Positions 1 through 64,000 of a DNA stretch of 64,000 nt are shown here, piece after piece. Within the stretch, counting starts at the first letter, position 1; the number at the start of each line of letters is the position of its first letter. The stretch covers positions 1 to 64,000 of the forward strand of contig CACDWF010000007.1 in the NCBI GenBank assembly GCA_902556405.1, read 5' to 3'. Source of the DNA: an uncultured Alphaproteobacteria bacterium. GTDB taxonomy: Bacteria; Pseudomonadota; Alphaproteobacteria; Rhodobacterales; Rhodobacteraceae. The position numbers and the translations under genes are program-made. A model generated the notes under the pieces. The model was not told where the DNA came from. It searched no databases and saw only the letters and a list, made by a program, of their open reading frames with translations.

Positions 1-200
1 GTAACATGATGCTCTTGGTATAGATATCGGAGAAGCCTGAACAATATGTCAAATACTAAAACTGGTCGAGCGTTACCAATATGAGCCCGGTCGTAAACCG
101 TAGGCCCACAAACATACATACGAACATTTTTCTTATCTAGGGGCTCGAAAGCTTCTTTTGTCCTTGAATAGGAATTATATAAAAAAAGAGGTGTTTCCAT
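1..200 (-). CDS. cysS: Cysteinyl-tRNA synthetase, N-terminal part (truncated by window edge)
   Basis: Reverse complement from ATG at 200 reads [66 protein letters not shown], the CysS HIGH-motif region. Not in the supplied ORF track. Confidence 0.93.
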
Positions 201-313
201 ATTTGCTTCGATATTATAAGAATAGCTTATAAAGTATTCATAACTTATGATTCTGTGTAGTAAAGCTATTTTCATTTTTGATTAGTATGGAACGGTGCAT
301 TAGGTAAAAAATC

Positions 314-1046
314 ATGCGATTAATAGTATGCATAATAGTATTTGTAGCAGGAATGCTTTTAAGTTCGGCAATTTTTGCTCAAGGGTTTTTTTGAGCAAAG
401 ACCATATGACCCAATCGAGAATATTAATCGAGCAACCCACGAATTCAACAAAGGAATTGACCGATACGCTGTTAGACCAACTTCAAACTTTTATGGCTCA
501 TATATTCCAGAATTAATACGCATACCAATATCAAACTTTCGTGGAAATTTAAACGAACCAAAGAGGTTTTTAAATCACATTTTTCAAAGAGATTTCAGCG
601 GTGCAGGAACCGATCTCAGCAGATTTATTATCAATTCTACGCTAGGAATTGGTGGGTTGATAGATGTTGCATCTTTGTGGGATATTTACCCAATATCAAC
701 AGGTTTTGATGAAACTTTTAGATCATTCAATGTACCTCAAGGCGCCTATGTAGAATTGCCACTCTTCGGACCAAACTCCACTAGGGGTTCATTAGGATTG
801 ATAACAGATTATGTACTTAATCCTTCAAAGCCAATAACAGAGGGAATTGATGGTGTAATCATGTTAGGGGTAGAAGTTGCGAATGTTTTTCAGAGAAGGT
901 ATGAGTTTGCTCCTATGATAGATGCTACGTTATATAACTCTGCGGATAGCTACTTAGCTGCCAGAAATATTTTTCTTCAAACTAGAAACGAGTTTGACAT
1001 CGATGATAATGAAGTAGATGTTTTCGACCCGTATGGTGAAGATTAA
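314..1046 (+). CDS. mlaA: MlaA/VacJ family protein, N-terminal signal peptide separated from the body by an apparent +1 T in a T7 run
   Basis: ORF 375-1046 has MlaA-type sequence (YDPIENINRATHEFNKGIDRY..RFIINSTLGIGGLIDVA..VPQGAYVELPLFGPNSTRGSLG). ATG at 314 in another frame encodes MRLIVCIIVFVAGMLLSSAIFAQGFF* (signal-peptide like); removing one T of 386-392 fuses the two. Confidence 0.85.
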
Positions 1047-1047
1047 C

Positions 1048-1962
1048 TTATTTATCTATACCACCTGAAAACACTCTGCTTTGCCTTATGTCGACATCTT
1101 CAATCTGACTAAGAAAGCTAGCGCCAATTGGTCCCTCCGAGTTATTAAATATTCTATTAGCCTGACGAAGTCTTGCACGATCTATAGCATTACGGATAGA
1201 ACGAGCATTAGCAAAATGGGGCTGTTTTTTTCGAATTTTTATATACTCAGCCATAGCTTTTTTGCTTTCTTCATTAAATTCGTAGTTCATACTTGCAACC
1301 ATAACTTCAGCAATCTCTAGTAGTTCATTATTTGAATAATCGGGGAATTCTATGTGGTGAGCTATACGTGATCTAAATCCAGGGTTGCTTTCAAAAAATT
1401 TATCCATTTTATCTTTATAGCCTGCTAAGATAACAACGAGGTCATCCCTATTATTTTCCATTACTTGTAATAGTATTTCTATCGCTTCTTGACCATAATC
1501 TCTCTCATTTTCTGGCCTGTATAAATAATAGGCTTCATCAATAAAAAGGACCCCTCCCATTGCTTTTTTAAGAACTTCTTTAGTTTTTGGAGCCGTATGT
1601 CCAATATATTGCCCAACTAAATCATCCCTAGTGACGGTAACCAAATGTCCTTTTCTGACATAACCGAGGCGAAAAAGGAGATTAGCCATTTTGAGAGCAA
1701 CTGTGGTTTTACCAGTACCTGGATTACCAGAAAAACTCATATGTAAAGTTGGCGACTCATTAACTAAGCCTAGCTTTTCTCTAGCTTTATCGACCAAAAG
1801 TAATGAAGCTGTCTCTTTTATTCTTGTTTTAACTGGCTTCAGACCTATTAAGCTATTATCCAGCTCTGTAAGAATATCAGCTACGCCACTTGCCTGGAAA
1901 TCCTCTTTTAAATTTACCTCAGTAACCGTCTTAGCTTCTTTTTCCATTTCTTCATTTTCCAT
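1048..1962 (-). CDS. cbbX: Red-type RuBisCO activase, AAA+ ATPase CbbX
   Basis: 304 aa; Walker [12 protein letters not shown], Walker [16 protein letters not shown]; directly downstream of cbbLS. Confidence 0.96.
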
Positions 1963-1971
1963 AAGACAGCC

Positions 1972-2391
1972 CTATTTATATCTTGATCCCTGAGGTTTAT
2001 CACTAGAATAAGGGGTAATCGAGTACTGAATATTTCGTCCTTTAACCTCAGTTCTACTCAATTTAAACCCAGGCTCCTCAGCAGGTCTATTAACAATAAA
2101 TGAGAGCCTGATCGACTCCCAGCCTGGAGATGAGTCAAACGCAATAATTCTTATATAGTAAGAACCATAAACCTTTCGGCATTCATTCAACTCGTAAACT
2201 ACGGCTGCCGCGTCCGGATTATCAAACATAGGATGTCCCCACATCTCCCAATAGGTATTTCTGGGATGTGGATCGTCAGTATATTCAATACTTACTGCCC
2301 AACCGTTATCAATACAATATTGTACTTGTTCATGAATTTGTTGATCAGTAAAATCGGGTAAAAATGAAAATGTGCCTTGTGTAACTCTCAT
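1972..2391 (-). CDS. cbbS: RuBisCO small subunit (red-type form I)
   Basis: MRVTQGTFSFLPDFTDQQIHEQVQYCIDNGWAVSIEYTDDPHPRNTYWEMWGHPMFD; adjacent to cbbL. Confidence 0.97.
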   Translation of the reverse strand: MRVTQGTFSFLPDFTDQQIHEQVQYCIDNGWAVSIEYTDDPHPRNTYWEMWGHPMFDNPDAAAVVYELNECRKVYGSYYIRIIAFDSSPGWESIRLSFIVNRPAEEPGFKLSRTEVKGRNIQYSITPYSSDKPQGSRYK

Positions 2392-2402
2392 TATTTTTCT
2401 CC

Positions 2403-3860
<1,458 letters not shown>

Positions 3861-3877
3861 TTATTCCTCCTTTTTAC

Positions 3878-4936
3878 CTATATTTGTTTTAACTCACCTT
3901 TTGAATAACTTTGTGCCATTTGATCCAAGGATCTAACTAATATTTTTCTAGCATGTCCTGCGGTTCCAAACCTTTCAAACCTATCAGCACAAAGTTTTTC
4001 CATTTCCTCACTAGCAGGAATAGCAAACTTTCTAGGGTCAAATTCAGCAGGCTTTTCTCTGGCTATTTTTCTATAGTGACCCGTTATTGCCATTCTACAA
4101 TCAGTGTCTATATTTATTTTCCTCACACCTGATTTTATACCTCTCTCAATTTCCTCTACTGGAACACCATATGTTTGACTCATCTCCCCACCATTATTGT
4201 TTATCAAGTCCTGCAGGTATTGAGGTACTGAGGAGGATCCATGCATCACAAGATGGGTCTTTGGTATCTTTTCATGAATTTTTTCAATAACATCCATAGC
4301 CAATATATCTCCATCAGGTTTGCGACTGAACTTATATGCGCCATGACTAGTACCACAGGCAATTGCAAGAGCATCTACGTCAGTCTTTTTAACAAAATCA
4401 AGCGCTTGGTCTGGGTCTGTTAAAAGCTGTTTCGCATCAAGTTTTCCTTCTGCTCCAGACCCATCTTCTTTTGCTGCTTCACCGGTCTCTAAACTCCCTA
4501 AAACTCCAAGTTCTCCTTCCACAGAAGCTCCTACCCAATGTGCAATCTCAGCAACTTTTTTTGTAATTTGAACGTTATAATCATAACTTGCTGGTGTTTT
4601 TTGATCACTTTCTAAAGAGCCATCCATCATAACAGATGTAAAGCCATGCCCAATAGCTGTCATACACGTAGCCTCATTATTACCATGATCTTGGTGCATG
4701 CAGATTGGGATTGTTGGATACATTTTGGCCAGTGCCGCGACAATATGTGCTAACATAATGTCACCAGCATAAGCCCTTGCACCCCTACTTGCTTGAAGAA
4801 TAACTGGAGAGTCGGTTTTATCAGCAGCCTTGAGTATTGCCAAGCCTTGTTCCATATTATTTATGTTAAAGGCGGGCACTCCATATTGGTGTTCAGCTGC
4901 ATGGTCAAGTAGTTGTCTTAAAGTTATCAGTGCCAT
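3878..4936 (-). CDS. cbbA: Class II fructose-1,6-bisphosphate aldolase (Calvin subtype)
   Basis: 352 aa; [41 protein letters not shown]; in cbb operon. Confidence 0.95.
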
Positions 4937-4969
4937 TTTTTTTCCCTATTTTTTATCTTTTGCCTTATT

Positions 4970-5845
4970 TCACATTGCTCGTTTTGCTTGATTTACCAAT
5001 CTACCTATTAAGGGCGTTAGTATTAATTGCATTGCTAAATCTAATTTGCCTCCGGGTATAACTATTGAATTAGCTCTACTCATCCAACTATCATGAATCA
5101 TCGATACAAGATAAGGAAAATCAATTCCGTGAGGGTCCTTGAAACGAATGACAACTAAGCTTTCGTCAGCAGTTGGTATCCACCTTGCTACTAATGGATT
5201 GGATGTATCTACTACCGGTACCCTTTGAAAATTAATATCTGTCTCCGTAAACTGAGGGCAAATACAATGAACATAAGCGTGCATTCTTCTCAAAATTGTG
5301 TCTGTCACGGCTTCAGTACTATAGCCTCTGGAGTCTGTATCTCTATGTATTTTTTGTATCCACTCAAGGTTAATAACAGGAACCACACCAATTTTTAGAT
5401 CTGCATACCTCGCCAAATTGATTTCTTCATTTACTACTGCTCCGTGTAAACCTTCGTAGAACAATAAATCTGATGGTTCTTTAAACTTTTTCCAATTTGT
5501 GAAATTCCCTGGTTTAGCCCCATACAAATTTTCTTCATTAGAATTGTGGATATAATGCCGATACCGGCACGTACCTTGTTCGCTGTAATTTCTAAAACAA
5601 TCCTCTAATTCTGGCAGCAAATTGGCATCGAAGGAGAAATGGGAAAAGGTAGCATCGCCTGCCGAGTGTCTTTTCTCTAACTCTTTTTTCATTTCCTTTC
5701 TATTATATCTATGAAATGCATCGCCTTCCAATGTTACCGCTTTCACGCTTTCTCTTCTGAAAATTTGTTGAAAAGTGTGCTTCACTGTAGACGTACCTGC
5801 TCCAGAAGAGCCTGTGACTGATATTATTGGGTGCTTTATACTCAT
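4970..5845 (-). CDS. cbbP: Phosphoribulokinase
   Basis: 291 aa; P-loop SVTGSSGAGTSTV, EGDAFHRYNRKEM; proteobacterial PRK; operon context. Confidence 0.95.
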   Translation of the reverse strand: MSIKHPIISVTGSSGAGTSTVKHTFQQIFRRESVKAVTLEGDAFHRYNRKEMKKELEKRHSAGDATFSHFSFDANLLPELEDCFRNYSEQGTCRYRHYIHNSNEENLYGAKPGNFTNWKKFKEPSDLLFYEGLHGAVVNEEINLARYADLKIGVVPVINLEWIQKIHRDTDSRGYSTEAVTDTILRRMHAYVHCICPQFTETDINFQRVPVVDTSNPLVARWIPTADESLVVIRFKDPHGIDFPYLVSMIHDSWMSRANSIVIPGGKLDLAMQLILTPLIGRLVNQAKRAM

Positions 5846-5851
5846 TTATTA

Positions 5852-6862
5852 TTACCTATTAAATAGTCCTCGAGTTCTAAAAAGAGGTGCATGAGCACTT
5901 TTAGGATCTTCATAAAACTTTTTTATAGTTTCAACTTCTTCTTTAGATCCAAACACAAAGGGAGTTCTTTGATGTAAGTTGTCTGCGGTTAAACCAACTA
6001 TTGGCTCTATTCCATTTGTTGCTAGCCCTAGTGCTTGCTCAATCAAAAATGCTATGGGGCCGCACTCGTATATTTTCCTTAATCGCCCTTCTGAGTAGCC
6101 TTCCCTATCATCACCTGGATAGAGGAACACTCCTCCCCTTTCCAATATTCTATGGGTCTCAGCAACTAAAGAAGCAACCCATCGTGTATTATAATTTTTT
6201 TTTCTAGGACCAACGGCACCATCAATTAACTCTTCTATGTAGCTTCGTACAGGTGTGGGCCAATATCTGGAGTTTGAACTATTAATAGCGTACTCTTGAG
6301 TTTGTTCAGGGATCTTCAGGTCTGATTTTACGGAAACAAATTGATTATCTTCTACATTAAGCAGGAACTTAACGATACCATTACCAACCGTAAAAACCAA
6401 TAATGTCTGGGGTCCATAAATGAAGTACCCACTAGCCAGATAATTTCCTAACAGGAAGAAATCATCTTGGGGACGGCTTTTATTCTTTACTTTCTTGATA
6501 GAAAAAATTGTTCCAATTGAAACATTACAGTCAATGTTGGAAGATCCGTCTAGTGGGTCGATGGCTACTCCTAAATTATCATTTTTGTTTAGCATCTCAA
6601 TAGCTTCACGCTCTTCGGACGCATAAAAGCCTACTTCGGCCGCGCACAAAGAACTGCAGAAGATATCATCAGCAATAACATCAAGCTGTTTTTGACTGTC
6701 TCCATCGGAATTTAAGCCGACCAAACGTCTATGATTTCCACCAGTATCACTTAATAAAATTTCTTTATTGAGTCTTATAGCTCCGGAACATAGAGCTGTT
6801 AAAACTTTTTCAACCCTAGGATCATTAACGAAATTTTTTAAATCTATAATCACTTTATTCAC
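5852..6862 (-). CDS. cbbF: Class I fructose-1,6-bisphosphatase
   Basis: 336 aa; AIDPLDGSSNIDCNVSIGTIFSI, TRWVASLVAETHRIL..GGVFLYPGD; operon context. Confidence 0.95.
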   Translation of the reverse strand: MNKVIIDLKNFVNDPRVEKVLTALCSGAIRLNKEILLSDTGGNHRRLVGLNSDGDSQKQLDVIADDIFCSSLCAAEVGFYASEEREAIEMLNKNDNLGVAIDPLDGSSNIDCNVSIGTIFSIKKVKNKSRPQDDFFLLGNYLASGYFIYGPQTLLVFTVGNGIVKFLLNVEDNQFVSVKSDLKIPEQTQEYAINSSNSRYWPTPVRSYIEELIDGAVGPRKKNYNTRWVASLVAETHRILERGGVFLYPGDDREGYSEGRLRKIYECGPIAFLIEQALGLATNGIEPIVGLTADNLHQRTPFVFGSKEEVETIKKFYEDPKSAHAPLFRTRGLFNR

Positions 6863-6883
6863 GTTCTGTCTTCAATATACCTT

Positions 6884-7174
6884 TCAAGAGTTTTCAGCCT
6901 CCTCCATTGCAGCCCTTGCCAATTCCTCTTCATACCTCTTTTTATTTACATAGCTTCTTACCTTTAAGTAGAAAAGCATTAGTAATATTCCGCCAATAGT
7001 TATTCCAATATACCTGTGCCAACCCGCCGAAAAATTATTTGTTGGAGCAAAAAACATTAGCACGATGTAGACCAATCCAAAGGGAGCAAAATAAGCGAAT
7101 ATAGAACGCTCTATATTGATAAACGGTCTAATAAATAGAGTTACCACTAAGGCGACTAATGCATATCCAAGCAA
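6884..7174 (-). CDS. Small hydrophobic membrane protein, first gene of the cbb operon
   Basis: 96 aa with several TM-like segments. The track start is TTG; on the minus strand a GGAGG lies just upstream of an in-frame CTG, so the true start is uncertain. Confidence 0.6.
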   Translation of the reverse strand: MLGYALVALVVTLFIRPFINIERSIFAYFAPFGLVYIVLMFFAPTNNFSAGWHRYIGITIGGILLMLFYLKVRSYVNKKRYEEELARAAMEEAENS

Positions 7175-7217
7175 TGCGTAAATAGTCAGACGAGACCTCC
7201 ATTGTAATAATATAGTT

Positions 7218-7246
7218 TACAACAATGTCCCCCTTTAATTGTTGTA
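7218..7246. promoter_or_regulatory. Inverted repeat TACAACAAT-N11-ATTGTTGTA in the divergent promoter region between cbb operon and cyclase gene
   Basis: Perfect 9-bp arms at 7218-7226 and 7238-7246. Confidence 0.5.
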
Positions 7247-7326
7247 GAAAAATACTATTAGTTTTTCAACATATAATTTAAGAGAATGTTGTTTACCTAT
7301 ATCACTTATCAAAGATTTTCTATATT

Positions 7327-8661
7327 ATGGAATCCATGGCCGAGGAATACATATCAAAATATACTGAATCCGGTGGGCTCACCATTGCTTACCAGATCTG
7401 GGGCAAAGCTGAAAATACTCTTATGTATGTTCCAGGAACAATTTCTCATTTAGAGGCTGCGCTTGAAGACAAGGAGTACCTTGCTTGGATAAGAGGATTG
7501 AGCAATTACTTCAGGGTCATAATATTTGATAAAAGAGGACAAGGGCTATCAGATAGAGACGCTACAGCACCCAATTTAGAGGAGAGAATGGATGATATTA
7601 CATCTATTGTTGACGCCGAAAAACTAGAAGAATTTTTCCTTTTCGGACTATCTGAGGGTGCATCAATATCGTTAATATATGCAGCAACTTATCCCCAAAA
7701 AGTAAAATCTGTAGCAGTTTTCGGTGGAGCAGCTCGATTTACTAAATCAGATGATTATCCATTCATGCCAGAGGCTGACACAATTAAGGAAAACCTTTTA
7801 ACTAATTGGGGCACTGGAAGCTCAGGTTATATATTTTGTCCTCAAAAAATGCCCGACAAACAATTAGACTTTGCAAAATTGGAACGAATGGTCTGTAATC
7901 CAAAAACTCTCGAAAGTATTCTGGAGTTACTTACTAAGATAGATATACGTGCCAGCTTGCCCAATATAAATTTACCAGTATTAGTATTACATTCTAGAGA
8001 CGACGTCGCCGTTTTTAAATTAAATGGCAGATATTTAGCAGATAATATAGATGGTTCAAAATATATTGAGTATCCAAGTGGGGGACACCTGCCCTGGCAC
8101 GAAGAAAGAGAAAATATTGTAAAGGACTTAGTCACATTTTTCTCCTCAACAGTTGATGGCATTAAATCAGCTGATAGAAATTTGGCAACGATTTTATTTA
8201 CCGATATAGAAGACTCCACAAAGCAAATGACCGCGATGGGTGACAAGCAATGGTCAGAAAAAATGAATAAACACGATCAAATAATGAAAAATACCATTGA
8301 AAGTTTTAATGGCAAGCTAGTAAAAAATACAGGTGACGGGGTACTGGCAGTTTTTGATGGACCAGCAAGATCAATCGAAAGTGCAATCTCTAGTATAGTG
8401 GAATTGAATAAAATTGATTTGAGTATTAGATGTAGCTTGCATGTTGGTGAAGTGATATGGAGAAATGACGATATAACTGGAATAGCAGTAAATATAGCGG
8501 CAAGAGCACTTGAAAAATGTCAGAGCAATAGAGTTATAATTACAAAAAATTTGAAGGATCTTCTAGGTCGAACAAAATTCTCTGTAATATCAATCGGAGA
8601 CCATACACTTAAGGGTATTGAGGGTAATTGGGAATTATTCAAAGTCGAAAATAATGAATGA
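7327..8661 (+). CDS. Alpha/beta hydrolase fused to class III adenylate/guanylate cyclase domain
   Basis: N-term hydrolase (FDKRGQGLSDR, FGLSEGASISL, PSGGHLPWHEE); C-term cyclase (ATILFTDIEDSTKQM, NGKLVKNTGDGVLAVFDGPARSI, GIAVNIAARALEKC). Confidence 0.9.
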   Translation: MESMAEEYISKYTESGGLTIAYQIWGKAENTLMYVPGTISHLEAALEDKEYLAWIRGLSNYFRVIIFDKRGQGLSDRDATAPNLEERMDDITSIVDAEKLEEFFLFGLSEGASISLIYAATYPQKVKSVAVFGGAARFTKSDDYPFMPEADTIKENLLTNWGTGSSGYIFCPQKMPDKQLDFAKLERMVCNPKTLESILELLTKIDIRASLPNINLPVLVLHSRDDVAVFKLNGRYLADNIDGSKYIEYPSGGHLPWHEERENIVKDLVTFFSSTVDGIKSADRNLATILFTDIEDSTKQMTAMGDKQWSEKMNKHDQIMKNTIESFNGKLVKNTGDGVLAVFDGPARSIESAISSIVELNKIDLSIRCSLHVGEVIWRNDDITGIAVNIAARALEKCQSNRVIITKNLKDLLGRTKFSVISIGDHTLKGIEGNWELFKVENNE

Positions 8662-8670
8662 GAAGAAAAT

Positions 8671-9060
8671 TTGTTGCCTAGATTTAAACATAAACAACTA
8701 AAATTTAATGAGGGAGACTTAATTTATTCTATCGGAGATGAAGCAAAAAATGTGTATCTAATTCATAGTGGTCATATCAGTATAAGATCGAAACACGGAC
8801 TGGAGCTTGGAAACCTTGGACCTGGCGAAATTTTTGGTGAAGTAGGTAGAGTAATCAATTCTCCCCGAACGGTAACAGCCAAGGCAAAGACTGACTGTGT
8901 TGTGTACGAAATTGATTGGGCTAACCTCCAAAAAAAGTTGGATGAAGCCGACCCTGTCTTAGTTGCTATTACTAGGGGCCTCTCTTTGAGAATTGGAGAT
9001 GCAAATGAGCTCGCAGAAAAATTATGGCTTGAGTTAAGTGTTTATAAATCGCTTGAATAA
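8671..9060 (+). CDS. Stand-alone cyclic nucleotide-binding domain protein
   Basis: 129 aa; LKFNEGDLIYSIGDEAKNVYLIHSGHISI..LGPGEIFGEVGRVINSPRTVTAKAKTDC; phosphate-binding-cassette-like motif, no HTH. TTG start; same frame as upstream cyclase, separated only by TGA 8659-8661. Confidence 0.85.
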   Translation: MLPRFKHKQLKFNEGDLIYSIGDEAKNVYLIHSGHISIRSKHGLELGNLGPGEIFGEVGRVINSPRTVTAKAKTDCVVYEIDWANLQKKLDEADPVLVAITRGLSLRIGDANELAEKLWLELSVYKSLE

Positions 9061-9067
9061 AAAGGAA

Positions 9068-9820
9068 TTAATTTTTTTCAATAAGGTTTAGCCAGTTTTC
9101 ATAAATAAGCTTTGCTCCATTTATAAGTGACCTCTTATTTTTTTGTTGGTAATCAATTATTCCTCTAATACCATTTTCGCCGAGAGCGCTATGAAAATCT
9201 TGTTTTATTTTTGGAATAGATATCCAATTTTGGATCGTTTCATCAACAACTTCTGGGTGAAATTGGACAGAAAACGCGTGTTTTAAATATGAAAGTGCTT
9301 GAATTGAACAGTTTTCAGAAGAAGCCAGCACTGATACCTCTTTTTTAGAAAAACTGGATATTTCAGCTGAGTGACCTTGCAAAACACGCATATCGTGAGA
9401 AAAACCCCTAAGTAAGTTATTTGAAGAAAATTTCCGATTCACATAAATCTTTTTAAAACCGATCTCCGGAGATTGCGATTTAACTACAGAGGCACCTAAA
9501 GCTTCACCAAGTAGCTGATGCCCTAAACAAATTCCAAAAAAAGGTTTTTCCAAATTCAAAACCCAATTCTTAATAAATAACTTTTCTTGGACGAGCCAAG
9601 GATATCTATTTTCCTCCCAAACATTCATGGGACCTCCCATAACCCACAGAGCATCATATTTGTCGACAGAGGGCGGGTTTTTCAACGAAGAAAAGTAGAA
9701 TCGCTCAAAATAGTGTCTATCAGAATTTATAAATTCCTCATAGGAGCCAAGATCAACTTCTGGGACATGATTTATTACAAGAATCTTAATTTTTAGTTCC
9801 TTTATTTCTTTTTTTTTCAA
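9068..9820 (-). CDS. Class I glutamine amidotransferase-like protein (GMP synthase-like)
   Basis: WVMGGPMNVWEE, PFFGICLGHQLLGEALGA, FSVQFHPEVVDE: nucleophile elbow Cys and His-x-Glu present. Confidence 0.88.
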   Translation of the reverse strand: MKKKEIKELKIKILVINHVPEVDLGSYEEFINSDRHYFERFYFSSLKNPPSVDKYDALWVMGGPMNVWEENRYPWLVQEKLFIKNWVLNLEKPFFGICLGHQLLGEALGASVVKSQSPEIGFKKIYVNRKFSSNNLLRGFSHDMRVLQGHSAEISSFSKKEVSVLASSENCSIQALSYLKHAFSVQFHPEVVDETIQNWISIPKIKQDFHSALGENGIRGIIDYQQKNKRSLINGAKLIYENWLNLIEKN

Positions 9821-9965
9821 CTGATTATAAATATATTTTCTAAAATCAAAGTTGATAAATCTCTATTTGGGTATAATGATATTTTTTTTTAAACTCTGTC
9901 TAATAGACCTAGACTAAAACGATATAACAGATAAAGTTATTTAATTTAACAAAAATTGCAAAACC

Positions 9966-11216
9966 ATGAAATATTCTGGGTTTAAAGTATTATGGGAGGG
10001 ATTAAAAGGTAACACCGGTTGGAAACCCTTGTGGAGAAAACCTGATCCCAAAAAGAATTATGACATAATAATCGTTGGTGGAGGTGGGCACGGCTTGGCA
10101 ACGGCTTATTATCTCGCAGAGAAATTTAAAATTACTAATATTGCAGTTGTTGAGAAAGGCTGGCTTGGATCTGGAAACATAGGTAGGAACACTACAATTA
10201 TAAGATCAAACTACTTATTGCCTCAAAACCAACCTTTTTATGAATTCTCCCTAAAACTTTGGGAAAATTTAGAGCAAGAGTTAAACTACAATTCAATGGT
10301 AAGTCAAAGAGGTGTTTTAAATATTTTTCATTCAGATAGTCAACGTGATGCTTTTGTAAGGCGTGGAAATGCGATGCTTATGTCAGGGGCCGATGCCTCA
10401 CTATTAGGAGTAGACGCTCTAAAAAAGCTAGTCCCTTTTTTAGATTTTCAGAATTCAAGGTTTCCCATTAAGGGTGGTTTATGGCAGCCAAGAGGAGGAA
10501 CGGTAAGGCATGATGCAGTAGCATGGGGTTATGCTAAAGAGGCAGATTCGCGTGGCGTTGATATAATAGAAAATTGTGAGACAACTAATTTTTTGATCAA
10601 AAATGGACGATGCTATGGAGTTGAAACTACAAAAGGAGTAATTAAAAGCAAAAAGGTTGGGGTTTGTGTTGCTGGTTCATCTAGTCAAGTTATGGGAAAA
10701 ATTGGAATAAACCTTCCTATAGAGAGTCATGTTTTGCAAGCATTTGTATCAGAAGGTTTGAAACCAGTAATTCCTGGAGTAATTACTTTTGGAGCTGGAC
10801 ATTTTTATGTGAGCCAATCTAATAAGGGCGGATTAGTTTTTGGAGGTGACATTGATGGCTATAATTCCTATGCACAACGCGGTAACCTACCCGTGATAGA
10901 GGATGTGTGTGAAGGCGGAGTGGCTCTAATGCCGATGATTGGGCGTGCTAGGCTGCTGAGAACTTGGGGAGGAATAATGGATATGTCTATGGACGGATCC
11001 CCAATTATTGATAAGACCAAAATAAGAAACCTATATTTCAACGGAGGATGGTGCTACGGGGGGTTCAAAGCGACTCCCGCAAGTGGTTTTTGCTATGCGC
11101 ATCTTTTGGCTACGGACAAACCGCACAACGATGCCAAAGATTTTTTGTTCAATAGATTTGAAAGAGGTAGGTTAATAGACGAAAAAGGCCAAGGCAACCA
11201 ACCTAACTTGCATTAA
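9966..11216 (+). CDS. soxB: Sarcosine oxidase beta subunit
   Basis: 416 aa; YDIIIVGGGGHGLATAYYLAE, GNIGRNTTIIRSNYLL, FNGGWCYGGFKATPASG. Confidence 0.95.
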   Translation: MKYSGFKVLWEGLKGNTGWKPLWRKPDPKKNYDIIIVGGGGHGLATAYYLAEKFKITNIAVVEKGWLGSGNIGRNTTIIRSNYLLPQNQPFYEFSLKLWENLEQELNYNSMVSQRGVLNIFHSDSQRDAFVRRGNAMLMSGADASLLGVDALKKLVPFLDFQNSRFPIKGGLWQPRGGTVRHDAVAWGYAKEADSRGVDIIENCETTNFLIKNGRCYGVETTKGVIKSKKVGVCVAGSSSQVMGKIGINLPIESHVLQAFVSEGLKPVIPGVITFGAGHFYVSQSNKGGLVFGGDIDGYNSYAQRGNLPVIEDVCEGGVALMPMIGRARLLRTWGGIMDMSMDGSPIIDKTKIRNLYFNGGWCYGGFKATPASGFCYAHLLATDKPHNDAKDFLFNRFERGRLIDEKGQGNQPNLH

Positions 11217-11230
11217 AATGAGGGACAGAA

Positions 11231-11503
11231 ATGCTTATTGACCATCCATTACTAGGCCCTAGGGACGCATCCGAATTCATTTATATGGGTGATGCAAAAT
11301 TACTTAATAGACCAAATTGGAAGAGTCAAAATTCTAAGACTAAATTTTTAGATTATGGCTATTTACGAAAAAATCCTGCAGGGGTACATAAGGAACTTTG
11401 GTATCACGAACAGGGTGATAGATCTTGGCTTGTAGTCACAAGAAATACTGTAACGCATGAAATTTTAAAAGTTGAACTTGCTCGAGACACTAAAGGAAAA
11501 TAA
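11231..11503 (+). CDS. soxD: Sarcosine oxidase delta subunit
   Basis: 90 aa; HPLLGPRDASEFIYMGDA, NPAGVHKELWYHEQGDRSWLVVTRNT. Confidence 0.95.
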   Translation: MLIDHPLLGPRDASEFIYMGDAKLLNRPNWKSQNSKTKFLDYGYLRKNPAGVHKELWYHEQGDRSWLVVTRNTVTHEILKVELARDTKGK

Positions 11504-11509
11504 AAGTAA

Positions 11510-14446
11510 ATGCGAAATAGTTCACATCCAATAACAAATAAACAAAAACTATCTTTTACTTTTAATGGGAAAAAATATTTCGGCTATAAAGGTGATACGC
11601 TAGCTTCCGCACTTATTGCCAACAACGTTAAAATTGTTGGAAGATCTTTCAAATATCATCGTCCAAGAGGCATTTTTAGCGCCGGATCTGAGGAACCAAA
11701 TGCATTGATAGAGCTTGGCGATGGCCCATATAAAGAACCGAATACCAGAGCTACTAACATCGAGCTTTTTGATGGTCTTGAAGGCTCGAGTCAAAATTTT
11801 TTAGGGTCAGTTAATTTTGACTTCATGGCAATAAATGATTTGCTGAAAAATTTCATAGGTGCAGGTTTCTATTACAAGACGTTTATGTGGCCCAGGAGGT
11901 TTTGGGAGAAATTATATGAACCAATTATTAGAAGAGCCGCAGGGTTAGGGAAATTATCACTACAGGCGGATCCTTCACAGTATGACAAGGGGTATCTCCA
12001 TTGTGACTTTCTAATAATTGGATCTGGTATCTCGGGCTTAATGTCTGCCCTTCTATTGGCAGAAACTGGAGGTGAAGTTTTAATTGTCGAGGAAGATTTT
12101 GTTTTGGGTGGAAGACTCAATTCAGAAAGGTCAATTATAAACGGTAATCAATCTTCAAATTGGATTCGTCAGGCGGTAAAAAAATTAAAAAGTTTAAAAA
12201 ATGTTCGAATCTTAAATAGAACCACGGTCTTTGCCGCTTTTGATCATGGTATATTTGCAGCCATTGAGAAAAAAACTGATCATATATTAGAAAAAAGTTC
12301 CAAACCAAGACAGATAAATTGGAAGATATATACCAAGCTCTGCATCTTAGCGTCTGGAGCTATTGAGCGCTCTATTGCATTTCCTCAAAACGATAGACCC
12401 GGTATAATGTTGGCAGGATCGGTAAGAACTTATGCGAATAGGTTTGGTGCCTACTACGGACAAAAAATTGCAATCTACACAAATAATGATGATGGTTGGA
12501 GGACTGCTGACGATCTAAAAAATATGGGACTTGAAATTAAGGCGGTAATTGACACTCGCAAAGGGATTGAAGCGCTGTCTTCAACCATTCCATCTTACCT
12601 AGGACAAACAATTACAAAAACATATGGAAGAAAAGGTATCAAGGCAATTAAGTTAAGTTCGGGATCAAAATTGAATGTTGATTGTCTTGCAGTATCAGGA
12701 GGATGGAGTTCCAACATTCATTTGACATGCCACAAGAGAGGCAAACCCGTTTGGGATAACAATTTCAAGAACTTTCTATCGGGGGGTAATGGGCAAAAAG
12801 ATAAAATAATTCCTGTGGGAGCCGCGAGAGGAATATTTGAAATCCAAAATATCATTTCAGATACCAATAGAGTTATTTTATCTTTGATTAAAAAACTTAG
12901 TTTGAGCATGCCTAACCGCATTACACTAACTAGCTCGAAAGAGCAGTATAGCTGCTCACTTGATCTTGTTAGTCGTTCCGATCCCTCTAACTCCTTCATA
13001 GATCTGCAAAACGATGTTACCCAAAAAGATATAGAGTTAAGCTTCAAAGAGGGCTTTAAAAGTGTGGAACATTTAAAGCGATACTCCACGTTGGGTATGG
13101 CAACCGATCAGGGGAAAACATCTAATATCCTTGGGTTAGCGTCTATGGCTAAATTGAAGGGAACGAATATTTCTGAAGTAGGCACTACTATTTTTAGACC
13201 ACCATATGTACCTGTAGCTATATCGGCATTTGCAGGACGTTCTAGGGGAAAGGACTTTAGACCGACAAGGTTGACCCCATCACATAATGTAGCCTCCAAA
13301 CGAAATGCAGTTTTTGTAGAGACAGGTAACTGGTTGCGAGCTCAATGGTTTCCAGAAAAGGGAGAGAAATTTTGGCGAGAAAGTGTCGATAGAGAGGTCA
13401 TACAGACGAGAAATTCAGTTGGAATTTGTGATGTAACTACACTTGGAAAAATCGATATTCAAGGAAAAGACTGCTCAGAGTTTTTAAATTTTGTGTACAC
13501 AAATGCCTTTGCTAAGTTACCTATCAATAGAGTACGTTACGGATTAATGTTAAGAGAAGATGGCGTTGCATATGATGATGGGACTACTGCAAGGTTAGGC
13601 GAAAATCATTTTATAATGACGACTACGACTGCTAATGCCCCTTTAGTTCTACGAAATTTAGAATTTGTTCGACAGTGCCTCCTTCCAAATCTAGATGTTC
13701 ATTTAATTTCTACTACAGATTCTTGGGCCCAGTATTCGGTCGCAGGACCAAACTCTCGCAGATTATTGCAAAAGATTGTAGATAAACCAAAAGATATAAC
13801 TAATGAAAATTTTCCATTCATGGCTTGTCGTGAGCTCACCATCTGTGGCGGTATTATGGCAAGACTTTTTCGAATTTCCTTCTCTGGAGAATTAGCTTAT
13901 GAAATTGCAGTTCCTACACAATATGGAAATGCTTTATTTGACGCCCTTCTTTCGGAAGGCCAAGAGTTTAATGCCGTTCCTTATGGTACTGAAGCATTAG
14001 GAGTTATGCGAATAGAAAAAGGTCATGTAGCTGGTAATGAAATAAATGGTCAGACAACCGCACAGAACCTCGGCTTATCAAGGATGATATCAAAAAAAGC
14101 AGACAGCATAGGAAACATTCTATCAGAGAGAGAAGGCTTCAATAGATCTGATATCGCAACATTTTCAGGCTTTAGGCCTGTTCAACGCAACCAAAAGCTT
14201 GAAGCTGGATCACACCTGATTTCAGTAGGGAAAAAACCCACAATGGAAAATGATGAGGGTTGGTTATCTTCAGTAGCATTCTCTCCAACACTTGGTCACT
14301 ACATAGCTTTAGGGTTTATTAAACGCGGTGAAACAAGAATTGGAGAAAAGGTGTGTGCTGTAAATCTACTTCAAAACAAAACCACGGAAGTAGAGATTGT
14401 TTCGCCTCACTTTATCGATCCGGAAGGGGATAAACAACGTGGCTAA
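11510..14446 (+). CDS. soxA: Sarcosine oxidase alpha subunit
   Basis: 978 aa; SFTFNGKKYFGYKGDTLASALIANN, FKYHRPRGIFSAGSEEPNALIE, C-terminal GcvT-like domain. Confidence 0.96.
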   Translation: MRNSSHPITNKQKLSFTFNGKKYFGYKGDTLASALIANNVKIVGRSFKYHRPRGIFSAGSEEPNALIELGDGPYKEPNTRATNIELFDGLEGSSQNFLGSVNFDFMAINDLLKNFIGAGFYYKTFMWPRRFWEKLYEPIIRRAAGLGKLSLQADPSQYDKGYLHCDFLIIGSGISGLMSALLLAETGGEVLIVEEDFVLGGRLNSERSIINGNQSSNWIRQAVKKLKSLKNVRILNRTTVFAAFDHGIFAAIEKKTDHILEKSSKPRQINWKIYTKLCILASGAIERSIAFPQNDRPGIMLAGSVRTYANRFGAYYGQKIAIYTNNDDGWRTADDLKNMGLEIKAVIDTRKGIEALSSTIPSYLGQTITKTYGRKGIKAIKLSSGSKLNVDCLAVSGGWSSNIHLTCHKRGKPVWDNNFKNFLSGGNGQKDKIIPVGAARGIFEIQNIISDTNRVILSLIKKLSLSMPNRITLTSSKEQYSCSLDLVSRSDPSNSFIDLQNDVTQKDIELSFKEGFKSVEHLKRYSTLGMATDQGKTSNILGLASMAKLKGTNISEVGTTIFRPPYVPVAISAFAGRSRGKDFRPTRLTPSHNVASKRNAVFVETGNWLRAQWFPEKGEKFWRESVDREVIQTRNSVGICDVTTLGKIDIQGKDCSEFLNFVYTNAFAKLPINRVRYGLMLREDGVAYDDGTTARLGENHFIMTTTTANAPLVLRNLEFVRQCLLPNLDVHLISTTDSWAQYSVAGPNSRRLLQKIVDKPKDITNENFPFMACRELTICGGIMARLFRISFSGELAYEIAVPTQYGNALFDALLSEGQEFNAVPYGTEALGVMRIEKGHVAGNEINGQTTAQNLGLSRMISKKADSIGNILSEREGFNRSDIATFSGFRPVQRNQKLEAGSHLISVGKKPTMENDEGWLSSVAFSPTLGHYIALGFIKRGETRIGEKVCAVNLLQNKTTEVEIVSPHFIDPEGDKQRG

Positions 14447-14999
14447 ACTAGATCTTAAAATAAAAAAGCCACTAGATGGTTATTCCAAGGTCATAAACCA
14501 AATAAAAATTGCCGAGTATCAATTCGATAATCTCATATCACTTGCAATTCCGTTAAAAACCGAGCGAAAGTGTAAACTAAATTTCAAGAAATCCTTAGGG
14601 GAGCCAATGCCAAACATTGAAAAGTCAATAATTGATAAAAGTGGTATTCTAGGTTTTAGAATTGGCCTTGACTTACTTTTGGTCTGTAATCCATCGCATT
14701 CGTCATTTGTAAAAAAAACTGTCCCGTCGTTAAAGCAAGCTTTTTACATAACTGACCAAACCGGAGGGTGGTGTGGGGTTAGAGTTGATGGGGATAGAGT
14801 CATTGAGATGTTAGAACGAATTTGTCCTCTAAATTTATCCCAAAAAATTTTTGCTATCGGAGATGTTAAAAGAACTATTATGGATCACTTAAATGTGATT
14901 ATATTTAGAGAGACAGAAAAAAAATTTATATTGTTCTCACCAAGCTCTTCTTCTGGTTCCTTTCTTAAATCCATTGAGATATCTTCGAGAAATATTTAA
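14439..14999 (+). CDS. soxG: Sarcosine oxidase gamma subunit
   Basis: Follows soxA with 8-bp overlap from likely GTG start at 14439 (track start 14397 probably too early); DQTGGWCGVRVDGDRVIEMLERICPLNL. Confidence 0.85.
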   Translation: MAKLDLKIKKPLDGYSKVINQIKIAEYQFDNLISLAIPLKTERKCKLNFKKSLGEPMPNIEKSIIDKSGILGFRIGLDLLLVCNPSHSSFVKKTVPSLKQAFYITDQTGGWCGVRVDGDRVIEMLERICPLNLSQKIFAIGDVKRTIMDHLNVIIFRETEKKFILFSPSSSSGSFLKSIEISSRNI

Positions 15000-15015
15000 A
15001 TAAAAGGGAGATGAA

Positions 15016-16692
15016 ATGAAAGTCAAATCTGATATCGAAATTGCAAGAGAGGCACAGAAACTTCCTATAAAAGAAGTAGCAAAAAAATTAGGTATAGAAG
15101 ACGAAGAATTAATTCCCTTTGGGCATGATAAAGCAAAAGTATCAGATCAATTTATTAGATCAGTAAAAAATAATCAAAACGGTAAGCTCATTTTAGTAAC
15201 AGCGGTAAATCCGACACCCGCCGGTGAAGGTAAGACTACGACTACGGTAGGCCTAGGTGATGGACTTTGTGCTTTGGGAAAGAGAGCGGCTATATGCATT
15301 CGCGAAGCATCTTTAGGACCTTGCTTTGGCATGAAAGGGGGAGCTGCTGGCGGAGGGTTAGCGCAAGTTGTGCCTATGGAAGAAATGAATTTACACTTCA
15401 CTGGAGACTTTCACGCAATTACTAGCGCTCATAACCTTTTAGCAGCAATGATAGACAACCATATATATTGGGGTAACGAGCAAAATATTGACCTCCGAAG
15501 AGTTGTTTGGCGACGGGTGATGGATATGAATGATAGGGCACTTAGAGACGTAGTCACAAGCCTAGGAGGTGTCGCTAATGGATATCCAAAGCAATCAGGG
15601 TTTGATATCACTGTAGCTTCTGAAGTAATGGCAATTTTATGTTTAGCTAATGATCTTTCAGATCTCAGGAAAAGATTAGGTGAAATAATCGTTGCGTATA
15701 GAAAAGATCGAACTCCAGTTTTTTGCAAAGATATTAAAGCAGATGGCGCAATGACCGTACTCTTACAACAAGCTATGCAACCCAATATCGTTCAAACACT
15801 AGAAAATAATCCTGCATTTGTCCATGGAGGACCTTTTGCTAATATTGCCCACGGTTGCAATTCTGTTATCGCTACAAAAACCGCTCTAAAGATAGCTAAC
15901 TATGTAGTAACCGAAGCGGGTTTTGGAGCCGACCTCGGTGCCGAAAAATTTGTTAATATAAAGTGTAGGAAAGCTGGGATAAAGCCCGACGCTGCTGTAA
16001 TCGTTGCCACAGTAAGGTCGATGAAAATGAACGGTGGCATAGTTTCCAAAAATGATCTGAGTACGGAAAATATCGAAGCTGTGCAACGAGGTTGTGCAAA
16101 CCTTGGAAGACATATTGAAAATGTAAAATCATTTGGAATACCAGTCGTTGTTGCAATAAACCACTTTGTTAGCGATACAAATGCCGAGATTGAGGCGCTC
16201 AGACGGTATGTAGCTGATAAGGGGACTGAAGCTTTTGTCTGTAAGCATTGGGCAGAAGGTTCTACCGGAATCCTTCCTCTCGCGAATAAGGTTGTTGAGA
16301 TTGCAGAAAACAAAAGTAAATTTGTTTACACATACAAAGACGATTTGTCTCTGATTGAAAAAATCGAAAGAGTCGCTAAAAAAATATATAGAGCTGATGA
16401 AGTTCTTGCGAACAAGTCAATTAGGGATCAGCTACAGTTATGGGAAAATGATGGTTATGGTGATCTCCCTATTTGTATGGCGAAAACCCAATATAGCTTT
16501 ACTACAGATCCTAACAGAAGGGGTGCACCAAACGGGCACTCAATACCAATAAGAGAAGTAAGACTGTCGGCAGGGGCTGGTTTCATTGTTGTTATTTGTG
16601 GAGAAGTTATGACTATGCCTGGACTTCCCAAAGTTCCAAGCGCGGAGGCCATAATGCTCAATAAAAAAGGCGACGTTGAGGGCTTATTTTAA
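15016..16692 (+). CDS. fhs: Formate--tetrahydrofolate ligase
   Basis: 558 aa; [51 protein letters not shown]. Confidence 0.97.
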
Positions 16693-16708
16693 AAGGTCGA
16701 GGAAAATA

Positions 16709-17602
16709 ATGAATGAAATTATTGACGGAAAAAAGTTTTCACAAACACTACGCGCCAAAGTAAAAAATTATGTCGATGTCATAAAGGAAAAACATGGGGT
16801 AACTCCAGGTTTAGCAGTAATACTTGTTGGAGAGGACCCCGCGAGCCAGGTATATGTGAGAAATAAAGGAAAGCAAACCTTAGAAGTTGGCATGAATTCA
16901 TATGAGCATAAGCTTGATGCATCGACTTCTTCCGATGTATTACTCAACCTCATAGAAAAATTAAATGACGACGTGAATGTTCATGGGATTTTATGTCAAC
17001 TACCTTTACCCGACCACTTGAATGAAAAAGAGGTGATTAATTCTATCGATCCAAAAAAAGATGTGGATGGATTTCATATATCAAATGTTGGTCTTCTAAA
17101 TACGGGTCAAAAGTCAATGATCCCCTGTACACCATTAGGGTGTTTATTATTACTTAAAGACAGGCTAGGAGACCTTTCAGGTAAAAATGCAGTGGTCGTA
17201 GGAAGATCAAATATAGTTGGTAAGCCGATGGCTAATTTACTTTTACAAGAAAATTGTACTGTAACCATAGCTCACTCTCGAACAGAGAATATAGAAACTA
17301 TATGTGCGCAAGCTGATATTATCGTGGCTGCGGTAGGGAGGCCTGAGATGATTAAAAAAGAATGGGTAAAGCCTGGAGCTACAGTCATAGATGTTGGTAT
17401 AAACCGAGTAATAAAAAATATTGATGGACACGAAAAAACTACTTTGGTGGGTGACGTTTGTTTTAATGATATGGCTGGTTTAGTAGCCGGCGTTACACCT
17501 GTACCCGGTGGAGTAGGACCAATGACTATAGCTTGTCTTTTAGCAAATACTGTTACTGCATGCTACAGATCACAAGACCTTTATGACCCAGAGTTTACTT
17601 AA
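16709..17602 (+). CDS. folD: Bifunctional methylene-THF dehydrogenase / methenyl-THF cyclohydrolase
   Basis: [70 protein letters not shown]; likely ATG 16709. Confidence 0.97.
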
Positions 17603-17636
17603 CAATTATTTTTTGGAGTTTTTTTGTTAATTGTTA
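17600..17636. repeat. Inverted repeat TAACAATTA-N19-TAATTGTTA between folD and nrtS-like gene
   Basis: Perfect 9-bp arms 17600-17608 / 17628-17636; terminator-like T runs in spacer. Confidence 0.45.
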
Positions 17637-17679
17637 CTTTCGTGATAACATTTAACGATTATTCGTATGAGCCCAACTT

Positions 17680-17934
17680 TTGAAAAACATAACAAACCAC
17701 GATAGCTTTTTAAAGCTTGCCCTTCGAAAAAGTGTAATAAGAAGAGCTTTAAGGATTGCTCTAATCGTTGGTTGTATACTTGCTCTAATAAACCATGGTG
17801 ACAGAATAATTTTTCAGGATATGAAATCAGTCGATTGGTTTAAAATTCTTTTAACTTTCTGCGTGCCGTACTGTGTCTCCACTATTTCATCTGTTTTGGC
17901 AATCAAACGAGAAATTGAGATAAATGAGTCCTAA
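17680..17934 (+). CDS. nrtS: Small membrane protein, NrtS-like nitrate/nitrite transporter family
   Basis: 84 aa; RRALRIALIVGCILALINHGDRI...FKILLTFCVPYCVSTISSVLA resembles the remembered NrtS signature (ALxxxLVVGTxLxLINQGD, PYxVSTYS). Confidence 0.7.
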   Translation: MKNITNHDSFLKLALRKSVIRRALRIALIVGCILALINHGDRIIFQDMKSVDWFKILLTFCVPYCVSTISSVLAIKREIEINES

Positions 17935-17976
17935 AAAAAAAAGTTTTCTTTATAATTATTTCCTATAGAGGTTTTT

Positions 17977-18816
17977 ATGAAAAAAAAGATATTGCTAACA
18001 GGCGCAGGAGGTAGATTGGGTTCTTATCTTAGAGAGCCACTTTCAAACATCTGCAGTACACTTATTTCGACTGACATAAAAAAAGATATTGGAAAACTCA
18101 ATGAAAATGAAAAATATTTTTCAGCCGATTTATCAAATTTTGATCAAATATGTGACCTAACAAAAGACGTTTCGCTTATCTGCCATTTTGGCGCTTTAGT
18201 AGACGAAGTGCCATTTAACGATATGCTAGGTGCTAATTTCATTGGCTCCTATAACATTTGGGAAGCAGCTCGCCAAAATAAGTGTACTAGGGTAGTTTAT
18301 GCAAGTTCTATTCATGCAGTCGGCATGTATAAAAGAACAAAAACATTAAGGCCAAAGACTGCACATCGAGCTGATGGTTTTTATGGGCTATCAAAGTGTT
18401 TTACTGAAAATTTGGCCCGGATGTATTACGATAAATGCGGAGTTGAAGCGGTATGCTTAAGAATTGCTACATGTTCACCAGTAACAACGCAAAGAAGTTT
18501 GTCGAGTTGGCTTTCTTATGGTGACTTGGTTCAATTGGTTATGAAAGCAATTGATACTTCACACACCGGTTATTCGGTTATTTATGGAGTATCAGACAAT
18601 GATCGTTCTAATTTGAGCAACATAGAAGCAGGCCATATCGGTTTCAAACCCAAAGATAATGCTGAGATTTACGCAAATAAAATCTTCGCAGATGACCTAA
18701 CAGACGAATTAGCAGACGAAGGGAACAAATTGCATGGTGGTCCTTTTGCATCCACTGATCTAGGAGTTAGCGCAATGGATAAAATGAAAATAGTTTATGC
18801 GCATAAAGGGGATTAA
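17977..18816 (+). CDS. NAD-dependent epimerase/dehydratase family, uronate dehydrogenase-like
   Basis: LLTGAGGRLGSYLREPL, HFGALVDEVPFNDMLGANFIGSYNIWEAARQN, YASSIHAVGMY, YGLSKCFTENLARMY. Confidence 0.85.
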   Translation: MKKKILLTGAGGRLGSYLREPLSNICSTLISTDIKKDIGKLNENEKYFSADLSNFDQICDLTKDVSLICHFGALVDEVPFNDMLGANFIGSYNIWEAARQNKCTRVVYASSIHAVGMYKRTKTLRPKTAHRADGFYGLSKCFTENLARMYYDKCGVEAVCLRIATCSPVTTQRSLSSWLSYGDLVQLVMKAIDTSHTGYSVIYGVSDNDRSNLSNIEAGHIGFKPKDNAEIYANKIFADDLTDELADEGNKLHGGPFASTDLGVSAMDKMKIVYAHKGD

Positions 18817-18820
18817 CCAG

Positions 18821-20566
18821 ATGAAAGATAATAATATGCTTCGAGGAGGACAGCTTTTAGCGAAATCTTTTAAAGAGAAAGGAATAGAACATGTGTTTAC
18901 ACTCGCAGGTGGGTTTTGTAACCCTGCACTTGAGGGTTTCATGAATCATCAAATACCCGTGATAAATTGCCCGCATGAACAAATTGCGGGCCATTTGGCA
19001 GACGGTCATACGAGACTTTCAAGGAAACCCTCTGTTTGTCTAGTTGGACCAGAGGGTTTTGCGAATGCGATACCTGCCATGATGGAGTCTTGGGGGGAAC
19101 GATCTCCTGTAATTTTTGTTACAGGCTCATCCACACTGAAAAAGCAAGGTGCTGGAGGATTTAAGGAAATAGATGACGTTTCTATCGCAAGACCACTTAC
19201 AAAATACAGTGCATCAATAACAGATGGAAATAGAATTCCCGAGTTCGTGGATAGAGCGTGGAGGATAGCGACAAGCGGTTATCCAGGACCGGTTCATCTA
19301 AGTATGCCAGTAGACATAATGTTTTCTTCCTTTGATGAAAGCGCCTCAGATATGGAGCGTCCATTTACTAGAAAAGAACCAAAGACTTATAAAGCATGGC
19401 CTGAACCCTCAGCACTAAATGAGATAATTGACATTATAAAGTCTTCAAAAAAACCCATAATTATCGGCGGACATGGGATATGGTGGTCAAAAAATGAAGA
19501 CCTGTTAAAGCAAGTTGGTGATGAAATTAAAATACCAATTTTTAATGTGCCATATCACCAAAAATTATTAAATGAAAATTGCAAAGCCTTTCTAGGGCTT
19601 GCCGATGTGCATCAGTACCATCCTTCAAAGTTTGCTTTCAATGAATCTGATTGCATAATAATGGTTGGAGGTCGCTTGGATAATCAAATGAATTTCGGCA
19701 ATCCACCATTATTTCCTGCAAGTTCGAGGTTAATATGTGTCAACGGTTCGCATGAAGAAATAGAATTTAATCGGGCGGCAGACCATTTGCTTTTAAGTGA
19801 TCCTGGGGCATTTTTTGAAGGTCTACTTGCATCATTTAACAGCAGTAAATTCTCTATAGAAAAAGATTGGTTAGTTAAAAATATTGAGGAGAGAAAAAAA
19901 TGGGTGACTGCGTCGGTAAATAATCTTGTTGAAACGACGAATTCTCCAGCATGGAGTGGTGGGAAAATTCACCCTTTAGAGCTTTCTCTTTCGGTACAAA
20001 AGTGTATGACAGACCAAGATATCTTAGTTTTTGATGGAGGTAATACACACTTTTGGTCAGAAATTGCTGTTAATATAATGGCCTCTAATGGATTAGCTCT
20101 TTCTCAAATAATGCACCCAGGTTCCTATTCCATGTTAGGCGTTGGAGTATCATTTGCATTGTCGGCAAAGCGGCTCAATAAAGAAAAGACGATTGTATTA
20201 ATTTCTGGAGATGGTGCTTTCCTTAGTGGGGGTTTATCCATTGAGACAGCCTTTCAAGAAAACCTGCCGATTGTTATAATCATCGATAACAATGGTGGTT
20301 TAGACTGTATATCGCAACAACAGGAAAGATTGTTCAAGGATGGTTCTCATTTTGCAACAGATTTCAGAGATATACCATTTCACGGAATGTTTGAGGGAAT
20401 GGGGGGTTATGGAGAGCTGGTAACTCACAAAGATGAGATTCAAGGAGCTGTGAGGCGAGCAATAGACAGCAGGAAACCTGCTTGTGTTAATGTAAAAACA
20501 AAAGGCGTTATCAGCCCAATTGTTGCAGCAACAAGCGATAAAAGAGATAAGGCATCTATAGAATAA
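18821..20566 (+). CDS. Thiamine-diphosphate-dependent enzyme of the acetolactate synthase/decarboxylase superfamily, substrate unknown
   Basis: HVFTLAGGFCNPALEGFM..CPHEQIAGHLADGHTRLSRKPSVCLVGPEGF; GDGAFLSGGLSIETAFQENLPIVIIIDNNG ThDP motif; likely start ATG 18821. Confidence 0.88.
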   Translation: MKDNNMLRGGQLLAKSFKEKGIEHVFTLAGGFCNPALEGFMNHQIPVINCPHEQIAGHLADGHTRLSRKPSVCLVGPEGFANAIPAMMESWGERSPVIFVTGSSTLKKQGAGGFKEIDDVSIARPLTKYSASITDGNRIPEFVDRAWRIATSGYPGPVHLSMPVDIMFSSFDESASDMERPFTRKEPKTYKAWPEPSALNEIIDIIKSSKKPIIIGGHGIWWSKNEDLLKQVGDEIKIPIFNVPYHQKLLNENCKAFLGLADVHQYHPSKFAFNESDCIIMVGGRLDNQMNFGNPPLFPASSRLICVNGSHEEIEFNRAADHLLLSDPGAFFEGLLASFNSSKFSIEKDWLVKNIEERKKWVTASVNNLVETTNSPAWSGGKIHPLELSLSVQKCMTDQDILVFDGGNTHFWSEIAVNIMASNGLALSQIMHPGSYSMLGVGVSFALSAKRLNKEKTIVLISGDGAFLSGGLSIETAFQENLPIVIIIDNNGGLDCISQQQERLFKDGSHFATDFRDIPFHGMFEGMGGYGELVTHKDEIQGAVRRAIDSRKPACVNVKTKGVISPIVAATSDKRDKASIE

Positions 20567-20568
20567 TA

Positions 20569-20910
20569 ATGCCTTCAATAAGTACACATGTATTAAATTC
20601 TGAAAACGGCACTCATGTTGCTGGTTTAACAGTTACCCTTACACATATTGGGCCAGATGGGGCAAAAAAGACAATGTTTTCAGAAAAAACTGATGCAGGG
20701 GGACGCCTTTTAGAAGACTTTAACTTTCCCCTCACAAGCAATGAAATTTTTGAGATTGAATTTAAACTATCAGATATTCATGTGAAGAAAAAAGGTATAT
20801 ACTGTAGAGATATAATTTTTAGGGTATCTTTCAATTCAGAAAATGAAAAATTTCATATTCCCATTATCGTATCTCAAAACGGCGCCTCTTCTTGGTGGAC
20901 GGGAGAATAA
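20569..20910 (+). CDS. Transthyretin-like / 5-hydroxyisourate hydrolase family protein with divergent C-terminus
   Basis: 113 aa; STHVLNSENGTHVAGLTVTL, TDAGGRLLEDF, FHIPIIVSQNGASSWWTGE. H7, R46, H96 match family catalytic positions; terminal YRGS replaced by WTGE. Confidence 0.82.
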   Translation: MPSISTHVLNSENGTHVAGLTVTLTHIGPDGAKKTMFSEKTDAGGRLLEDFNFPLTSNEIFEIEFKLSDIHVKKKGIYCRDIIFRVSFNSENEKFHIPIIVSQNGASSWWTGE

Positions 20911-20912
20911 TA

Positions 20913-22040
20913 ATGAATATTCAAAATAAGCTAAATTTCTCTAGAAGGATCAGAAGAACACCTTTTACCGCCTCTGTCGAAAAGTATGGAGTAACAGGTT
21001 TCTCCGTTGTGAACCACACATTACTTCCAAAGTCATTTCAAAATTCAATTGAAGATGATTATTTGCACCTACAAAAACATGCTCAAATTTGGGATGTTGG
21101 TTGTCAAAGGCAAGTTGAAATTAAAGGTAAAGACGCACTTAAACTTATTGAGTTAATGACGCCAAGATCAATCTCAGCACTTCAACCAGGAAAATGTCTT
21201 TACATTCCCTTGACTGATGAAAATGGTGGCGTAATCAATGATCCTATTCTTATCAAAATAAGTGCCGATCATTTCTATCTATCCGTTGCAGACTCAGATG
21301 TGCTGTTGTGGGCTAGAGGGTTAGCTATTGGTTTTGGCTTAAACGTAAGAATAAGGGAGCCTGATGTGTGGCCTTTGGCAGTACAAGGACCAAAAGCTGC
21401 CGATGTTTTGGCCAAAGTTTTTGGTAAGCGGATATATTCAATTAAAAAATTCAATTTCGACTATTTTCCACTTGATGGCTCTTCTCAACTAATAGCCAAA
21501 ACCGGTTACTCTAGAATTGGTGGTTTTGAAATATATCTGTCTCGACCAGAACTCGGTTCATCTCTATGGGAAACAATTTTGGAAGCTGGTAGATCAGAAA
21601 ACATAAGGCCAGGATCTCCAAACATAATAGATAGAGTTGAAGCAGGATTATTATCCTTTGGTAATGAAATGACCGTGGAGAACACACCACTGGAATGTAA
21701 CATGGATAAGTTCTTGGATATAAATAAAAAAGCAGATTATATTGGGAAAAAAGTTCTCCAGCGGCAGATCAGATATGGCATTAAAAGACGTATAAGGGGT
21801 GTTATTTATAATGGGCCTAAACTTCCAACAATATCAAGACCTTTACAAGTTTTTGATATAGATAAAAGAACTATAGTCGGAAGCTTAACTTCAGGAGCAT
21901 TCTCACCACATTTTAAGAGAAATATTGGGGTTGGTATGATCAAATATGGATACTGGGATAATAACAAAGAAATATTGGTTAATATCGCTGGTCAGGAGTT
22001 TAGAGAAGGATTAATCAAAGACCTTCCTTTAATTCAATGA
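20913..22040 (+). CDS. GcvT-family THF-dependent methyltransferase, DmdA-like
   Basis: SRRIRRTPFTASVEKYGVTGFSVVNHTLLPKSF..DDYLHLQKHAQIWDVGCQRQVEIKGKDALKLIELMTPRSIS..LSVADSDVLLWARGLA..SPHFKRNIGVGMI closely follows the remembered DMSP demethylase pattern; likely ATG 20913. Confidence 0.8.
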   Translation: MNIQNKLNFSRRIRRTPFTASVEKYGVTGFSVVNHTLLPKSFQNSIEDDYLHLQKHAQIWDVGCQRQVEIKGKDALKLIELMTPRSISALQPGKCLYIPLTDENGGVINDPILIKISADHFYLSVADSDVLLWARGLAIGFGLNVRIREPDVWPLAVQGPKAADVLAKVFGKRIYSIKKFNFDYFPLDGSSQLIAKTGYSRIGGFEIYLSRPELGSSLWETILEAGRSENIRPGSPNIIDRVEAGLLSFGNEMTVENTPLECNMDKFLDINKKADYIGKKVLQRQIRYGIKRRIRGVIYNGPKLPTISRPLQVFDIDKRTIVGSLTSGAFSPHFKRNIGVGMIKYGYWDNNKEILVNIAGQEFREGLIKDLPLIQ

Positions 22041-22047
22041 GGTAGGA

Positions 22048-22953
22048 ATGGCTCTGGCTATTAATAAAAATGTATTTATTACCTGTGCTGTGACTGGTTC
22101 TGGAAGTTCACAAGATAAAAGTCGAGAAGTACCAAGATCGCCAAAAGAAATTGCAGATAGTGCAATTGAAGCCGCTAAAGCTGGAGCGGCTATTGTACAT
22201 TGTCATGTAAGAGATCCCGATACCGGCATACCAAGTCGTCGAGTTGATCTCTATGAAGAAGTAACAAAAAGGATTAGGGACTCCGAAACGGACGTCGTTT
22301 TGAACTTAACTACCGGTATGGGAGGCGATATTTATCTTGGTCTCGACGCTGAAAACCCTCTGCCACTTAAAGAACCAGAAACAGATATGATAGGGGCGTC
22401 GGAAAGAATAAAGCATCTTGTTACATGTAAGCCAGAAATCTGCACTTTAGATTGTGGCACAATGAATTTTGCTGAGGATAACTATGTAATGACCAACACG
22501 CCGGGAATGCTAATGGCGATGGCTTCAAAGATCACCAATTTAGGCATACTTCCTGAGATTGAAGTTTTTGATACAGGACATCTGTGGCTGGCAAAAAAAC
22601 TTGTTAACGAAGGTCTGATAAGAGATCCGGTTCTTTTACAGCTTTGTATGGGTATACCGTGGGGCGCACCAAACGATATAAATACGTTTATGTCTTTAGT
22701 GAATAATATTCCAAAAGACTGGACTTGGTCTGCATTTTCCATAGGGCAATTTCAGATCCCTTATGTTGCAATGGCTACTCTGGCAGGAGGAAATGTCAGA
22801 GTGGGGTTGGAAGATAATATTTGGCTGGAAAAAGGACGGTTAGCAAAGAATTACCAGTTGGTTGAAAAAGCTGTAAATGTCATCGAAAACTCCGGCAGTA
22901 AGGTCATGTCACCGAAAGAAGTTCGTGACAAGCTTCGTTTGAAAAAACAATAA
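22048..22953 (+). CDS. BKACE family (3-keto-5-aminohexanoate cleavage-like) enzyme, probable 3-dehydrocarnitine cleavage enzyme
   Basis: NVFITCAVTGSGSSQDKSREVPRSPKEIADSAIEAAKAGAAIVHCHVRDPDTGIPSRRVDLYEEV; next to carnitine dehydrogenase-like gene. Confidence 0.92.
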   Translation: MALAINKNVFITCAVTGSGSSQDKSREVPRSPKEIADSAIEAAKAGAAIVHCHVRDPDTGIPSRRVDLYEEVTKRIRDSETDVVLNLTTGMGGDIYLGLDAENPLPLKEPETDMIGASERIKHLVTCKPEICTLDCGTMNFAEDNYVMTNTPGMLMAMASKITNLGILPEIEVFDTGHLWLAKKLVNEGLIRDPVLLQLCMGIPWGAPNDINTFMSLVNNIPKDWTWSAFSIGQFQIPYVAMATLAGGNVRVGLEDNIWLEKGRLAKNYQLVEKAVNVIENSGSKVMSPKEVRDKLRLKKQ

Positions 22954-22955
22954 TT

Positions 22956-24422
22956 ATGAAAAATTTAAGTGTGACATGTATAGGAGCTGGCGTAATAGGG
23001 TCTGGTTGGGCTGCCCGCTTATTAGTTAATGGAATAAATGTAAGCGTTTTTGATAAAAGCCCAGAAAGCTACAATAGAACACGATTATCCGTTGAAAGGG
23101 CTAAAAAATATTTCTCTCAATTAACAAAGGCCCCTTTAAGAGAAATGGGCAGTCTTACTTTTGACAAGTCTTTGGAAGATGCTCTAAAAAAGTCCACTTA
23201 TATAATTGAAAGTCTTCCAGAAAATTTACAATTGAAGCATAAACTTTATAAAGAAATTGAGCACATTTCAAATAATTCAATTATTTTGTCGTCTACTTCA
23301 GGTTTCAAGCCCACTGACCTTCAAAAGCATATGAAAAATCCTCAGAGTTTGCTCGTTACACACCCTTTCAACCCAGTGTATCTGATGCCTTTGGTTGAGC
23401 TAGTTCCAGGCCAAGAAAGAGATCAGAGAATTGTTGATGATGTGCACCATTTATTGGAATATGTCGGAATGGTACCAATAATAATTAAAAAAGAAATAGA
23501 TGCCTTTGTCGCTGACAGAATGCTAGAGGCGATGTGGCGTGAAGCATTGTGGCTTATAAAAGATGATATTTGCACTACTAAGGAGCTAGACGATATTATC
23601 ACGTCTAGCTTTGGAATACGATTTGCTCAAATGGGAATGTTTGAAAGTTACCGTATTGCTGGAGGAGATAAAGGCATGCGTCATTTCCTTGATCAATTTG
23701 GTCCTGCACTAAAATGGCCTTGGTCCAGATTAACAGATGTACCAGAGTTTAATTCTGATTTAATAGATAAAATTTGTTCTCAATCAGATGCTCAATCAGA
23801 TATGTATAGCATCTCCGAGTTAGAAGATATTAGGGACAAAAACTTGGTTGAATTACAGAAAGCTCTTCGCAACAACCGTTGGGGATCTGGACGAATACTA
23901 GCGAGCTATGAGAAAGATCTTTTCGATGAACAATCAAAAGAGGCAGAAAAAGCTAGTGGAAAAATAAGTAGTGACCTGCTTATTACCTATACAAAAACGA
24001 TACCTCCTGAATGGGCAGATTATAATGGCCATATGACAGAATATCGTTATCTCAACTGTTTTGGCGATGCCTCAGATGCTGTAATGCTCCATATAGGCTG
24101 TGATAAAGCCTATATCGAAGCTGGTAATTCCTATTTTACCGTTGAGACAAATATTAGGCACCTAAACGAGCTTAAGGTAGGGCAAGAAGTATATATAGAA
24201 ACTAAAGTTTTAAAGGGAACTGAGAAAAAATTGCACGTTTTTCATATGTTGAAAAATACAGAAGGAGAACTTTTTGCTACCGGTGAACATCTTCTTCTAC
24301 ACGTTTCTTTAAAAACTAGAAAAACTTGTCCAGCAAGTAAACCTCTTATCATAAAATTGATAGAACTTCAAAAGCAGCATCAAGAAACAAGTGTTCCATC
24401 AGAGCCGAAAATAATTGTTTAG
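22956..24422 (+). CDS. L-carnitine dehydrogenase-like 3-hydroxyacyl dehydrogenase fused to a C-terminal hotdog thioesterase
   Basis: 488 aa; CIGAGVIGSGWAARLLVNG, VTHPFNPVYLMPLVELVPG, DAFVADRMLEAMWREALWL; C-term ITYTKTIPPEWADYNGHMTEYRYLNCFGDASDAVM (betainyl-CoA thioesterase-type). Confidence 0.9.
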   Translation: MKNLSVTCIGAGVIGSGWAARLLVNGINVSVFDKSPESYNRTRLSVERAKKYFSQLTKAPLREMGSLTFDKSLEDALKKSTYIIESLPENLQLKHKLYKEIEHISNNSIILSSTSGFKPTDLQKHMKNPQSLLVTHPFNPVYLMPLVELVPGQERDQRIVDDVHHLLEYVGMVPIIIKKEIDAFVADRMLEAMWREALWLIKDDICTTKELDDIITSSFGIRFAQMGMFESYRIAGGDKGMRHFLDQFGPALKWPWSRLTDVPEFNSDLIDKICSQSDAQSDMYSISELEDIRDKNLVELQKALRNNRWGSGRILASYEKDLFDEQSKEAEKASGKISSDLLITYTKTIPPEWADYNGHMTEYRYLNCFGDASDAVMLHIGCDKAYIEAGNSYFTVETNIRHLNELKVGQEVYIETKVLKGTEKKLHVFHMLKNTEGELFATGEHLLLHVSLKTRKTCPASKPLIIKLIELQKQHQETSVPSEPKIIV

Positions 24423-24450
24423 TACTTTTATAGAATAGTTACTAAAATTT

Positions 24451-25020
24451 TTATCGGCCCATAGTATAAAATTCCTCATTAGGTAGCATTGAAAATGTGT
24501 TAGCTAGTCGATTACTCATAGCAAAGAAAGACGCAACTGAGGCTATTCTCCACGCATCTTCAAGATCAAAACCAAAACTTTCTAAAATTTTAAAATCAGA
24601 GTCATTTATGCTCTGCGACTCCCTTGCTACTTTCACGGCAAAATCAAGCATAGCACGTTGTCTCTCAGTTATTTTACTCTTTTTATAGTTTATAGCTATT
24701 TGGTCTGAAATATTTTTATCTTTGGATCTTATTCTCAAAACCGCTCCATGAGAAACGACACAATAAAGACAATCATTTTGTGCGGAGGTAGCCACAACGA
24801 TCATCTCCAATTCGGCTTTCGTTAAATTACATTCTGTCTCCATAATAGCATCATAGTAGGTACAAAAACCTCTGAATTCATCAGGTTTTCTTGCCATTAT
24901 CATAAAGACATTTGGTACAAACCCTGTCTTTTCTTGCACTGACTGAATCTTCGTTTTAACGTCCTCTGGTAAGTCCTCCAAATTTGGTATCGCCGATCTG
25001 CTAATAGGTCTATTGTCCAT
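24451..25020 (-). CDS. Peroxidase-related / AhpD-CMD superfamily protein
   Basis: 189 aa; VFMIMARKPDEFRGFCTYYDAIM, ATSAQNDCLYCVVSHGAVLR (CxxC..H). Confidence 0.88.
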   Translation of the reverse strand: MDNRPISRSAIPNLEDLPEDVKTKIQSVQEKTGFVPNVFMIMARKPDEFRGFCTYYDAIMETECNLTKAELEMIVVATSAQNDCLYCVVSHGAVLRIRSKDKNISDQIAINYKKSKITERQRAMLDFAVKVARESQSINDSDFKILESFGFDLEDAWRIASVASFFAMSNRLANTFSMLPNEEFYTMGR

Positions 25021-25825
25021 TGCTTTCTCCTTTTTTTAACCAAGGCGCAGGTTTCTTTTCAAAAAAGGCCTTAATACCTTGTTTACCCTCCTCTGACTCC
25101 CAACTGCTAGCAAGAATATTTGTTGTTATCTCGAAAAAATTTTCTGCTTTCTCCCCTGTAAGACTTTTCAATAGCTCTTTTGATTTTTTAATTGCGTCTG
25201 GTGAACATTTTAATATGTTATCGATTTCCTGCAATTTTAATAACTGAATTTCCTTATTATCCTTACAAACATAGTGAATAAGACCCATCTTGTAGGCCAA
25301 TTCAGAATCAAAAATCTTACCACTGAAAAATACGTTACGACCGTAACTTTCTCCTAATTTCTTAATTACGAATGGTCCAATTGTCGCGGGAATCAACCCT
25401 AGCCTTGTTTCTGTAAGGCCAAACTTTGAAGCTTGAGAAACAATTACCGTGTCAGATACGGAGATTAGGCCTAGGCCTCCACCAAATGCACTTCCAGAGA
25501 CTATAGAAATCAATGGCATCGGAAGACTATTCATTGTCGCCAACATTTTTGCCAGCGCTCTAGCCTCAACCAATTTTTCCTTTTTAGATTTTTTTTCTTG
25601 CTCTTTCATCCAATTTAAATCTCCTCCAGCGCAAAATGTTTTCCCATTTGCTTGAAGAAAAACTAGTCGAATACTGTCTTGCGTTTTAACATACTGGCCA
25701 GCTTCTTCTAACTCATCAATCATTTTTCTACTCATAGCGTTATGCTTATCGGGTCTATTCAAAGTAATTTCACACACGCCTTGAGGATTGATATTTACTT
25801 CAATCTCTTTGAATTTATTTTTCAC
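25010..25825 (-). CDS. liuC: Enoyl-CoA hydratase family, probable 3-methylglutaconyl-CoA hydratase
   Basis: ITLNRPDKHNAMSRKMIDEL, NGKTFCAGGDLNWMKEQ (CAGGDLxWM typical of methylglutaconyl-CoA hydratases); liu genes nearby. Confidence 0.8.
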   Translation of the reverse strand: MKNKFKEIEVNINPQGVCEITLNRPDKHNAMSRKMIDELEEAGQYVKTQDSIRLVFLQANGKTFCAGGDLNWMKEQEKKSKKEKLVEARALAKMLATMNSLPMPLISIVSGSAFGGGLGLISVSDTVIVSQASKFGLTETRLGLIPATIGPFVIKKLGESYGRNVFFSGKIFDSELAYKMGLIHYVCKDNKEIQLLKLQEIDNILKCSPDAIKKSKELLKSLTGEKAENFFEITTNILASSWESEEGKQGIKAFFEKKPAPWLKKGESNGQ

Positions 25826-26430
25826 GCTTTAAGATTTCCCATTTTCATAATTTCACCTTTTACAGCATCCACACCTTTTTCTTCCTTCAAATTTGTAAGT
25901 AAGACAGGTTTACCATTTCTTTTAGCAATAGCATCTTGAAGCATTTGGTCTACAGAAACATCTACATATTCCGCTAAATCAATTTTATTAATAATTAAAA
26001 GGTCAGATCTCATTATTGCAGGCCCCCCTTTTCTTGGTATTTCTTCTCCCATACAGACATCAATCATAAAGATCGTATAATCTACAAGTTCTGGACTGAA
26101 AGTTGCAGAGAGATTATCTCCTCCACTTTCCAATAATATAAGATCTAGATCAGGAAATTTAGCGGATAGCTTATCTACGGCTTGTAAGTTAATAGACGCG
26201 TCCTCTCTGATTGCTGTATGGGGACATCCACCCGTTTCTACTGCTAATATCCTTTCCGAGTTGATCACCTGTTTTTTCATTAATATTTCAGCATCCTCTT
26301 TAGTGTATATGTCATTTGTAATAACAGCCATTGATAGGGATTCTGAAAAGACCTTACATAAGCTAGCTGTAAGGCTAGTTTTACCAGCTCCAACTGGTCC
26401 ACCGAGACCAACTCTAAAGGCATCTCCCAT
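25822..26430 (-). CDS. ureG: Urease accessory GTPase UreG
   Basis: VGLGGPVGAGKTSLTASLCK, ESGGDNLSATFSPELVD, IINKIDLAEYV. Confidence 0.97.
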   Translation of the reverse strand: MGDAFRVGLGGPVGAGKTSLTASLCKVFSESLSMAVITNDIYTKEDAEILMKKQVINSERILAVETGGCPHTAIREDASINLQAVDKLSAKFPDLDLILLESGGDNLSATFSPELVDYTIFMIDVCMGEEIPRKGGPAIMRSDLLIINKIDLAEYVDVSVDQMLQDAIAKRNGKPVLLTNLKEEKGVDAVKGEIMKMGNLKA

Positions 26431-26442
26431 CTCAAAACTCCC

Positions 26443-27069
26443 CTAAGACTTAAATACTTTTCCTTGAAATTCTTCATGCAATAGTGTGCACGTATCGGTC
26501 AAATAACAAGAGGAAAATAAATCCTTGTCCCCAGATACGAGCACTTTTCGTGATATCTCATTTATTTTTTCGAAAAGATTTTTCAAAATATTTGTTGATC
26601 TTTTATGGCCTAAAGGTAGGAGGCGCTGAGCAGCGGCTATCAAATTACTTATATTCGATTGCAAGAATAAAGGCACTAATTCCTCTATTTTTAATTTATG
26701 TTTTTTCGCTGCGGTGCCAAGAGCAATAGGATAGGGAAGACCCAACTGGGTATCGCTAGCTTTGGCAAAATTATCTCCAGTCATAACTTGCTCATTAAGT
26801 TTTAAGGCAGAACAAGAAAAAGCCAAACATAACTCTGTTAAATCATCTAAATCTTTATCTGTCGAGATTTGATAAGCCAGCTTTAAGAATATTGCGTCAT
26901 TCCTTAAAAAACCATATTCTAGATTATTTTCAATCCACACAACTAAATCAGCTTCATTTTTAACCATCGATTGACTAACAGCATACTCAAGCCCCTGTGA
27001 AAAATTAAAGCTCCCTGTAGGAAAGCTCGGTGAAAGCCATTGAAACATTAATTGGTTTTTTCTATACAT
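26443..27069 (-). CDS. ureF: Urease accessory protein UreF
   Basis: LMFQWLSPSFPTGSFNFSQGLEYAV; operon position. Confidence 0.95.
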   Translation of the reverse strand: MYRKNQLMFQWLSPSFPTGSFNFSQGLEYAVSQSMVKNEADLVVWIENNLEYGFLRNDAIFLKLAYQISTDKDLDDLTELCLAFSCSALKLNEQVMTGDNFAKASDTQLGLPYPIALGTAAKKHKLKIEELVPLFLQSNISNLIAAAQRLLPLGHKRSTNILKNLFEKINEISRKVLVSGDKDLFSSCYLTDTCTLLHEEFQGKVFKS

Positions 27070-27081
27070 AATAGTCCAGAA

Positions 27082-27528
27082 TTAGTGAGTATGGGTAAAG
27101 GTTCGACCTACCCCATACGCGCCTGAGAGGGGTGTGAAGCAATCTTCAAAATATGAAACTTTACAGTTTAGTTTTTCAAGCATATCTGCAATTACCTTAT
27201 CTTCTCTTAATATAACAGCGTCGTTACTGATAGCACAATTTAAATGCCGATTGCCAATATGCCATATAGCTTTCATTAGATCGATCGTGTTTTTCGTTTC
27301 TACACGCATAAGTGCTTCTTTAGCGGCTAATACTTTTATCTTTTTTTTACTTTTTAAAATTAATGTACCATTAACCGGTAATTCAGTTGCTTTATCCAAT
27401 GATAAAAAAAACTCATAACCACTATCCGAAACAAGTTTTATTTTTCGTTTAAATCGTGCATCAAAATCTAGAGAAATAGTATCATTAAACTCTAAACTTT
27501 TCTCTGTGACTTCTTCTACTGTATCCAT
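27082..27528 (-). CDS. ureE: Urease accessory protein UreE
   Basis: AIWHIGNRHLNCAISNDAVILREDKVIADML, C-terminal FTHTH; probable ATG at 27528 (track start 27579 would overlap ureC by 50 bp). Confidence 0.93.
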   Translation of the reverse strand: MDTVEEVTEKSLEFNDTISLDFDARFKRKIKLVSDSGYEFFLSLDKATELPVNGTLILKSKKKIKVLAAKEALMRVETKNTIDLMKAIWHIGNRHLNCAISNDAVILREDKVIADMLEKLNCKVSYFEDCFTPLSGAYGVGRTFTHTH

Positions 27529-27529
27529 A

Positions 27530-29239
27530 TCAATATAAAAAATATCGCTGTGCCATAGGTAATTCTTTAGCGGGCTCACAAGTTATTAATTCTCCATCTA
27601 GCCGTACTTCATAAGTTTCAGGATCCACCTCAATCTCTGGACATAGATCGTTCAGCTTCATACTTTTTTTGGATATATTTCTTGTATTCTCTATAGGAAC
27701 AATTTTTTTCCTTAAAGCAAGCTCATCTAGGCCTTTATTTTCACTTGCCGATTGAGAAACAAATATGATTGAATTTGTCTCCATTGACCTTCCATACGCA
27801 CCGAACATCGGTCTACTATAGACCGGTTGAGGAGTTGGGATAGACGCGTTGGGATCTCCCATTTGAGCACAGGTAATAACACCACCTATCAGTACCATTT
27901 CAGGCTTAACACCAAAAAAAGCTGTATTCCACAAAACGAAGTCAGCTCTTTTTCCAATTTCTATACTGCCTATATGATTTGACATACCATGTGCTATCGC
28001 TGGATTAATGGTATATTTCGCTATATATCTTTTTATGCGTAGATTGTCATTCTCACCCTTCTCCTCGGACAACCTTCCTCTCTGCTTTTTCATTTTGTCG
28101 GCTGTTTGCCATGTTCGGATAATAACTTCTCCAACGCGGCCCATTGCTTGGCTATCAGAAGCAATAATAGACATAGCACCAACATCATGAAGTATATCTT
28201 CTGCTGCAATTGTTTCTTTTCTAATCCTGCTTTCTGCAAACGCCACATCCTCAGGTATAGATTTGTCAAGGTGATGACATACCATTAACATATCCAGATG
28301 TTCTTCAATAGTATTGACGGTATATGGTCTGGTCGGGTTGGTCGAGGAGGGAATAACATTTTCTTCTCCAGCAAGCTTAATAATATCCGGCGCGTGTCCA
28401 CCCCCAGCTCCCTCAGTATGGAAAGCATGTATTGTTCGTCCCCCAATCGCTTTAATAGTATTTTCTACAAATCCACTCTCATTTAGTGTATCGGTATGAA
28501 TCATTACTTGCACATCTAATTCGTCAGCTACCTTTAAACAGCAATCAATAGCTCCTGGCGTAGTGCCCCAGTCCTCATGAAGCTTGAGAGAAGAAGCGCC
28601 TGCCCTGACTTGTTCCCTTAGAGCCTCGGGTAGACTTGCATTCCCTTTCCCAGCGAAAGATAAATTCATAGGAAAGGCATCGGCTGATTGCAGCATTTTC
28701 CCAATGTTCCAAGGACCTGGGGTGCATGTGGTTGCAAGTGTTCCATGCGCAGGACCAGTTCCGCCCCCTAACATGGTAGTGAGTCCCGAATGAAGTGCAT
28801 CTTCAATTTGTTGGGGACAAATAAAATGAATATGAGCATCCATTCCACCAGCTGTCAGAATTTTTCCTTCCCCAGCGATGACCTCTGTTGCTGGACCAAC
28901 TATTATATTTACTCCACTTTGAATGTCTGGGTTTCCCGCTTTTCCTATAGAGTGGATCCTTCCATCTTTTACACCGATATCTGCTTTGTATATTCCTAAG
29001 TAATCGATTACTAGTGCATTAGTTACGACTAAATCAACTGCTCCATCTGCTCTCGTAACTTGGCTCTGTCCCATTCCATCTCTTATGACTTTACCACCAC
29101 CGAACTTTACTTCCTCTCCATATACAGTGTAGTCGTGTTCAACCTCTGCAAATAGTTCAGTATCAGCCAATCTCACTCTGTCTCCAGTTGTTGGCCCAAA
29201 AATGCTTGCATACTTTTCTCTAGAAACTTTCTGTGCCAT
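27530..29239 (-). CDS. ureC: Urease alpha subunit
   Basis: 569 aa; [30 protein letters not shown] (carbamylated Lys), [49 protein letters not shown]. Confidence 0.98.
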
Positions 29240-29544
29240 TATAAATCACCCATTATTTTTTTATTAAACCCATATACTTTTCTGTCCCCATGAAAAGAAA
29301 TTAAGTTTACAGTTTTAGTCTGGCCTGGTTCAAATCGTATCGCCGTTCCAGAGATAATATCAAGTCTCATACCTTTTGATTTCTCTCTAGAAAATTTTAA
29401 TGCTTCATTAGTCTCAAAAAAATGATAGTGACTTCCTACTTGAATAGGCCGGTCTCCAGTGTTGGACACCTCCACCTCTATAGATTCTGAGCCTGAGTTA
29501 ATCTCTAACTCCTTATCTGATATAATTATCTCTCCTGGTATCAT
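29239..29544 (-). CDS. ureB: Urease beta subunit
   Basis: [37 protein letters not shown]. Confidence 0.97.
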
Positions 29545-29552
29545 ATTTTCCT

Positions 29553-29855
29553 CTATCTGATTGGGTGATGAACTGTCACTAATTTAGTGCCATCTGGAAA
29601 AGTTGCTTCAACTTGAACTTCATGTATCATTTCGGCCACCCCTTCCATACAATCCTCTTTGGAAATTATGGTTCCCCCAGCTGACATAAGGTCCGCTACG
29701 GACCGTCCGTCTCTTGCTCCTTCCATTACATAATTTGTAATGAGAGCTATAGCTTCCGGGTGGTTTAGTTTTACTCCCCTATTTTTACGGTCAGTTGCAA
29801 CCATTGCTGCTACTGCTATCATCAGTTTATCTTTTTCACGAGGCGACAGATTCAT
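29553..29855 (-). CDS. ureA: Urease gamma subunit
   Basis: [48 protein letters not shown]. Confidence 0.97.
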
Positions 29856-29870
29856 TTATATCTCCCTTAT

Positions 29871-30668
29871 TTATACTTTCCAAACATTAGGTGTATCCAC
29901 TTGCCAAATCTCCAATAGTAAATGTATAGCTCTATCTTTAATTGCTTTTGCATCTGATCCAAACATTCGCACCAGCAAGCAATCATTTCTTAGACTGCTT
30001 CCAAAATAAACATTTTTATTATCTTTTTTCAGATTTTTTAATTTTTGTTCGTAAACCAATGATTTGGTCCCCACGTAATAAAATGACGCATAAGACTTTA
30101 TACCCTTTAAACCAGCGCAGTGTAATGGGACACTCTCTCTCCACCCAGACTGGTCAAAATATATCAATTTATCTCCCTTATATATTTTCCACTTATCATT
30201 AAAATTCGATTTTTGAATCTTTTCTCCCATTGCGGATCGGCCAAGAACTATCTGATCAAAGGCAAGAAATTCTGAGTTATCTTCGATACGTATCGTAATC
30301 TTTCTTGAGAGATCACTCTTTGAAAAAAGAATGGTGTCTTGGGGTAGCCAAAGTAATTTACTGTTTTTGCTTACAAAAAAAGTCGCTTCGACCTCAGCTG
30401 ATCCATTGCTCGCTTTATAAACCTTTTCCGACGCCTGTGTTGTAACGACAATAGAACTCTCTTCAGCGGCTTCTATCGAACACTCAAACTTATCACCTCC
30501 CGTGATACCGCCAGCTGTATTAATAACAACACATTCCTTAATTTTAGAAAAGTTTTTAGGGAAAAAAAGCCTTGATGAGCCTTCTTGATAAAGTTTGCCA
30601 ATTCTATTCTGACTACCTCTTATTTTAGCTTTTAGTGTGCCTGTGGCTCTTTCAAGTGGCTGATACAT
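29871..30668 (-). CDS. ureD: Urease accessory protein UreD
   Basis: INTAGGITGGDKFECSIEA, TTQASEKVYK, LPQDTILFSKSDLSR. Confidence 0.95.
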   Translation of the reverse strand: MYQPLERATGTLKAKIRGSQNRIGKLYQEGSSRLFFPKNFSKIKECVVINTAGGITGGDKFECSIEAAEESSIVVTTQASEKVYKASNGSAEVEATFFVSKNSKLLWLPQDTILFSKSDLSRKITIRIEDNSEFLAFDQIVLGRSAMGEKIQKSNFNDKWKIYKGDKLIYFDQSGWRESVPLHCAGLKGIKSYASFYYVGTKSLVYEQKLKNLKKDNKNVYFGSSLRNDCLLVRMFGSDAKAIKDRAIHLLLEIWQVDTPNVWKV

Positions 30669-30793
30669 GTATTTCTAACAACTGTAATCTCTTGCTACTA
30701 TACTATAATCAAAATACTTCTAGAAGTTAAATGTAGCGGAAAAGTTTGCATTACGTTGCGTAAAAAACACAACCAGTAATGTTAGTACAAGTA

Positions 30794-31648
30794 TTAGTAT
30801 TGGTTGATATTACCTATATGTTTTTCCGCAAACTTTATTTTATCTAAATCTAAATCTTCACTGAAGCTGTTGATACCAAACGCCTCAATTAAACTACGCG
30901 TATTTAGGTTACCTTTTGCTCCAGGAGCATAAGGACACCCTCCAAGTCCACCTACTGCGGAGTCAAAGGTTGATAGTCCATATTTTAGTCCGATTTCGAC
31001 ATTTCTTATTGCCGTATCCGATGTATCATGGAAGTGTCCTGCAAGTTTTTTTTGATTTATCTCCGAACATAGCACCTTGAGAAGTTCCTCTATAGTTTTA
31101 GGTTTACCCTTGCCTATTGTATCTCCTAAGGAAACTTCATAACAACCCATGTCTAGGAGCTGTGACACAACTTTGAGTACACTCTCTGGAGAAATTTTAC
31201 CCTCATAGGGACATTCAACTATACACGATACGTATCCTCTTACTGGCATTTTTTTTTCACTAGCTTTTTTGAAAAGATCTCGGAATCTTGCTAAACTTTC
31301 GTCTATTGAGCAATTAACATTTTTTTGAGAAAAAGTCTCTGACGCAGCAGCAAAGACTGCTACCTCATCTACCTTAGCTTGCAATGCATTTTCAAAACCC
31401 TTTAGGTTTGGTGTCAAAGCGGTGTATTTAACACCGTCTCCTCTCATTATTCCCTCAAAAATTTCACTGGTGCCCCTCATCTGAGGAACCCACTTTGCGC
31501 TCACAAAACTACCACATTCTATTTTGCCTATTCCCGTAGTACTCAGGATATTAATTAGTTCAATTTTCTTGTTTATTGGGATTTCATTTTTGATGTTTTG
31601 CAGACCATCTCTGGGCCCTACCTCAAAAATACTTATTGTCTCAACCAT
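30794..31648 (-). CDS. liuE: Hydroxymethylglutaryl-CoA lyase
   Basis: FEVGPRDGLQNIKNEIP, GDTIGKGKPKTIEELL, DSAVGGLGGCPYAPGAKGN. Confidence 0.95.
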   Translation of the reverse strand: MVETISIFEVGPRDGLQNIKNEIPINKKIELINILSTTGIGKIECGSFVSAKWVPQMRGTSEIFEGIMRGDGVKYTALTPNLKGFENALQAKVDEVAVFAAASETFSQKNVNCSIDESLARFRDLFKKASEKKMPVRGYVSCIVECPYEGKISPESVLKVVSQLLDMGCYEVSLGDTIGKGKPKTIEELLKVLCSEINQKKLAGHFHDTSDTAIRNVEIGLKYGLSTFDSAVGGLGGCPYAPGAKGNLNTRSLIEAFGINSFSEDLDLDKIKFAEKHIGNINQY

Positions 31649-31649
31649 C

Positions 31650-33599
31650 TTATTCTATTTCTAAAAGTGTCTCACCTTTTTCAATCAAGTCGCCTTTTTT
31701 ATTTTTTAACCCCAAAACTTTCCCACTTTGAGGCGCGACTAACTTATACTCCATCTTCATCGCTTCTACGAATACAATTGCTTCATCTTTAGATACCATC
31801 TGTCCGTTTTTTACCAAAATTTTTGCGATACTTCCGGTTATGGGTGCAACAATTTTTCTCTCTTGCACATCAACTTCATTGCCTTGATATGTGTTAGTGA
31901 TATTTTCAAAGACAAATTTTATTCCCTCTCTGTATAAACTTAGTGTTTTGTTTTTTGCTTTAAAATCAAAACTGACCGATCTTTGGCATACATCAAATGA
32001 AATATTTTTTTTACTTGAAAAAACGTTTTCTACTAAAAAGATTTCATCTCCAACATTCACTTGGAATTTTCTTCCATCGCTTGAATTAACCTTTATCGCA
32101 TAGCTTTTTTCTTGGTGTCTCAACAACATATTTGCAGAGCCAGTCCCCCACAGCCTCCACATTTTATTTTTAAATTGTGATTCTGAGTTTAAAATAATTA
32201 GAGTAGCAGCTACTGTATCAGTCGGGTTTGGTAAAAGTTTTTTAAATTTTAAAGCCAGATCATCAAGGTCTGTAATTTGAATTATATCCTTCCTAAATAT
32301 TTCGCTATTCAAAATGTAGCTCAGAAAATCTGTATTTGTTTTAATTCCCTGAATCTTTAATTCGTCTAAACAACCAATAAGCTTGGTCCTAGCTTCTTCT
32401 CTATCATTAGCATGCACTATAGCTTTTCCTAACATTGGATCGTAAAATGTACTTATGTAATCACCAGATCTGACACCAAAATCAAATCTTCCCTTCTTCG
32501 GAAGATTTAAAGCTGTAATTGACCCAGGGCTGGGTAAAAAGTCATTTTTAGGATCCTCTGCATATATTCTGGCTTCTATTGCATGACCCCGGGGTATCAA
32601 TTTGTCATTATCGATATCTAGCTTTTTTCCTGCCGCAATGTTTATCTGTAACTCAACAAGATCCATACCTAAAATTTCTTCAGTAACAGGATGCTCGACC
32701 TGTAGTCTTGTATTCATTTCAAGAAAGAAAAAAGGTAACTCGTCCTTATGCGATTGAACATCGACTATGAATTCTATGGTCCCCAAGCCTCGATAATCGA
32801 TTTTGTTAGCAATATCTATTGCTGCCTTATACATTCTTCGTTTTGTTGGTTCAGGAATTGATAACGATGGAGACTCTTCTAAAACTTTCTGGTATCTCCT
32901 TTGTGATGAACAATCACGTTCGAATAAATGTATGCAATTTCCATGATTGTCTCTTGCAATTTGAATCTCAATATGTTTGCCGCCTTTGATATATTTTTCA
33001 ATTATCACCTCATCGTCTTTAAAGCTACTTTGAGCTTCTCTTGTAACTGCTTCAATAGAGTCTAGTAGGTCACTTTCGTTATACACAACTCTCATTCCTT
33101 TACCTCCACCACCGGCCGCGGCTTTTGCAATAACTGGAAAACCTATTTCTTTCGCCTTCTTTTTATTCTCAACTGGTTTTTCCTTCTTAACTAAAAAGCC
33201 ACTTACCAACGGAATATTAGCCGACGATATAACGTCTTTTGCATTATTCTTATTACCCATTGCTTTTATTGACTTCCAACTAGGGCCAATAAATGTAATT
33301 CCACTTGCCTCGACCTTTTTTGCAAAAAGATAGTTCTCTGAAAGGAACCCATAACCGGGGTGTATTGCTTCGATCTTATTCTCCTCCGCGACCTCAATTA
33401 CCTTTTTTATATTTAAATAACTTTTTTTAGATTCTGCAGGGCCGATGCAAACCGCAACATCCGCCTCTTTTGTATGCATAGAATTTTTATCCACTTCCGA
33501 GTAGACTGCATACGTTTTTATTCCAAGACGCCTAGCAGACTTAATTAAACGGCGCGCAATTTCTCCTCGATTGGCAATTAAGATACTTTTGAACATCAT
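31650..33599 (-). CDS. liuD: Methylcrotonyl-CoA carboxylase alpha (biotin carboxylase + BCCP)
   Basis: ILIANRGEIARRLIKSARRLG, AAGGGGKGMR, C-terminal VEAMKMEYKL biotinylation motif; next to liuB and liuE. Confidence 0.93.
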   Translation of the reverse strand: MMFKSILIANRGEIARRLIKSARRLGIKTYAVYSEVDKNSMHTKEADVAVCIGPAESKKSYLNIKKVIEVAEENKIEAIHPGYGFLSENYLFAKKVEASGITFIGPSWKSIKAMGNKNNAKDVISSANIPLVSGFLVKKEKPVENKKKAKEIGFPVIAKAAAGGGGKGMRVVYNESDLLDSIEAVTREAQSSFKDDEVIIEKYIKGGKHIEIQIARDNHGNCIHLFERDCSSQRRYQKVLEESPSLSIPEPTKRRMYKAAIDIANKIDYRGLGTIEFIVDVQSHKDELPFFFLEMNTRLQVEHPVTEEILGMDLVELQINIAAGKKLDIDNDKLIPRGHAIEARIYAEDPKNDFLPSPGSITALNLPKKGRFDFGVRSGDYISTFYDPMLGKAIVHANDREEARTKLIGCLDELKIQGIKTNTDFLSYILNSEIFRKDIIQITDLDDLALKFKKLLPNPTDTVAATLIILNSESQFKNKMWRLWGTGSANMLLRHQEKSYAIKVNSSDGRKFQVNVGDEIFLVENVFSSKKNISFDVCQRSVSFDFKAKNKTLSLYREGIKFVFENITNTYQGNEVDVQERKIVAPITGSIAKILVKNGQMVSKDEAIVFVEAMKMEYKLVAPQSGKVLGLKNKKGDLIEKGETLLEIE

Positions 33600-35200
33600 T
33601 ACATCCTAAAGACACCGAACTTTGTCTCTTGAACAGGTGCATTCATTGCAATTTCAAGAGATAAAGCAACGACTTCTCTAGTTTTTCTTGGGTCGATAAT
33701 TCCATCGTCCCATAAATGTGCTGATGCGAAAGTAGCTTTAGACTTATGCGCAAACATGTCCAAAATTGGTTTTTTAATGTTACTTATTTCTTTGTCTGAA
33801 AGTTTCTTACCCTTTGATTTCGCTGCAGCAATATTTACTTCTGCCATTACCCCAGCAGCCTGCTCGCCTCCCATTACGGCGACTTTTGCATTAGGCCATG
33901 TCCACACAAATCGAGGTCCGAAAGCTCTACCACACATACCGTAATTACCAGCGCCATATGAGCCTCCCACTATAACGGTTATTTTAGGAACATTAGCACA
34001 AGATACGGCATGAACAAGTTTGGCACCATCGCTCGCAATACCAGTTTGCTCATATTTTTTCCCAACCATAAATCCTGTTATATTTTGTAGAAAAAGTAAG
34101 GGTATTTTTCTTTGACAACAAAGTTCTATAAAGTGAGCCCCTTTTTTTGAACTCTCAGAAAACAGTACTCCATTATTTCCTATAATACCAACCTCAACTC
34201 CACAAACCTTAGCAAAACCACATACAAGTGTTTCTCCATAAGTCGCTTTAAATTCTGAAAATTTTGATCCGTCAACAATGCGCCCTATCAAATTGAATAT
34301 ATCAAAGCCTTTCTTTGGATCAGAATTCACAAACCCAAGAAGGTCATCCGGATCAAGCATTGGTGGATTATAATTTGAACGTTTGTATTCGGAAATTGAA
34401 GATAAATCACTTATAATCATTCTCGTTAAAGATATCGCATGCGCATCATTATCTGCCAAATAATCAGCAACACCTGATAATCTGGCATGAGTGTCTCCAC
34501 CACCTAGCGTTTCTGCATCGACAATTTCACCAGTCGCTTGCTTTAGAAGCGGTGGACCAGCTAAAAATATTGTGCCCTGGTTTTTCACAATTATTGTTTG
34601 ATCTGACATAGCAGGCAGATATGCCCCACCAGCAGTACACGACCCCATAACAACTGCGATTTGTGGTATACCTCTTGCGCTCATTTGCGCCTGGTTATAA
34701 AAAATTCGTCCGAAATGATTTTTGTCAGGAAACACGTCATCCCAAGACGGTAGATTTGCACCACCACTATCTACAAGATAAATACATGGAAGATTATTTT
34801 CAGCTGCAATTTCCTGTGCTCTTAGGTGTTTTTTTACAGTCAAAGGATAGTAACTTCCACCCTTCACTGTTGCATCATTACAAATAATCATACAGAGCCG
34901 CTTGGATACGAGGCCAACGCCTGCTATTGCACCAGCGGAAGGCACCTCGTCTTTATACTCACCATTGGCAGCAAAGAGCCCAACTTCCAAAAAAAAAGAT
35001 CCCGTATCAAGTAAATTTGCTACTCTGTCTCTTGGCAGCATTTTACCTCTTTTTACATGGCGTGCTTTTGAATTTTCTGAGCCACCTGCTATCAGCCTTT
35101 TTGCCAAGCTATCCACTTTTTCAATAGCTTTCTCCATTGCTGAATAATTCTCTGTGAATTCCTTAGAATTAGATGGTCTTTCAGACCCGACATTTTTCAT
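33599..35200 (-). CDS. liuB: Methylcrotonyl-CoA carboxylase beta (carboxyltransferase)
   Basis: 533 aa; [60 protein letters not shown]. Confidence 0.95.
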
Positions 35201-36369
35201 TAGCTTGGCTTTGTTTCTTCAAATAACTCTCTTCCAATAAGCATGCGTCTAATTTCTGAAGTACCCGCACCGATCTCATAGAGTTTTGCATCACGTAGAA
35301 GTCTGCCTGTAGGATAATCATTAATATACCCGTTGCCACCAAGACATTGGATTGCATCTAGTGCTATTTGGGTTGCTTTCTCAGCCGCATAAAGTATGCA
35401 CCCAGCTGAGTCTTTTCTCGTCGTTTGTCCTTCATCGCATGCTCTTGCTACAGAATAGACATATGATCTGCATGCATTCATGGTAGTGTACATATCAGCG
35501 ATCTTTCCCTGCATTAGTTGGAAAGTACCGATAGGTTTACCAAATTGTTCTCTTTCATGGATATAGGGTACTACCACATCCATCGCACCAGCCATTATTC
35601 CAACCGGACCCGCCGCTAAAACTACTCTTTCATAATCAAGTCCCGACATAAGAACATTTACACCCTTACCTTCTTCCCCAAGTACATTTTCATAGGGAAC
35701 TTCACAGTTTTCAAAAATTAACTCTGACGTATTCGATCCACGCATTCCAAGCTTATCAAGTTTCTTCCCCGTAGAAAAGCCTTCCATACGTTTTTCTATC
35801 AGAAAAGCAGTTATTCCCTTGGAGCCTGCCGATACATCAGTTTTCGCATACACGACAAGGGTATCAGCATCAGGCCCATTAGTAATCCACATTTTTGATC
35901 CATTTAGTAAATAGTAGTCGTTTCGTTTTTCTGCCTTAAGCTTCATCGAAACTACGTCAGATCCTGCGCTTGGCTCTGACATCGCAAGTGAGCCTACATG
36001 CTCACCACTTATTAATTTTGGTAAATATTTATTTTTTTGCTGCTCGTTTCCCCATCTATAAATTTGGTTTATACACAAATTTGAGTGCGCCCCATATGAC
36101 ATTCCTATCGCGGCATTGGCTCTACTGATTTCTTCAACTGCTACACAATGGGCAAGATACCCCATATCGACACCGCCAAACTCTTCAGAAATTGTTATTC
36201 CATGCAAGCCCAAATTTCCCATCATCTCCCAAAGCTCCATGGGAAAGTCGTTGGACCTATCTACGTCTGCCGACTTTGGAGCAATTTCTTCTAGCGCAAA
36301 TTTCCTAACGGTCTCTCTTAGCGCATCTATATCTTCCCCTAAGCCAAAATCCATTGTTGCATTAAACAT
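35200..36369 (-). CDS. liuA: Isovaleryl-CoA dehydrogenase
   Basis: 389 aa acyl-CoA dehydrogenase; [61 protein letters not shown]. Confidence 0.93.
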
Positions 36370-36383
36370 CTTTACACGAGCCT

Positions 36384-37154
36384 CTATTTTGGTGCCATAC
36401 GGATCGCACCATCCAACCGAATTGTCTCTCCGTTGAGCATACTATTTTCTACAATCTGAACACTTAAATCAGCAAATTCTAAGGGTGACCCCAGTCTCGG
36501 AGGAAAGGGCACCGATTTGCCCAGTGCATCCTGAACATCCTCGGGTAAGCTTCGTAACATAGGCGTACTAAAGAGACCTGGCGCAATTGTAACTACCCTA
36601 ATTCCATCTTGGGCTAAATCACGCGCCATTGGCAACGTCATTCCAACCACACCACCCTTAGAGGCTGAGTAAGCAATCTGTCCGATTTGACCATCGAAAG
36701 CAGCAACTGATGCTGTATTAATTATAACGCCTTTTTCTTTATCATCGCTTAACACGGTATTCTGTTCTGACATCCCCAAAGCACTTTGAGACGCAACGTT
36801 AAAAGTACCAATTAGATTTATACGTATTGTTTTATCAAATAATTCAAATTGGTGGTTTCGACCCTTAGAAACCGTTTTTTGAGAAAAACCAATACCTGCA
36901 CAATTCACGCAAACGCTTTCCTGCCCAATTCTCTCTCTTATTGAACTAAGACCGTCTGCCACTGATTGAGGGTCAGATACATCCACTTTCTCAAAAGTAA
37001 CTCCATGCTGACTGGCAACTTTTGAACCTTCCTCTTCATTCATATCGAAAACTGCAACTTTTGCTCCTAAAGAAACAAATTTTTCGACGACCGCCAAGCC
37101 TAGGCCAGATGCTCCTCCGGTAACTAATGCCGCAGTCTTCTCTGAAATCTTCAT
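36384..37154 (-). CDS. SDR, type 2 3-hydroxyacyl-CoA dehydrogenase-like
   Basis: [72 protein letters not shown]. Confidence 0.88.
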
Positions 37155-38329
37155 GGTCTTTCTATGGCCATTGCTAGACCCTCACCACCGCCTAAACAAA
37201 TAGCCGCAATACCTTTTTTCAAATTTCTTTTTTCTAATGCATTAAGTAGCGTCACAAGAATTCTAGCTCCTGAAGCTCCAATTGGATGTCCTAGAGCACA
37301 GGCACCACCGTTAACATTTATTTTTTCTCTAGGAATGTTTAGCTCCTTCATGAAACCCATAGGGACAACTGCGAAAGCTTCATTTACTTCCCACAAATCA
37401 ACTTCGTCTGCTGACCATCCTACTCTTTCTAGCAACTTCTTAGCAGCTGGAATAGGTGCTGTAGTAAACATTCCTGGCTTGTGGGCATGAACAGTATGTC
37501 CCAAAATTGTCGCTCGTACAGGAAGTGAAAGCTCGTTAGCTCTTTCTTCAGAGCTAACTAATAGTGCTGCTGCACCATCAGAAATTGAAGAAGAATTAGC
37601 TGCAGTAACTGTTCCATCTTTTTTGAATGCAGGCTTTAAATTTGGAATTTTTTCTGGTTGTGCATTCTTAGGCTGCTCGTCCTCATTAATGATTATGTCA
37701 CCCTTTCTTGTTTTAATAGTAACTGGTGAAATTTCTTTATCAAAGGCGTTCTCTTTTTGAGCACTTAGAGCATTATTTAACGAACCTATAGCATATTCAT
37801 CTTGCTGTTCTCTTGTGAATTGAAATAACTCAGCCGTATCTTCTGCATATGTGCCCATCAATCTTCCTGGCTCATAAGCATCTTCTAATCCGTCTAGGAA
37901 CATATGGTCATACATTTGCTGGTGACCAACACGTGCACCAACTCTCATTTTTGGAGAGAGATAAGGAGCGTTAGTCATACTCTCCATTCCACCCGCTGCT
38001 ACCAGCTCACTAGTTCCAGCTTTTATTTGATCGTGTGCGTATATAACAGACTTTAGACCTGATCCACACATCTTATTCAAAGTGACAGCAGGTACATTTT
38101 CGGAGAGACCTGCGTTAAAAGAGGCTTGTCTAGCAGGAGCTTGCCCTTGACCTGCTGACAAGACATTGCCCATTATGACTTCATCTATACTCTCGTTTTT
38201 AACACCAGCATTTTCTATTGCGCCTTTTATTGCTGCACCACCTAGCTCGGGCGCCGTCGCTTGGCTCATTTCACCATGAAAGCCTCCCATTGGTGTCCTT
38301 GAAGCTCCAACAATTACAACTTTTTTCAT
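37151..38329 (-). CDS. Acetyl-CoA acetyltransferase (thiolase)
   Basis: LNKMCGSGLKSVIYAHDQIKAG, NVNGGACALGHPIGASGARILVTLL, AICLGGGEGLAMAIE. Confidence 0.95.
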   Translation of the reverse strand: MKKVVIVGASRTPMGGFHGEMSQATAPELGGAAIKGAIENAGVKNESIDEVIMGNVLSAGQGQAPARQASFNAGLSENVPAVTLNKMCGSGLKSVIYAHDQIKAGTSELVAAGGMESMTNAPYLSPKMRVGARVGHQQMYDHMFLDGLEDAYEPGRLMGTYAEDTAELFQFTREQQDEYAIGSLNNALSAQKENAFDKEISPVTIKTRKGDIIINEDEQPKNAQPEKIPNLKPAFKKDGTVTAANSSSISDGAAALLVSSEERANELSLPVRATILGHTVHAHKPGMFTTAPIPAAKKLLERVGWSADEVDLWEVNEAFAVVPMGFMKELNIPREKINVNGGACALGHPIGASGARILVTLLNALEKRNLKKGIAAICLGGGEGLAMAIERP

Positions 38330-38342
38330 TTTGACCCCCTAT

Positions 38343-39569
38343 CTAATCAAATGTTCTTTGGTCGTCTATTACCTTTCCATCATTGGGTAATGACCCAGGC
38401 GTGACTAATTGTACATCACCCTTAAGTTTAAGTATTTCCTTTATCATAGGATTGTAATCTTTATTCATATTACCTTCAATCTCTAAAAGTACAGTCATTA
38501 TGTCATTATTATCACTCCGCGTTACATTCACCCTAGCTTTTTTTATCTCTGATGATCTGCCAACTAAATCGGCAACTTGCTCAGGTCTAACGAACATGCC
38601 TTTTATTTTTGTTGTCTGGTCAGCTCTCCCGCGCCAACCAACAATCCTCATATTAGTCCTACCACAATCACTTTTCCCAGAAGCAACAGCCGACAAGTCG
38701 CCTGTTGCGAACCTGATCAGTGGATAATCTGGGTTTAAAGATGTTACTAGCACTTCTCCAATTTCCCCTTCTGCAACGGGATCGCCTGTACCCGGCGTTA
38801 CTATTTCAACGATAACGCCTTCATCAACAACCATAGGCGCATCCGCTATAGTCTCGTAAGCAACATTGCCTAAATCTGCAGTCCCATAATTTTGCAGACA
38901 CATAATTCCTCTATCTTTATAATTTTGTCTTGTTTTTGGAAAAAGAGGACCACCTCCCACAAGTGCTTTTTCAATCTTTGATAGATCTAGCCCTAGTTCA
39001 TCTCCCTTTTCTAAAATAATTTGCAGAAAATCAGGTACTCCTATGTAAGCTGTCACACCAATCTCGCTGGCAGCTCGCGCTTGTAGTTCTGTTTGTCCAG
39101 TACCAGCAGGAAATACTGTTGCACCTACAGCTAGTACACCCTGCTCGCTCAACATTCCAGCCGGCGTGAAATGATAAGAGAAACAGTTCTGGACAATGTC
39201 GCCTTTCCCTATTCCAGCCGCATTTAGCGCTCTGGCGGATCGCCACCAATCTTTTTTGACCATCCCTGGTTCGTAAATTGGTCCTGGAGACTGGAAAATT
39301 TGGTTCAAGTCTTGAACGGTCCCCGCTATCAATCCACCAAGAGGTGGATCTTGGGCTTGTAGTCTAACGAGTTCACTTTTCCTCAAAACTGGGAGTTTGG
39401 TCAAATCTTCTATTGAATTTATTTTACTGGGATCAACATCGGCCAGTATTTTACTAAACGCTTTAGAATTCTCTTTAGCGTTCTTTATCTGCAGCGGAAT
39501 TGATTTAGAAAGATCACTAGATCTTTCATCGTCAGACCTTGTCTCAAGTTTATCAAAGAACTCCCCCAT
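38343..39569 (-). CDS. Phenylacetate--CoA ligase-like AMP-forming ligase
   Basis: 408 aa; PVLRKSELVRLQ, SPGPIYEPG, LQNYGTADLGNVAYE, IRFATGDLSAV..GWRGRADQTTKIKGMFVRPEQV. Confidence 0.82.
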   Translation of the reverse strand: MGEFFDKLETRSDDERSSDLSKSIPLQIKNAKENSKAFSKILADVDPSKINSIEDLTKLPVLRKSELVRLQAQDPPLGGLIAGTVQDLNQIFQSPGPIYEPGMVKKDWWRSARALNAAGIGKGDIVQNCFSYHFTPAGMLSEQGVLAVGATVFPAGTGQTELQARAASEIGVTAYIGVPDFLQIILEKGDELGLDLSKIEKALVGGGPLFPKTRQNYKDRGIMCLQNYGTADLGNVAYETIADAPMVVDEGVIVEIVTPGTGDPVAEGEIGEVLVTSLNPDYPLIRFATGDLSAVASGKSDCGRTNMRIVGWRGRADQTTKIKGMFVRPEQVADLVGRSSEIKKARVNVTRSDNNDIMTVLLEIEGNMNKDYNPMIKEILKLKGDVQLVTPGSLPNDGKVIDDQRTFD

Positions 39570-39576
39570 AGACTTT

Positions 39577-40395
39577 TTACAGCCACCTTTTACGTCTGCG
39601 ATATGACTTAGTGTTTTTAAATGAGCTTCTTCCTTCCTCGGACATACCTAAATAAAATTCCTTAACATCTGGATTTTCTCTGAGTTCTTTTGCAGGGCCA
39701 TCCATAACTACCCGACCACTCTCCAATATATAACCTTTATGAGCATACTTTAATGCGACATTTGTATTTTGTTCAGCCAATAAAAAAGCAACGTTCTCTT
39801 TTTCATTTAACTGCTTAACAATTTCAAAGATTTCTTCAACAAGTTGAGGAGCCAGACCCATGCTTGGCTCATCAAGAAGAATTGTTTCCGGTTGGGACAT
39901 TAATGCTCGGCCGATTGCAACCATCTGTTGTTCTCCACCGGACGTATAACCTGCAAGTGATTTTCTTCTCTCTTTTAGTCTTGGAAAATAATTATAAACA
40001 AGATCTAGGCTTTCTTGTATTTCGCTTCCACTGACTTTACGCGTATATGCGCCAGTCAACAAATTCTCTTCTACAGTGAGATGCTCAAAACAGTGTCTAC
40101 CTTCCATAACTTGTATAACTCCGCTCCTCACCATATCGGCGGGATCCAAATCTTTAATTGACTCACCATTATACGATATCGTGCCCTTAGTTACTTCTCC
40201 TCGTTCGGACCGAAGCAAATTTGATACTGACTTTAATGTGGTGCTTTTTCCTGCTCCATTACCTCCCAGTAACGCTGTTATTCCACCTTTCTCCACAGTA
40301 AGACTTACCCCGCGCAAAACAAGGATAATATTGTTATAAACAACCTCTATGTTGCTTACATCTAAAAGAATTTCCTGATTTCTGTCATCAAACAT
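39577..40395 (-). CDS. livF: Branched-chain-type ABC transporter ATP-binding protein
   Basis: GGNGAGKSTTLKSVSNLL, SGGEQQMVAIGRALMSQPETILLDEPSMGLAP. Confidence 0.93.
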   Translation of the reverse strand: MFDDRNQEILLDVSNIEVVYNNIILVLRGVSLTVEKGGITALLGGNGAGKSTTLKSVSNLLRSERGEVTKGTISYNGESIKDLDPADMVRSGVIQVMEGRHCFEHLTVEENLLTGAYTRKVSGSEIQESLDLVYNYFPRLKERRKSLAGYTSGGEQQMVAIGRALMSQPETILLDEPSMGLAPQLVEEIFEIVKQLNEKENVAFLLAEQNTNVALKYAHKGYILESGRVVMDGPAKELRENPDVKEFYLGMSEEGRSSFKNTKSYRRRKRWL

Positions 40396-40413
40396 TTTTT
40401 TAACCTTAATTAG

Positions 40414-40448
40414 ATTTGGCCCGCACCCCTAAGGCAAGCGGGCCAAAT
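40414..40448. promoter_or_regulatory. Strong GC-rich hairpin between substrate-binding protein gene and livF-like gene
   Basis: ATTTGGCCCGC-N13-GCGGGCCAAAT, perfect 11-bp stem in AT-rich surroundings. Confidence 0.75.
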
Positions 40449-40456
40449 TTTTTAAT

Positions 40457-41749
40457 TTAGTTACACTTCTGCGTTGTCCATCCGGACTTATCAGAGACGT
40501 ACTTTTCAGCAGCAGCTGTAAGGAGCGGTTGAACAACATCTGTCATTGGCGGAATTAACCCGGTAATTCTCTTCCAATCAGATCCGTCCCACTGCTGAAC
40601 AAAGATAGATCCTCCGTTTTCGTGGTCAGCACATGATCCTATAACAGGTGCAGTAAAGCCTTCGAGACCAAGTTCCTTAAGCCGAGCCTCGTCTAGCTTA
40701 ATATTTTCTAGACCAAGGCGAACATCAGCTCCAGTAACATTCTTTTTACCAGTCATTTTCTGAGCAACCTCTATCGCCTCGGCAATGATGACCGCATTGA
40801 ACATACCTCTGTTGTAGAGAACTTTTCCTGGCATTCCCATTTCAGTTTTACTTCCTCCTGGCTTCACAACGTATTTAATCATGTCTTGTATTGCAGGAAA
40901 GTCAGTGCCTGTCGTGGTAAAGCTTGATGCAAGATATCCTTTAGCTTTTGAGCCAAGGGCTTGCGTATCAACGTGTGCTCCTGACCACCAATTTCCAATA
41001 AATCTATCTAGTGGAAATCTGGTTTTGGCTGCTTCTTTGATGGCTGTTGGGTTCATTGCACCCCAGCCCCACATGATTACCCAATCAGGTTTTTCTTTTC
41101 TGATCGTTAACCAATGTGACGACTGATTTTGCATCTCTTTACCTGCTACTGGCACATAAAGCGTTTCAAAACCCATCTTAGGACCCAACTCTTCAAGAAC
41201 CGGAATAGGCTCGCGTCCATAACCAACGTCTAGATAAAGGAACCCTATTTTCTTTCCCTTTAGGCCACCTTGACTTTCGATATATGACAAGATTGATGTC
41301 ATTTGTGACCAATAAGATGTGGGATAGTTAAATGCCCAAGGAAAAGTTTCTCCTTTTGCCGCAGCTGAAAGACCATAACCCATCGTCAAAATAGGCACTT
41401 CGTCTTCCGGAGCTTTCTGAAGAATTTGTAATGTTATACCAGTTGAGTTTGGAGTATGCACTAGAGCATTCTTTCCTCTGTATGATTCATAACACTCAAC
41501 ACCCACTTGCGCCTTGTATCCAGTTTCACACTCTTCGGCCTTAACCTTTACACCACCAATGCCGCCATCTCTTTCGTTTAACATTAAGAAGTAGTCCGTG
41601 AAACCATTCGCCATCATTGTACCGTTGGCTGCATACGGTCCAACGCGGTAGGTCATGTTTGGTACTAATAGTTCATCAGCAAAACTTAAGCTAACTGATG
41701 AAAAAGCGGTGCCTAACGCCATTACAGCACCAATAAAAAGTTTTTTCAT
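40457..41749 (-). CDS. Branched-chain-type ABC transporter substrate-binding protein
   Basis: 430 aa; N-terminal signal peptide MKKLFIGAVMALGTAFSSVSLSFA; periplasmic binding protein type 1 features; liv locus. Confidence 0.92.
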   Translation of the reverse strand: MKKLFIGAVMALGTAFSSVSLSFADELLVPNMTYRVGPYAANGTMMANGFTDYFLMLNERDGGIGGVKVKAEECETGYKAQVGVECYESYRGKNALVHTPNSTGITLQILQKAPEDEVPILTMGYGLSAAAKGETFPWAFNYPTSYWSQMTSILSYIESQGGLKGKKIGFLYLDVGYGREPIPVLEELGPKMGFETLYVPVAGKEMQNQSSHWLTIRKEKPDWVIMWGWGAMNPTAIKEAAKTRFPLDRFIGNWWSGAHVDTQALGSKAKGYLASSFTTTGTDFPAIQDMIKYVVKPGGSKTEMGMPGKVLYNRGMFNAVIIAEAIEVAQKMTGKKNVTGADVRLGLENIKLDEARLKELGLEGFTAPVIGSCADHENGGSIFVQQWDGSDWKRITGLIPPMTDVVQPLLTAAAEKYVSDKSGWTTQKCN

Positions 41750-41850
41750 TTTGTTCTCCCCATAATGAAGCAGCTTTTAGCTGCATTTTTTTGTGAGCCA
41801 TATTTTCTTTTCGAAAGAGGGGCTCATATCCTCTCTCGAACTTCTGGGAA

Positions 41851-42939
41851 TTAATAGGGAAATGGCCATAACCTCAACTTTTGTTTCGTAATTTGCCATA
41901 ACCGAGCTAGCCCATGTGGTTCAACAATTAATATGACCACAATTGCTACTCCCAAAAATATTATCGAAAAGTTTTCCATTACAAATGCATCAAAGCCGAA
42001 TGCCGTCTTTCCAATTTCTTTAATTAAAACGGGTATTACCCAGACCAACGCAGCGCCCATGTAGCTGCCTGTAATTGATCCAAGTCCGCCAATTATTACC
42101 ATGAATAGATAAGTAAAGCTGTGATTTACATCGAAGCTTTCCACCTCAGCTGCGCCTAGCCAGAAAAAAACCATCAACGCACCAGATATTCCAATATAAA
42201 ATGAAGAAAAAGCAAATGCGGACAACTTAGCTGTCAAGGGTCGAACTCCTATTAGCTCAGCGGCAATATCCATATCCCTAATCATCATCCAAGAACGACC
42301 AATTCTCCCTCTTATAACATTTGAAGCAAGCCAAGTTAACAACACTAGCAACGTTAAGACTATAAAATATCTCGTCAAGGCATCCGACTGGGGCCCACTG
42401 ACAATAAGCCCAAACATTTCTTTATTAGTGCCCTCTATTCCACCACTATCATTGTAGTTATAGAGCCAAGCAACACGTATAAACGCCCATTCAAGAAAAA
42501 ACTGTGCAGCAAGAGTTGCCACAATCAAATAAAAACCTTTAATTTTTAAAGATGGCAAACCAAATATCATGCCCACTATTGCAGTGACAAGCCCTGATAA
42601 TATGACACATATAATTATATTCAGGTCCGGAAAGATTGTCATAATCTTATAACAACTGTAAGCTCCCACCCCCATAAAAGCGCCTGTACCCAACGAAATC
42701 TGGCCTGCAAAGCCCAAAAGAATGTTCAAACCAAGAGTTGTAATAGTAAAGATAAACACAGGGATCATAATCGCACCCATAGTGAATTCGAATGACAACC
42801 CTGGGATACCGAATAAAGGAATAAAGACGTATGCTATTACAAGAAGTATAGCTATTCCCACCTTATCTTCGGCTAAAGGGAACGCAGCTAATTCCTCTTT
42901 ATACTTTGACTTAAATTGGCCTGTCTCTCTGTAAAACAT
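41851..42939 (-). CDS. livM: Branched-chain-type ABC transporter permease
   Basis: LGLNILLGFAGQISLGTGAFMGVGAY, MVIIGGLGSITGSYMGAAL. Confidence 0.93.
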   Translation of the reverse strand: MFYRETGQFKSKYKEELAAFPLAEDKVGIAILLVIAYVFIPLFGIPGLSFEFTMGAIMIPVFIFTITTLGLNILLGFAGQISLGTGAFMGVGAYSCYKIMTIFPDLNIIICVILSGLVTAIVGMIFGLPSLKIKGFYLIVATLAAQFFLEWAFIRVAWLYNYNDSGGIEGTNKEMFGLIVSGPQSDALTRYFIVLTLLVLLTWLASNVIRGRIGRSWMMIRDMDIAAELIGVRPLTAKLSAFAFSSFYIGISGALMVFFWLGAAEVESFDVNHSFTYLFMVIIGGLGSITGSYMGAALVWVIPVLIKEIGKTAFGFDAFVMENFSIIFLGVAIVVILIVEPHGLARLWQITKQKLRLWPFPY

Positions 42940-42943
42940 TCTA

Positions 42944-43900
42944 CTAAACCCTCTCTATAAGCTTGTCACCAAAGAGCCCCTGAGGTCTGTAGAGAAGAAA
43001 GACTAGTGCAATAACATATGCAAACCATCCTTCAACCCCACTTCCAAGCAGAGGTCCCCAATAAATTTCAAATATCTTTTCGCCTAACCCAATAATAAGT
43101 CCACCTATTATCGCTCCTTGTATCGAGGTAAAACCGCCAATTATCAAAACAGGCAATGCTTTAAAACCGATAATCTGAAGTGCAAACGAAACGTCGGATC
43201 TTGCTCCCCAAAATATTCCTGTAACTAAAGCCACTATACCCGCAACAAACCATACAATTACCCATATTTGGTTCAGAGAAATACCAACAGAAAGAGCCGC
43301 TTGGTGATCGTCAGCAACCGCTCTTAAGCCTCTACCAATTTTTGTTTTGCTAAAGAACACTGCCAAAATTACGATCATTATTACGGCAATAACTGCAGCT
43401 GAAACATCAATCATTTCGAAATACACTCCACCGCCAAACATCGGCCACTCAAGTGAACCGTTGGGGAACCCAAGTTCATTCACGATCATGGCGCTAGGCA
43501 CTCCTCCAAAAATCCACTGTGCCGCTCCTATAATAATAAATGTCAACCCTATAGTCGACATAAACAGAATATTACCATCCTGATTTACAAGTTGCCTAAG
43601 TATGAGACGTTCAACGAGCCAAGCTAAAATATAAAACATTATCAAAACAAGAATCACACTTATCCAAGCAGGAATGCCCAATTTGTAAAAGCTTACCAGT
43701 GACAGCGCTGCTAAAACAACGAGGATGGGTTGCGAAAAGTTAAAAACTCCAGATGCCTTAAAAATAAGCACGAAACCAAGCGCTATAAGTCCATAAAGGG
43801 TTCCAGCCACAAAGCCGTCCCAAAGCGCCTGAATAAATAAGTCAGGGTAGGCCCCCATTTCAACGAAAGGCGCGATAAGTATTGCGTATAAAATTTCCAT
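42944..43900 (-). CDS. livH: Branched-chain-type ABC transporter permease
   Basis: GTLYGLIALGFVLIFKASGVFNFSQ, GRGLRAVADDHQAALSVGI. Confidence 0.93.
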   Translation of the reverse strand: MEILYAILIAPFVEMGAYPDLFIQALWDGFVAGTLYGLIALGFVLIFKASGVFNFSQPILVVLAALSLVSFYKLGIPAWISVILVLIMFYILAWLVERLILRQLVNQDGNILFMSTIGLTFIIIGAAQWIFGGVPSAMIVNELGFPNGSLEWPMFGGGVYFEMIDVSAAVIAVIMIVILAVFFSKTKIGRGLRAVADDHQAALSVGISLNQIWVIVWFVAGIVALVTGIFWGARSDVSFALQIIGFKALPVLIIGGFTSIQGAIIGGLIIGLGEKIFEIYWGPLLGSGVEGWFAYVIALVFLLYRPQGLFGDKLIERV

Positions 43901-44679
43901 CAGTGTGGTACTCCCAAATATGCGTCTATGACCGCTTGGTTAGATTGAACCTCCGCTGGGGTCCCATCAGCTAACAGCTTGCCGTAATCTAAAACAACAA
44001 CCCTATCAGCCAAATCCATAACAACAGCCATATCATGCTCGATTAACGCTATAGTCGTTCCAAACTCTTCATTTACATCTATTATAAACCTTGACATATC
44101 CTGTTTTTCTTCAACATTCATACCAGCCATTGGTTCATCGAGCAGCAAGATCTTTGGATCCATAGCAAGGGCACGCGCCAATTCTACGCGTTTCTGCAAT
44201 CCATACGGTAAGGACCCGACTGGGGTCTTTCGGATGTGGTTAATTTCCAAGAAATCAATTATTTCCTCGCATCTCCTTCTATGCTGAACCTCTTCATCGA
44301 TTGCCGGGCCGTAACGCAGCATTTGCCAAAAAAAGTTCTTATTCATTTTAAGCTGCCGCCCTGTCATTACGTTTTCAATCGTTGTCATCCCTTTAAACAA
44401 TGCGATGTTCTGAAATGTTCTCGCAATGCCAGTCTTTGCAATTTGGTATGGTTCCATGGAAGGCCTTTTTTCTCCATTAAACCAAACTTCACCCTCCTGT
44501 GGATGGTAGAAGCCGTTTATTACATTGAGCATAGAAGATTTACCCGCTCCATTAGGTCCTATTATTGCTCGTATCTCTCCCTCAAAAATGTTAAAGGATA
44601 CGTCTTGGATAGCAATAACGCCCCCAAACCGGAGATTGATATTTTTAACTTCCATTATTACTGAATTCTTTTCACTCAT
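43900..44679 (-). CDS. livG: Branched-chain-type ABC transporter ATP-binding protein
   Basis: NINLRFGGVIAIQDVSF, GPNGAGKSSMLNVINGFY, RTFQNIALFKGMT, LPYGLQKRVELARALAMDPKILLLDEPMAGMN. Confidence 0.93.
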   Translation of the reverse strand: MSEKNSVIMEVKNINLRFGGVIAIQDVSFNIFEGEIRAIIGPNGAGKSSMLNVINGFYHPQEGEVWFNGEKRPSMEPYQIAKTGIARTFQNIALFKGMTTIENVMTGRQLKMNKNFFWQMLRYGPAIDEEVQHRRRCEEIIDFLEINHIRKTPVGSLPYGLQKRVELARALAMDPKILLLDEPMAGMNVEEKQDMSRFIIDVNEEFGTTIALIEHDMAVVMDLADRVVVLDYGKLLADGTPAEVQSNQAVIDAYLGVPH

Positions 44680-44706
44680 AAGTTCACACCTTCATTTATC
44701 ACACAG

Positions 44707-46668
44707 TTAAGCAGCATCACTTTTTTCTTTAAGCATATATGTCTGAGCATTAACTAACGCGAGGGTAGCTTCAAGATAACCCTTCTTTCCATCCTCATAC
44801 GTTACTTCAGTTTTCGTGGACACCTCATTATCTCCTTTGTAAAGCGCAGTTACTAAATCATCATACTTCTCTGCCACAAAACTCCGCCTCACTTTTCTTG
44901 TTCTAGTGATTTCACCATCATCGGGATCTAACTCTTTATGAAGAATTAAAAATCGGTGAATTTGGCATCCGGACATTGTTGTGTCTGCAGCAAGATCTTG
45001 GTTCACCTCTTCAATATGCTGTTTCATCATTTCGATAACTTTTTCGTTCGAAGCAAGCTCCTGATATGACGCATAGTTAATGTTATTTCTCTCAGCCCAG
45101 TTACCAACTGCTGACAGGTCGATGTTTAAAAACGCTACACATTTATCTTTCCCTGCACCAAATAACACTGCTTCCAATATATTAGGGAAAAATTTCAATT
45201 TATTTTCAACATATTTTGGCGCAAACATATCTCCGCTTTTCATTTTGCCAACATCTTTGGCTCTGTCAATAATCCTTAACTGACCACTAGACTCTTCAAT
45301 GTATCCCGCATCTCCGGTTGCCACCCAACCTTCTTTATCTTTTGTTTCTTGTGTAGCTTTTGGATTTTTATAGTACTCTTTAAATGCTCCTACGGAGCGA
45401 TACAAAACTTCGCCAGAATCTGCTATCTTAAGCTCAACACCTCTAATTGGTCTGCCAACAGTGTCTGATCTTACGTCATCATCGTCCTGCATGGTCAAGA
45501 ATACAGAGGCTTCGGTTTGTCCATACAGCTGTTTTAAGTTAATGCCCAACGATCTGTAAAAATCAAAGAGTTCTGCACTTATAGCTTCTCCAGCGGTATA
45601 TGCAATCCTCACCTTTGTTAAGCCCAACATATTTTTCAATGGACCATAAATAACAAATTCTCCAAGCGAGTATATTAGCCTATCGATGAGTCCAACGTTT
45701 GCTTTCTCTAATATCTTCTTCCCGACCTTTTCCGCATGGTTCATGAAATAATGGAACGCTCCTTTTTTAAATGAACTCGCATCTTCTATTCTGATATTAA
45801 CTTCGGTTTTCAATCTTTCCCATAGCGGGGGTGGCCCAAAAAATACTGTAGGCCCCATCTCTTTAACATCCATCTGTACGGTATCGGCACCTTCTGGACA
45901 GTTGAGACATGCGCCGGCCACCATTACTTGGCCTACAGAAATCATAAAATCACCAACCCATGCCATCGGCAGATAGCAAACTATATGATCATCATGAGAC
46001 CAACGATCGAACTCATTAGCACCGGATGACGCTCCAATAATCGCCTTATGAGTTTGCACCACCCCTTTGGATCTTCCAGTTGTTCCCGACGTGTACAAAA
46101 GAACGGATGTTGTTTCACCCGTGATTTTTTCCATTCTTTTACTTAATTCAGTTTGCAGATCTCCATTATCGTCTTTCCCAAAATTAGTCACATCATTAAA
46201 AAAATGAAGATTAGCCTTGTCATATGACCGGAGACCCTTCGGATCTACATACACTATATCTTTAAGACCTTTGATTTTTTCTTGTATTTCATGAATTTTA
46301 TCAACCTGCTCTTGATCCCCAACTATAGCGAAAGTCGCTGAGCAATGGGTGAGAATATATTCCATCTCGTCGGCAACTGCATCTTGGTATAGAGGTACCG
46401 GCACCGCACCAATATGCTGGGCTGCTACCAAAGACCAATAAAGATAAGGCCTATTTCTCCCAATCACCGCAACATGATCACCTTCTTTTACACCGAGCTT
46501 GATCAAACCTTTTGCGAGATTCATTATTTCTTGATTTGCTTCCGACCAAGTCCAGGTCTGCCATATACCATATTCTTTTTCTCTATATGCTGGCGAGTTG
46601 CCAAATTTGCTGACATTCCGTGCTAATACTTTTGGAAAAGTATCTAAATTACTATCGTTCTTCGCCAT
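44707..46668 (-). CDS. AMP-dependent synthetase/ligase, long-chain acyl-CoA synthetase-like
   Basis: LLYTSGTTGRSKGVVQTHKA, LYGQTEASVFLTMQDDDDVRSDTVGRP, GWVATGDAGYIEESSGQLRIIDRAKD; probable start MAKNDSN at 46668 with GGGAGGG upstream. Confidence 0.9.
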   Translation of the reverse strand: MAKNDSNLDTFPKVLARNVSKFGNSPAYREKEYGIWQTWTWSEANQEIMNLAKGLIKLGVKEGDHVAVIGRNRPYLYWSLVAAQHIGAVPVPLYQDAVADEMEYILTHCSATFAIVGDQEQVDKIHEIQEKIKGLKDIVYVDPKGLRSYDKANLHFFNDVTNFGKDDNGDLQTELSKRMEKITGETTSVLLYTSGTTGRSKGVVQTHKAIIGASSGANEFDRWSHDDHIVCYLPMAWVGDFMISVGQVMVAGACLNCPEGADTVQMDVKEMGPTVFFGPPPLWERLKTEVNIRIEDASSFKKGAFHYFMNHAEKVGKKILEKANVGLIDRLIYSLGEFVIYGPLKNMLGLTKVRIAYTAGEAISAELFDFYRSLGINLKQLYGQTEASVFLTMQDDDDVRSDTVGRPIRGVELKIADSGEVLYRSVGAFKEYYKNPKATQETKDKEGWVATGDAGYIEESSGQLRIIDRAKDVGKMKSGDMFAPKYVENKLKFFPNILEAVLFGAGKDKCVAFLNIDLSAVGNWAERNNINYASYQELASNEKVIEMMKQHIEEVNQDLAADTTMSGCQIHRFLILHKELDPDDGEITRTRKVRRSFVAEKYDDLVTALYKGDNEVSTKTEVTYEDGKKGYLEATLALVNAQTYMLKEKSDAA

Positions 46669-46796
46669 TATCCCTCCCAGAATTTTTTGAAGAAAAAATA
46701 CTCTATAAATCTTAAGAAAAAAAAAATGATAAAACAACAGGCTTTTTGACCTTGTGACAAAAAGTATTAAAAGCGCAAGTAAATGCTAATTTTTAT

Positions 46797-48053
46797 TTAT
46801 CGAACAATAGCAATTCTGATATCGTTTAAATTTATTCCTGTAGCGCCTGAATAAAACAAGCTTGATGCTATTTTATGAGCTGAAAAAGAGTCAAAGTCCT
46901 CTAAAAAGTCTTTATCTGGGGCTCTCTTTTTCAATATCTCAAAAGTGTTTCCGGAGATAATCGCTCCTGCATTCTTTTCAAAGCCATCTATCCCATCAGT
47001 ATCAGCTGCTAAAGCAGTAATTCCTGAGATCCCATCAATTTCTTTAGCTAATGCCAACGCGAAATGTGAATTTCTACCTCCCCTGCCATGCCTTTTCGGT
47101 AACTTTACGTGAGCTTCACCTCCCGAGACAATAATCGCTGGCTTTTTAATTGGTCGATCAAATTGTTTTATCTCTTTAAGTATTGATGCATGAAAATTGG
47201 CCAAAGATGCTGCATCGCCCTCAAGATCTGAGGATAATAATAAGAGGTTAAATTCATATTTTTTCTCAATATAATCTCGCACGCTATCTAATAATATAGC
47301 ACTAGACCCTATACATTCTGACTTTAGCACGATTGCATCTTGGTCTCCGAGACGACCTAATCTTTTTTTATTTTCTGAAAAAAACTTATTAATGTTAGAA
47401 CCAAAATCTAAACCACTGGTAATTACTCTTTTCATCTCCGGAACAAAGGTTGGACCACTTCCAACTAAAGACAAATCTCCACCGGGAATGTCAGATACTA
47501 CGAGATTGATTATCGGACAGGGATAGGCAGCTAAAGCTAACTTACCCCCCTTTATTTTAGAAAACATCCCTCGGTAAAGGTTCATTTCTTTAATTGACAA
47601 CCCAGAACTAAGTAAAATCTTATTTAATTGAATTTCATCTTCAAGAGTGAACCCTTCTGGGGGTAAAGGCAATAAAGCAGAAGCTCCCCCAGAAATACAA
47701 AAGATTAACAAATCATCTTTTCCAAGCCTTGAAATTGCGTTCAGTATTTTAAGAGATGCGTCCAAGCCTTTCATTGAGGGAATAGGGTGCGTACTTTTTA
47801 TAACCTCAAACCCTAAATCATAACATTCTTCATTTTCAGGAATAACTACGAACCCGTCCGCCCTCCCTGGATAATTTTTCTTGAAAGACTTTGCTAATCT
47901 TCCTGCACCTTTTCCTACAGCTACAAAAAAAAGTCGTCCAACAGGAGGATCAAACTTTATTTTTTCAATTTTTTTAGCTGGATCAGCTAACTCTAATGCC
48001 TTTGAAAAAATGTCCTTGAGTCTTTGCTTGTCATCTAACTTTTCTTTTACCAT
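46797..48053 (-). CDS. Glycerate 2-kinase (GckA/TtuD, MOFRL family)
   Basis: FVAVGKGAGRLAKSF, STHPIPSMKG, LIFCISGGASALLPLPPEG, GGRNSHFALALAKEI..ALAADTDGIDG. Confidence 0.92.
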   Translation of the reverse strand: MVKEKLDDKQRLKDIFSKALELADPAKKIEKIKFDPPVGRLFFVAVGKGAGRLAKSFKKNYPGRADGFVVIPENEECYDLGFEVIKSTHPIPSMKGLDASLKILNAISRLGKDDLLIFCISGGASALLPLPPEGFTLEDEIQLNKILLSSGLSIKEMNLYRGMFSKIKGGKLALAAYPCPIINLVVSDIPGGDLSLVGSGPTFVPEMKRVITSGLDFGSNINKFFSENKKRLGRLGDQDAIVLKSECIGSSAILLDSVRDYIEKKYEFNLLLLSSDLEGDAASLANFHASILKEIKQFDRPIKKPAIIVSGGEAHVKLPKRHGRGGRNSHFALALAKEIDGISGITALAADTDGIDGFEKNAGAIISGNTFEILKKRAPDKDFLEDFDSFSAHKIASSLFYSGATGINLNDIRIAIVR

Positions 48054-48108
48054 GGAGACGTTTCGGATATCTGTTTCAAACTTAAGAAAAACTTAAATTA
48101 CTATAAGC

Positions 48109-48849
48109 CTACACATGCTGACCTCCATTAATCTCTATTTCTGCTCCTGAGACATAACTCGCTTCTTTGGAACACAAATAAAAAATCGTGTCAGCTACTT
48201 CTTCCGGCAAGCCAAGTCGTTTCATTGGAATATCGGCGACTATCTTGTCAGTACCTTCAGTTAAAATAGCAGTTTTAACCTCTCCGGGCGCGATTGCATT
48301 TACTCGAACACCCAAAGGACCAAAATCTTTTGACATTTCCCTAGTCAAAGCTCCTAAAGCTGCTTTTGATGTCGCGTAGGCTGCTCCCGCAAAAGGGTGA
48401 ACCCTACTTCCCGCGATTGATGTCACATTAACAATCGCCCCCTTAGCTTTTAGGAGCTCTTCCTTTAATCCTCTCGCTAAAATTACCGAGGCAAAAAAGT
48501 TAACATGAAAAACTTTTCCCCATATACTTAGATCCGTTCCTAGAGTATCTAGCCTTTCTCCATTCTCGCCTTTCGGTGATATCCCAGCGTTGTTCACCAG
48601 TGCATGCAATTTGCCATTTAGTCTTTTTTTGACCTCATCTATAGCCTCAAGTGTATTGTTTGGATTTGATAGATCGACTTGAACATGATTAGCTTCACCC
48701 CCAGGCCAGGGACATTTTGTATCAAACGCCTGCCTTGAACATGTAATCACGCGCCACTTTTCTTCAGAAAACTTACGGACTGTAGCGTGGCCTATTCCTC
48801 TACTCGCACCAGTCAACAAAATTACTTTTTGTTCTGAATTATTTGCCAT
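48109..48849 (-). CDS. SDR family oxidoreductase
   Basis: LLTGASRGIGHATVRKFSEE, LVNNAGISPKG, YATSKAALGALTREMSKDF. Confidence 0.9.
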   Translation of the reverse strand: MANNSEQKVILLTGASRGIGHATVRKFSEEKWRVITCSRQAFDTKCPWPGGEANHVQVDLSNPNNTLEAIDEVKKRLNGKLHALVNNAGISPKGENGERLDTLGTDLSIWGKVFHVNFFASVILARGLKEELLKAKGAIVNVTSIAGSRVHPFAGAAYATSKAALGALTREMSKDFGPLGVRVNAIAPGEVKTAILTEGTDKIVADIPMKRLGLPEEVADTIFYLCSKEASYVSGAEIEINGGQHV

Positions 48850-48873
48850 CGTTTTATAACCTCAGAAAATTAT

Positions 48874-48894
48874 ACTAATTCCGATAGAATTAGT
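48874..48894. repeat. Palindrome ACTAATTC-CGATA-GAATTAGT
   Basis: Perfect 8-bp arms, 5-nt loop, between aminotransferase stop and SDR start. Confidence 0.5.
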
Positions 48895-48931
48895 CAGATT
48901 TTAGCATTTTTAGTTAAATGTTTCAAGAATA

Positions 48932-50302
48932 TCATAATTTTTGGAAGTCAATCCCTGCCAAAACTCTGTCAATTTTATCGAACATTTCATGTATTTGACT
49001 GTCTTCAATAATTAAGGGTGGACAAAACGCCAGACTATCGCCTGGTAGTGACCTTAAAATAACACCTCCGTCTTGGATTTTTTGCTGTATTTTTGCAGCA
49101 ACTTTTCTACTAGGGTCAGGTTTCTTATTTGATCCAGGCTCAGAGACGAATTCTATTGCACCAATTAACCCGATAGCCCTAACATCTCCAACAAAATTAT
49201 ATTTTTTTAAGTCTTTGACCCTTTCAGTGAAACTTTTTTCCATTTCTCTCACATGTTCCACAATTTTTTTCTCTTCATAAATTTCAAGGGTTCTAAGAGC
49301 CACTGCAGCTGACATTGGGTGAGCAGAATATGTAAATCCATGACCAAAAATGCCCAGCTCATTTGCCTGATTTTCAATTTCAGAAATGATAGTTTCATTT
49401 ATGAGCAACGCTGATATGGGCGCATAGGCACTTGATAAAGCCTTGGCACAAGTTAATATGTCGGGTTTTAAGTCAAACGTTTCCGAACCCCACATATTGC
49501 CAGTTCTACCGAAACCGCAGATCACTTCATCTGCAATAAAAAGCACATCGTATTTTTTCAGCAATGCTTGCACTTTAGAGAAATAATTCTTAGGAGGAAT
49601 TATAACACCACCAGCTCCCATTACAGGCTCGGCTATAAACGCGCCAATGGTATCGGGGCCTTCCTCAAGTATTAGTTTCTCTAAATTATTCAGCATCCTG
49701 TCTACAAAATTTTCTTCAGACTCCCTTTCAAGTTTTTCCATAAAGTAATGCGGACAAGAGGTGTGCCTAACAAAATCTAAGGGTAAGCCAAATCCGTCTT
49801 GAGCATAAGGTAATCCTGTTAAACTTCCTGCGACCATAGTTACGCCATGATAGCCTCTTTTTCGACTGATAATTTTTTTCTTTTCGGGTCGGCCTAAAGC
49901 GTTTTGATAGTACCAGACAACTTTAATTGCGGTATCGTTAGCTTCAGATCCTGAATTACAAAAAAAAACTTTGTCTAATCCTACTGGGGCTATCCCAACA
50001 AGTTTTTCAGACAAGTTAGCAGCGACTTCCGGCACTTTGCCCGCGAAACTATGATAAAAGGGAAGCTTCTCCATTTGCTTAGTTGCGGCTTCAACTAAGT
50101 CTTTATTATTAAACCCTAGCGACGCACACCACAAACCACTCATGCCTTCTATAAATTTAGTATTAGAATTGTCGTAAACATAGATACCTTCTCCCTTACT
50201 AATCACATGTGGACCAGATTTCTTTAAAACTTGGGGATTGGTATAGGGATGGAAATGATTTTCAATATCCTTGGCTTCTATTGAATTAACAATTCTGTTC
50301 AT
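48932..50302 (-). CDS. Class III (omega/aspartate-family) aminotransferase
   Basis: NSGSEANDTAIKVVWYYQNA, FIADEVICGFGRTGNMWGSE, TCAKALSSAYAPISALLI (PLP Lys); probable start MNRIVNSIEAKD at 50302. Confidence 0.92.
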   Translation of the reverse strand: MNRIVNSIEAKDIENHFHPYTNPQVLKKSGPHVISKGEGIYVYDNSNTKFIEGMSGLWCASLGFNNKDLVEAATKQMEKLPFYHSFAGKVPEVAANLSEKLVGIAPVGLDKVFFCNSGSEANDTAIKVVWYYQNALGRPEKKKIISRKRGYHGVTMVAGSLTGLPYAQDGFGLPLDFVRHTSCPHYFMEKLERESEENFVDRMLNNLEKLILEEGPDTIGAFIAEPVMGAGGVIIPPKNYFSKVQALLKKYDVLFIADEVICGFGRTGNMWGSETFDLKPDILTCAKALSSAYAPISALLINETIISEIENQANELGIFGHGFTYSAHPMSAAVALRTLEIYEEKKIVEHVREMEKSFTERVKDLKKYNFVGDVRAIGLIGAIEFVSEPGSNKKPDPSRKVAAKIQQKIQDGGVILRSLPGDSLAFCPPLIIEDSQIHEMFDKIDRVLAGIDFQKL

Positions 50303-50353
50303 AGTATTCCCTCCAGCAACAGATAAATTAAAGGAAAGCGATATCACAAGCTT

Positions 50354-50372
50354 AACAGAACATTTCTGTTCT
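50354..50372. promoter_or_regulatory. Palindromic element AACAGAA-CAT-TTCTGTT in a divergent promoter region
   Basis: Perfect 7-bp arms 354-360/364-370; overlapping AGAACA-TTTC-TGTTCT. Confidence 0.4.
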
Positions 50373-50477
50373 TAAAGGATTTATATTGAACTTCCGAAAT
50401 TTAGAGTCTAATGGTTTAGAAGATCGGGAATAAAGTTTTATATCAAACCTCTATATTTTGAGGAGGACTTAAGTAGA

Positions 50478-51428
50478 ATGGTTGTGTTAAAAGGTTTCCT
50501 TTTTTTTAAGATATCATTGATTTCTGCCCTATTGAGCATAACGTTTGCTCATGATGCATCTGAAAAAGTATTTGCAAAAAAAATTTTTGGTAATTTCACA
50601 AGCCCAACAAAGTTGCCCTCTGAGAGCGTTGGAAAATACAATAAAGGCTGTCTTAATGGCGGGGTTGAATTACCAATCAATGGGAAAACTTGGCAACATA
50701 TTAATTCAAAACGGGGTCGCAATTGGGGTCATCCAACCCTGATCAATTTTACCAAAGATCTGTCATTAAAAGTTGTAGAGTTTGGATGGATGGGACTCTA
50801 TATAGGCGATCTTGGAAACCCAAGAGGCGGACCAACACCGTATGGCCATGCCGCTCATCAGGTTGGATTAGAGGTAGACATAAAATTTAAAAAACCTTCG
50901 ACCCTTAGCCTATCATTAGAGGACAGTCACAATGATAGCAGATACGGTCAACCAGTATTTAATGAGCTAAATGTTGTTTCAAAAAATCAAAGAAATGTTA
51001 ACTCTAATTGGACACGAGAACACATGGATATTCTTAAAGCTGCTGCGAAAGATAATAGAGTAAATAAAATTTTTGTTAACGCTGCAATAAAAGTTTGGAT
51101 GTGTAAGAATGCGGGATCAGAAGATAGGTCTTGGCTCATGAAAATACGGCCTGAAAGAGGTCATAGTGAGCATTTTCATGTCAGGCTAAAGTGTCCTCAA
51201 GAGTCGCCCAATTGTATCAATACGCCTCTATGGAACAAATATAAAAATATAGATGGTTGTGATAAGCAGCTAGATTGGTGGGTAACAGAAAGACTTGAGC
51301 CGAAAAAAAAAGTTATAAAGAAAAAGACCATTAAAATAAAAAAGAAATATAAATGTTCTCATGCAAGATGTTATTTACCCGAGGATTTGCCAAGGGCTTG
51401 TCTTAGGGTTATGCACGTCGAAGATTGA
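50478..51428 (+). CDS. mepA: Penicillin-insensitive murein endopeptidase
   Basis: GGPTPYGHAAHQVGLEVDIKFKKP, RPERGHSEHFHVRLKCP, signal peptide. Confidence 0.93.
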   Translation: MVVLKGFLFFKISLISALLSITFAHDASEKVFAKKIFGNFTSPTKLPSESVGKYNKGCLNGGVELPINGKTWQHINSKRGRNWGHPTLINFTKDLSLKVVEFGWMGLYIGDLGNPRGGPTPYGHAAHQVGLEVDIKFKKPSTLSLSLEDSHNDSRYGQPVFNELNVVSKNQRNVNSNWTREHMDILKAAAKDNRVNKIFVNAAIKVWMCKNAGSEDRSWLMKIRPERGHSEHFHVRLKCPQESPNCINTPLWNKYKNIDGCDKQLDWWVTERLEPKKKVIKKKTIKIKKKYKCSHARCYLPEDLPRACLRVMHVED

Positions 51429-51430
51429 AT

Positions 51431-51769
51431 TTAATTGCTACAAAGCTGATTTAGAACTTTATCTCTCAATAGAATAGCAGGAGAAAAACTTCTGTTTGTT
51501 TCCTTGGCATAGAGACTATCAACTACTTCCACAAGATCTGCAACCCTAGTGAAAACCTCTTCACTACAACTAGCGTTATATCTTTCACTGATATCATCAC
51601 CAAAGAAAGTTATGTAACTATCCCACAAACCAGTGATATAAGCTGCTTTTGAAGTAAAGCTAAGTGTTCTCCAGTTCCCATAATTCTCTACAACTATATA
51701 GGGTCCTGAGCTTAACGAGCAAAAAAAGGTTAGAATGAAAACCTTTAAAGTTATTATTTTATTTCGCAA
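51431..51769 (-). CDS. Hypothetical secreted protein
   Basis: 112 aa with N-terminal signal-peptide-like segment; no family recognised. Confidence 0.55.
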   Translation of the reverse strand: MRNKIITLKVFILTFFCSLSSGPYIVVENYGNWRTLSFTSKAAYITGLWDSYITFFGDDISERYNASCSEEVFTRVADLVEVVDSLYAKETNRSFSPAILLRDKVLNQLCSN

Positions 51770-52163
51770 CTGCCTTATCAGTCAGTGAATATATTGGATT
51801 AGTTTCTTCACCTTCGCTCTCACTAGATTTCTTCTGCTGTTTGGATATTCTAATAACCTTACCATTGAAATTTGCACCAGTTTCAATTGAAATCTCGCTA
51901 TGTTCAATATCTCCTTTCACCGTGGAGCCGGAGTCTAATTTGACTGTGTCTGACCGAATAAATCCTGCAAAACTTCCCTGAACGGTAATTGCCTTTACAA
52001 TGATTTTTCCATCCACCTTAGCACTTGGACCTAGTGTTAAATTGTCCCCCAATATATCTCCAGAGACTTTTCCTTCAATGAGAAGCTCCCCTTTAAAGTC
52101 GATTTTTCCCTTTATTATGGTATCGGACGAAATTACCGAACTGGAATTTATAAAATTGTTCAT
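51759..52163 (-). CDS. Bactofilin / polymer-forming cytoskeletal protein
   Basis: TIIKGKIDFKGELLIEGKVSGDILGDNLTLGPSAKVDGKIIVKAITVQGSF: bactofilin beta-helix repeats. Confidence 0.92.
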   Translation of the reverse strand: MNNFINSSSVISSDTIIKGKIDFKGELLIEGKVSGDILGDNLTLGPSAKVDGKIIVKAITVQGSFAGFIRSDTVKLDSGSTVKGDIEHSEISIETGANFNGKVIRISKQQKKSSESEGEETNPIYSLTDKAVAK

Positions 52164-52253
52164 TGCTGCATACCTAGAAGTTCACTCTGCAAAAATACAC
52201 TAAACCAATATTAAATCAAGGTTAATAGCACCAAACAATTGGCATTAACTAGA

Positions 52254-52925
52254 TCACATTTTATTTGTTCTTCGTCTCTTTGGATTATATTCGTAAGCCT
52301 TATGAACCTGCTTGGTGATTTCGTTTATTTCTTTTATTGTGACTTTGATCGCAGGGACACCTAATTTTTTTGCCGCTAACCTCCTGAAAGCACCATAGCT
52401 ATCATGAATTTGTATAAGCTTCTCAAACTCGTCTATCAAATCATTAGCCTCGACATCGTTTTCTCTTAAAGACTGCATTTTGGAACTCTTTTTGTTTTGA
52501 AGGGATCTATCTATTCTTGATGATTTTATTTGGATCATTTCTTGAATTCGCGACACATACTTTTGAGACCTAACAGCATTCCAAACCGCTTTTTCACCAT
52601 CTCCCGAGTTTAGGGCAGTAATTGATGTCATAGCATAAATTTGAGCTCTCTGAGCATAACTTAACAGCTTTTTGGTCTGCTCGTCATGGTCAGCATTTTC
52701 TGAAACGGGGCTATCATACACCATAGAATTTAAACTATTACTACAGTCTTTTCTTGACCATTCCTTCAGGTTTGGCGCGAGGGGGTTTTCTTTAACAGCA
52801 CAGCAGAACTTAATTATATCATAAAGATCCCTTGACCCCTCTTCTAGAAATTCTGTCTCAATTTTCAGATCCTCATTTAATAATAAATGGCTTTTAGAGG
52901 TTCTCTGATAAACGAATTCATTCAT
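52254..52925 (-). CDS. Hypothetical protein, 223 aa
   Basis: Single long ORF filling the interval; no recognised motif; Lys/Arg-rich C-terminus. Confidence 0.6.
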   Translation of the reverse strand: MNEFVYQRTSKSHLLLNEDLKIETEFLEEGSRDLYDIIKFCCAVKENPLAPNLKEWSRKDCSNSLNSMVYDSPVSENADHDEQTKKLLSYAQRAQIYAMTSITALNSGDGEKAVWNAVRSQKYVSRIQEMIQIKSSRIDRSLQNKKSSKMQSLRENDVEANDLIDEFEKLIQIHDSYGAFRRLAAKKLGVPAIKVTIKEINEITKQVHKAYEYNPKRRRTNKM

Positions 52926-53116
52926 TGTGTTTTTTTCTTTCGATTCTTCTTACTCAATATATAAATTTCTGCAATCTGTATACCATTTCAAGTTTTTTTT
53001 TTATTATTTGAACTGGATATTTTTTTTTATGCACTAAAATAAAATGTTGACTTCTCTATCTCTGTTAATGATAAACTGGAAATGACGTTGCGTAAACCGA
53101 ACTGGGAAAAATATAT

Positions 53117-53557
53117 ATGTCAACAAAAAAAAACCAAAAAAATAATTGCGGCATTGCCACTGCCCTGTCGATATTAGGAGATAAATGGACCCTCTTGATT
53201 GCAAGAGACATAATGATGGGAAATCAAAACTTTGAGTCCATTCAAAACAGTCTTAATATTTCAAGAAACCTTTTGACAGAAAGATTAAAGTCTATGATCA
53301 ACGAAAAATTGATTAGACGATATGTGCCGAATAATAAGAAGAGAGCAATGTATATTCCGACAGAAAGATGCAACGATTTGGCAAAGATTTTTCTATCACT
53401 TTCTCTGTGGGCAGATCGATGGGTTCCTGACCCAAAACGTCCAAAAATTGCGGGAATGATTGATGAAAAGGTAACTGAGATTGGTCTCAAGGTTATCCCA
53501 CTAAGCAAAGAAGAAGATTATAAAGATCTAAAATTATCCATAAGGCCCCTTCGCTAA
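53117..53557 (+). CDS. HxlR-family transcriptional regulator
   Basis: CGIATALSILGDKWTLLIARDIMMGNQNFESIQNSLNISRNLLTERLKSMINEKLIRRY. Confidence 0.93.
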   Translation: MSTKKNQKNNCGIATALSILGDKWTLLIARDIMMGNQNFESIQNSLNISRNLLTERLKSMINEKLIRRYVPNNKKRAMYIPTERCNDLAKIFLSLSLWADRWVPDPKRPKIAGMIDEKVTEIGLKVIPLSKEEDYKDLKLSIRPLR

Positions 53558-53705
53558 TTTGACTTGATTTTGACTACAGTTTACCACAGACCTGCTAATA
53601 CGTCGCAGATAAGTCACTCTTAACCAATTTCAGTATTGAAAGATTTACCAGCTCCACTATGTCAGAAGAAATATGTATATTCTGCTAGGATAGAAGTTAA
53701 AGGCA

Positions 53706-54377
53706 ATGCAAGATCATATTGTAAAAATAAAGAATATTTCAAAACTCTTCATCACTAAATCGGGGCCCCTCGAACTATTCACTGATGTAAATATAACCTT
53801 TTCTCCTTCAACTAGCTATGCCCTAATTGGAGAAAGCGGTGTCGGAAAATCAACACTTCTGCACATCGCTTCGGGTCTCGAAAAACCTTCAAGCGGCGAA
53901 GTATTTTTTGGTGACAAAAATTTTTGGAGTCTAAAGGCATCTAGCCAATCTTTTCTAAGACTTAACGACACAGCGATTATATTTCAGCAGTACAACTTGA
54001 TACCTTGTCTTAATGTTAAGGAGAATATTGAGTTTCAATCCAGGGTCAATAATTCTTATAACAGTGAATATATCGAGGAAATTATTGAAGATCTTCAAAT
54101 CACCAGATTATTAGGAGAGTGGCCAGAAAGTCTTTCTGGAGGAGAACAGCAAAGAGTAGCTATAGCGAGAGCATTAGCGGCGCAACCAAAAATATTATTT
54201 GCGGATGAACCTACTGGGAGTTTGGATGAAAAAAATTCAAAATTAGTTTTAGGCATGCTCTTAAATATTAACAAAAAATATAATACCAGTCTGGTAGTGA
54301 TAACACATTCTCAAGCTGTTGCCTCAAAATTAGAAGTATGTCTAGAGCTAAAATCAAAAAAAGTGTCGTACAGATGA
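53706..54377 (+). CDS. ABC transporter ATP-binding protein (LolD/MacB/AttE type)
   Basis: [57 protein letters not shown]. Confidence 0.93.
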
Positions 54378-56788
54378 AGCAATTTTTGCTTGTACTTAAA
54401 GTAATCGTCGCAAATTGGAAAAAGGCGAAAGGACAGCTTATTTTCACCATACTAGGGATCGCGATAGCATCTACTCTGTGGTCAGGAGTAGATCTCATCA
54501 ATAACCAGACAATAAAAGCACAAAAAAGATCCATTGATCTTTTACAAGCAGCTTTCAAACCCATAATTATTGATAAAGAGTTACCCTATGTAAGTCAGGC
54601 GGATTATACACAATTGCGGCTAGACGGATGGGTTGTTAATCCTGTGATTAGAGAAACCCTAAAGAACTCGAATATAACTATTATCGGGATCGACATTTTG
54701 GCAGATAGAAAAAAAATATTAGCTGGTGAAACAAATCTTGCTACTGAAAGCCTTTTAGAAATGCTAGCAAATGGCAATGACTTCCTATTTGGTTCTAGTA
54801 AAACTTTTGAAAAGATACAAAATCACCTGTCTGATTTTTCTAGGATAGAAAATGATCAAGTGCCTACTAATACTTTGATAGGAGACATCAGTTCTATACA
54901 AAGTCTACTGAATATTGAAGGTAAATTTACTTATCTCGAATATATAAATAGAAATTTAAACTCTCCTGATAATCTTACACTTGAAAACTTAATTTTAATT
55001 GATGATGATAGTGCCAATGAATTCGAGTTTATATCGGAAAGCTTTTCATTTAACATAAGAGCTTTCGGGTTTCTTTCTTTTTTCGTTGGAATGTTTATTG
55101 TATATACCAGCATTAGTATGGCATATGAGCAAAGAAACCTAACAATAAAAATATTGAAGACGATCGGAATTGAAAGAACTCTGATAAATTTATGTTTAAC
55201 AATGGAGTTATTTTTAATTTCACTATTTTCCGGATCCCTTGGAGCATTTGGTGGTTTTTTACTAGCCCGAGAACTTCTTCCCGATATAAATAACACTGTC
55301 TCTACGTTGTACAATAGCCCTGTGGATGGGAAAATTGACCTTTCAATTCGTTGGTTCTTACTCTGTGTGCTGATCTCTGGATTAGGCACTCTATTGGCTT
55401 GCTCTAGGGCAATTTTAAGAATTGATAAGTTAAATCCAGTGGAGTTGATAAATGAGGAGAAACCCCTCCCTAAGAAATGGCACCCAAAGTATATCTCGGT
55501 AACATTTGTACTTTTTACATCTGCTCTTTATTATTTATCGGTATCTTCCAACATCAAAATTTTCAACTTTCTATTTCTAGGATCAATTATTGTCGTAGGT
55601 TGTGCCATATTGCCCTCCCTTATTAAGCTCTTTTTGTTCTTCGCTGCCAAAAAATTACCTGAGCGGTTTGCTCTTTCATTTTGGCTTCTACGCGACACTC
55701 AAAAATTTGGCACACTTCTTTTTGCGGGCTATATCGCTTTTTTTTTAGCTCTTTCAATAAACGTTGGGGTGCACGGAATGGTAACTAGCTTTAAATCGAC
55801 GTTTGTAGAGTGGTTAGAGAACAGAATCTTCGCTGACTATTATATCAATATAGCGAATGAAATTAAGCTAGACGAAATACAAGCCATTGTTAAAAAATAT
55901 AATGGAGAAGTATATCCAATAATAAAGAATGAAGGTACCTTTAATGATGAGCCTGTCGAGATTTATGGGTTCAAGCCAACTGGAATTTATGAGAAAAATT
56001 GGCCTTTATTAAGAAATACCAAAAATGCTTGGGAGGAAATCAGGAATGGAAAGGCCATCTTTGTAAGCGAACAACTAGCTATCAGAGAAAAAATAGATTT
56101 AAATGATTTTTTAGAATTAGAAATTAATAATAAAAAACTTAATGTTCGAGTTAGTGGCATCTACGCAGATTATGGAAATCCACATAATCAATTGATGATG
56201 CAACTCGAACTTTACAGAACATTTTTTTCATCTCAAATTCCGAGCACCTTGGCTGTAAAGCTTGATGGCAATAAGCGTCTTCCATTTTACAAAGAGCTGT
56301 CATCAAATATTGGAATAATCTCAGAGACAATTATCGACCCAAAACAGGTACGAAAAATTTCTTTGGAAATTTTTAATAATACTTTCAAAATAAGTTTTCA
56401 ACTCGCGTTAATAACTTTGTTTGTGGCAGCTTTCACCCTTTATGCGAATCTAATGAGTATAAATAAATTAAGAAAAAAAGACCTACTACCAGTATATTTG
56501 GTAGGGTTCTCTGTTATCCAAGTATTTCGTTTGGAACTATTGAAGGTATTTATTTTAACTAATATTGTCAGTTTTTTTTCTATAGCCATGGGCGTAATAA
56601 TAGCTTTTATATTGTCGGAGGTAATAAACCCAAATTTCTTTGGATGGAAAATTCCGTTACAAGTTTTTCCAGGGTATTGGCTAAAAATCTGGTTTATTGC
56701 CACGCTGGCCTCACTTCTTTCCACAGTATTATCTCTCAGAAAGTCAAATGTTATACTGTCATCAAATTTTGATATAAGAAATGTTTAG
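54374..56788 (+). CDS. ABC transporter permease, FtsX-like (AttF/G type)
   Basis: ~800 aa with several TM blocks; ATGA overlap with ATPase gene at 54374-54377; followed by AttH-like gene. Confidence 0.85.
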   Translation: MKQFLLVLKVIVANWKKAKGQLIFTILGIAIASTLWSGVDLINNQTIKAQKRSIDLLQAAFKPIIIDKELPYVSQADYTQLRLDGWVVNPVIRETLKNSNITIIGIDILADRKKILAGETNLATESLLEMLANGNDFLFGSSKTFEKIQNHLSDFSRIENDQVPTNTLIGDISSIQSLLNIEGKFTYLEYINRNLNSPDNLTLENLILIDDDSANEFEFISESFSFNIRAFGFLSFFVGMFIVYTSISMAYEQRNLTIKILKTIGIERTLINLCLTMELFLISLFSGSLGAFGGFLLARELLPDINNTVSTLYNSPVDGKIDLSIRWFLLCVLISGLGTLLACSRAILRIDKLNPVELINEEKPLPKKWHPKYISVTFVLFTSALYYLSVSSNIKIFNFLFLGSIIVVGCAILPSLIKLFLFFAAKKLPERFALSFWLLRDTQKFGTLLFAGYIAFFLALSINVGVHGMVTSFKSTFVEWLENRIFADYYINIANEIKLDEIQAIVKKYNGEVYPIIKNEGTFNDEPVEIYGFKPTGIYEKNWPLLRNTKNAWEEIRNGKAIFVSEQLAIREKIDLNDFLELEINNKKLNVRVSGIYADYGNPHNQLMMQLELYRTFFSSQIPSTLAVKLDGNKRLPFYKELSSNIGIISETIIDPKQVRKISLEIFNNTFKISFQLALITLFVAAFTLYANLMSINKLRKKDLLPVYLVGFSVIQVFRLELLKVFILTNIVSFFSIAMGVIIAFILSEVINPNFFGWKIPLQVFPGYWLKIWFIATLASLLSTVLSLRKSNVILSSNFDIRNV

Positions 56789-56794
56789 ATCATT

Positions 56795-57832
56795 ATGAAT
56801 ATTAAGCTTTTAGGATTTTTCTTTTGTTTTTGGCTTTTGAATTATAATTTAATGGCTAACGAACATAAAAATAAATTCACGGTAGCTGACCCCAGCTATC
56901 AAATTACTTTTCCAAAAGACCATGGTCCGCATAAAAACTTTAGGATTGAATGGTGGTATTTAACAGCAAATCTAAAATCCGATTCCATTGATGACTTGGG
57001 AATTCAATGGACGTTGTTCAAGAGTACTCTTGTACCAAGATCTGACAAAAAAAGTAAAAATCTAGATGGCTTTTGGATGGCCCATAGCGCTATAACTACT
57101 AAAAATTTACATTATGCTGAGGAACGTTTTGCTCGTAAAGATAGTACACAGGCGGGCGTCACTCTAAGTCCATTTAAAGCCTGGATTGATAATTGGAGTA
57201 TCACTGGTGACAGTAAACTGGGAACTATCCAGTTAGTTTCTAGTGGTTTAGATTTCTCCGTTTCTTTAAGGTTTTCTACTAATATTAGCCCAGTATTACA
57301 AGGCGTTAACGGTTTCAGTAAAAAGTCAGAATATGAAGGAGCGTCTCACTATTATAGTCAACCCTTCTATACAGTAAAAGGTTGGGTAATTTTGAAGGGA
57401 GAGCGTCATATTGTAGAGGGTGTTGGTTGGCTAGACCGGGAATGGTCTAGTAATTTGTTAAACAAAAGCCAACTTGGCTGGGATTGGTTTTCTCTCCATC
57501 TTGATAATGGACAAAAGATAATGCTCTTCAAAGTACGACAAAATGATGGTAATGATTTTCTATCTGGAGCATGGATTAAACGAGATGGCTCTAAAGAACT
57601 GTTAAAGGCTAACGAAATTCAACTTGAAGAGACAGCGTATTCGACGATCAAGGGCAAAGAAATTCCAACTAAATGGAAAATTTCTCTTCTTGGAAGTAAT
57701 AATGTAGTTATCAACACTAAAGCTCTTAACATTGACTCTTGGATGGAGACTAGTTTCCCATACTGGGAAGGACCCATATCCTTTAGCGGTGATTTATCTG
57801 GCGTCGGTTATTTAGAAATGACAGGTTATTAA
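56795..57832 (+). CDS. AttH/CrtC-like lipocalin-type secreted protein
   Basis: FPKDHGPHKNFRIEWWYLTANLKS..GVGWLDREWSSNLL..GWDWFSLHLDNGQKIMLFKVR. Confidence 0.9.
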   Translation: MNIKLLGFFFCFWLLNYNLMANEHKNKFTVADPSYQITFPKDHGPHKNFRIEWWYLTANLKSDSIDDLGIQWTLFKSTLVPRSDKKSKNLDGFWMAHSAITTKNLHYAEERFARKDSTQAGVTLSPFKAWIDNWSITGDSKLGTIQLVSSGLDFSVSLRFSTNISPVLQGVNGFSKKSEYEGASHYYSQPFYTVKGWVILKGERHIVEGVGWLDREWSSNLLNKSQLGWDWFSLHLDNGQKIMLFKVRQNDGNDFLSGAWIKRDGSKELLKANEIQLEETAYSTIKGKEIPTKWKISLLGSNNVVINTKALNIDSWMETSFPYWEGPISFSGDLSGVGYLEMTGY

Positions 57833-57837
57833 GCAGA

Positions 57838-58350
57838 TTAAGCTGCTTTACCTTCTAAAACCTTATCGACTTTCTCTTGAGCTTTTCGTTCTTCAACTCC
57901 GTCAACCGCGGCTATTTCTCTTGTTAGCCGTTCTAGAGCTGCTTCGTATAGCTGCCTTTCAGAATAAGATTGTTCTCTTTGTTCGTCGTTTCTATGGAGA
58001 TCTCTTACCACTTCTGCGATTAGGATTAGTTCTCCAGAATTTATTTTTTGTTCATAATCTTGTGCACGCCTAGACCACATTGCTCTTTTAACCTTGGCTT
58101 TGCCACCAATAACCTGCAATGCTTTCCCTATAATGTTTGGGCTAGACAACTTGCGCATACCGGTGGACACAATTTTATCTTTTGGAACTTTGAGAGTCAT
58201 TTTATCCTTCTCGAAGGAGAGGACAAACATTTTTAGCTCAAAGCCAGCAACATTTTGTACTTCTTCATCAATTATTCTACCAACACCATGTGAAGGATAA
58301 ACCACAAAATCGTCAATTTGAAAATCTTCAGTTGATATTTCACTATCCAT
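57838..58350 (-). CDS. carD: CarD/CdnL-family RNA polymerase-binding regulator
   Basis: FQIDDFVVYPSHGVGRIIDEEVQNVAGFELKMFVLSFEKDKMTLKVP. Confidence 0.95.
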   Translation of the reverse strand: MDSEISTEDFQIDDFVVYPSHGVGRIIDEEVQNVAGFELKMFVLSFEKDKMTLKVPKDKIVSTGMRKLSSPNIIGKALQVIGGKAKVKRAMWSRRAQDYEQKINSGELILIAEVVRDLHRNDEQREQSYSERQLYEAALERLTREIAAVDGVEERKAQEKVDKVLEGKAA

Positions 58351-58415
58351 TAAAATTCACCACTAATCAAAAAAAGTTGGTGTAGCATAATTAAAAAAAA
58401 ATTTCTACCTAAAAA

Positions 58416-58754
58416 TTAATCCCCTTCTCCCGGTTTATCGGAGAAGAATTTCTCAAGTTTACCTGGTTCGTCTTCCATTTTATCTGCATCTGGTAACGGA
58501 TCTCTTCTAATTGTAATGTTTGGCCACTGCTCGGAATATTTTCTGTTAAACTCAACCCATTCAGCAGCGTCAGGTTCTGTATCGGGCTTAATAGCATCTG
58601 CTGGACACTCTGGTTCACATACACCACAGTCGATACACTCATCAGGGTGAATAACAAGCATATTTTCACCCTCGTAGAAGCAATCGACAGGGCAAACATC
58701 AACACAGTCCGTATATTTACATCCTATGCACTTGTCATTGACAATGTAGGTCAA
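58416..58754 (-). CDS. fdxA: 7Fe ferredoxin
   Basis: [55 protein letters not shown]. Confidence 0.97.
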
Positions 58755-58793
58755 CTAGCTCTCCCAAATATATCCTACTATTAATAATAAGAT

Positions 58794-59192
58794 TTAATTA
58801 TTGGAAAGAAAGTTTAATTTTTCTTTAAGAGCTTTTAAATTTCTCCTCGCCTTTTTATTGGGTTTATATTTTTCTCTTGATTGAAAAAATTTTTTAGCTT
58901 GCTTATTGTCTTCTTCTAATATTTTATAGAACGCTTTAGCTTTTTCGAAAGAAACTCTCTTTACAGCTATCTCCTCAACCAAGATTGTTTTTCTTACCCA
59001 ATCGTTCTCTATAACCAATTTACTACCCACATTTAAAGGAGAAGCGGGCTTTGTTGTGATTTTTCCAGATAACCGTACCAAACCTTTTTTAATATTTGAA
59101 GCTGCTAAATTTCTCGTTTTATAGAGTCGTGCTGCCCATAACCATAAATCTAATCGACACTGGGATAGTTTTGGTTTTTCAAAAACAGTCAA
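58794..59192 (-). CDS. S4-domain RNA-binding protein (Hsp15-like)
   Basis: CRLDLWLWAARLYKTRNLAASNIKKGLVRLSGKITTKPASPLNVGSKLVI. Confidence 0.93.
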   Translation of the reverse strand: MTVFEKPKLSQCRLDLWLWAARLYKTRNLAASNIKKGLVRLSGKITTKPASPLNVGSKLVIENDWVRKTILVEEIAVKRVSFEKAKAFYKILEEDNKQAKKFFQSREKYKPNKKARRNLKALKEKLNFLSNN

Positions 59193-61795
59193 TTTTTGAG
59201 AAGAACTCGTAGCGAAGAAAAGGGGGAGTCATTTTTTGCAATTCTATTATTTTGTTTTTTCTTTTTGTATTGGTGCCTCTTCTTTTTTATTGCATCAGAA
59301 ATTTCAATTTGTTTTGCTTTTTTGTTCAACAATTGTTTTTTGAACATTACCCTGTAGTAATCACTGTCTTTCTCAAGAGTAATTACTTCATCACCTTTTT
59401 CAACTTTCTCATATTTTATTTCATAGCTAAGATTCTTTATAAGCTCCGCAAAGTTTTCCACACCTAATCCAGTAATCGACAACATAGCCGGTTGAACTAC
59501 TATCCATTCATCCTTGGTACACTCTTTGATTAAGAAATAGAGTCTTTCAAGCATATCTATTCGTACAGCTCTATTTCCAGCCACAAAAAAGCCTGCAACT
59601 AAATATTGCTTTTTAGAGATATTTTTGTCGAATTCAACTGTGACAAGGCCTGGCGGGGGCTGAAATGTTTTACTCTCAAGCGTAACATAAAAAGCATTAA
59701 ACAAAGCGATTCTTAGCTTCGATGCTTCTGGTTTGAGAAGCGTTGCATCATAAATTGTTTTATAGCCAAATTTTATACCTAAGTTTCTGAGGTTAACTTT
59801 AGACTCATTATCGATACTTTTGAATTGGTCTATAACCTGCGACTTTATAACTACGCCCAAATTATTTACAAAAATATGGGCAAACCCCGCAGCTGCGCCA
59901 CTGAACTCATTACTATTTGCAAGACTTTGAAGATTGGGCATGAGGGTTTCAATTTTATTTGCAATAAAAATATCGAGCTTTCTTTGAATTTTTTCTAAGT
60001 TACCTTTATTAAGCTCATCTGACTTGGTTAACTTTACTTTTGGGGTCAATATTTTTTGACCCTTTTCTAGTTCCCCAACCTTACTGCCATGCCACAGCAC
60101 TTGTCCATCTATAGTTAGGGCAATTTCACTCTGAGGCGCTTCGTAAAAACGATTCACTAAATCTACAAGATGTTGATGCAAAAAGGGTCTCGCGACCTGC
60201 ATTAACTTCTTATTCTCTAATACAGATCCTCCTCCAGAGAGATTGAAAACAAACCCCTCCATCTTTCCAAATAGATGCCCTTTAATATAGAAGCAGCTAT
60301 CCTCGCGTAATTCAAAATCTTTTTTATCAAAATTTTCTGACATTCCCTTTTTTATCAAGACTGACCTCCTGAGGTCAACAAATCGTTGTGTTAGTTTCTT
60401 ATGCAAGGCATCTGACAGCCTATCCTCGATACTCCTGGTTATATCTATAAAATATGCACTATCTATTAACCATTTGTTAATGTTAGCGACAAATGACCAA
60501 GTTCTTATGAAGGCTAACCTTTTAGACAAAATATCTATATCACCTTCAATACTATCTAGCCGATCAATCTCCATTTTAAGCCAATCAGAGGGAATAAATC
60601 CTTGACTTCTTACAAAATCAAAAATTTTCAAAATTAGACCTGCATGATCCTGATTGGAAATCTTCCTAAAATCTGGTATTTGGCATGCCTTCCATAAAAG
60701 CTCAACTTCGTCTCGTTTCATTTCTTTTAAAAGCTCAGAATTATTTAACTTGATAAATTTCAAAATACTGATATCAGATCCATCTTGAGAACGCTCTAAA
60801 TACTCTTGACTTGCCATCAGATCTAGTGACTTTATAAGCACCCCAATGTTATTAAAGTTCAGTTCAGTATTACGCCATTTTATTTTTCTGAGCATCGGAA
60901 AGATATTATTCTCAATATCGTTAATCAGCATTTCCCCCATTTGCTTTATGCTTCCAGTTTCACCAAAGAACCCATCTGTTGTGTAACGTCCCGCGCGACC
61001 AGCAATCTGTGCAATTTCTAAAGTATTCAAGGGTCTTAGACGACGTCCATCAAATTTTTGCATCGCAGCAAAATAAACGTTATTTATTGGTAAGTTAAGT
61101 CCCATACCTATTGCATCAGTTGCGACTATATGATCAACATCCCCATTTTGGTACAGTTCAACCTGCGCATTTCTCGTTTTTGGAGAAAGTGCTCCCAACA
61201 CAACTGCCGCCCCACCCTTAGATGTTCTTAAATGCTCGGCCATCTCATAAACTCTATCAACTGAGAAATCTACTACTGCTGACCGGGGACTCAATTTAGA
61301 TATGTTCTTCTTTCCAGAATAACTCAACCGTGAAAGTCTGTCTCTGTTAACTATTTCAACATCGGGGATTATAATTTTTATTAAATCCTTTATTATGTTT
61401 GACCCCAAAAATAGTGTCTCAAATTGTCCACGTGAATATAATAACTTGTCGGTAAATATATGTCCTCTCTCTTCATCTGCACACAATTGAATTTCATCAA
61501 CTGCTAAAAACTCAAATGACATACCAACTGGCATGGCCTCAGTCGTACAGACCCAATATCGCGCATGTTTTCCTCGTATTTTTTCTTCGCCGGTATTAAG
61601 TACAACGTTTTCCACCCCCTTTAATGAGACAAGTCGATCGTATATTTCTCTAGCAAGTAGCCTCAGGGGAACGCCTATCACTCCACTTTTGTAGGAAATC
61701 ATCCTTTCCAAGGCATAATACGTTTTGCCGGTGTTTGTAGGACCTAAAACCGCTCTACATATCGAGGAACTCTTATTGCCAGGTTTGAAATTCAT
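59189..61795 (-). CDS. SUV3-like DExH RNA helicase
   Basis: 868 aa; AVLGPTNTGKTYYALERM, LAVDEIQLCADEERG, VATDAIGMGLNLPI, IAQIAGRAGRYTTDGFFGET. Confidence 0.93.
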   Translation of the reverse strand: MNFKPGNKSSSICRAVLGPTNTGKTYYALERMISYKSGVIGVPLRLLAREIYDRLVSLKGVENVVLNTGEEKIRGKHARYWVCTTEAMPVGMSFEFLAVDEIQLCADEERGHIFTDKLLYSRGQFETLFLGSNIIKDLIKIIIPDVEIVNRDRLSRLSYSGKKNISKLSPRSAVVDFSVDRVYEMAEHLRTSKGGAAVVLGALSPKTRNAQVELYQNGDVDHIVATDAIGMGLNLPINNVYFAAMQKFDGRRLRPLNTLEIAQIAGRAGRYTTDGFFGETGSIKQMGEMLINDIENNIFPMLRKIKWRNTELNFNNIGVLIKSLDLMASQEYLERSQDGSDISILKFIKLNNSELLKEMKRDEVELLWKACQIPDFRKISNQDHAGLILKIFDFVRSQGFIPSDWLKMEIDRLDSIEGDIDILSKRLAFIRTWSFVANINKWLIDSAYFIDITRSIEDRLSDALHKKLTQRFVDLRRSVLIKKGMSENFDKKDFELREDSCFYIKGHLFGKMEGFVFNLSGGGSVLENKKLMQVARPFLHQHLVDLVNRFYEAPQSEIALTIDGQVLWHGSKVGELEKGQKILTPKVKLTKSDELNKGNLEKIQRKLDIFIANKIETLMPNLQSLANSNEFSGAAAGFAHIFVNNLGVVIKSQVIDQFKSIDNESKVNLRNLGIKFGYKTIYDATLLKPEASKLRIALFNAFYVTLESKTFQPPPGLVTVEFDKNISKKQYLVAGFFVAGNRAVRIDMLERLYFLIKECTKDEWIVVQPAMLSITGLGVENFAELIKNLSYEIKYEKVEKGDEVITLEKDSDYYRVMFKKQLLNKKAKQIEISDAIKKKRHQYKKKKQNNRIAKNDSPFSSLRVLLKN

Positions 61796-61920
61796 TTGAA
61801 AATATTTTATAATTTAGTGACTATAGGTTTTCAAGTATAGTTTGGAACACTTTTTCAATAGCAGTATATTTTATAAAACCTGTAAGCAAAAAACTGAAAT
61901 TTTTAAATAGAAAGAATATT

Positions 61921-62211
61921 ATGAGTGAAATTCTAGAAAAGGCTGTTGAAGCGATAAGCGATAAAATGGCAGGAGCAGCTTTTGATTCAAGTGTTAAGTT
62001 TAAAATTGAAGCTGAGGGCTCCATAGTTGTAGATGGTGAGGGGGTAAGAGTATCCGATGAAGAAACTGATTGTACATTAGTTGCTTCTCTTGAAGTCTTC
62101 ACAAAAATTCTTGACGGCGATATGAATGCGACAGAGGCCTACATGACAGGATCATTAAAGGTAGAAGGCTCAATGAGTGCTGCTATGGAATTGAGTAACA
62201 TACTAGCCTAG
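61921..62211 (+). CDS. SCP2 sterol-binding domain protein
   Basis: GSIVVDGEGVRVSDEETDCTLVASLEVFTKILDGDMNATEAYMTGSLKVEGSM. Confidence 0.93.
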   Translation: MSEILEKAVEAISDKMAGAAFDSSVKFKIEAEGSIVVDGEGVRVSDEETDCTLVASLEVFTKILDGDMNATEAYMTGSLKVEGSMSAAMELSNILA

Positions 62212-62218
62212 AAAATTA

Positions 62219-63157
62219 ATGGAGACAAATCTCAGCAAATATATGCTTGAGAATGGGCAAACCGTATTCAAAAAATCTAAAGATGGAAGAAAAATACGGA
62301 CGGCAATTTGGACAACCCAAAAAAAGAAAGTGTATGGAACAGTTTTTTTTCTAAATGGTCATCGTGAGTTCATAGAAAAGTATTCAGACACATTTGAGTT
62401 TTTTATTAAAACAGGCTTCAACGTCATAACACTTGATTGGAGAGGTTGGGGACTTTCTGAACGACCCTTTCCTAACAGGCCCAAAATCCAACACATTTCT
62501 AGTGCTGGGGAATATCAATTGGACCTAGATAATATTATTAGTTTAGCGAAGGAAAAAAGTTTAACCAATCCATGGTACCTAGTTGCTCATTCCTTGGGTT
62601 GTCTTATAGGGTTGAGAAGACTGATATCAGAGCCATTATGTTTTGAAAAATACATTTTCTTATCTCCACTCTGGGGTCGTTTCCCTCATGTTCCAAGACC
62701 AATTCAAAGATTTGTTATAAAAACCGAAAAAGCACTGCGATTTTTGGGATTAATAATGGTTACCGAGCAAAACCCAGAAAAATATATGCCATATTCTCTG
62801 ACAGTAGAATTTAAAAAAAACACTCTTACATCCGATGGTAAACAATTTAAACGCCTGCAGACAATATTAAGAGAAAACAAAAATTTGCATAGTGGCACAC
62901 CAACCCTTGGTTATTTTATTGAAATATTGAAGGAAATTGACGCACTGAGCCTGACTGAGATACCAAATAGAAAAATATTGGTATTGCTTGCTGAGCTGGA
63001 ACAGATAACTGATAACAAAGCAGTCACGAAAGCAATTGAGAGGTTTGAATTCATTGATGTAGTTACAATCAAAGAGGCTCAACATGAAATCTTAATTGAA
63101 AAAGAAAAAATTAGACGAGAAGCTCTATCCTTGATGGACACATTTCTTAAATCGTAA
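62219..63157 (+). CDS. Alpha/beta hydrolase (lysophospholipase-like)
   Basis: GTVFFLNGHREFIEKYSDTFEFFIKTGFNVITLDWRGWGLSER, LVAHSLGCLIGLR. Confidence 0.9.
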   Translation: METNLSKYMLENGQTVFKKSKDGRKIRTAIWTTQKKKVYGTVFFLNGHREFIEKYSDTFEFFIKTGFNVITLDWRGWGLSERPFPNRPKIQHISSAGEYQLDLDNIISLAKEKSLTNPWYLVAHSLGCLIGLRRLISEPLCFEKYIFLSPLWGRFPHVPRPIQRFVIKTEKALRFLGLIMVTEQNPEKYMPYSLTVEFKKNTLTSDGKQFKRLQTILRENKNLHSGTPTLGYFIEILKEIDALSLTEIPNRKILVLLAELEQITDNKAVTKAIERFEFIDVVTIKEAQHEILIEKEKIRREALSLMDTFLKS

Positions 63158-64000
63158 TTATCTACTATGCTCACTAAAAATACTGATAATTTGCTTATGA
63201 ACTAGCGGATCACCGGAGGCAATAACATCTCCCCCAGTCAATGGATATGAACCGTCAAGATTACTTATGATACCACCGGAAGATAAGATAATAGCCTCCG
63301 GTGCCCTAATATCATACTCTTGAAGACCAAATTCAATTACAGCGTCAATGTATCCTTCAGCTAACATGGCGTATGCATAACAATCTAATCCGTACCTATC
63401 TAATTTTGAAAGCCTCATGATTTCATTTAAACCCGTTTGAAATGTTTGGCTTGATATTGTAGGAGATGACGTCGCAACGACTGCATTGGCTAAATTTTCA
63501 CATTTTCTGACACTAATAGACTTTGGATTATTGCTTTTAAGGTTGATTTTCTTGAAAGCTTTTCCAAAGCCCCCCCAAAAAAGTTCGCCGGTAAATGGCT
63601 GATAAATAACGCCCATTATTGGTTTAGTGTTTCGAACCAGAGATAAAAGAACCCCCCATGTTGGAATGCCTGAAATGAAGGCTTTTGTTCCATCAATAGG
63701 GTCTATGATCCACGTGAAGTCAGTTGAACCACTTTTCTTTCCGTACTCTTCCCCTACTATTGAGTCATTTGGATAAAGTTTTTCAATCATTTTCCTTATT
63801 TTTTTTTCTGCTGACTTATCTGCAATTGTCACGGGGTTGAAAGAAATTTTGGATTTATTCTCAATAATCAAATTTTTTTTAAAATAGTTATTTGTTATTT
63901 TTCCAGCCTCATAGACTATATCTATCGCGTTCTCACAAAGGCTCTGTTTCTCTTGCTCAGTAAAGATTTTTAACTCCGTGGTGCTTAAATCGGATTTTTA
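63158..64000 (-). CDS. Inositol monophosphatase / histidinol-phosphatase family protein, 5' end beyond window
   Basis: DFTWIIDPIDGTKAFISGIPTWGVLLSL; frame stays open upstream of track start (KSDLSTTELKIFTEQEKQSLCENAIDIVYEAGKITNNYFKKNLIIENKSK) to the window edge. Confidence 0.9.

Follow-up and report, generated by a model that had tools for sequence, protein, structure and literature searches.

We have found that the DmdA-like gene located at positions 20913..22040 (+ strand) of a 64,000 nucleotide window (the whole stretch of DNA analysed) belongs to a clade of its own, sister to the DMSP demethylases, and has constant enzyme-gene neighbours; the protein therefore probably demethylates a compound other than DMSP. 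The interpretation that we favour, and consider reasonably probable, is that of a THF-dependent demethylase, a paralogue of DmdA, acting within a conserved catabolic cassette on a substrate that is most likely a non-DMSP onium compound, probably of the quaternary-ammonium kind. Its mode of action is very probably like that of DmdA. The host (G000) is a member of the Rhodobacteraceae with a genome of 2.19 Mb, 80% complete, and the named relatives in its genus are marine single-cell genomes and MAGs, e.g., AG-422-M03 and MED-G56.

The ORF is uninterrupted and codes for 375 amino acids, from an ATG at 20913 to a stop ending at 22040. An alternative in-frame TTG at 20892 overlaps the preceding gene and the ATG, 2 nt past the upstream stop, is the better start. 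The original prediction had recognized a DmdA pattern along the whole protein and all the stretches that it quoted are present. By sequence the top PDB match is the DmdA of P. ubique (3tfh, phmmer E = 5e-101, ~40% identity over the full length), and the NCBIfam DMSP-demethylase equivalog gives 467 bits vs. a cut-off of 410, while the GcvT equivalog stays at 149 bits, below its cut-off of 235.85. The predicted structure (pLDDT 74, medium confidence) also has 3tfh as top match (Foldseek E 3.4e-42, TM 0.82), so that at the level of the model the protein has the GcvT/DmdA fold, with the three GcvT-like domains of DmdA; LigM appears among the fold relatives in the structure comparison.

We analyzed a maximum-likelihood tree of 55 rows (35 cassette proteins, 15 canonical DmdAs), without a GcvT outgroup because a first tree rooted with GcvT had a far too long outgroup branch. 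The canonical side contained P. ubique and P. inhibens, the only two named anchors, plus acuI-adjacent Roseobacter copies and a second copy found in the host genome, the published environmental clades A–E being outside the tree. The cassette proteins, including the focal one, were split from the rest by a 98/94 branch and the canonical DmdAs by a 98/92 branch. A tree constrained to place the window genus with canonical DmdA was 29 lnL worse and was rejected (p-AU 0.0038). Since the clustering with characterized DmdAs that the original prediction had suggested looking for was found neither in the tree nor by the AU test, we have not classified the focal protein as a DmdA.

The second copy of the host (G000:C2:104382-105461) is a canonical DmdA, with the motifs WISIADSDV and TGWSKQGGFE and 493 bits to the DMSP-demethylase model. 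Likewise, a true DmdA, 70–82% identical to that of P. ubique, was present in 15 out of 15 cassette-bearing SAR11 genomes checked, and several lake or soil-type genomes (MAGs) carry the cassette type without a canonical DmdA. The canonical copies adjoin either acuI, the arrangement of R. pomeroyi (PMC3338564), or dmdD-dmdB. In P. inhibens DSM 17395 dmdA is carried by plasmid pPGA1_262, next to dmdD and a gene of the AMP-binding (dmdB) type, and the qRT-PCR primers published for the dmdA of this species (PMC12366255) map inside this dmdA copy. In the window operon neither acuI nor dmdBCD was recognized, in agreement with the original prediction as regards dmdBCD, and no dmdD-like gene was found in the 80%-complete host genome (best match 31% identity). 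A third DmdA-related clade was also detected, in L075, L079, L080, L082, L100 and L184 (pP88_b plasmid, P. inhibens), with the motifs FGFGTQIRKSPYF... and TGWSSELGYE; it scores 371 bits to the DMSP-demethylase model, under the cut-off, and is found in some cases on conjugative plasmids.

Diagnostic positions (3tfh numbering) were counted over 79 cassette-clade proteins from outside the window genus, 15 sequences of the genus and 18 canonical DmdAs. V32 and K39 are present in all 79 and all 15, while the canonical proteins have Y32 without exception and either T (15) or A (3) at position 39. Both positions belong to a conserved stretch, [YV]NH-x-[LI]LP-x, and might line the substrate pocket. 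Y32V and T/A39K are cleaner markers of the clade than the two Trp to Tyr replacements that had been proposed before as a sign of altered function. These replacements had been read correctly (YLSVADSDV and TGYSRIGGFE) and are genuine departures from the P. ubique protein (W120 to Y, W197 to Y); it is their meaning that for the most part does not hold. Tyr197 is found in P. inhibens DmdA (SGYSKQGGFE), in the acuI-adjacent Roseobacter copies and in 13 of the 18 canonical sequences overall, and the P. inhibens case makes it a poor functional marker. Y120 (in the YLS motif) is confined to the window genus (15/15), with Trp in the other 79 cassette proteins and in the 18 canonical ones. The Trp described as contacting DMSP is W171 in PMC7487153, which we have taken as W197 of 3tfh. 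The folate-site residues are kept in the focal protein and in nearly all of the 79 proteins outside the genus (S126 in 78, E204 in 79, Y206 in 75); they correspond to S99, E178 and Y180 in the alignment of PMC7487153, by a mapping inferred from motif spacing.

These data bear directly on the alternative of an ordinary DMSP demethylase, a further DmdA clade whose cassette neighbors would be coincidental or would handle related sulfonium compounds. The common fold, the folate-site residues, the Tyr197 shared with P. inhibens DmdA and the DMSP-demethylase equivalog all speak for it, and because this equivalog is passed the pocket may still accept DMSP. However, a separate clade, the presence of a true DmdA in the host itself and in all the SAR11 genomes that were checked, the lack of acuI or dmdBCD alongside and of a dmdD-like gene in the host, the invariance of Y32V and T/A39K and the lake and soil-type MAGs with the cassette type and no canonical DmdA make it unlikely. 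Between the two options of the original prediction, a true DmdA clade or a paralogue with another substrate, the second is the one favored by the separate clade, the separate cassette and the coexistence with DmdA, although the Trp/Tyr argument that had been brought in its support is weak.

Two features of the cassette were absent from the original prediction (as was the canonical DmdA elsewhere in the genome): a small HIUase/transthyretin-like gene (20569..20910, + strand) and a TPP-dependent enzyme as conserved partner (18797..20566, + strand), which profile searches assign to the acetolactate synthase / 2-hydroxyacyl-CoA lyase / benzaldehyde lyase type. Counting loci with sufficient upstream DNA, the TPP gene was found upstream of the DmdA paralogue in 68/68 cases outside the genus and in 29/29 inside. 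For the HIUase-like gene the figures were 64/68 by ORF calling, rising to 68/68 with tblastn, and again 29/29 in the genus. Outside the genus, 59 of 61 loci have an FMN 2-hydroxyacid oxidase (PF01070, 383 bits) ahead of this pair. None of the 29 loci inside the genus does, and there the slot is occupied by an SDR (NAD-dependent epimerase/dehydrogenase by profile searches, 17977..18816 in the window, + strand). Across classes the TPP enzyme is 64–70% identical to the window copy, a higher value than that of the methyltransferase (50–55%). The HIUase-like protein (113 aa) belongs to the transthyretin/HIUase family (Pfam PF00576, 46.9 bits) and the alignment shows the catalytic-type His7, Arg46 and His96. 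HIUases typically have the C-terminal tail YRGS. The neighbor found here differs from them in having WW[ST]x instead, and it scores 46.7 bits with the NCBIfam hydroxyisourate hydrolase model, under the cut-off of 87.45.

The cassette is found in SAR11, Rhodobacteraceae, Hyphomicrobiales, Comamonadaceae and Gammaproteobacteria, i.e., in ocean, lake and soil-type bacteria, and its distribution is patchy. An even scan of Pseudomonadota with the TPP profile gave just 2 positives out of 399 genomes, and for this reason genomes were drawn by families; with the seeds counted, it was present in 10/147 Pelagibacteraceae and 6/385 Alphaproteobacteria, and in 2/201 and 2/274 genomes in two further draws. 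Of 397 genomes drawn, 17 (Rhodobacteraceae from outside the genus) have the methyltransferase at 50–55% identity. A plasmid search found no copy of the TPP enzyme, and a literature search found neither a description of the cassette nor a second, non-DMSP dmdA. Two loci (L191:8641-10728 and L192:8645-10728) have the TPP and HIUase-like genes without an adjoining DmdA paralogue; L191 has an asparaginase-like ORF upstream and L192 a GMC oxidoreductase-like ORF downstream.

In the window the SDR, TPP enzyme, HIUase-like protein and DmdA paralogue are followed, in a tight co-directional operon, by a BKACE (beta-keto acid cleavage enzyme, 22048..22953, PF05853 320 bits), probably the dehydrocarnitine cleavage enzyme CdhC, and by a carnitine 3-dehydrogenase fused to a thioesterase domain (CdhA-CdhB type, 22956..24422, 3HCDH_N plus 4HBT_2, NCBIfam PRK07531 645 bits vs. 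a cut-off of 592), both on the + strand. From the TPP gene on, the genes are separated by 2–7 nt (7 nt between the DmdA paralogue and the BKACE gene). Upstream, on the same strand, there is a C1 block that starts with sarcosine oxidase genes: soxB (9966..11216, TIGR01373 658 bits), a SoxD-like ORF of 90 aa read from the frame between soxB and soxA (11231..11503), soxA (11510..14446, TIGR01372 1225 bits) and a SoxG-like gene (14397..14999, TIGR01375 41 bits, under the cut-off of 144). It continues with genes read from the sequence as formate-tetrahydrofolate ligase (Fhs, 15016..16692) and FolD methylene-THF dehydrogenase/cyclohydrolase (16676..17602). The carnitine-type setting noticed in the original prediction is thus real, but it is a lineage-specific addition, limited to the window genus plus a small number of Rhodobacteraceae-like loci (L120 also has carnitine genes close to the cassette, and L119 a BKACE gene at a greater distance), and we have discarded it as the defining context of the clade.

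This setting would nevertheless suit a THF-dependent glycine betaine demethylase that completes a route from carnitine through glycine betaine and dimethylglycine to sarcosine, with the carnitine genes at no more than 7 nt in the same operon, SoxBDAG, Fhs and FolD upstream, and L119 and L120 as further cases. But the TPP enzyme, the HIUase-like protein and the 2-hydroxyacid oxidase would have no role in the carnitine route, most cassettes have no carnitine genes, and the host has two MttB homologues with high scores (688 and 683 bits to PF06253), this being the family that starts glycine betaine demethylation in R. pomeroyi (PMC12478193). We consider this explanation quite improbable. The MttB-family genes of the host are three in total (G000:C1:173139-174632, G000:C7:67294-68808, which is L197:3282-4823, and G000:C2:144065-145537), one of them ~3 kb past the window end.

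Other loci provide clues about the kind of substrate. In SAR11, Hyphomicrobiales, Comamonadaceae and Rhodobacteraceae the cassette is repeatedly accompanied by genes for Opp/Dpp-type ABC importers and by an S51 peptidase-like gene. Members of other methyl transfer families are also found: a second GcvT-fold protein in SAR11 loci and L187, a homocysteine S-methyltransferase (PF02574) in L150 and L187, and an MttB protein (PF06253, 386–387 bits) of one subfamily (52–54% identity) in L043, L048, L049, L188 and L189. MttB genes are common in these bacteria, with three in the host alone, which weakens this last clue, although it is a single subfamily that recurs in the loci. The neighborhood of demethylase-type families, importers and carnitine or sarcosine-oxidase genes suggests an onium substrate, more likely a quaternary-ammonium one. 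Directly downstream of the cassette, the Hyphomicrobiales loci have MTHFR-like and PurU genes, an adjacency consistent with oxidation of 5-methyl-THF. The second GcvT-fold protein (L143:3830-5050 and SAR11 equivalents, 407 aa, same operon) has a similarity between DmdA and TMAO demethylase and is under all curated cut-offs. Some neighbors are lineage-specific, such as a trans-3-hydroxyproline dehydratase (L049:14647-15675), an N-carbamoylputrescine amidase (L127:4794-5678), a formimidoylglutamate deiminase (L047:4768-6126) and an arginase-family protein (L060:11497-12438). An attempt to deduce the substrate from side genes of this kind (HutF, the AguB-like amidase, the arginase-family protein, trans-3-hydroxyproline dehydratase, asparaginase) gave no consistent picture and was abandoned.

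In the pathway that we propose the substrate, often imported through the nearby Opp/Dpp-type ABC transporter, would first undergo oxidation of an alcohol or 2-hydroxyacid (by the FMN oxidase, or the SDR in the window genus); a TPP-dependent decarboxylase or lyase would follow, and then an amide or ring hydrolysis by the HIUase-like protein. The demethylase, encoded by the last gene of the cassette, would take a methyl group from the activated (onium) compound and pass it to N5 of THF, in the way that DmdA handles DMSP. The resulting 5-methyl-THF might be oxidized by a C1 pathway, with Fhs and FolD encoded upstream in the window genus and the MTHFR-like and PurU proteins in Hyphomicrobiales. 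MtgBCD glycine betaine demethylation (PMC12478193) also delivers a catabolic onium methyl group to THF, but it depends on corrinoid and the MttB family, whereas the enzyme described here would be a corrinoid-free GcvT-fold protein (MttB genes being present in some loci).

Gonyol and dimethylsulfonioacetate are reported (PMC7221440) as phytoplankton zwitterions that interfere with DMSP cycling, and a demethylase of one of these sulfonium compounds, or of DMSHB, is another candidate, in which the 2-hydroxyacid oxidase and TPP enzyme would process a hydroxy-acid precursor. The DmdA ancestry favors a sulfonium. DMSHB being a 2-hydroxyacid and gonyol a 3-hydroxyacid, either the FMN oxidase/TPP pair or the CDH/BKACE pair would be suited to their chemistry. 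This leaves the HIUase-like hydrolase, the S51 peptidase-like protein and the Opp importer unaccounted for, the hosts include lake and soil types and the MttB-type neighbors indicate amines, all of which makes a sulfonium of this group very unlikely. Removal of an activated O-methyl (enol-ether or aryl), in the manner of the fold relative LigM, from a ring compound later opened by the HIUase-like protein and a ring-cleaving TPP enzyme can practically be dismissed: HIUases open rings and some TPP enzymes (IolD-type among others) cleave cyclic diones, but the idea is pure analogy, the loci share onium-demethylase families and a literature search that included mycosporine catabolism turned up no paper on the catabolism of such a compound.

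DmdA-like proteins other than DmdA have been considered before. The putative AMT SAR11_1265 of HTCC1062, which adjoins metF (Sun et al., 2011, PMC3160333), is also a DmdA-like SAR11 paralogue but, by its description, is set apart from the focal gene by the metF neighbor and the lack of a TPP/HIUase-like cassette. Hernandez et al. (2020, PMC7487153) share the idea of homologues with DmdA structure outside DmdA, and the available text of their paper does not describe this cassette. It is conceivable, and we put it forward tentatively, that the demethylase is of an undescribed type, THF-dependent but free of corrinoid and independent of oxygen, that its substrate is a quaternary ammonium (or other onium) compound, and that it takes part, along with the TPP lyase, the HIUase-like hydrolase and the 2-hydroxyacid oxidase, in a new catabolic pathway extending over SAR11, Rhodobacteraceae, Rhizobiales, Comamonadaceae and Gammaproteobacteria, the enzyme being now annotated as DMSP demethylase. 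With NCBIfam NF009133, the DMSP-demethylase equivalog, the cassette proteins score 467–554 bits (534–554 for the relatives), compared with 600 for P. inhibens DmdA and 692 for an acuI-type DmdA, and since these values exceed the cut-off public annotation will label them as DMSP demethylases. In ocean surveys the number of dmdA homologues serves to gauge DMSP demethylation and methanethiol formation. These counts would be inflated by a clade that passes the model but is located in another conserved pathway, side by side with true DmdA in SAR11. The cassette would also mark an uncharacterized pathway for a methylated compound, common to abundant ocean bacteria and freshwater bacteria.

Two other clusters were observed in the window. 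Urease and urease accessory genes adjoin the operon (25822-30668, minus strand, convergent) and this arrangement is kept across the genus. Near the window start (2403-6862) RuBisCO large subunit-like, aldolase, phosphoribulokinase-like and fructose-bisphosphatase-like ORFs were read from the sequence as a Calvin-cycle cluster.
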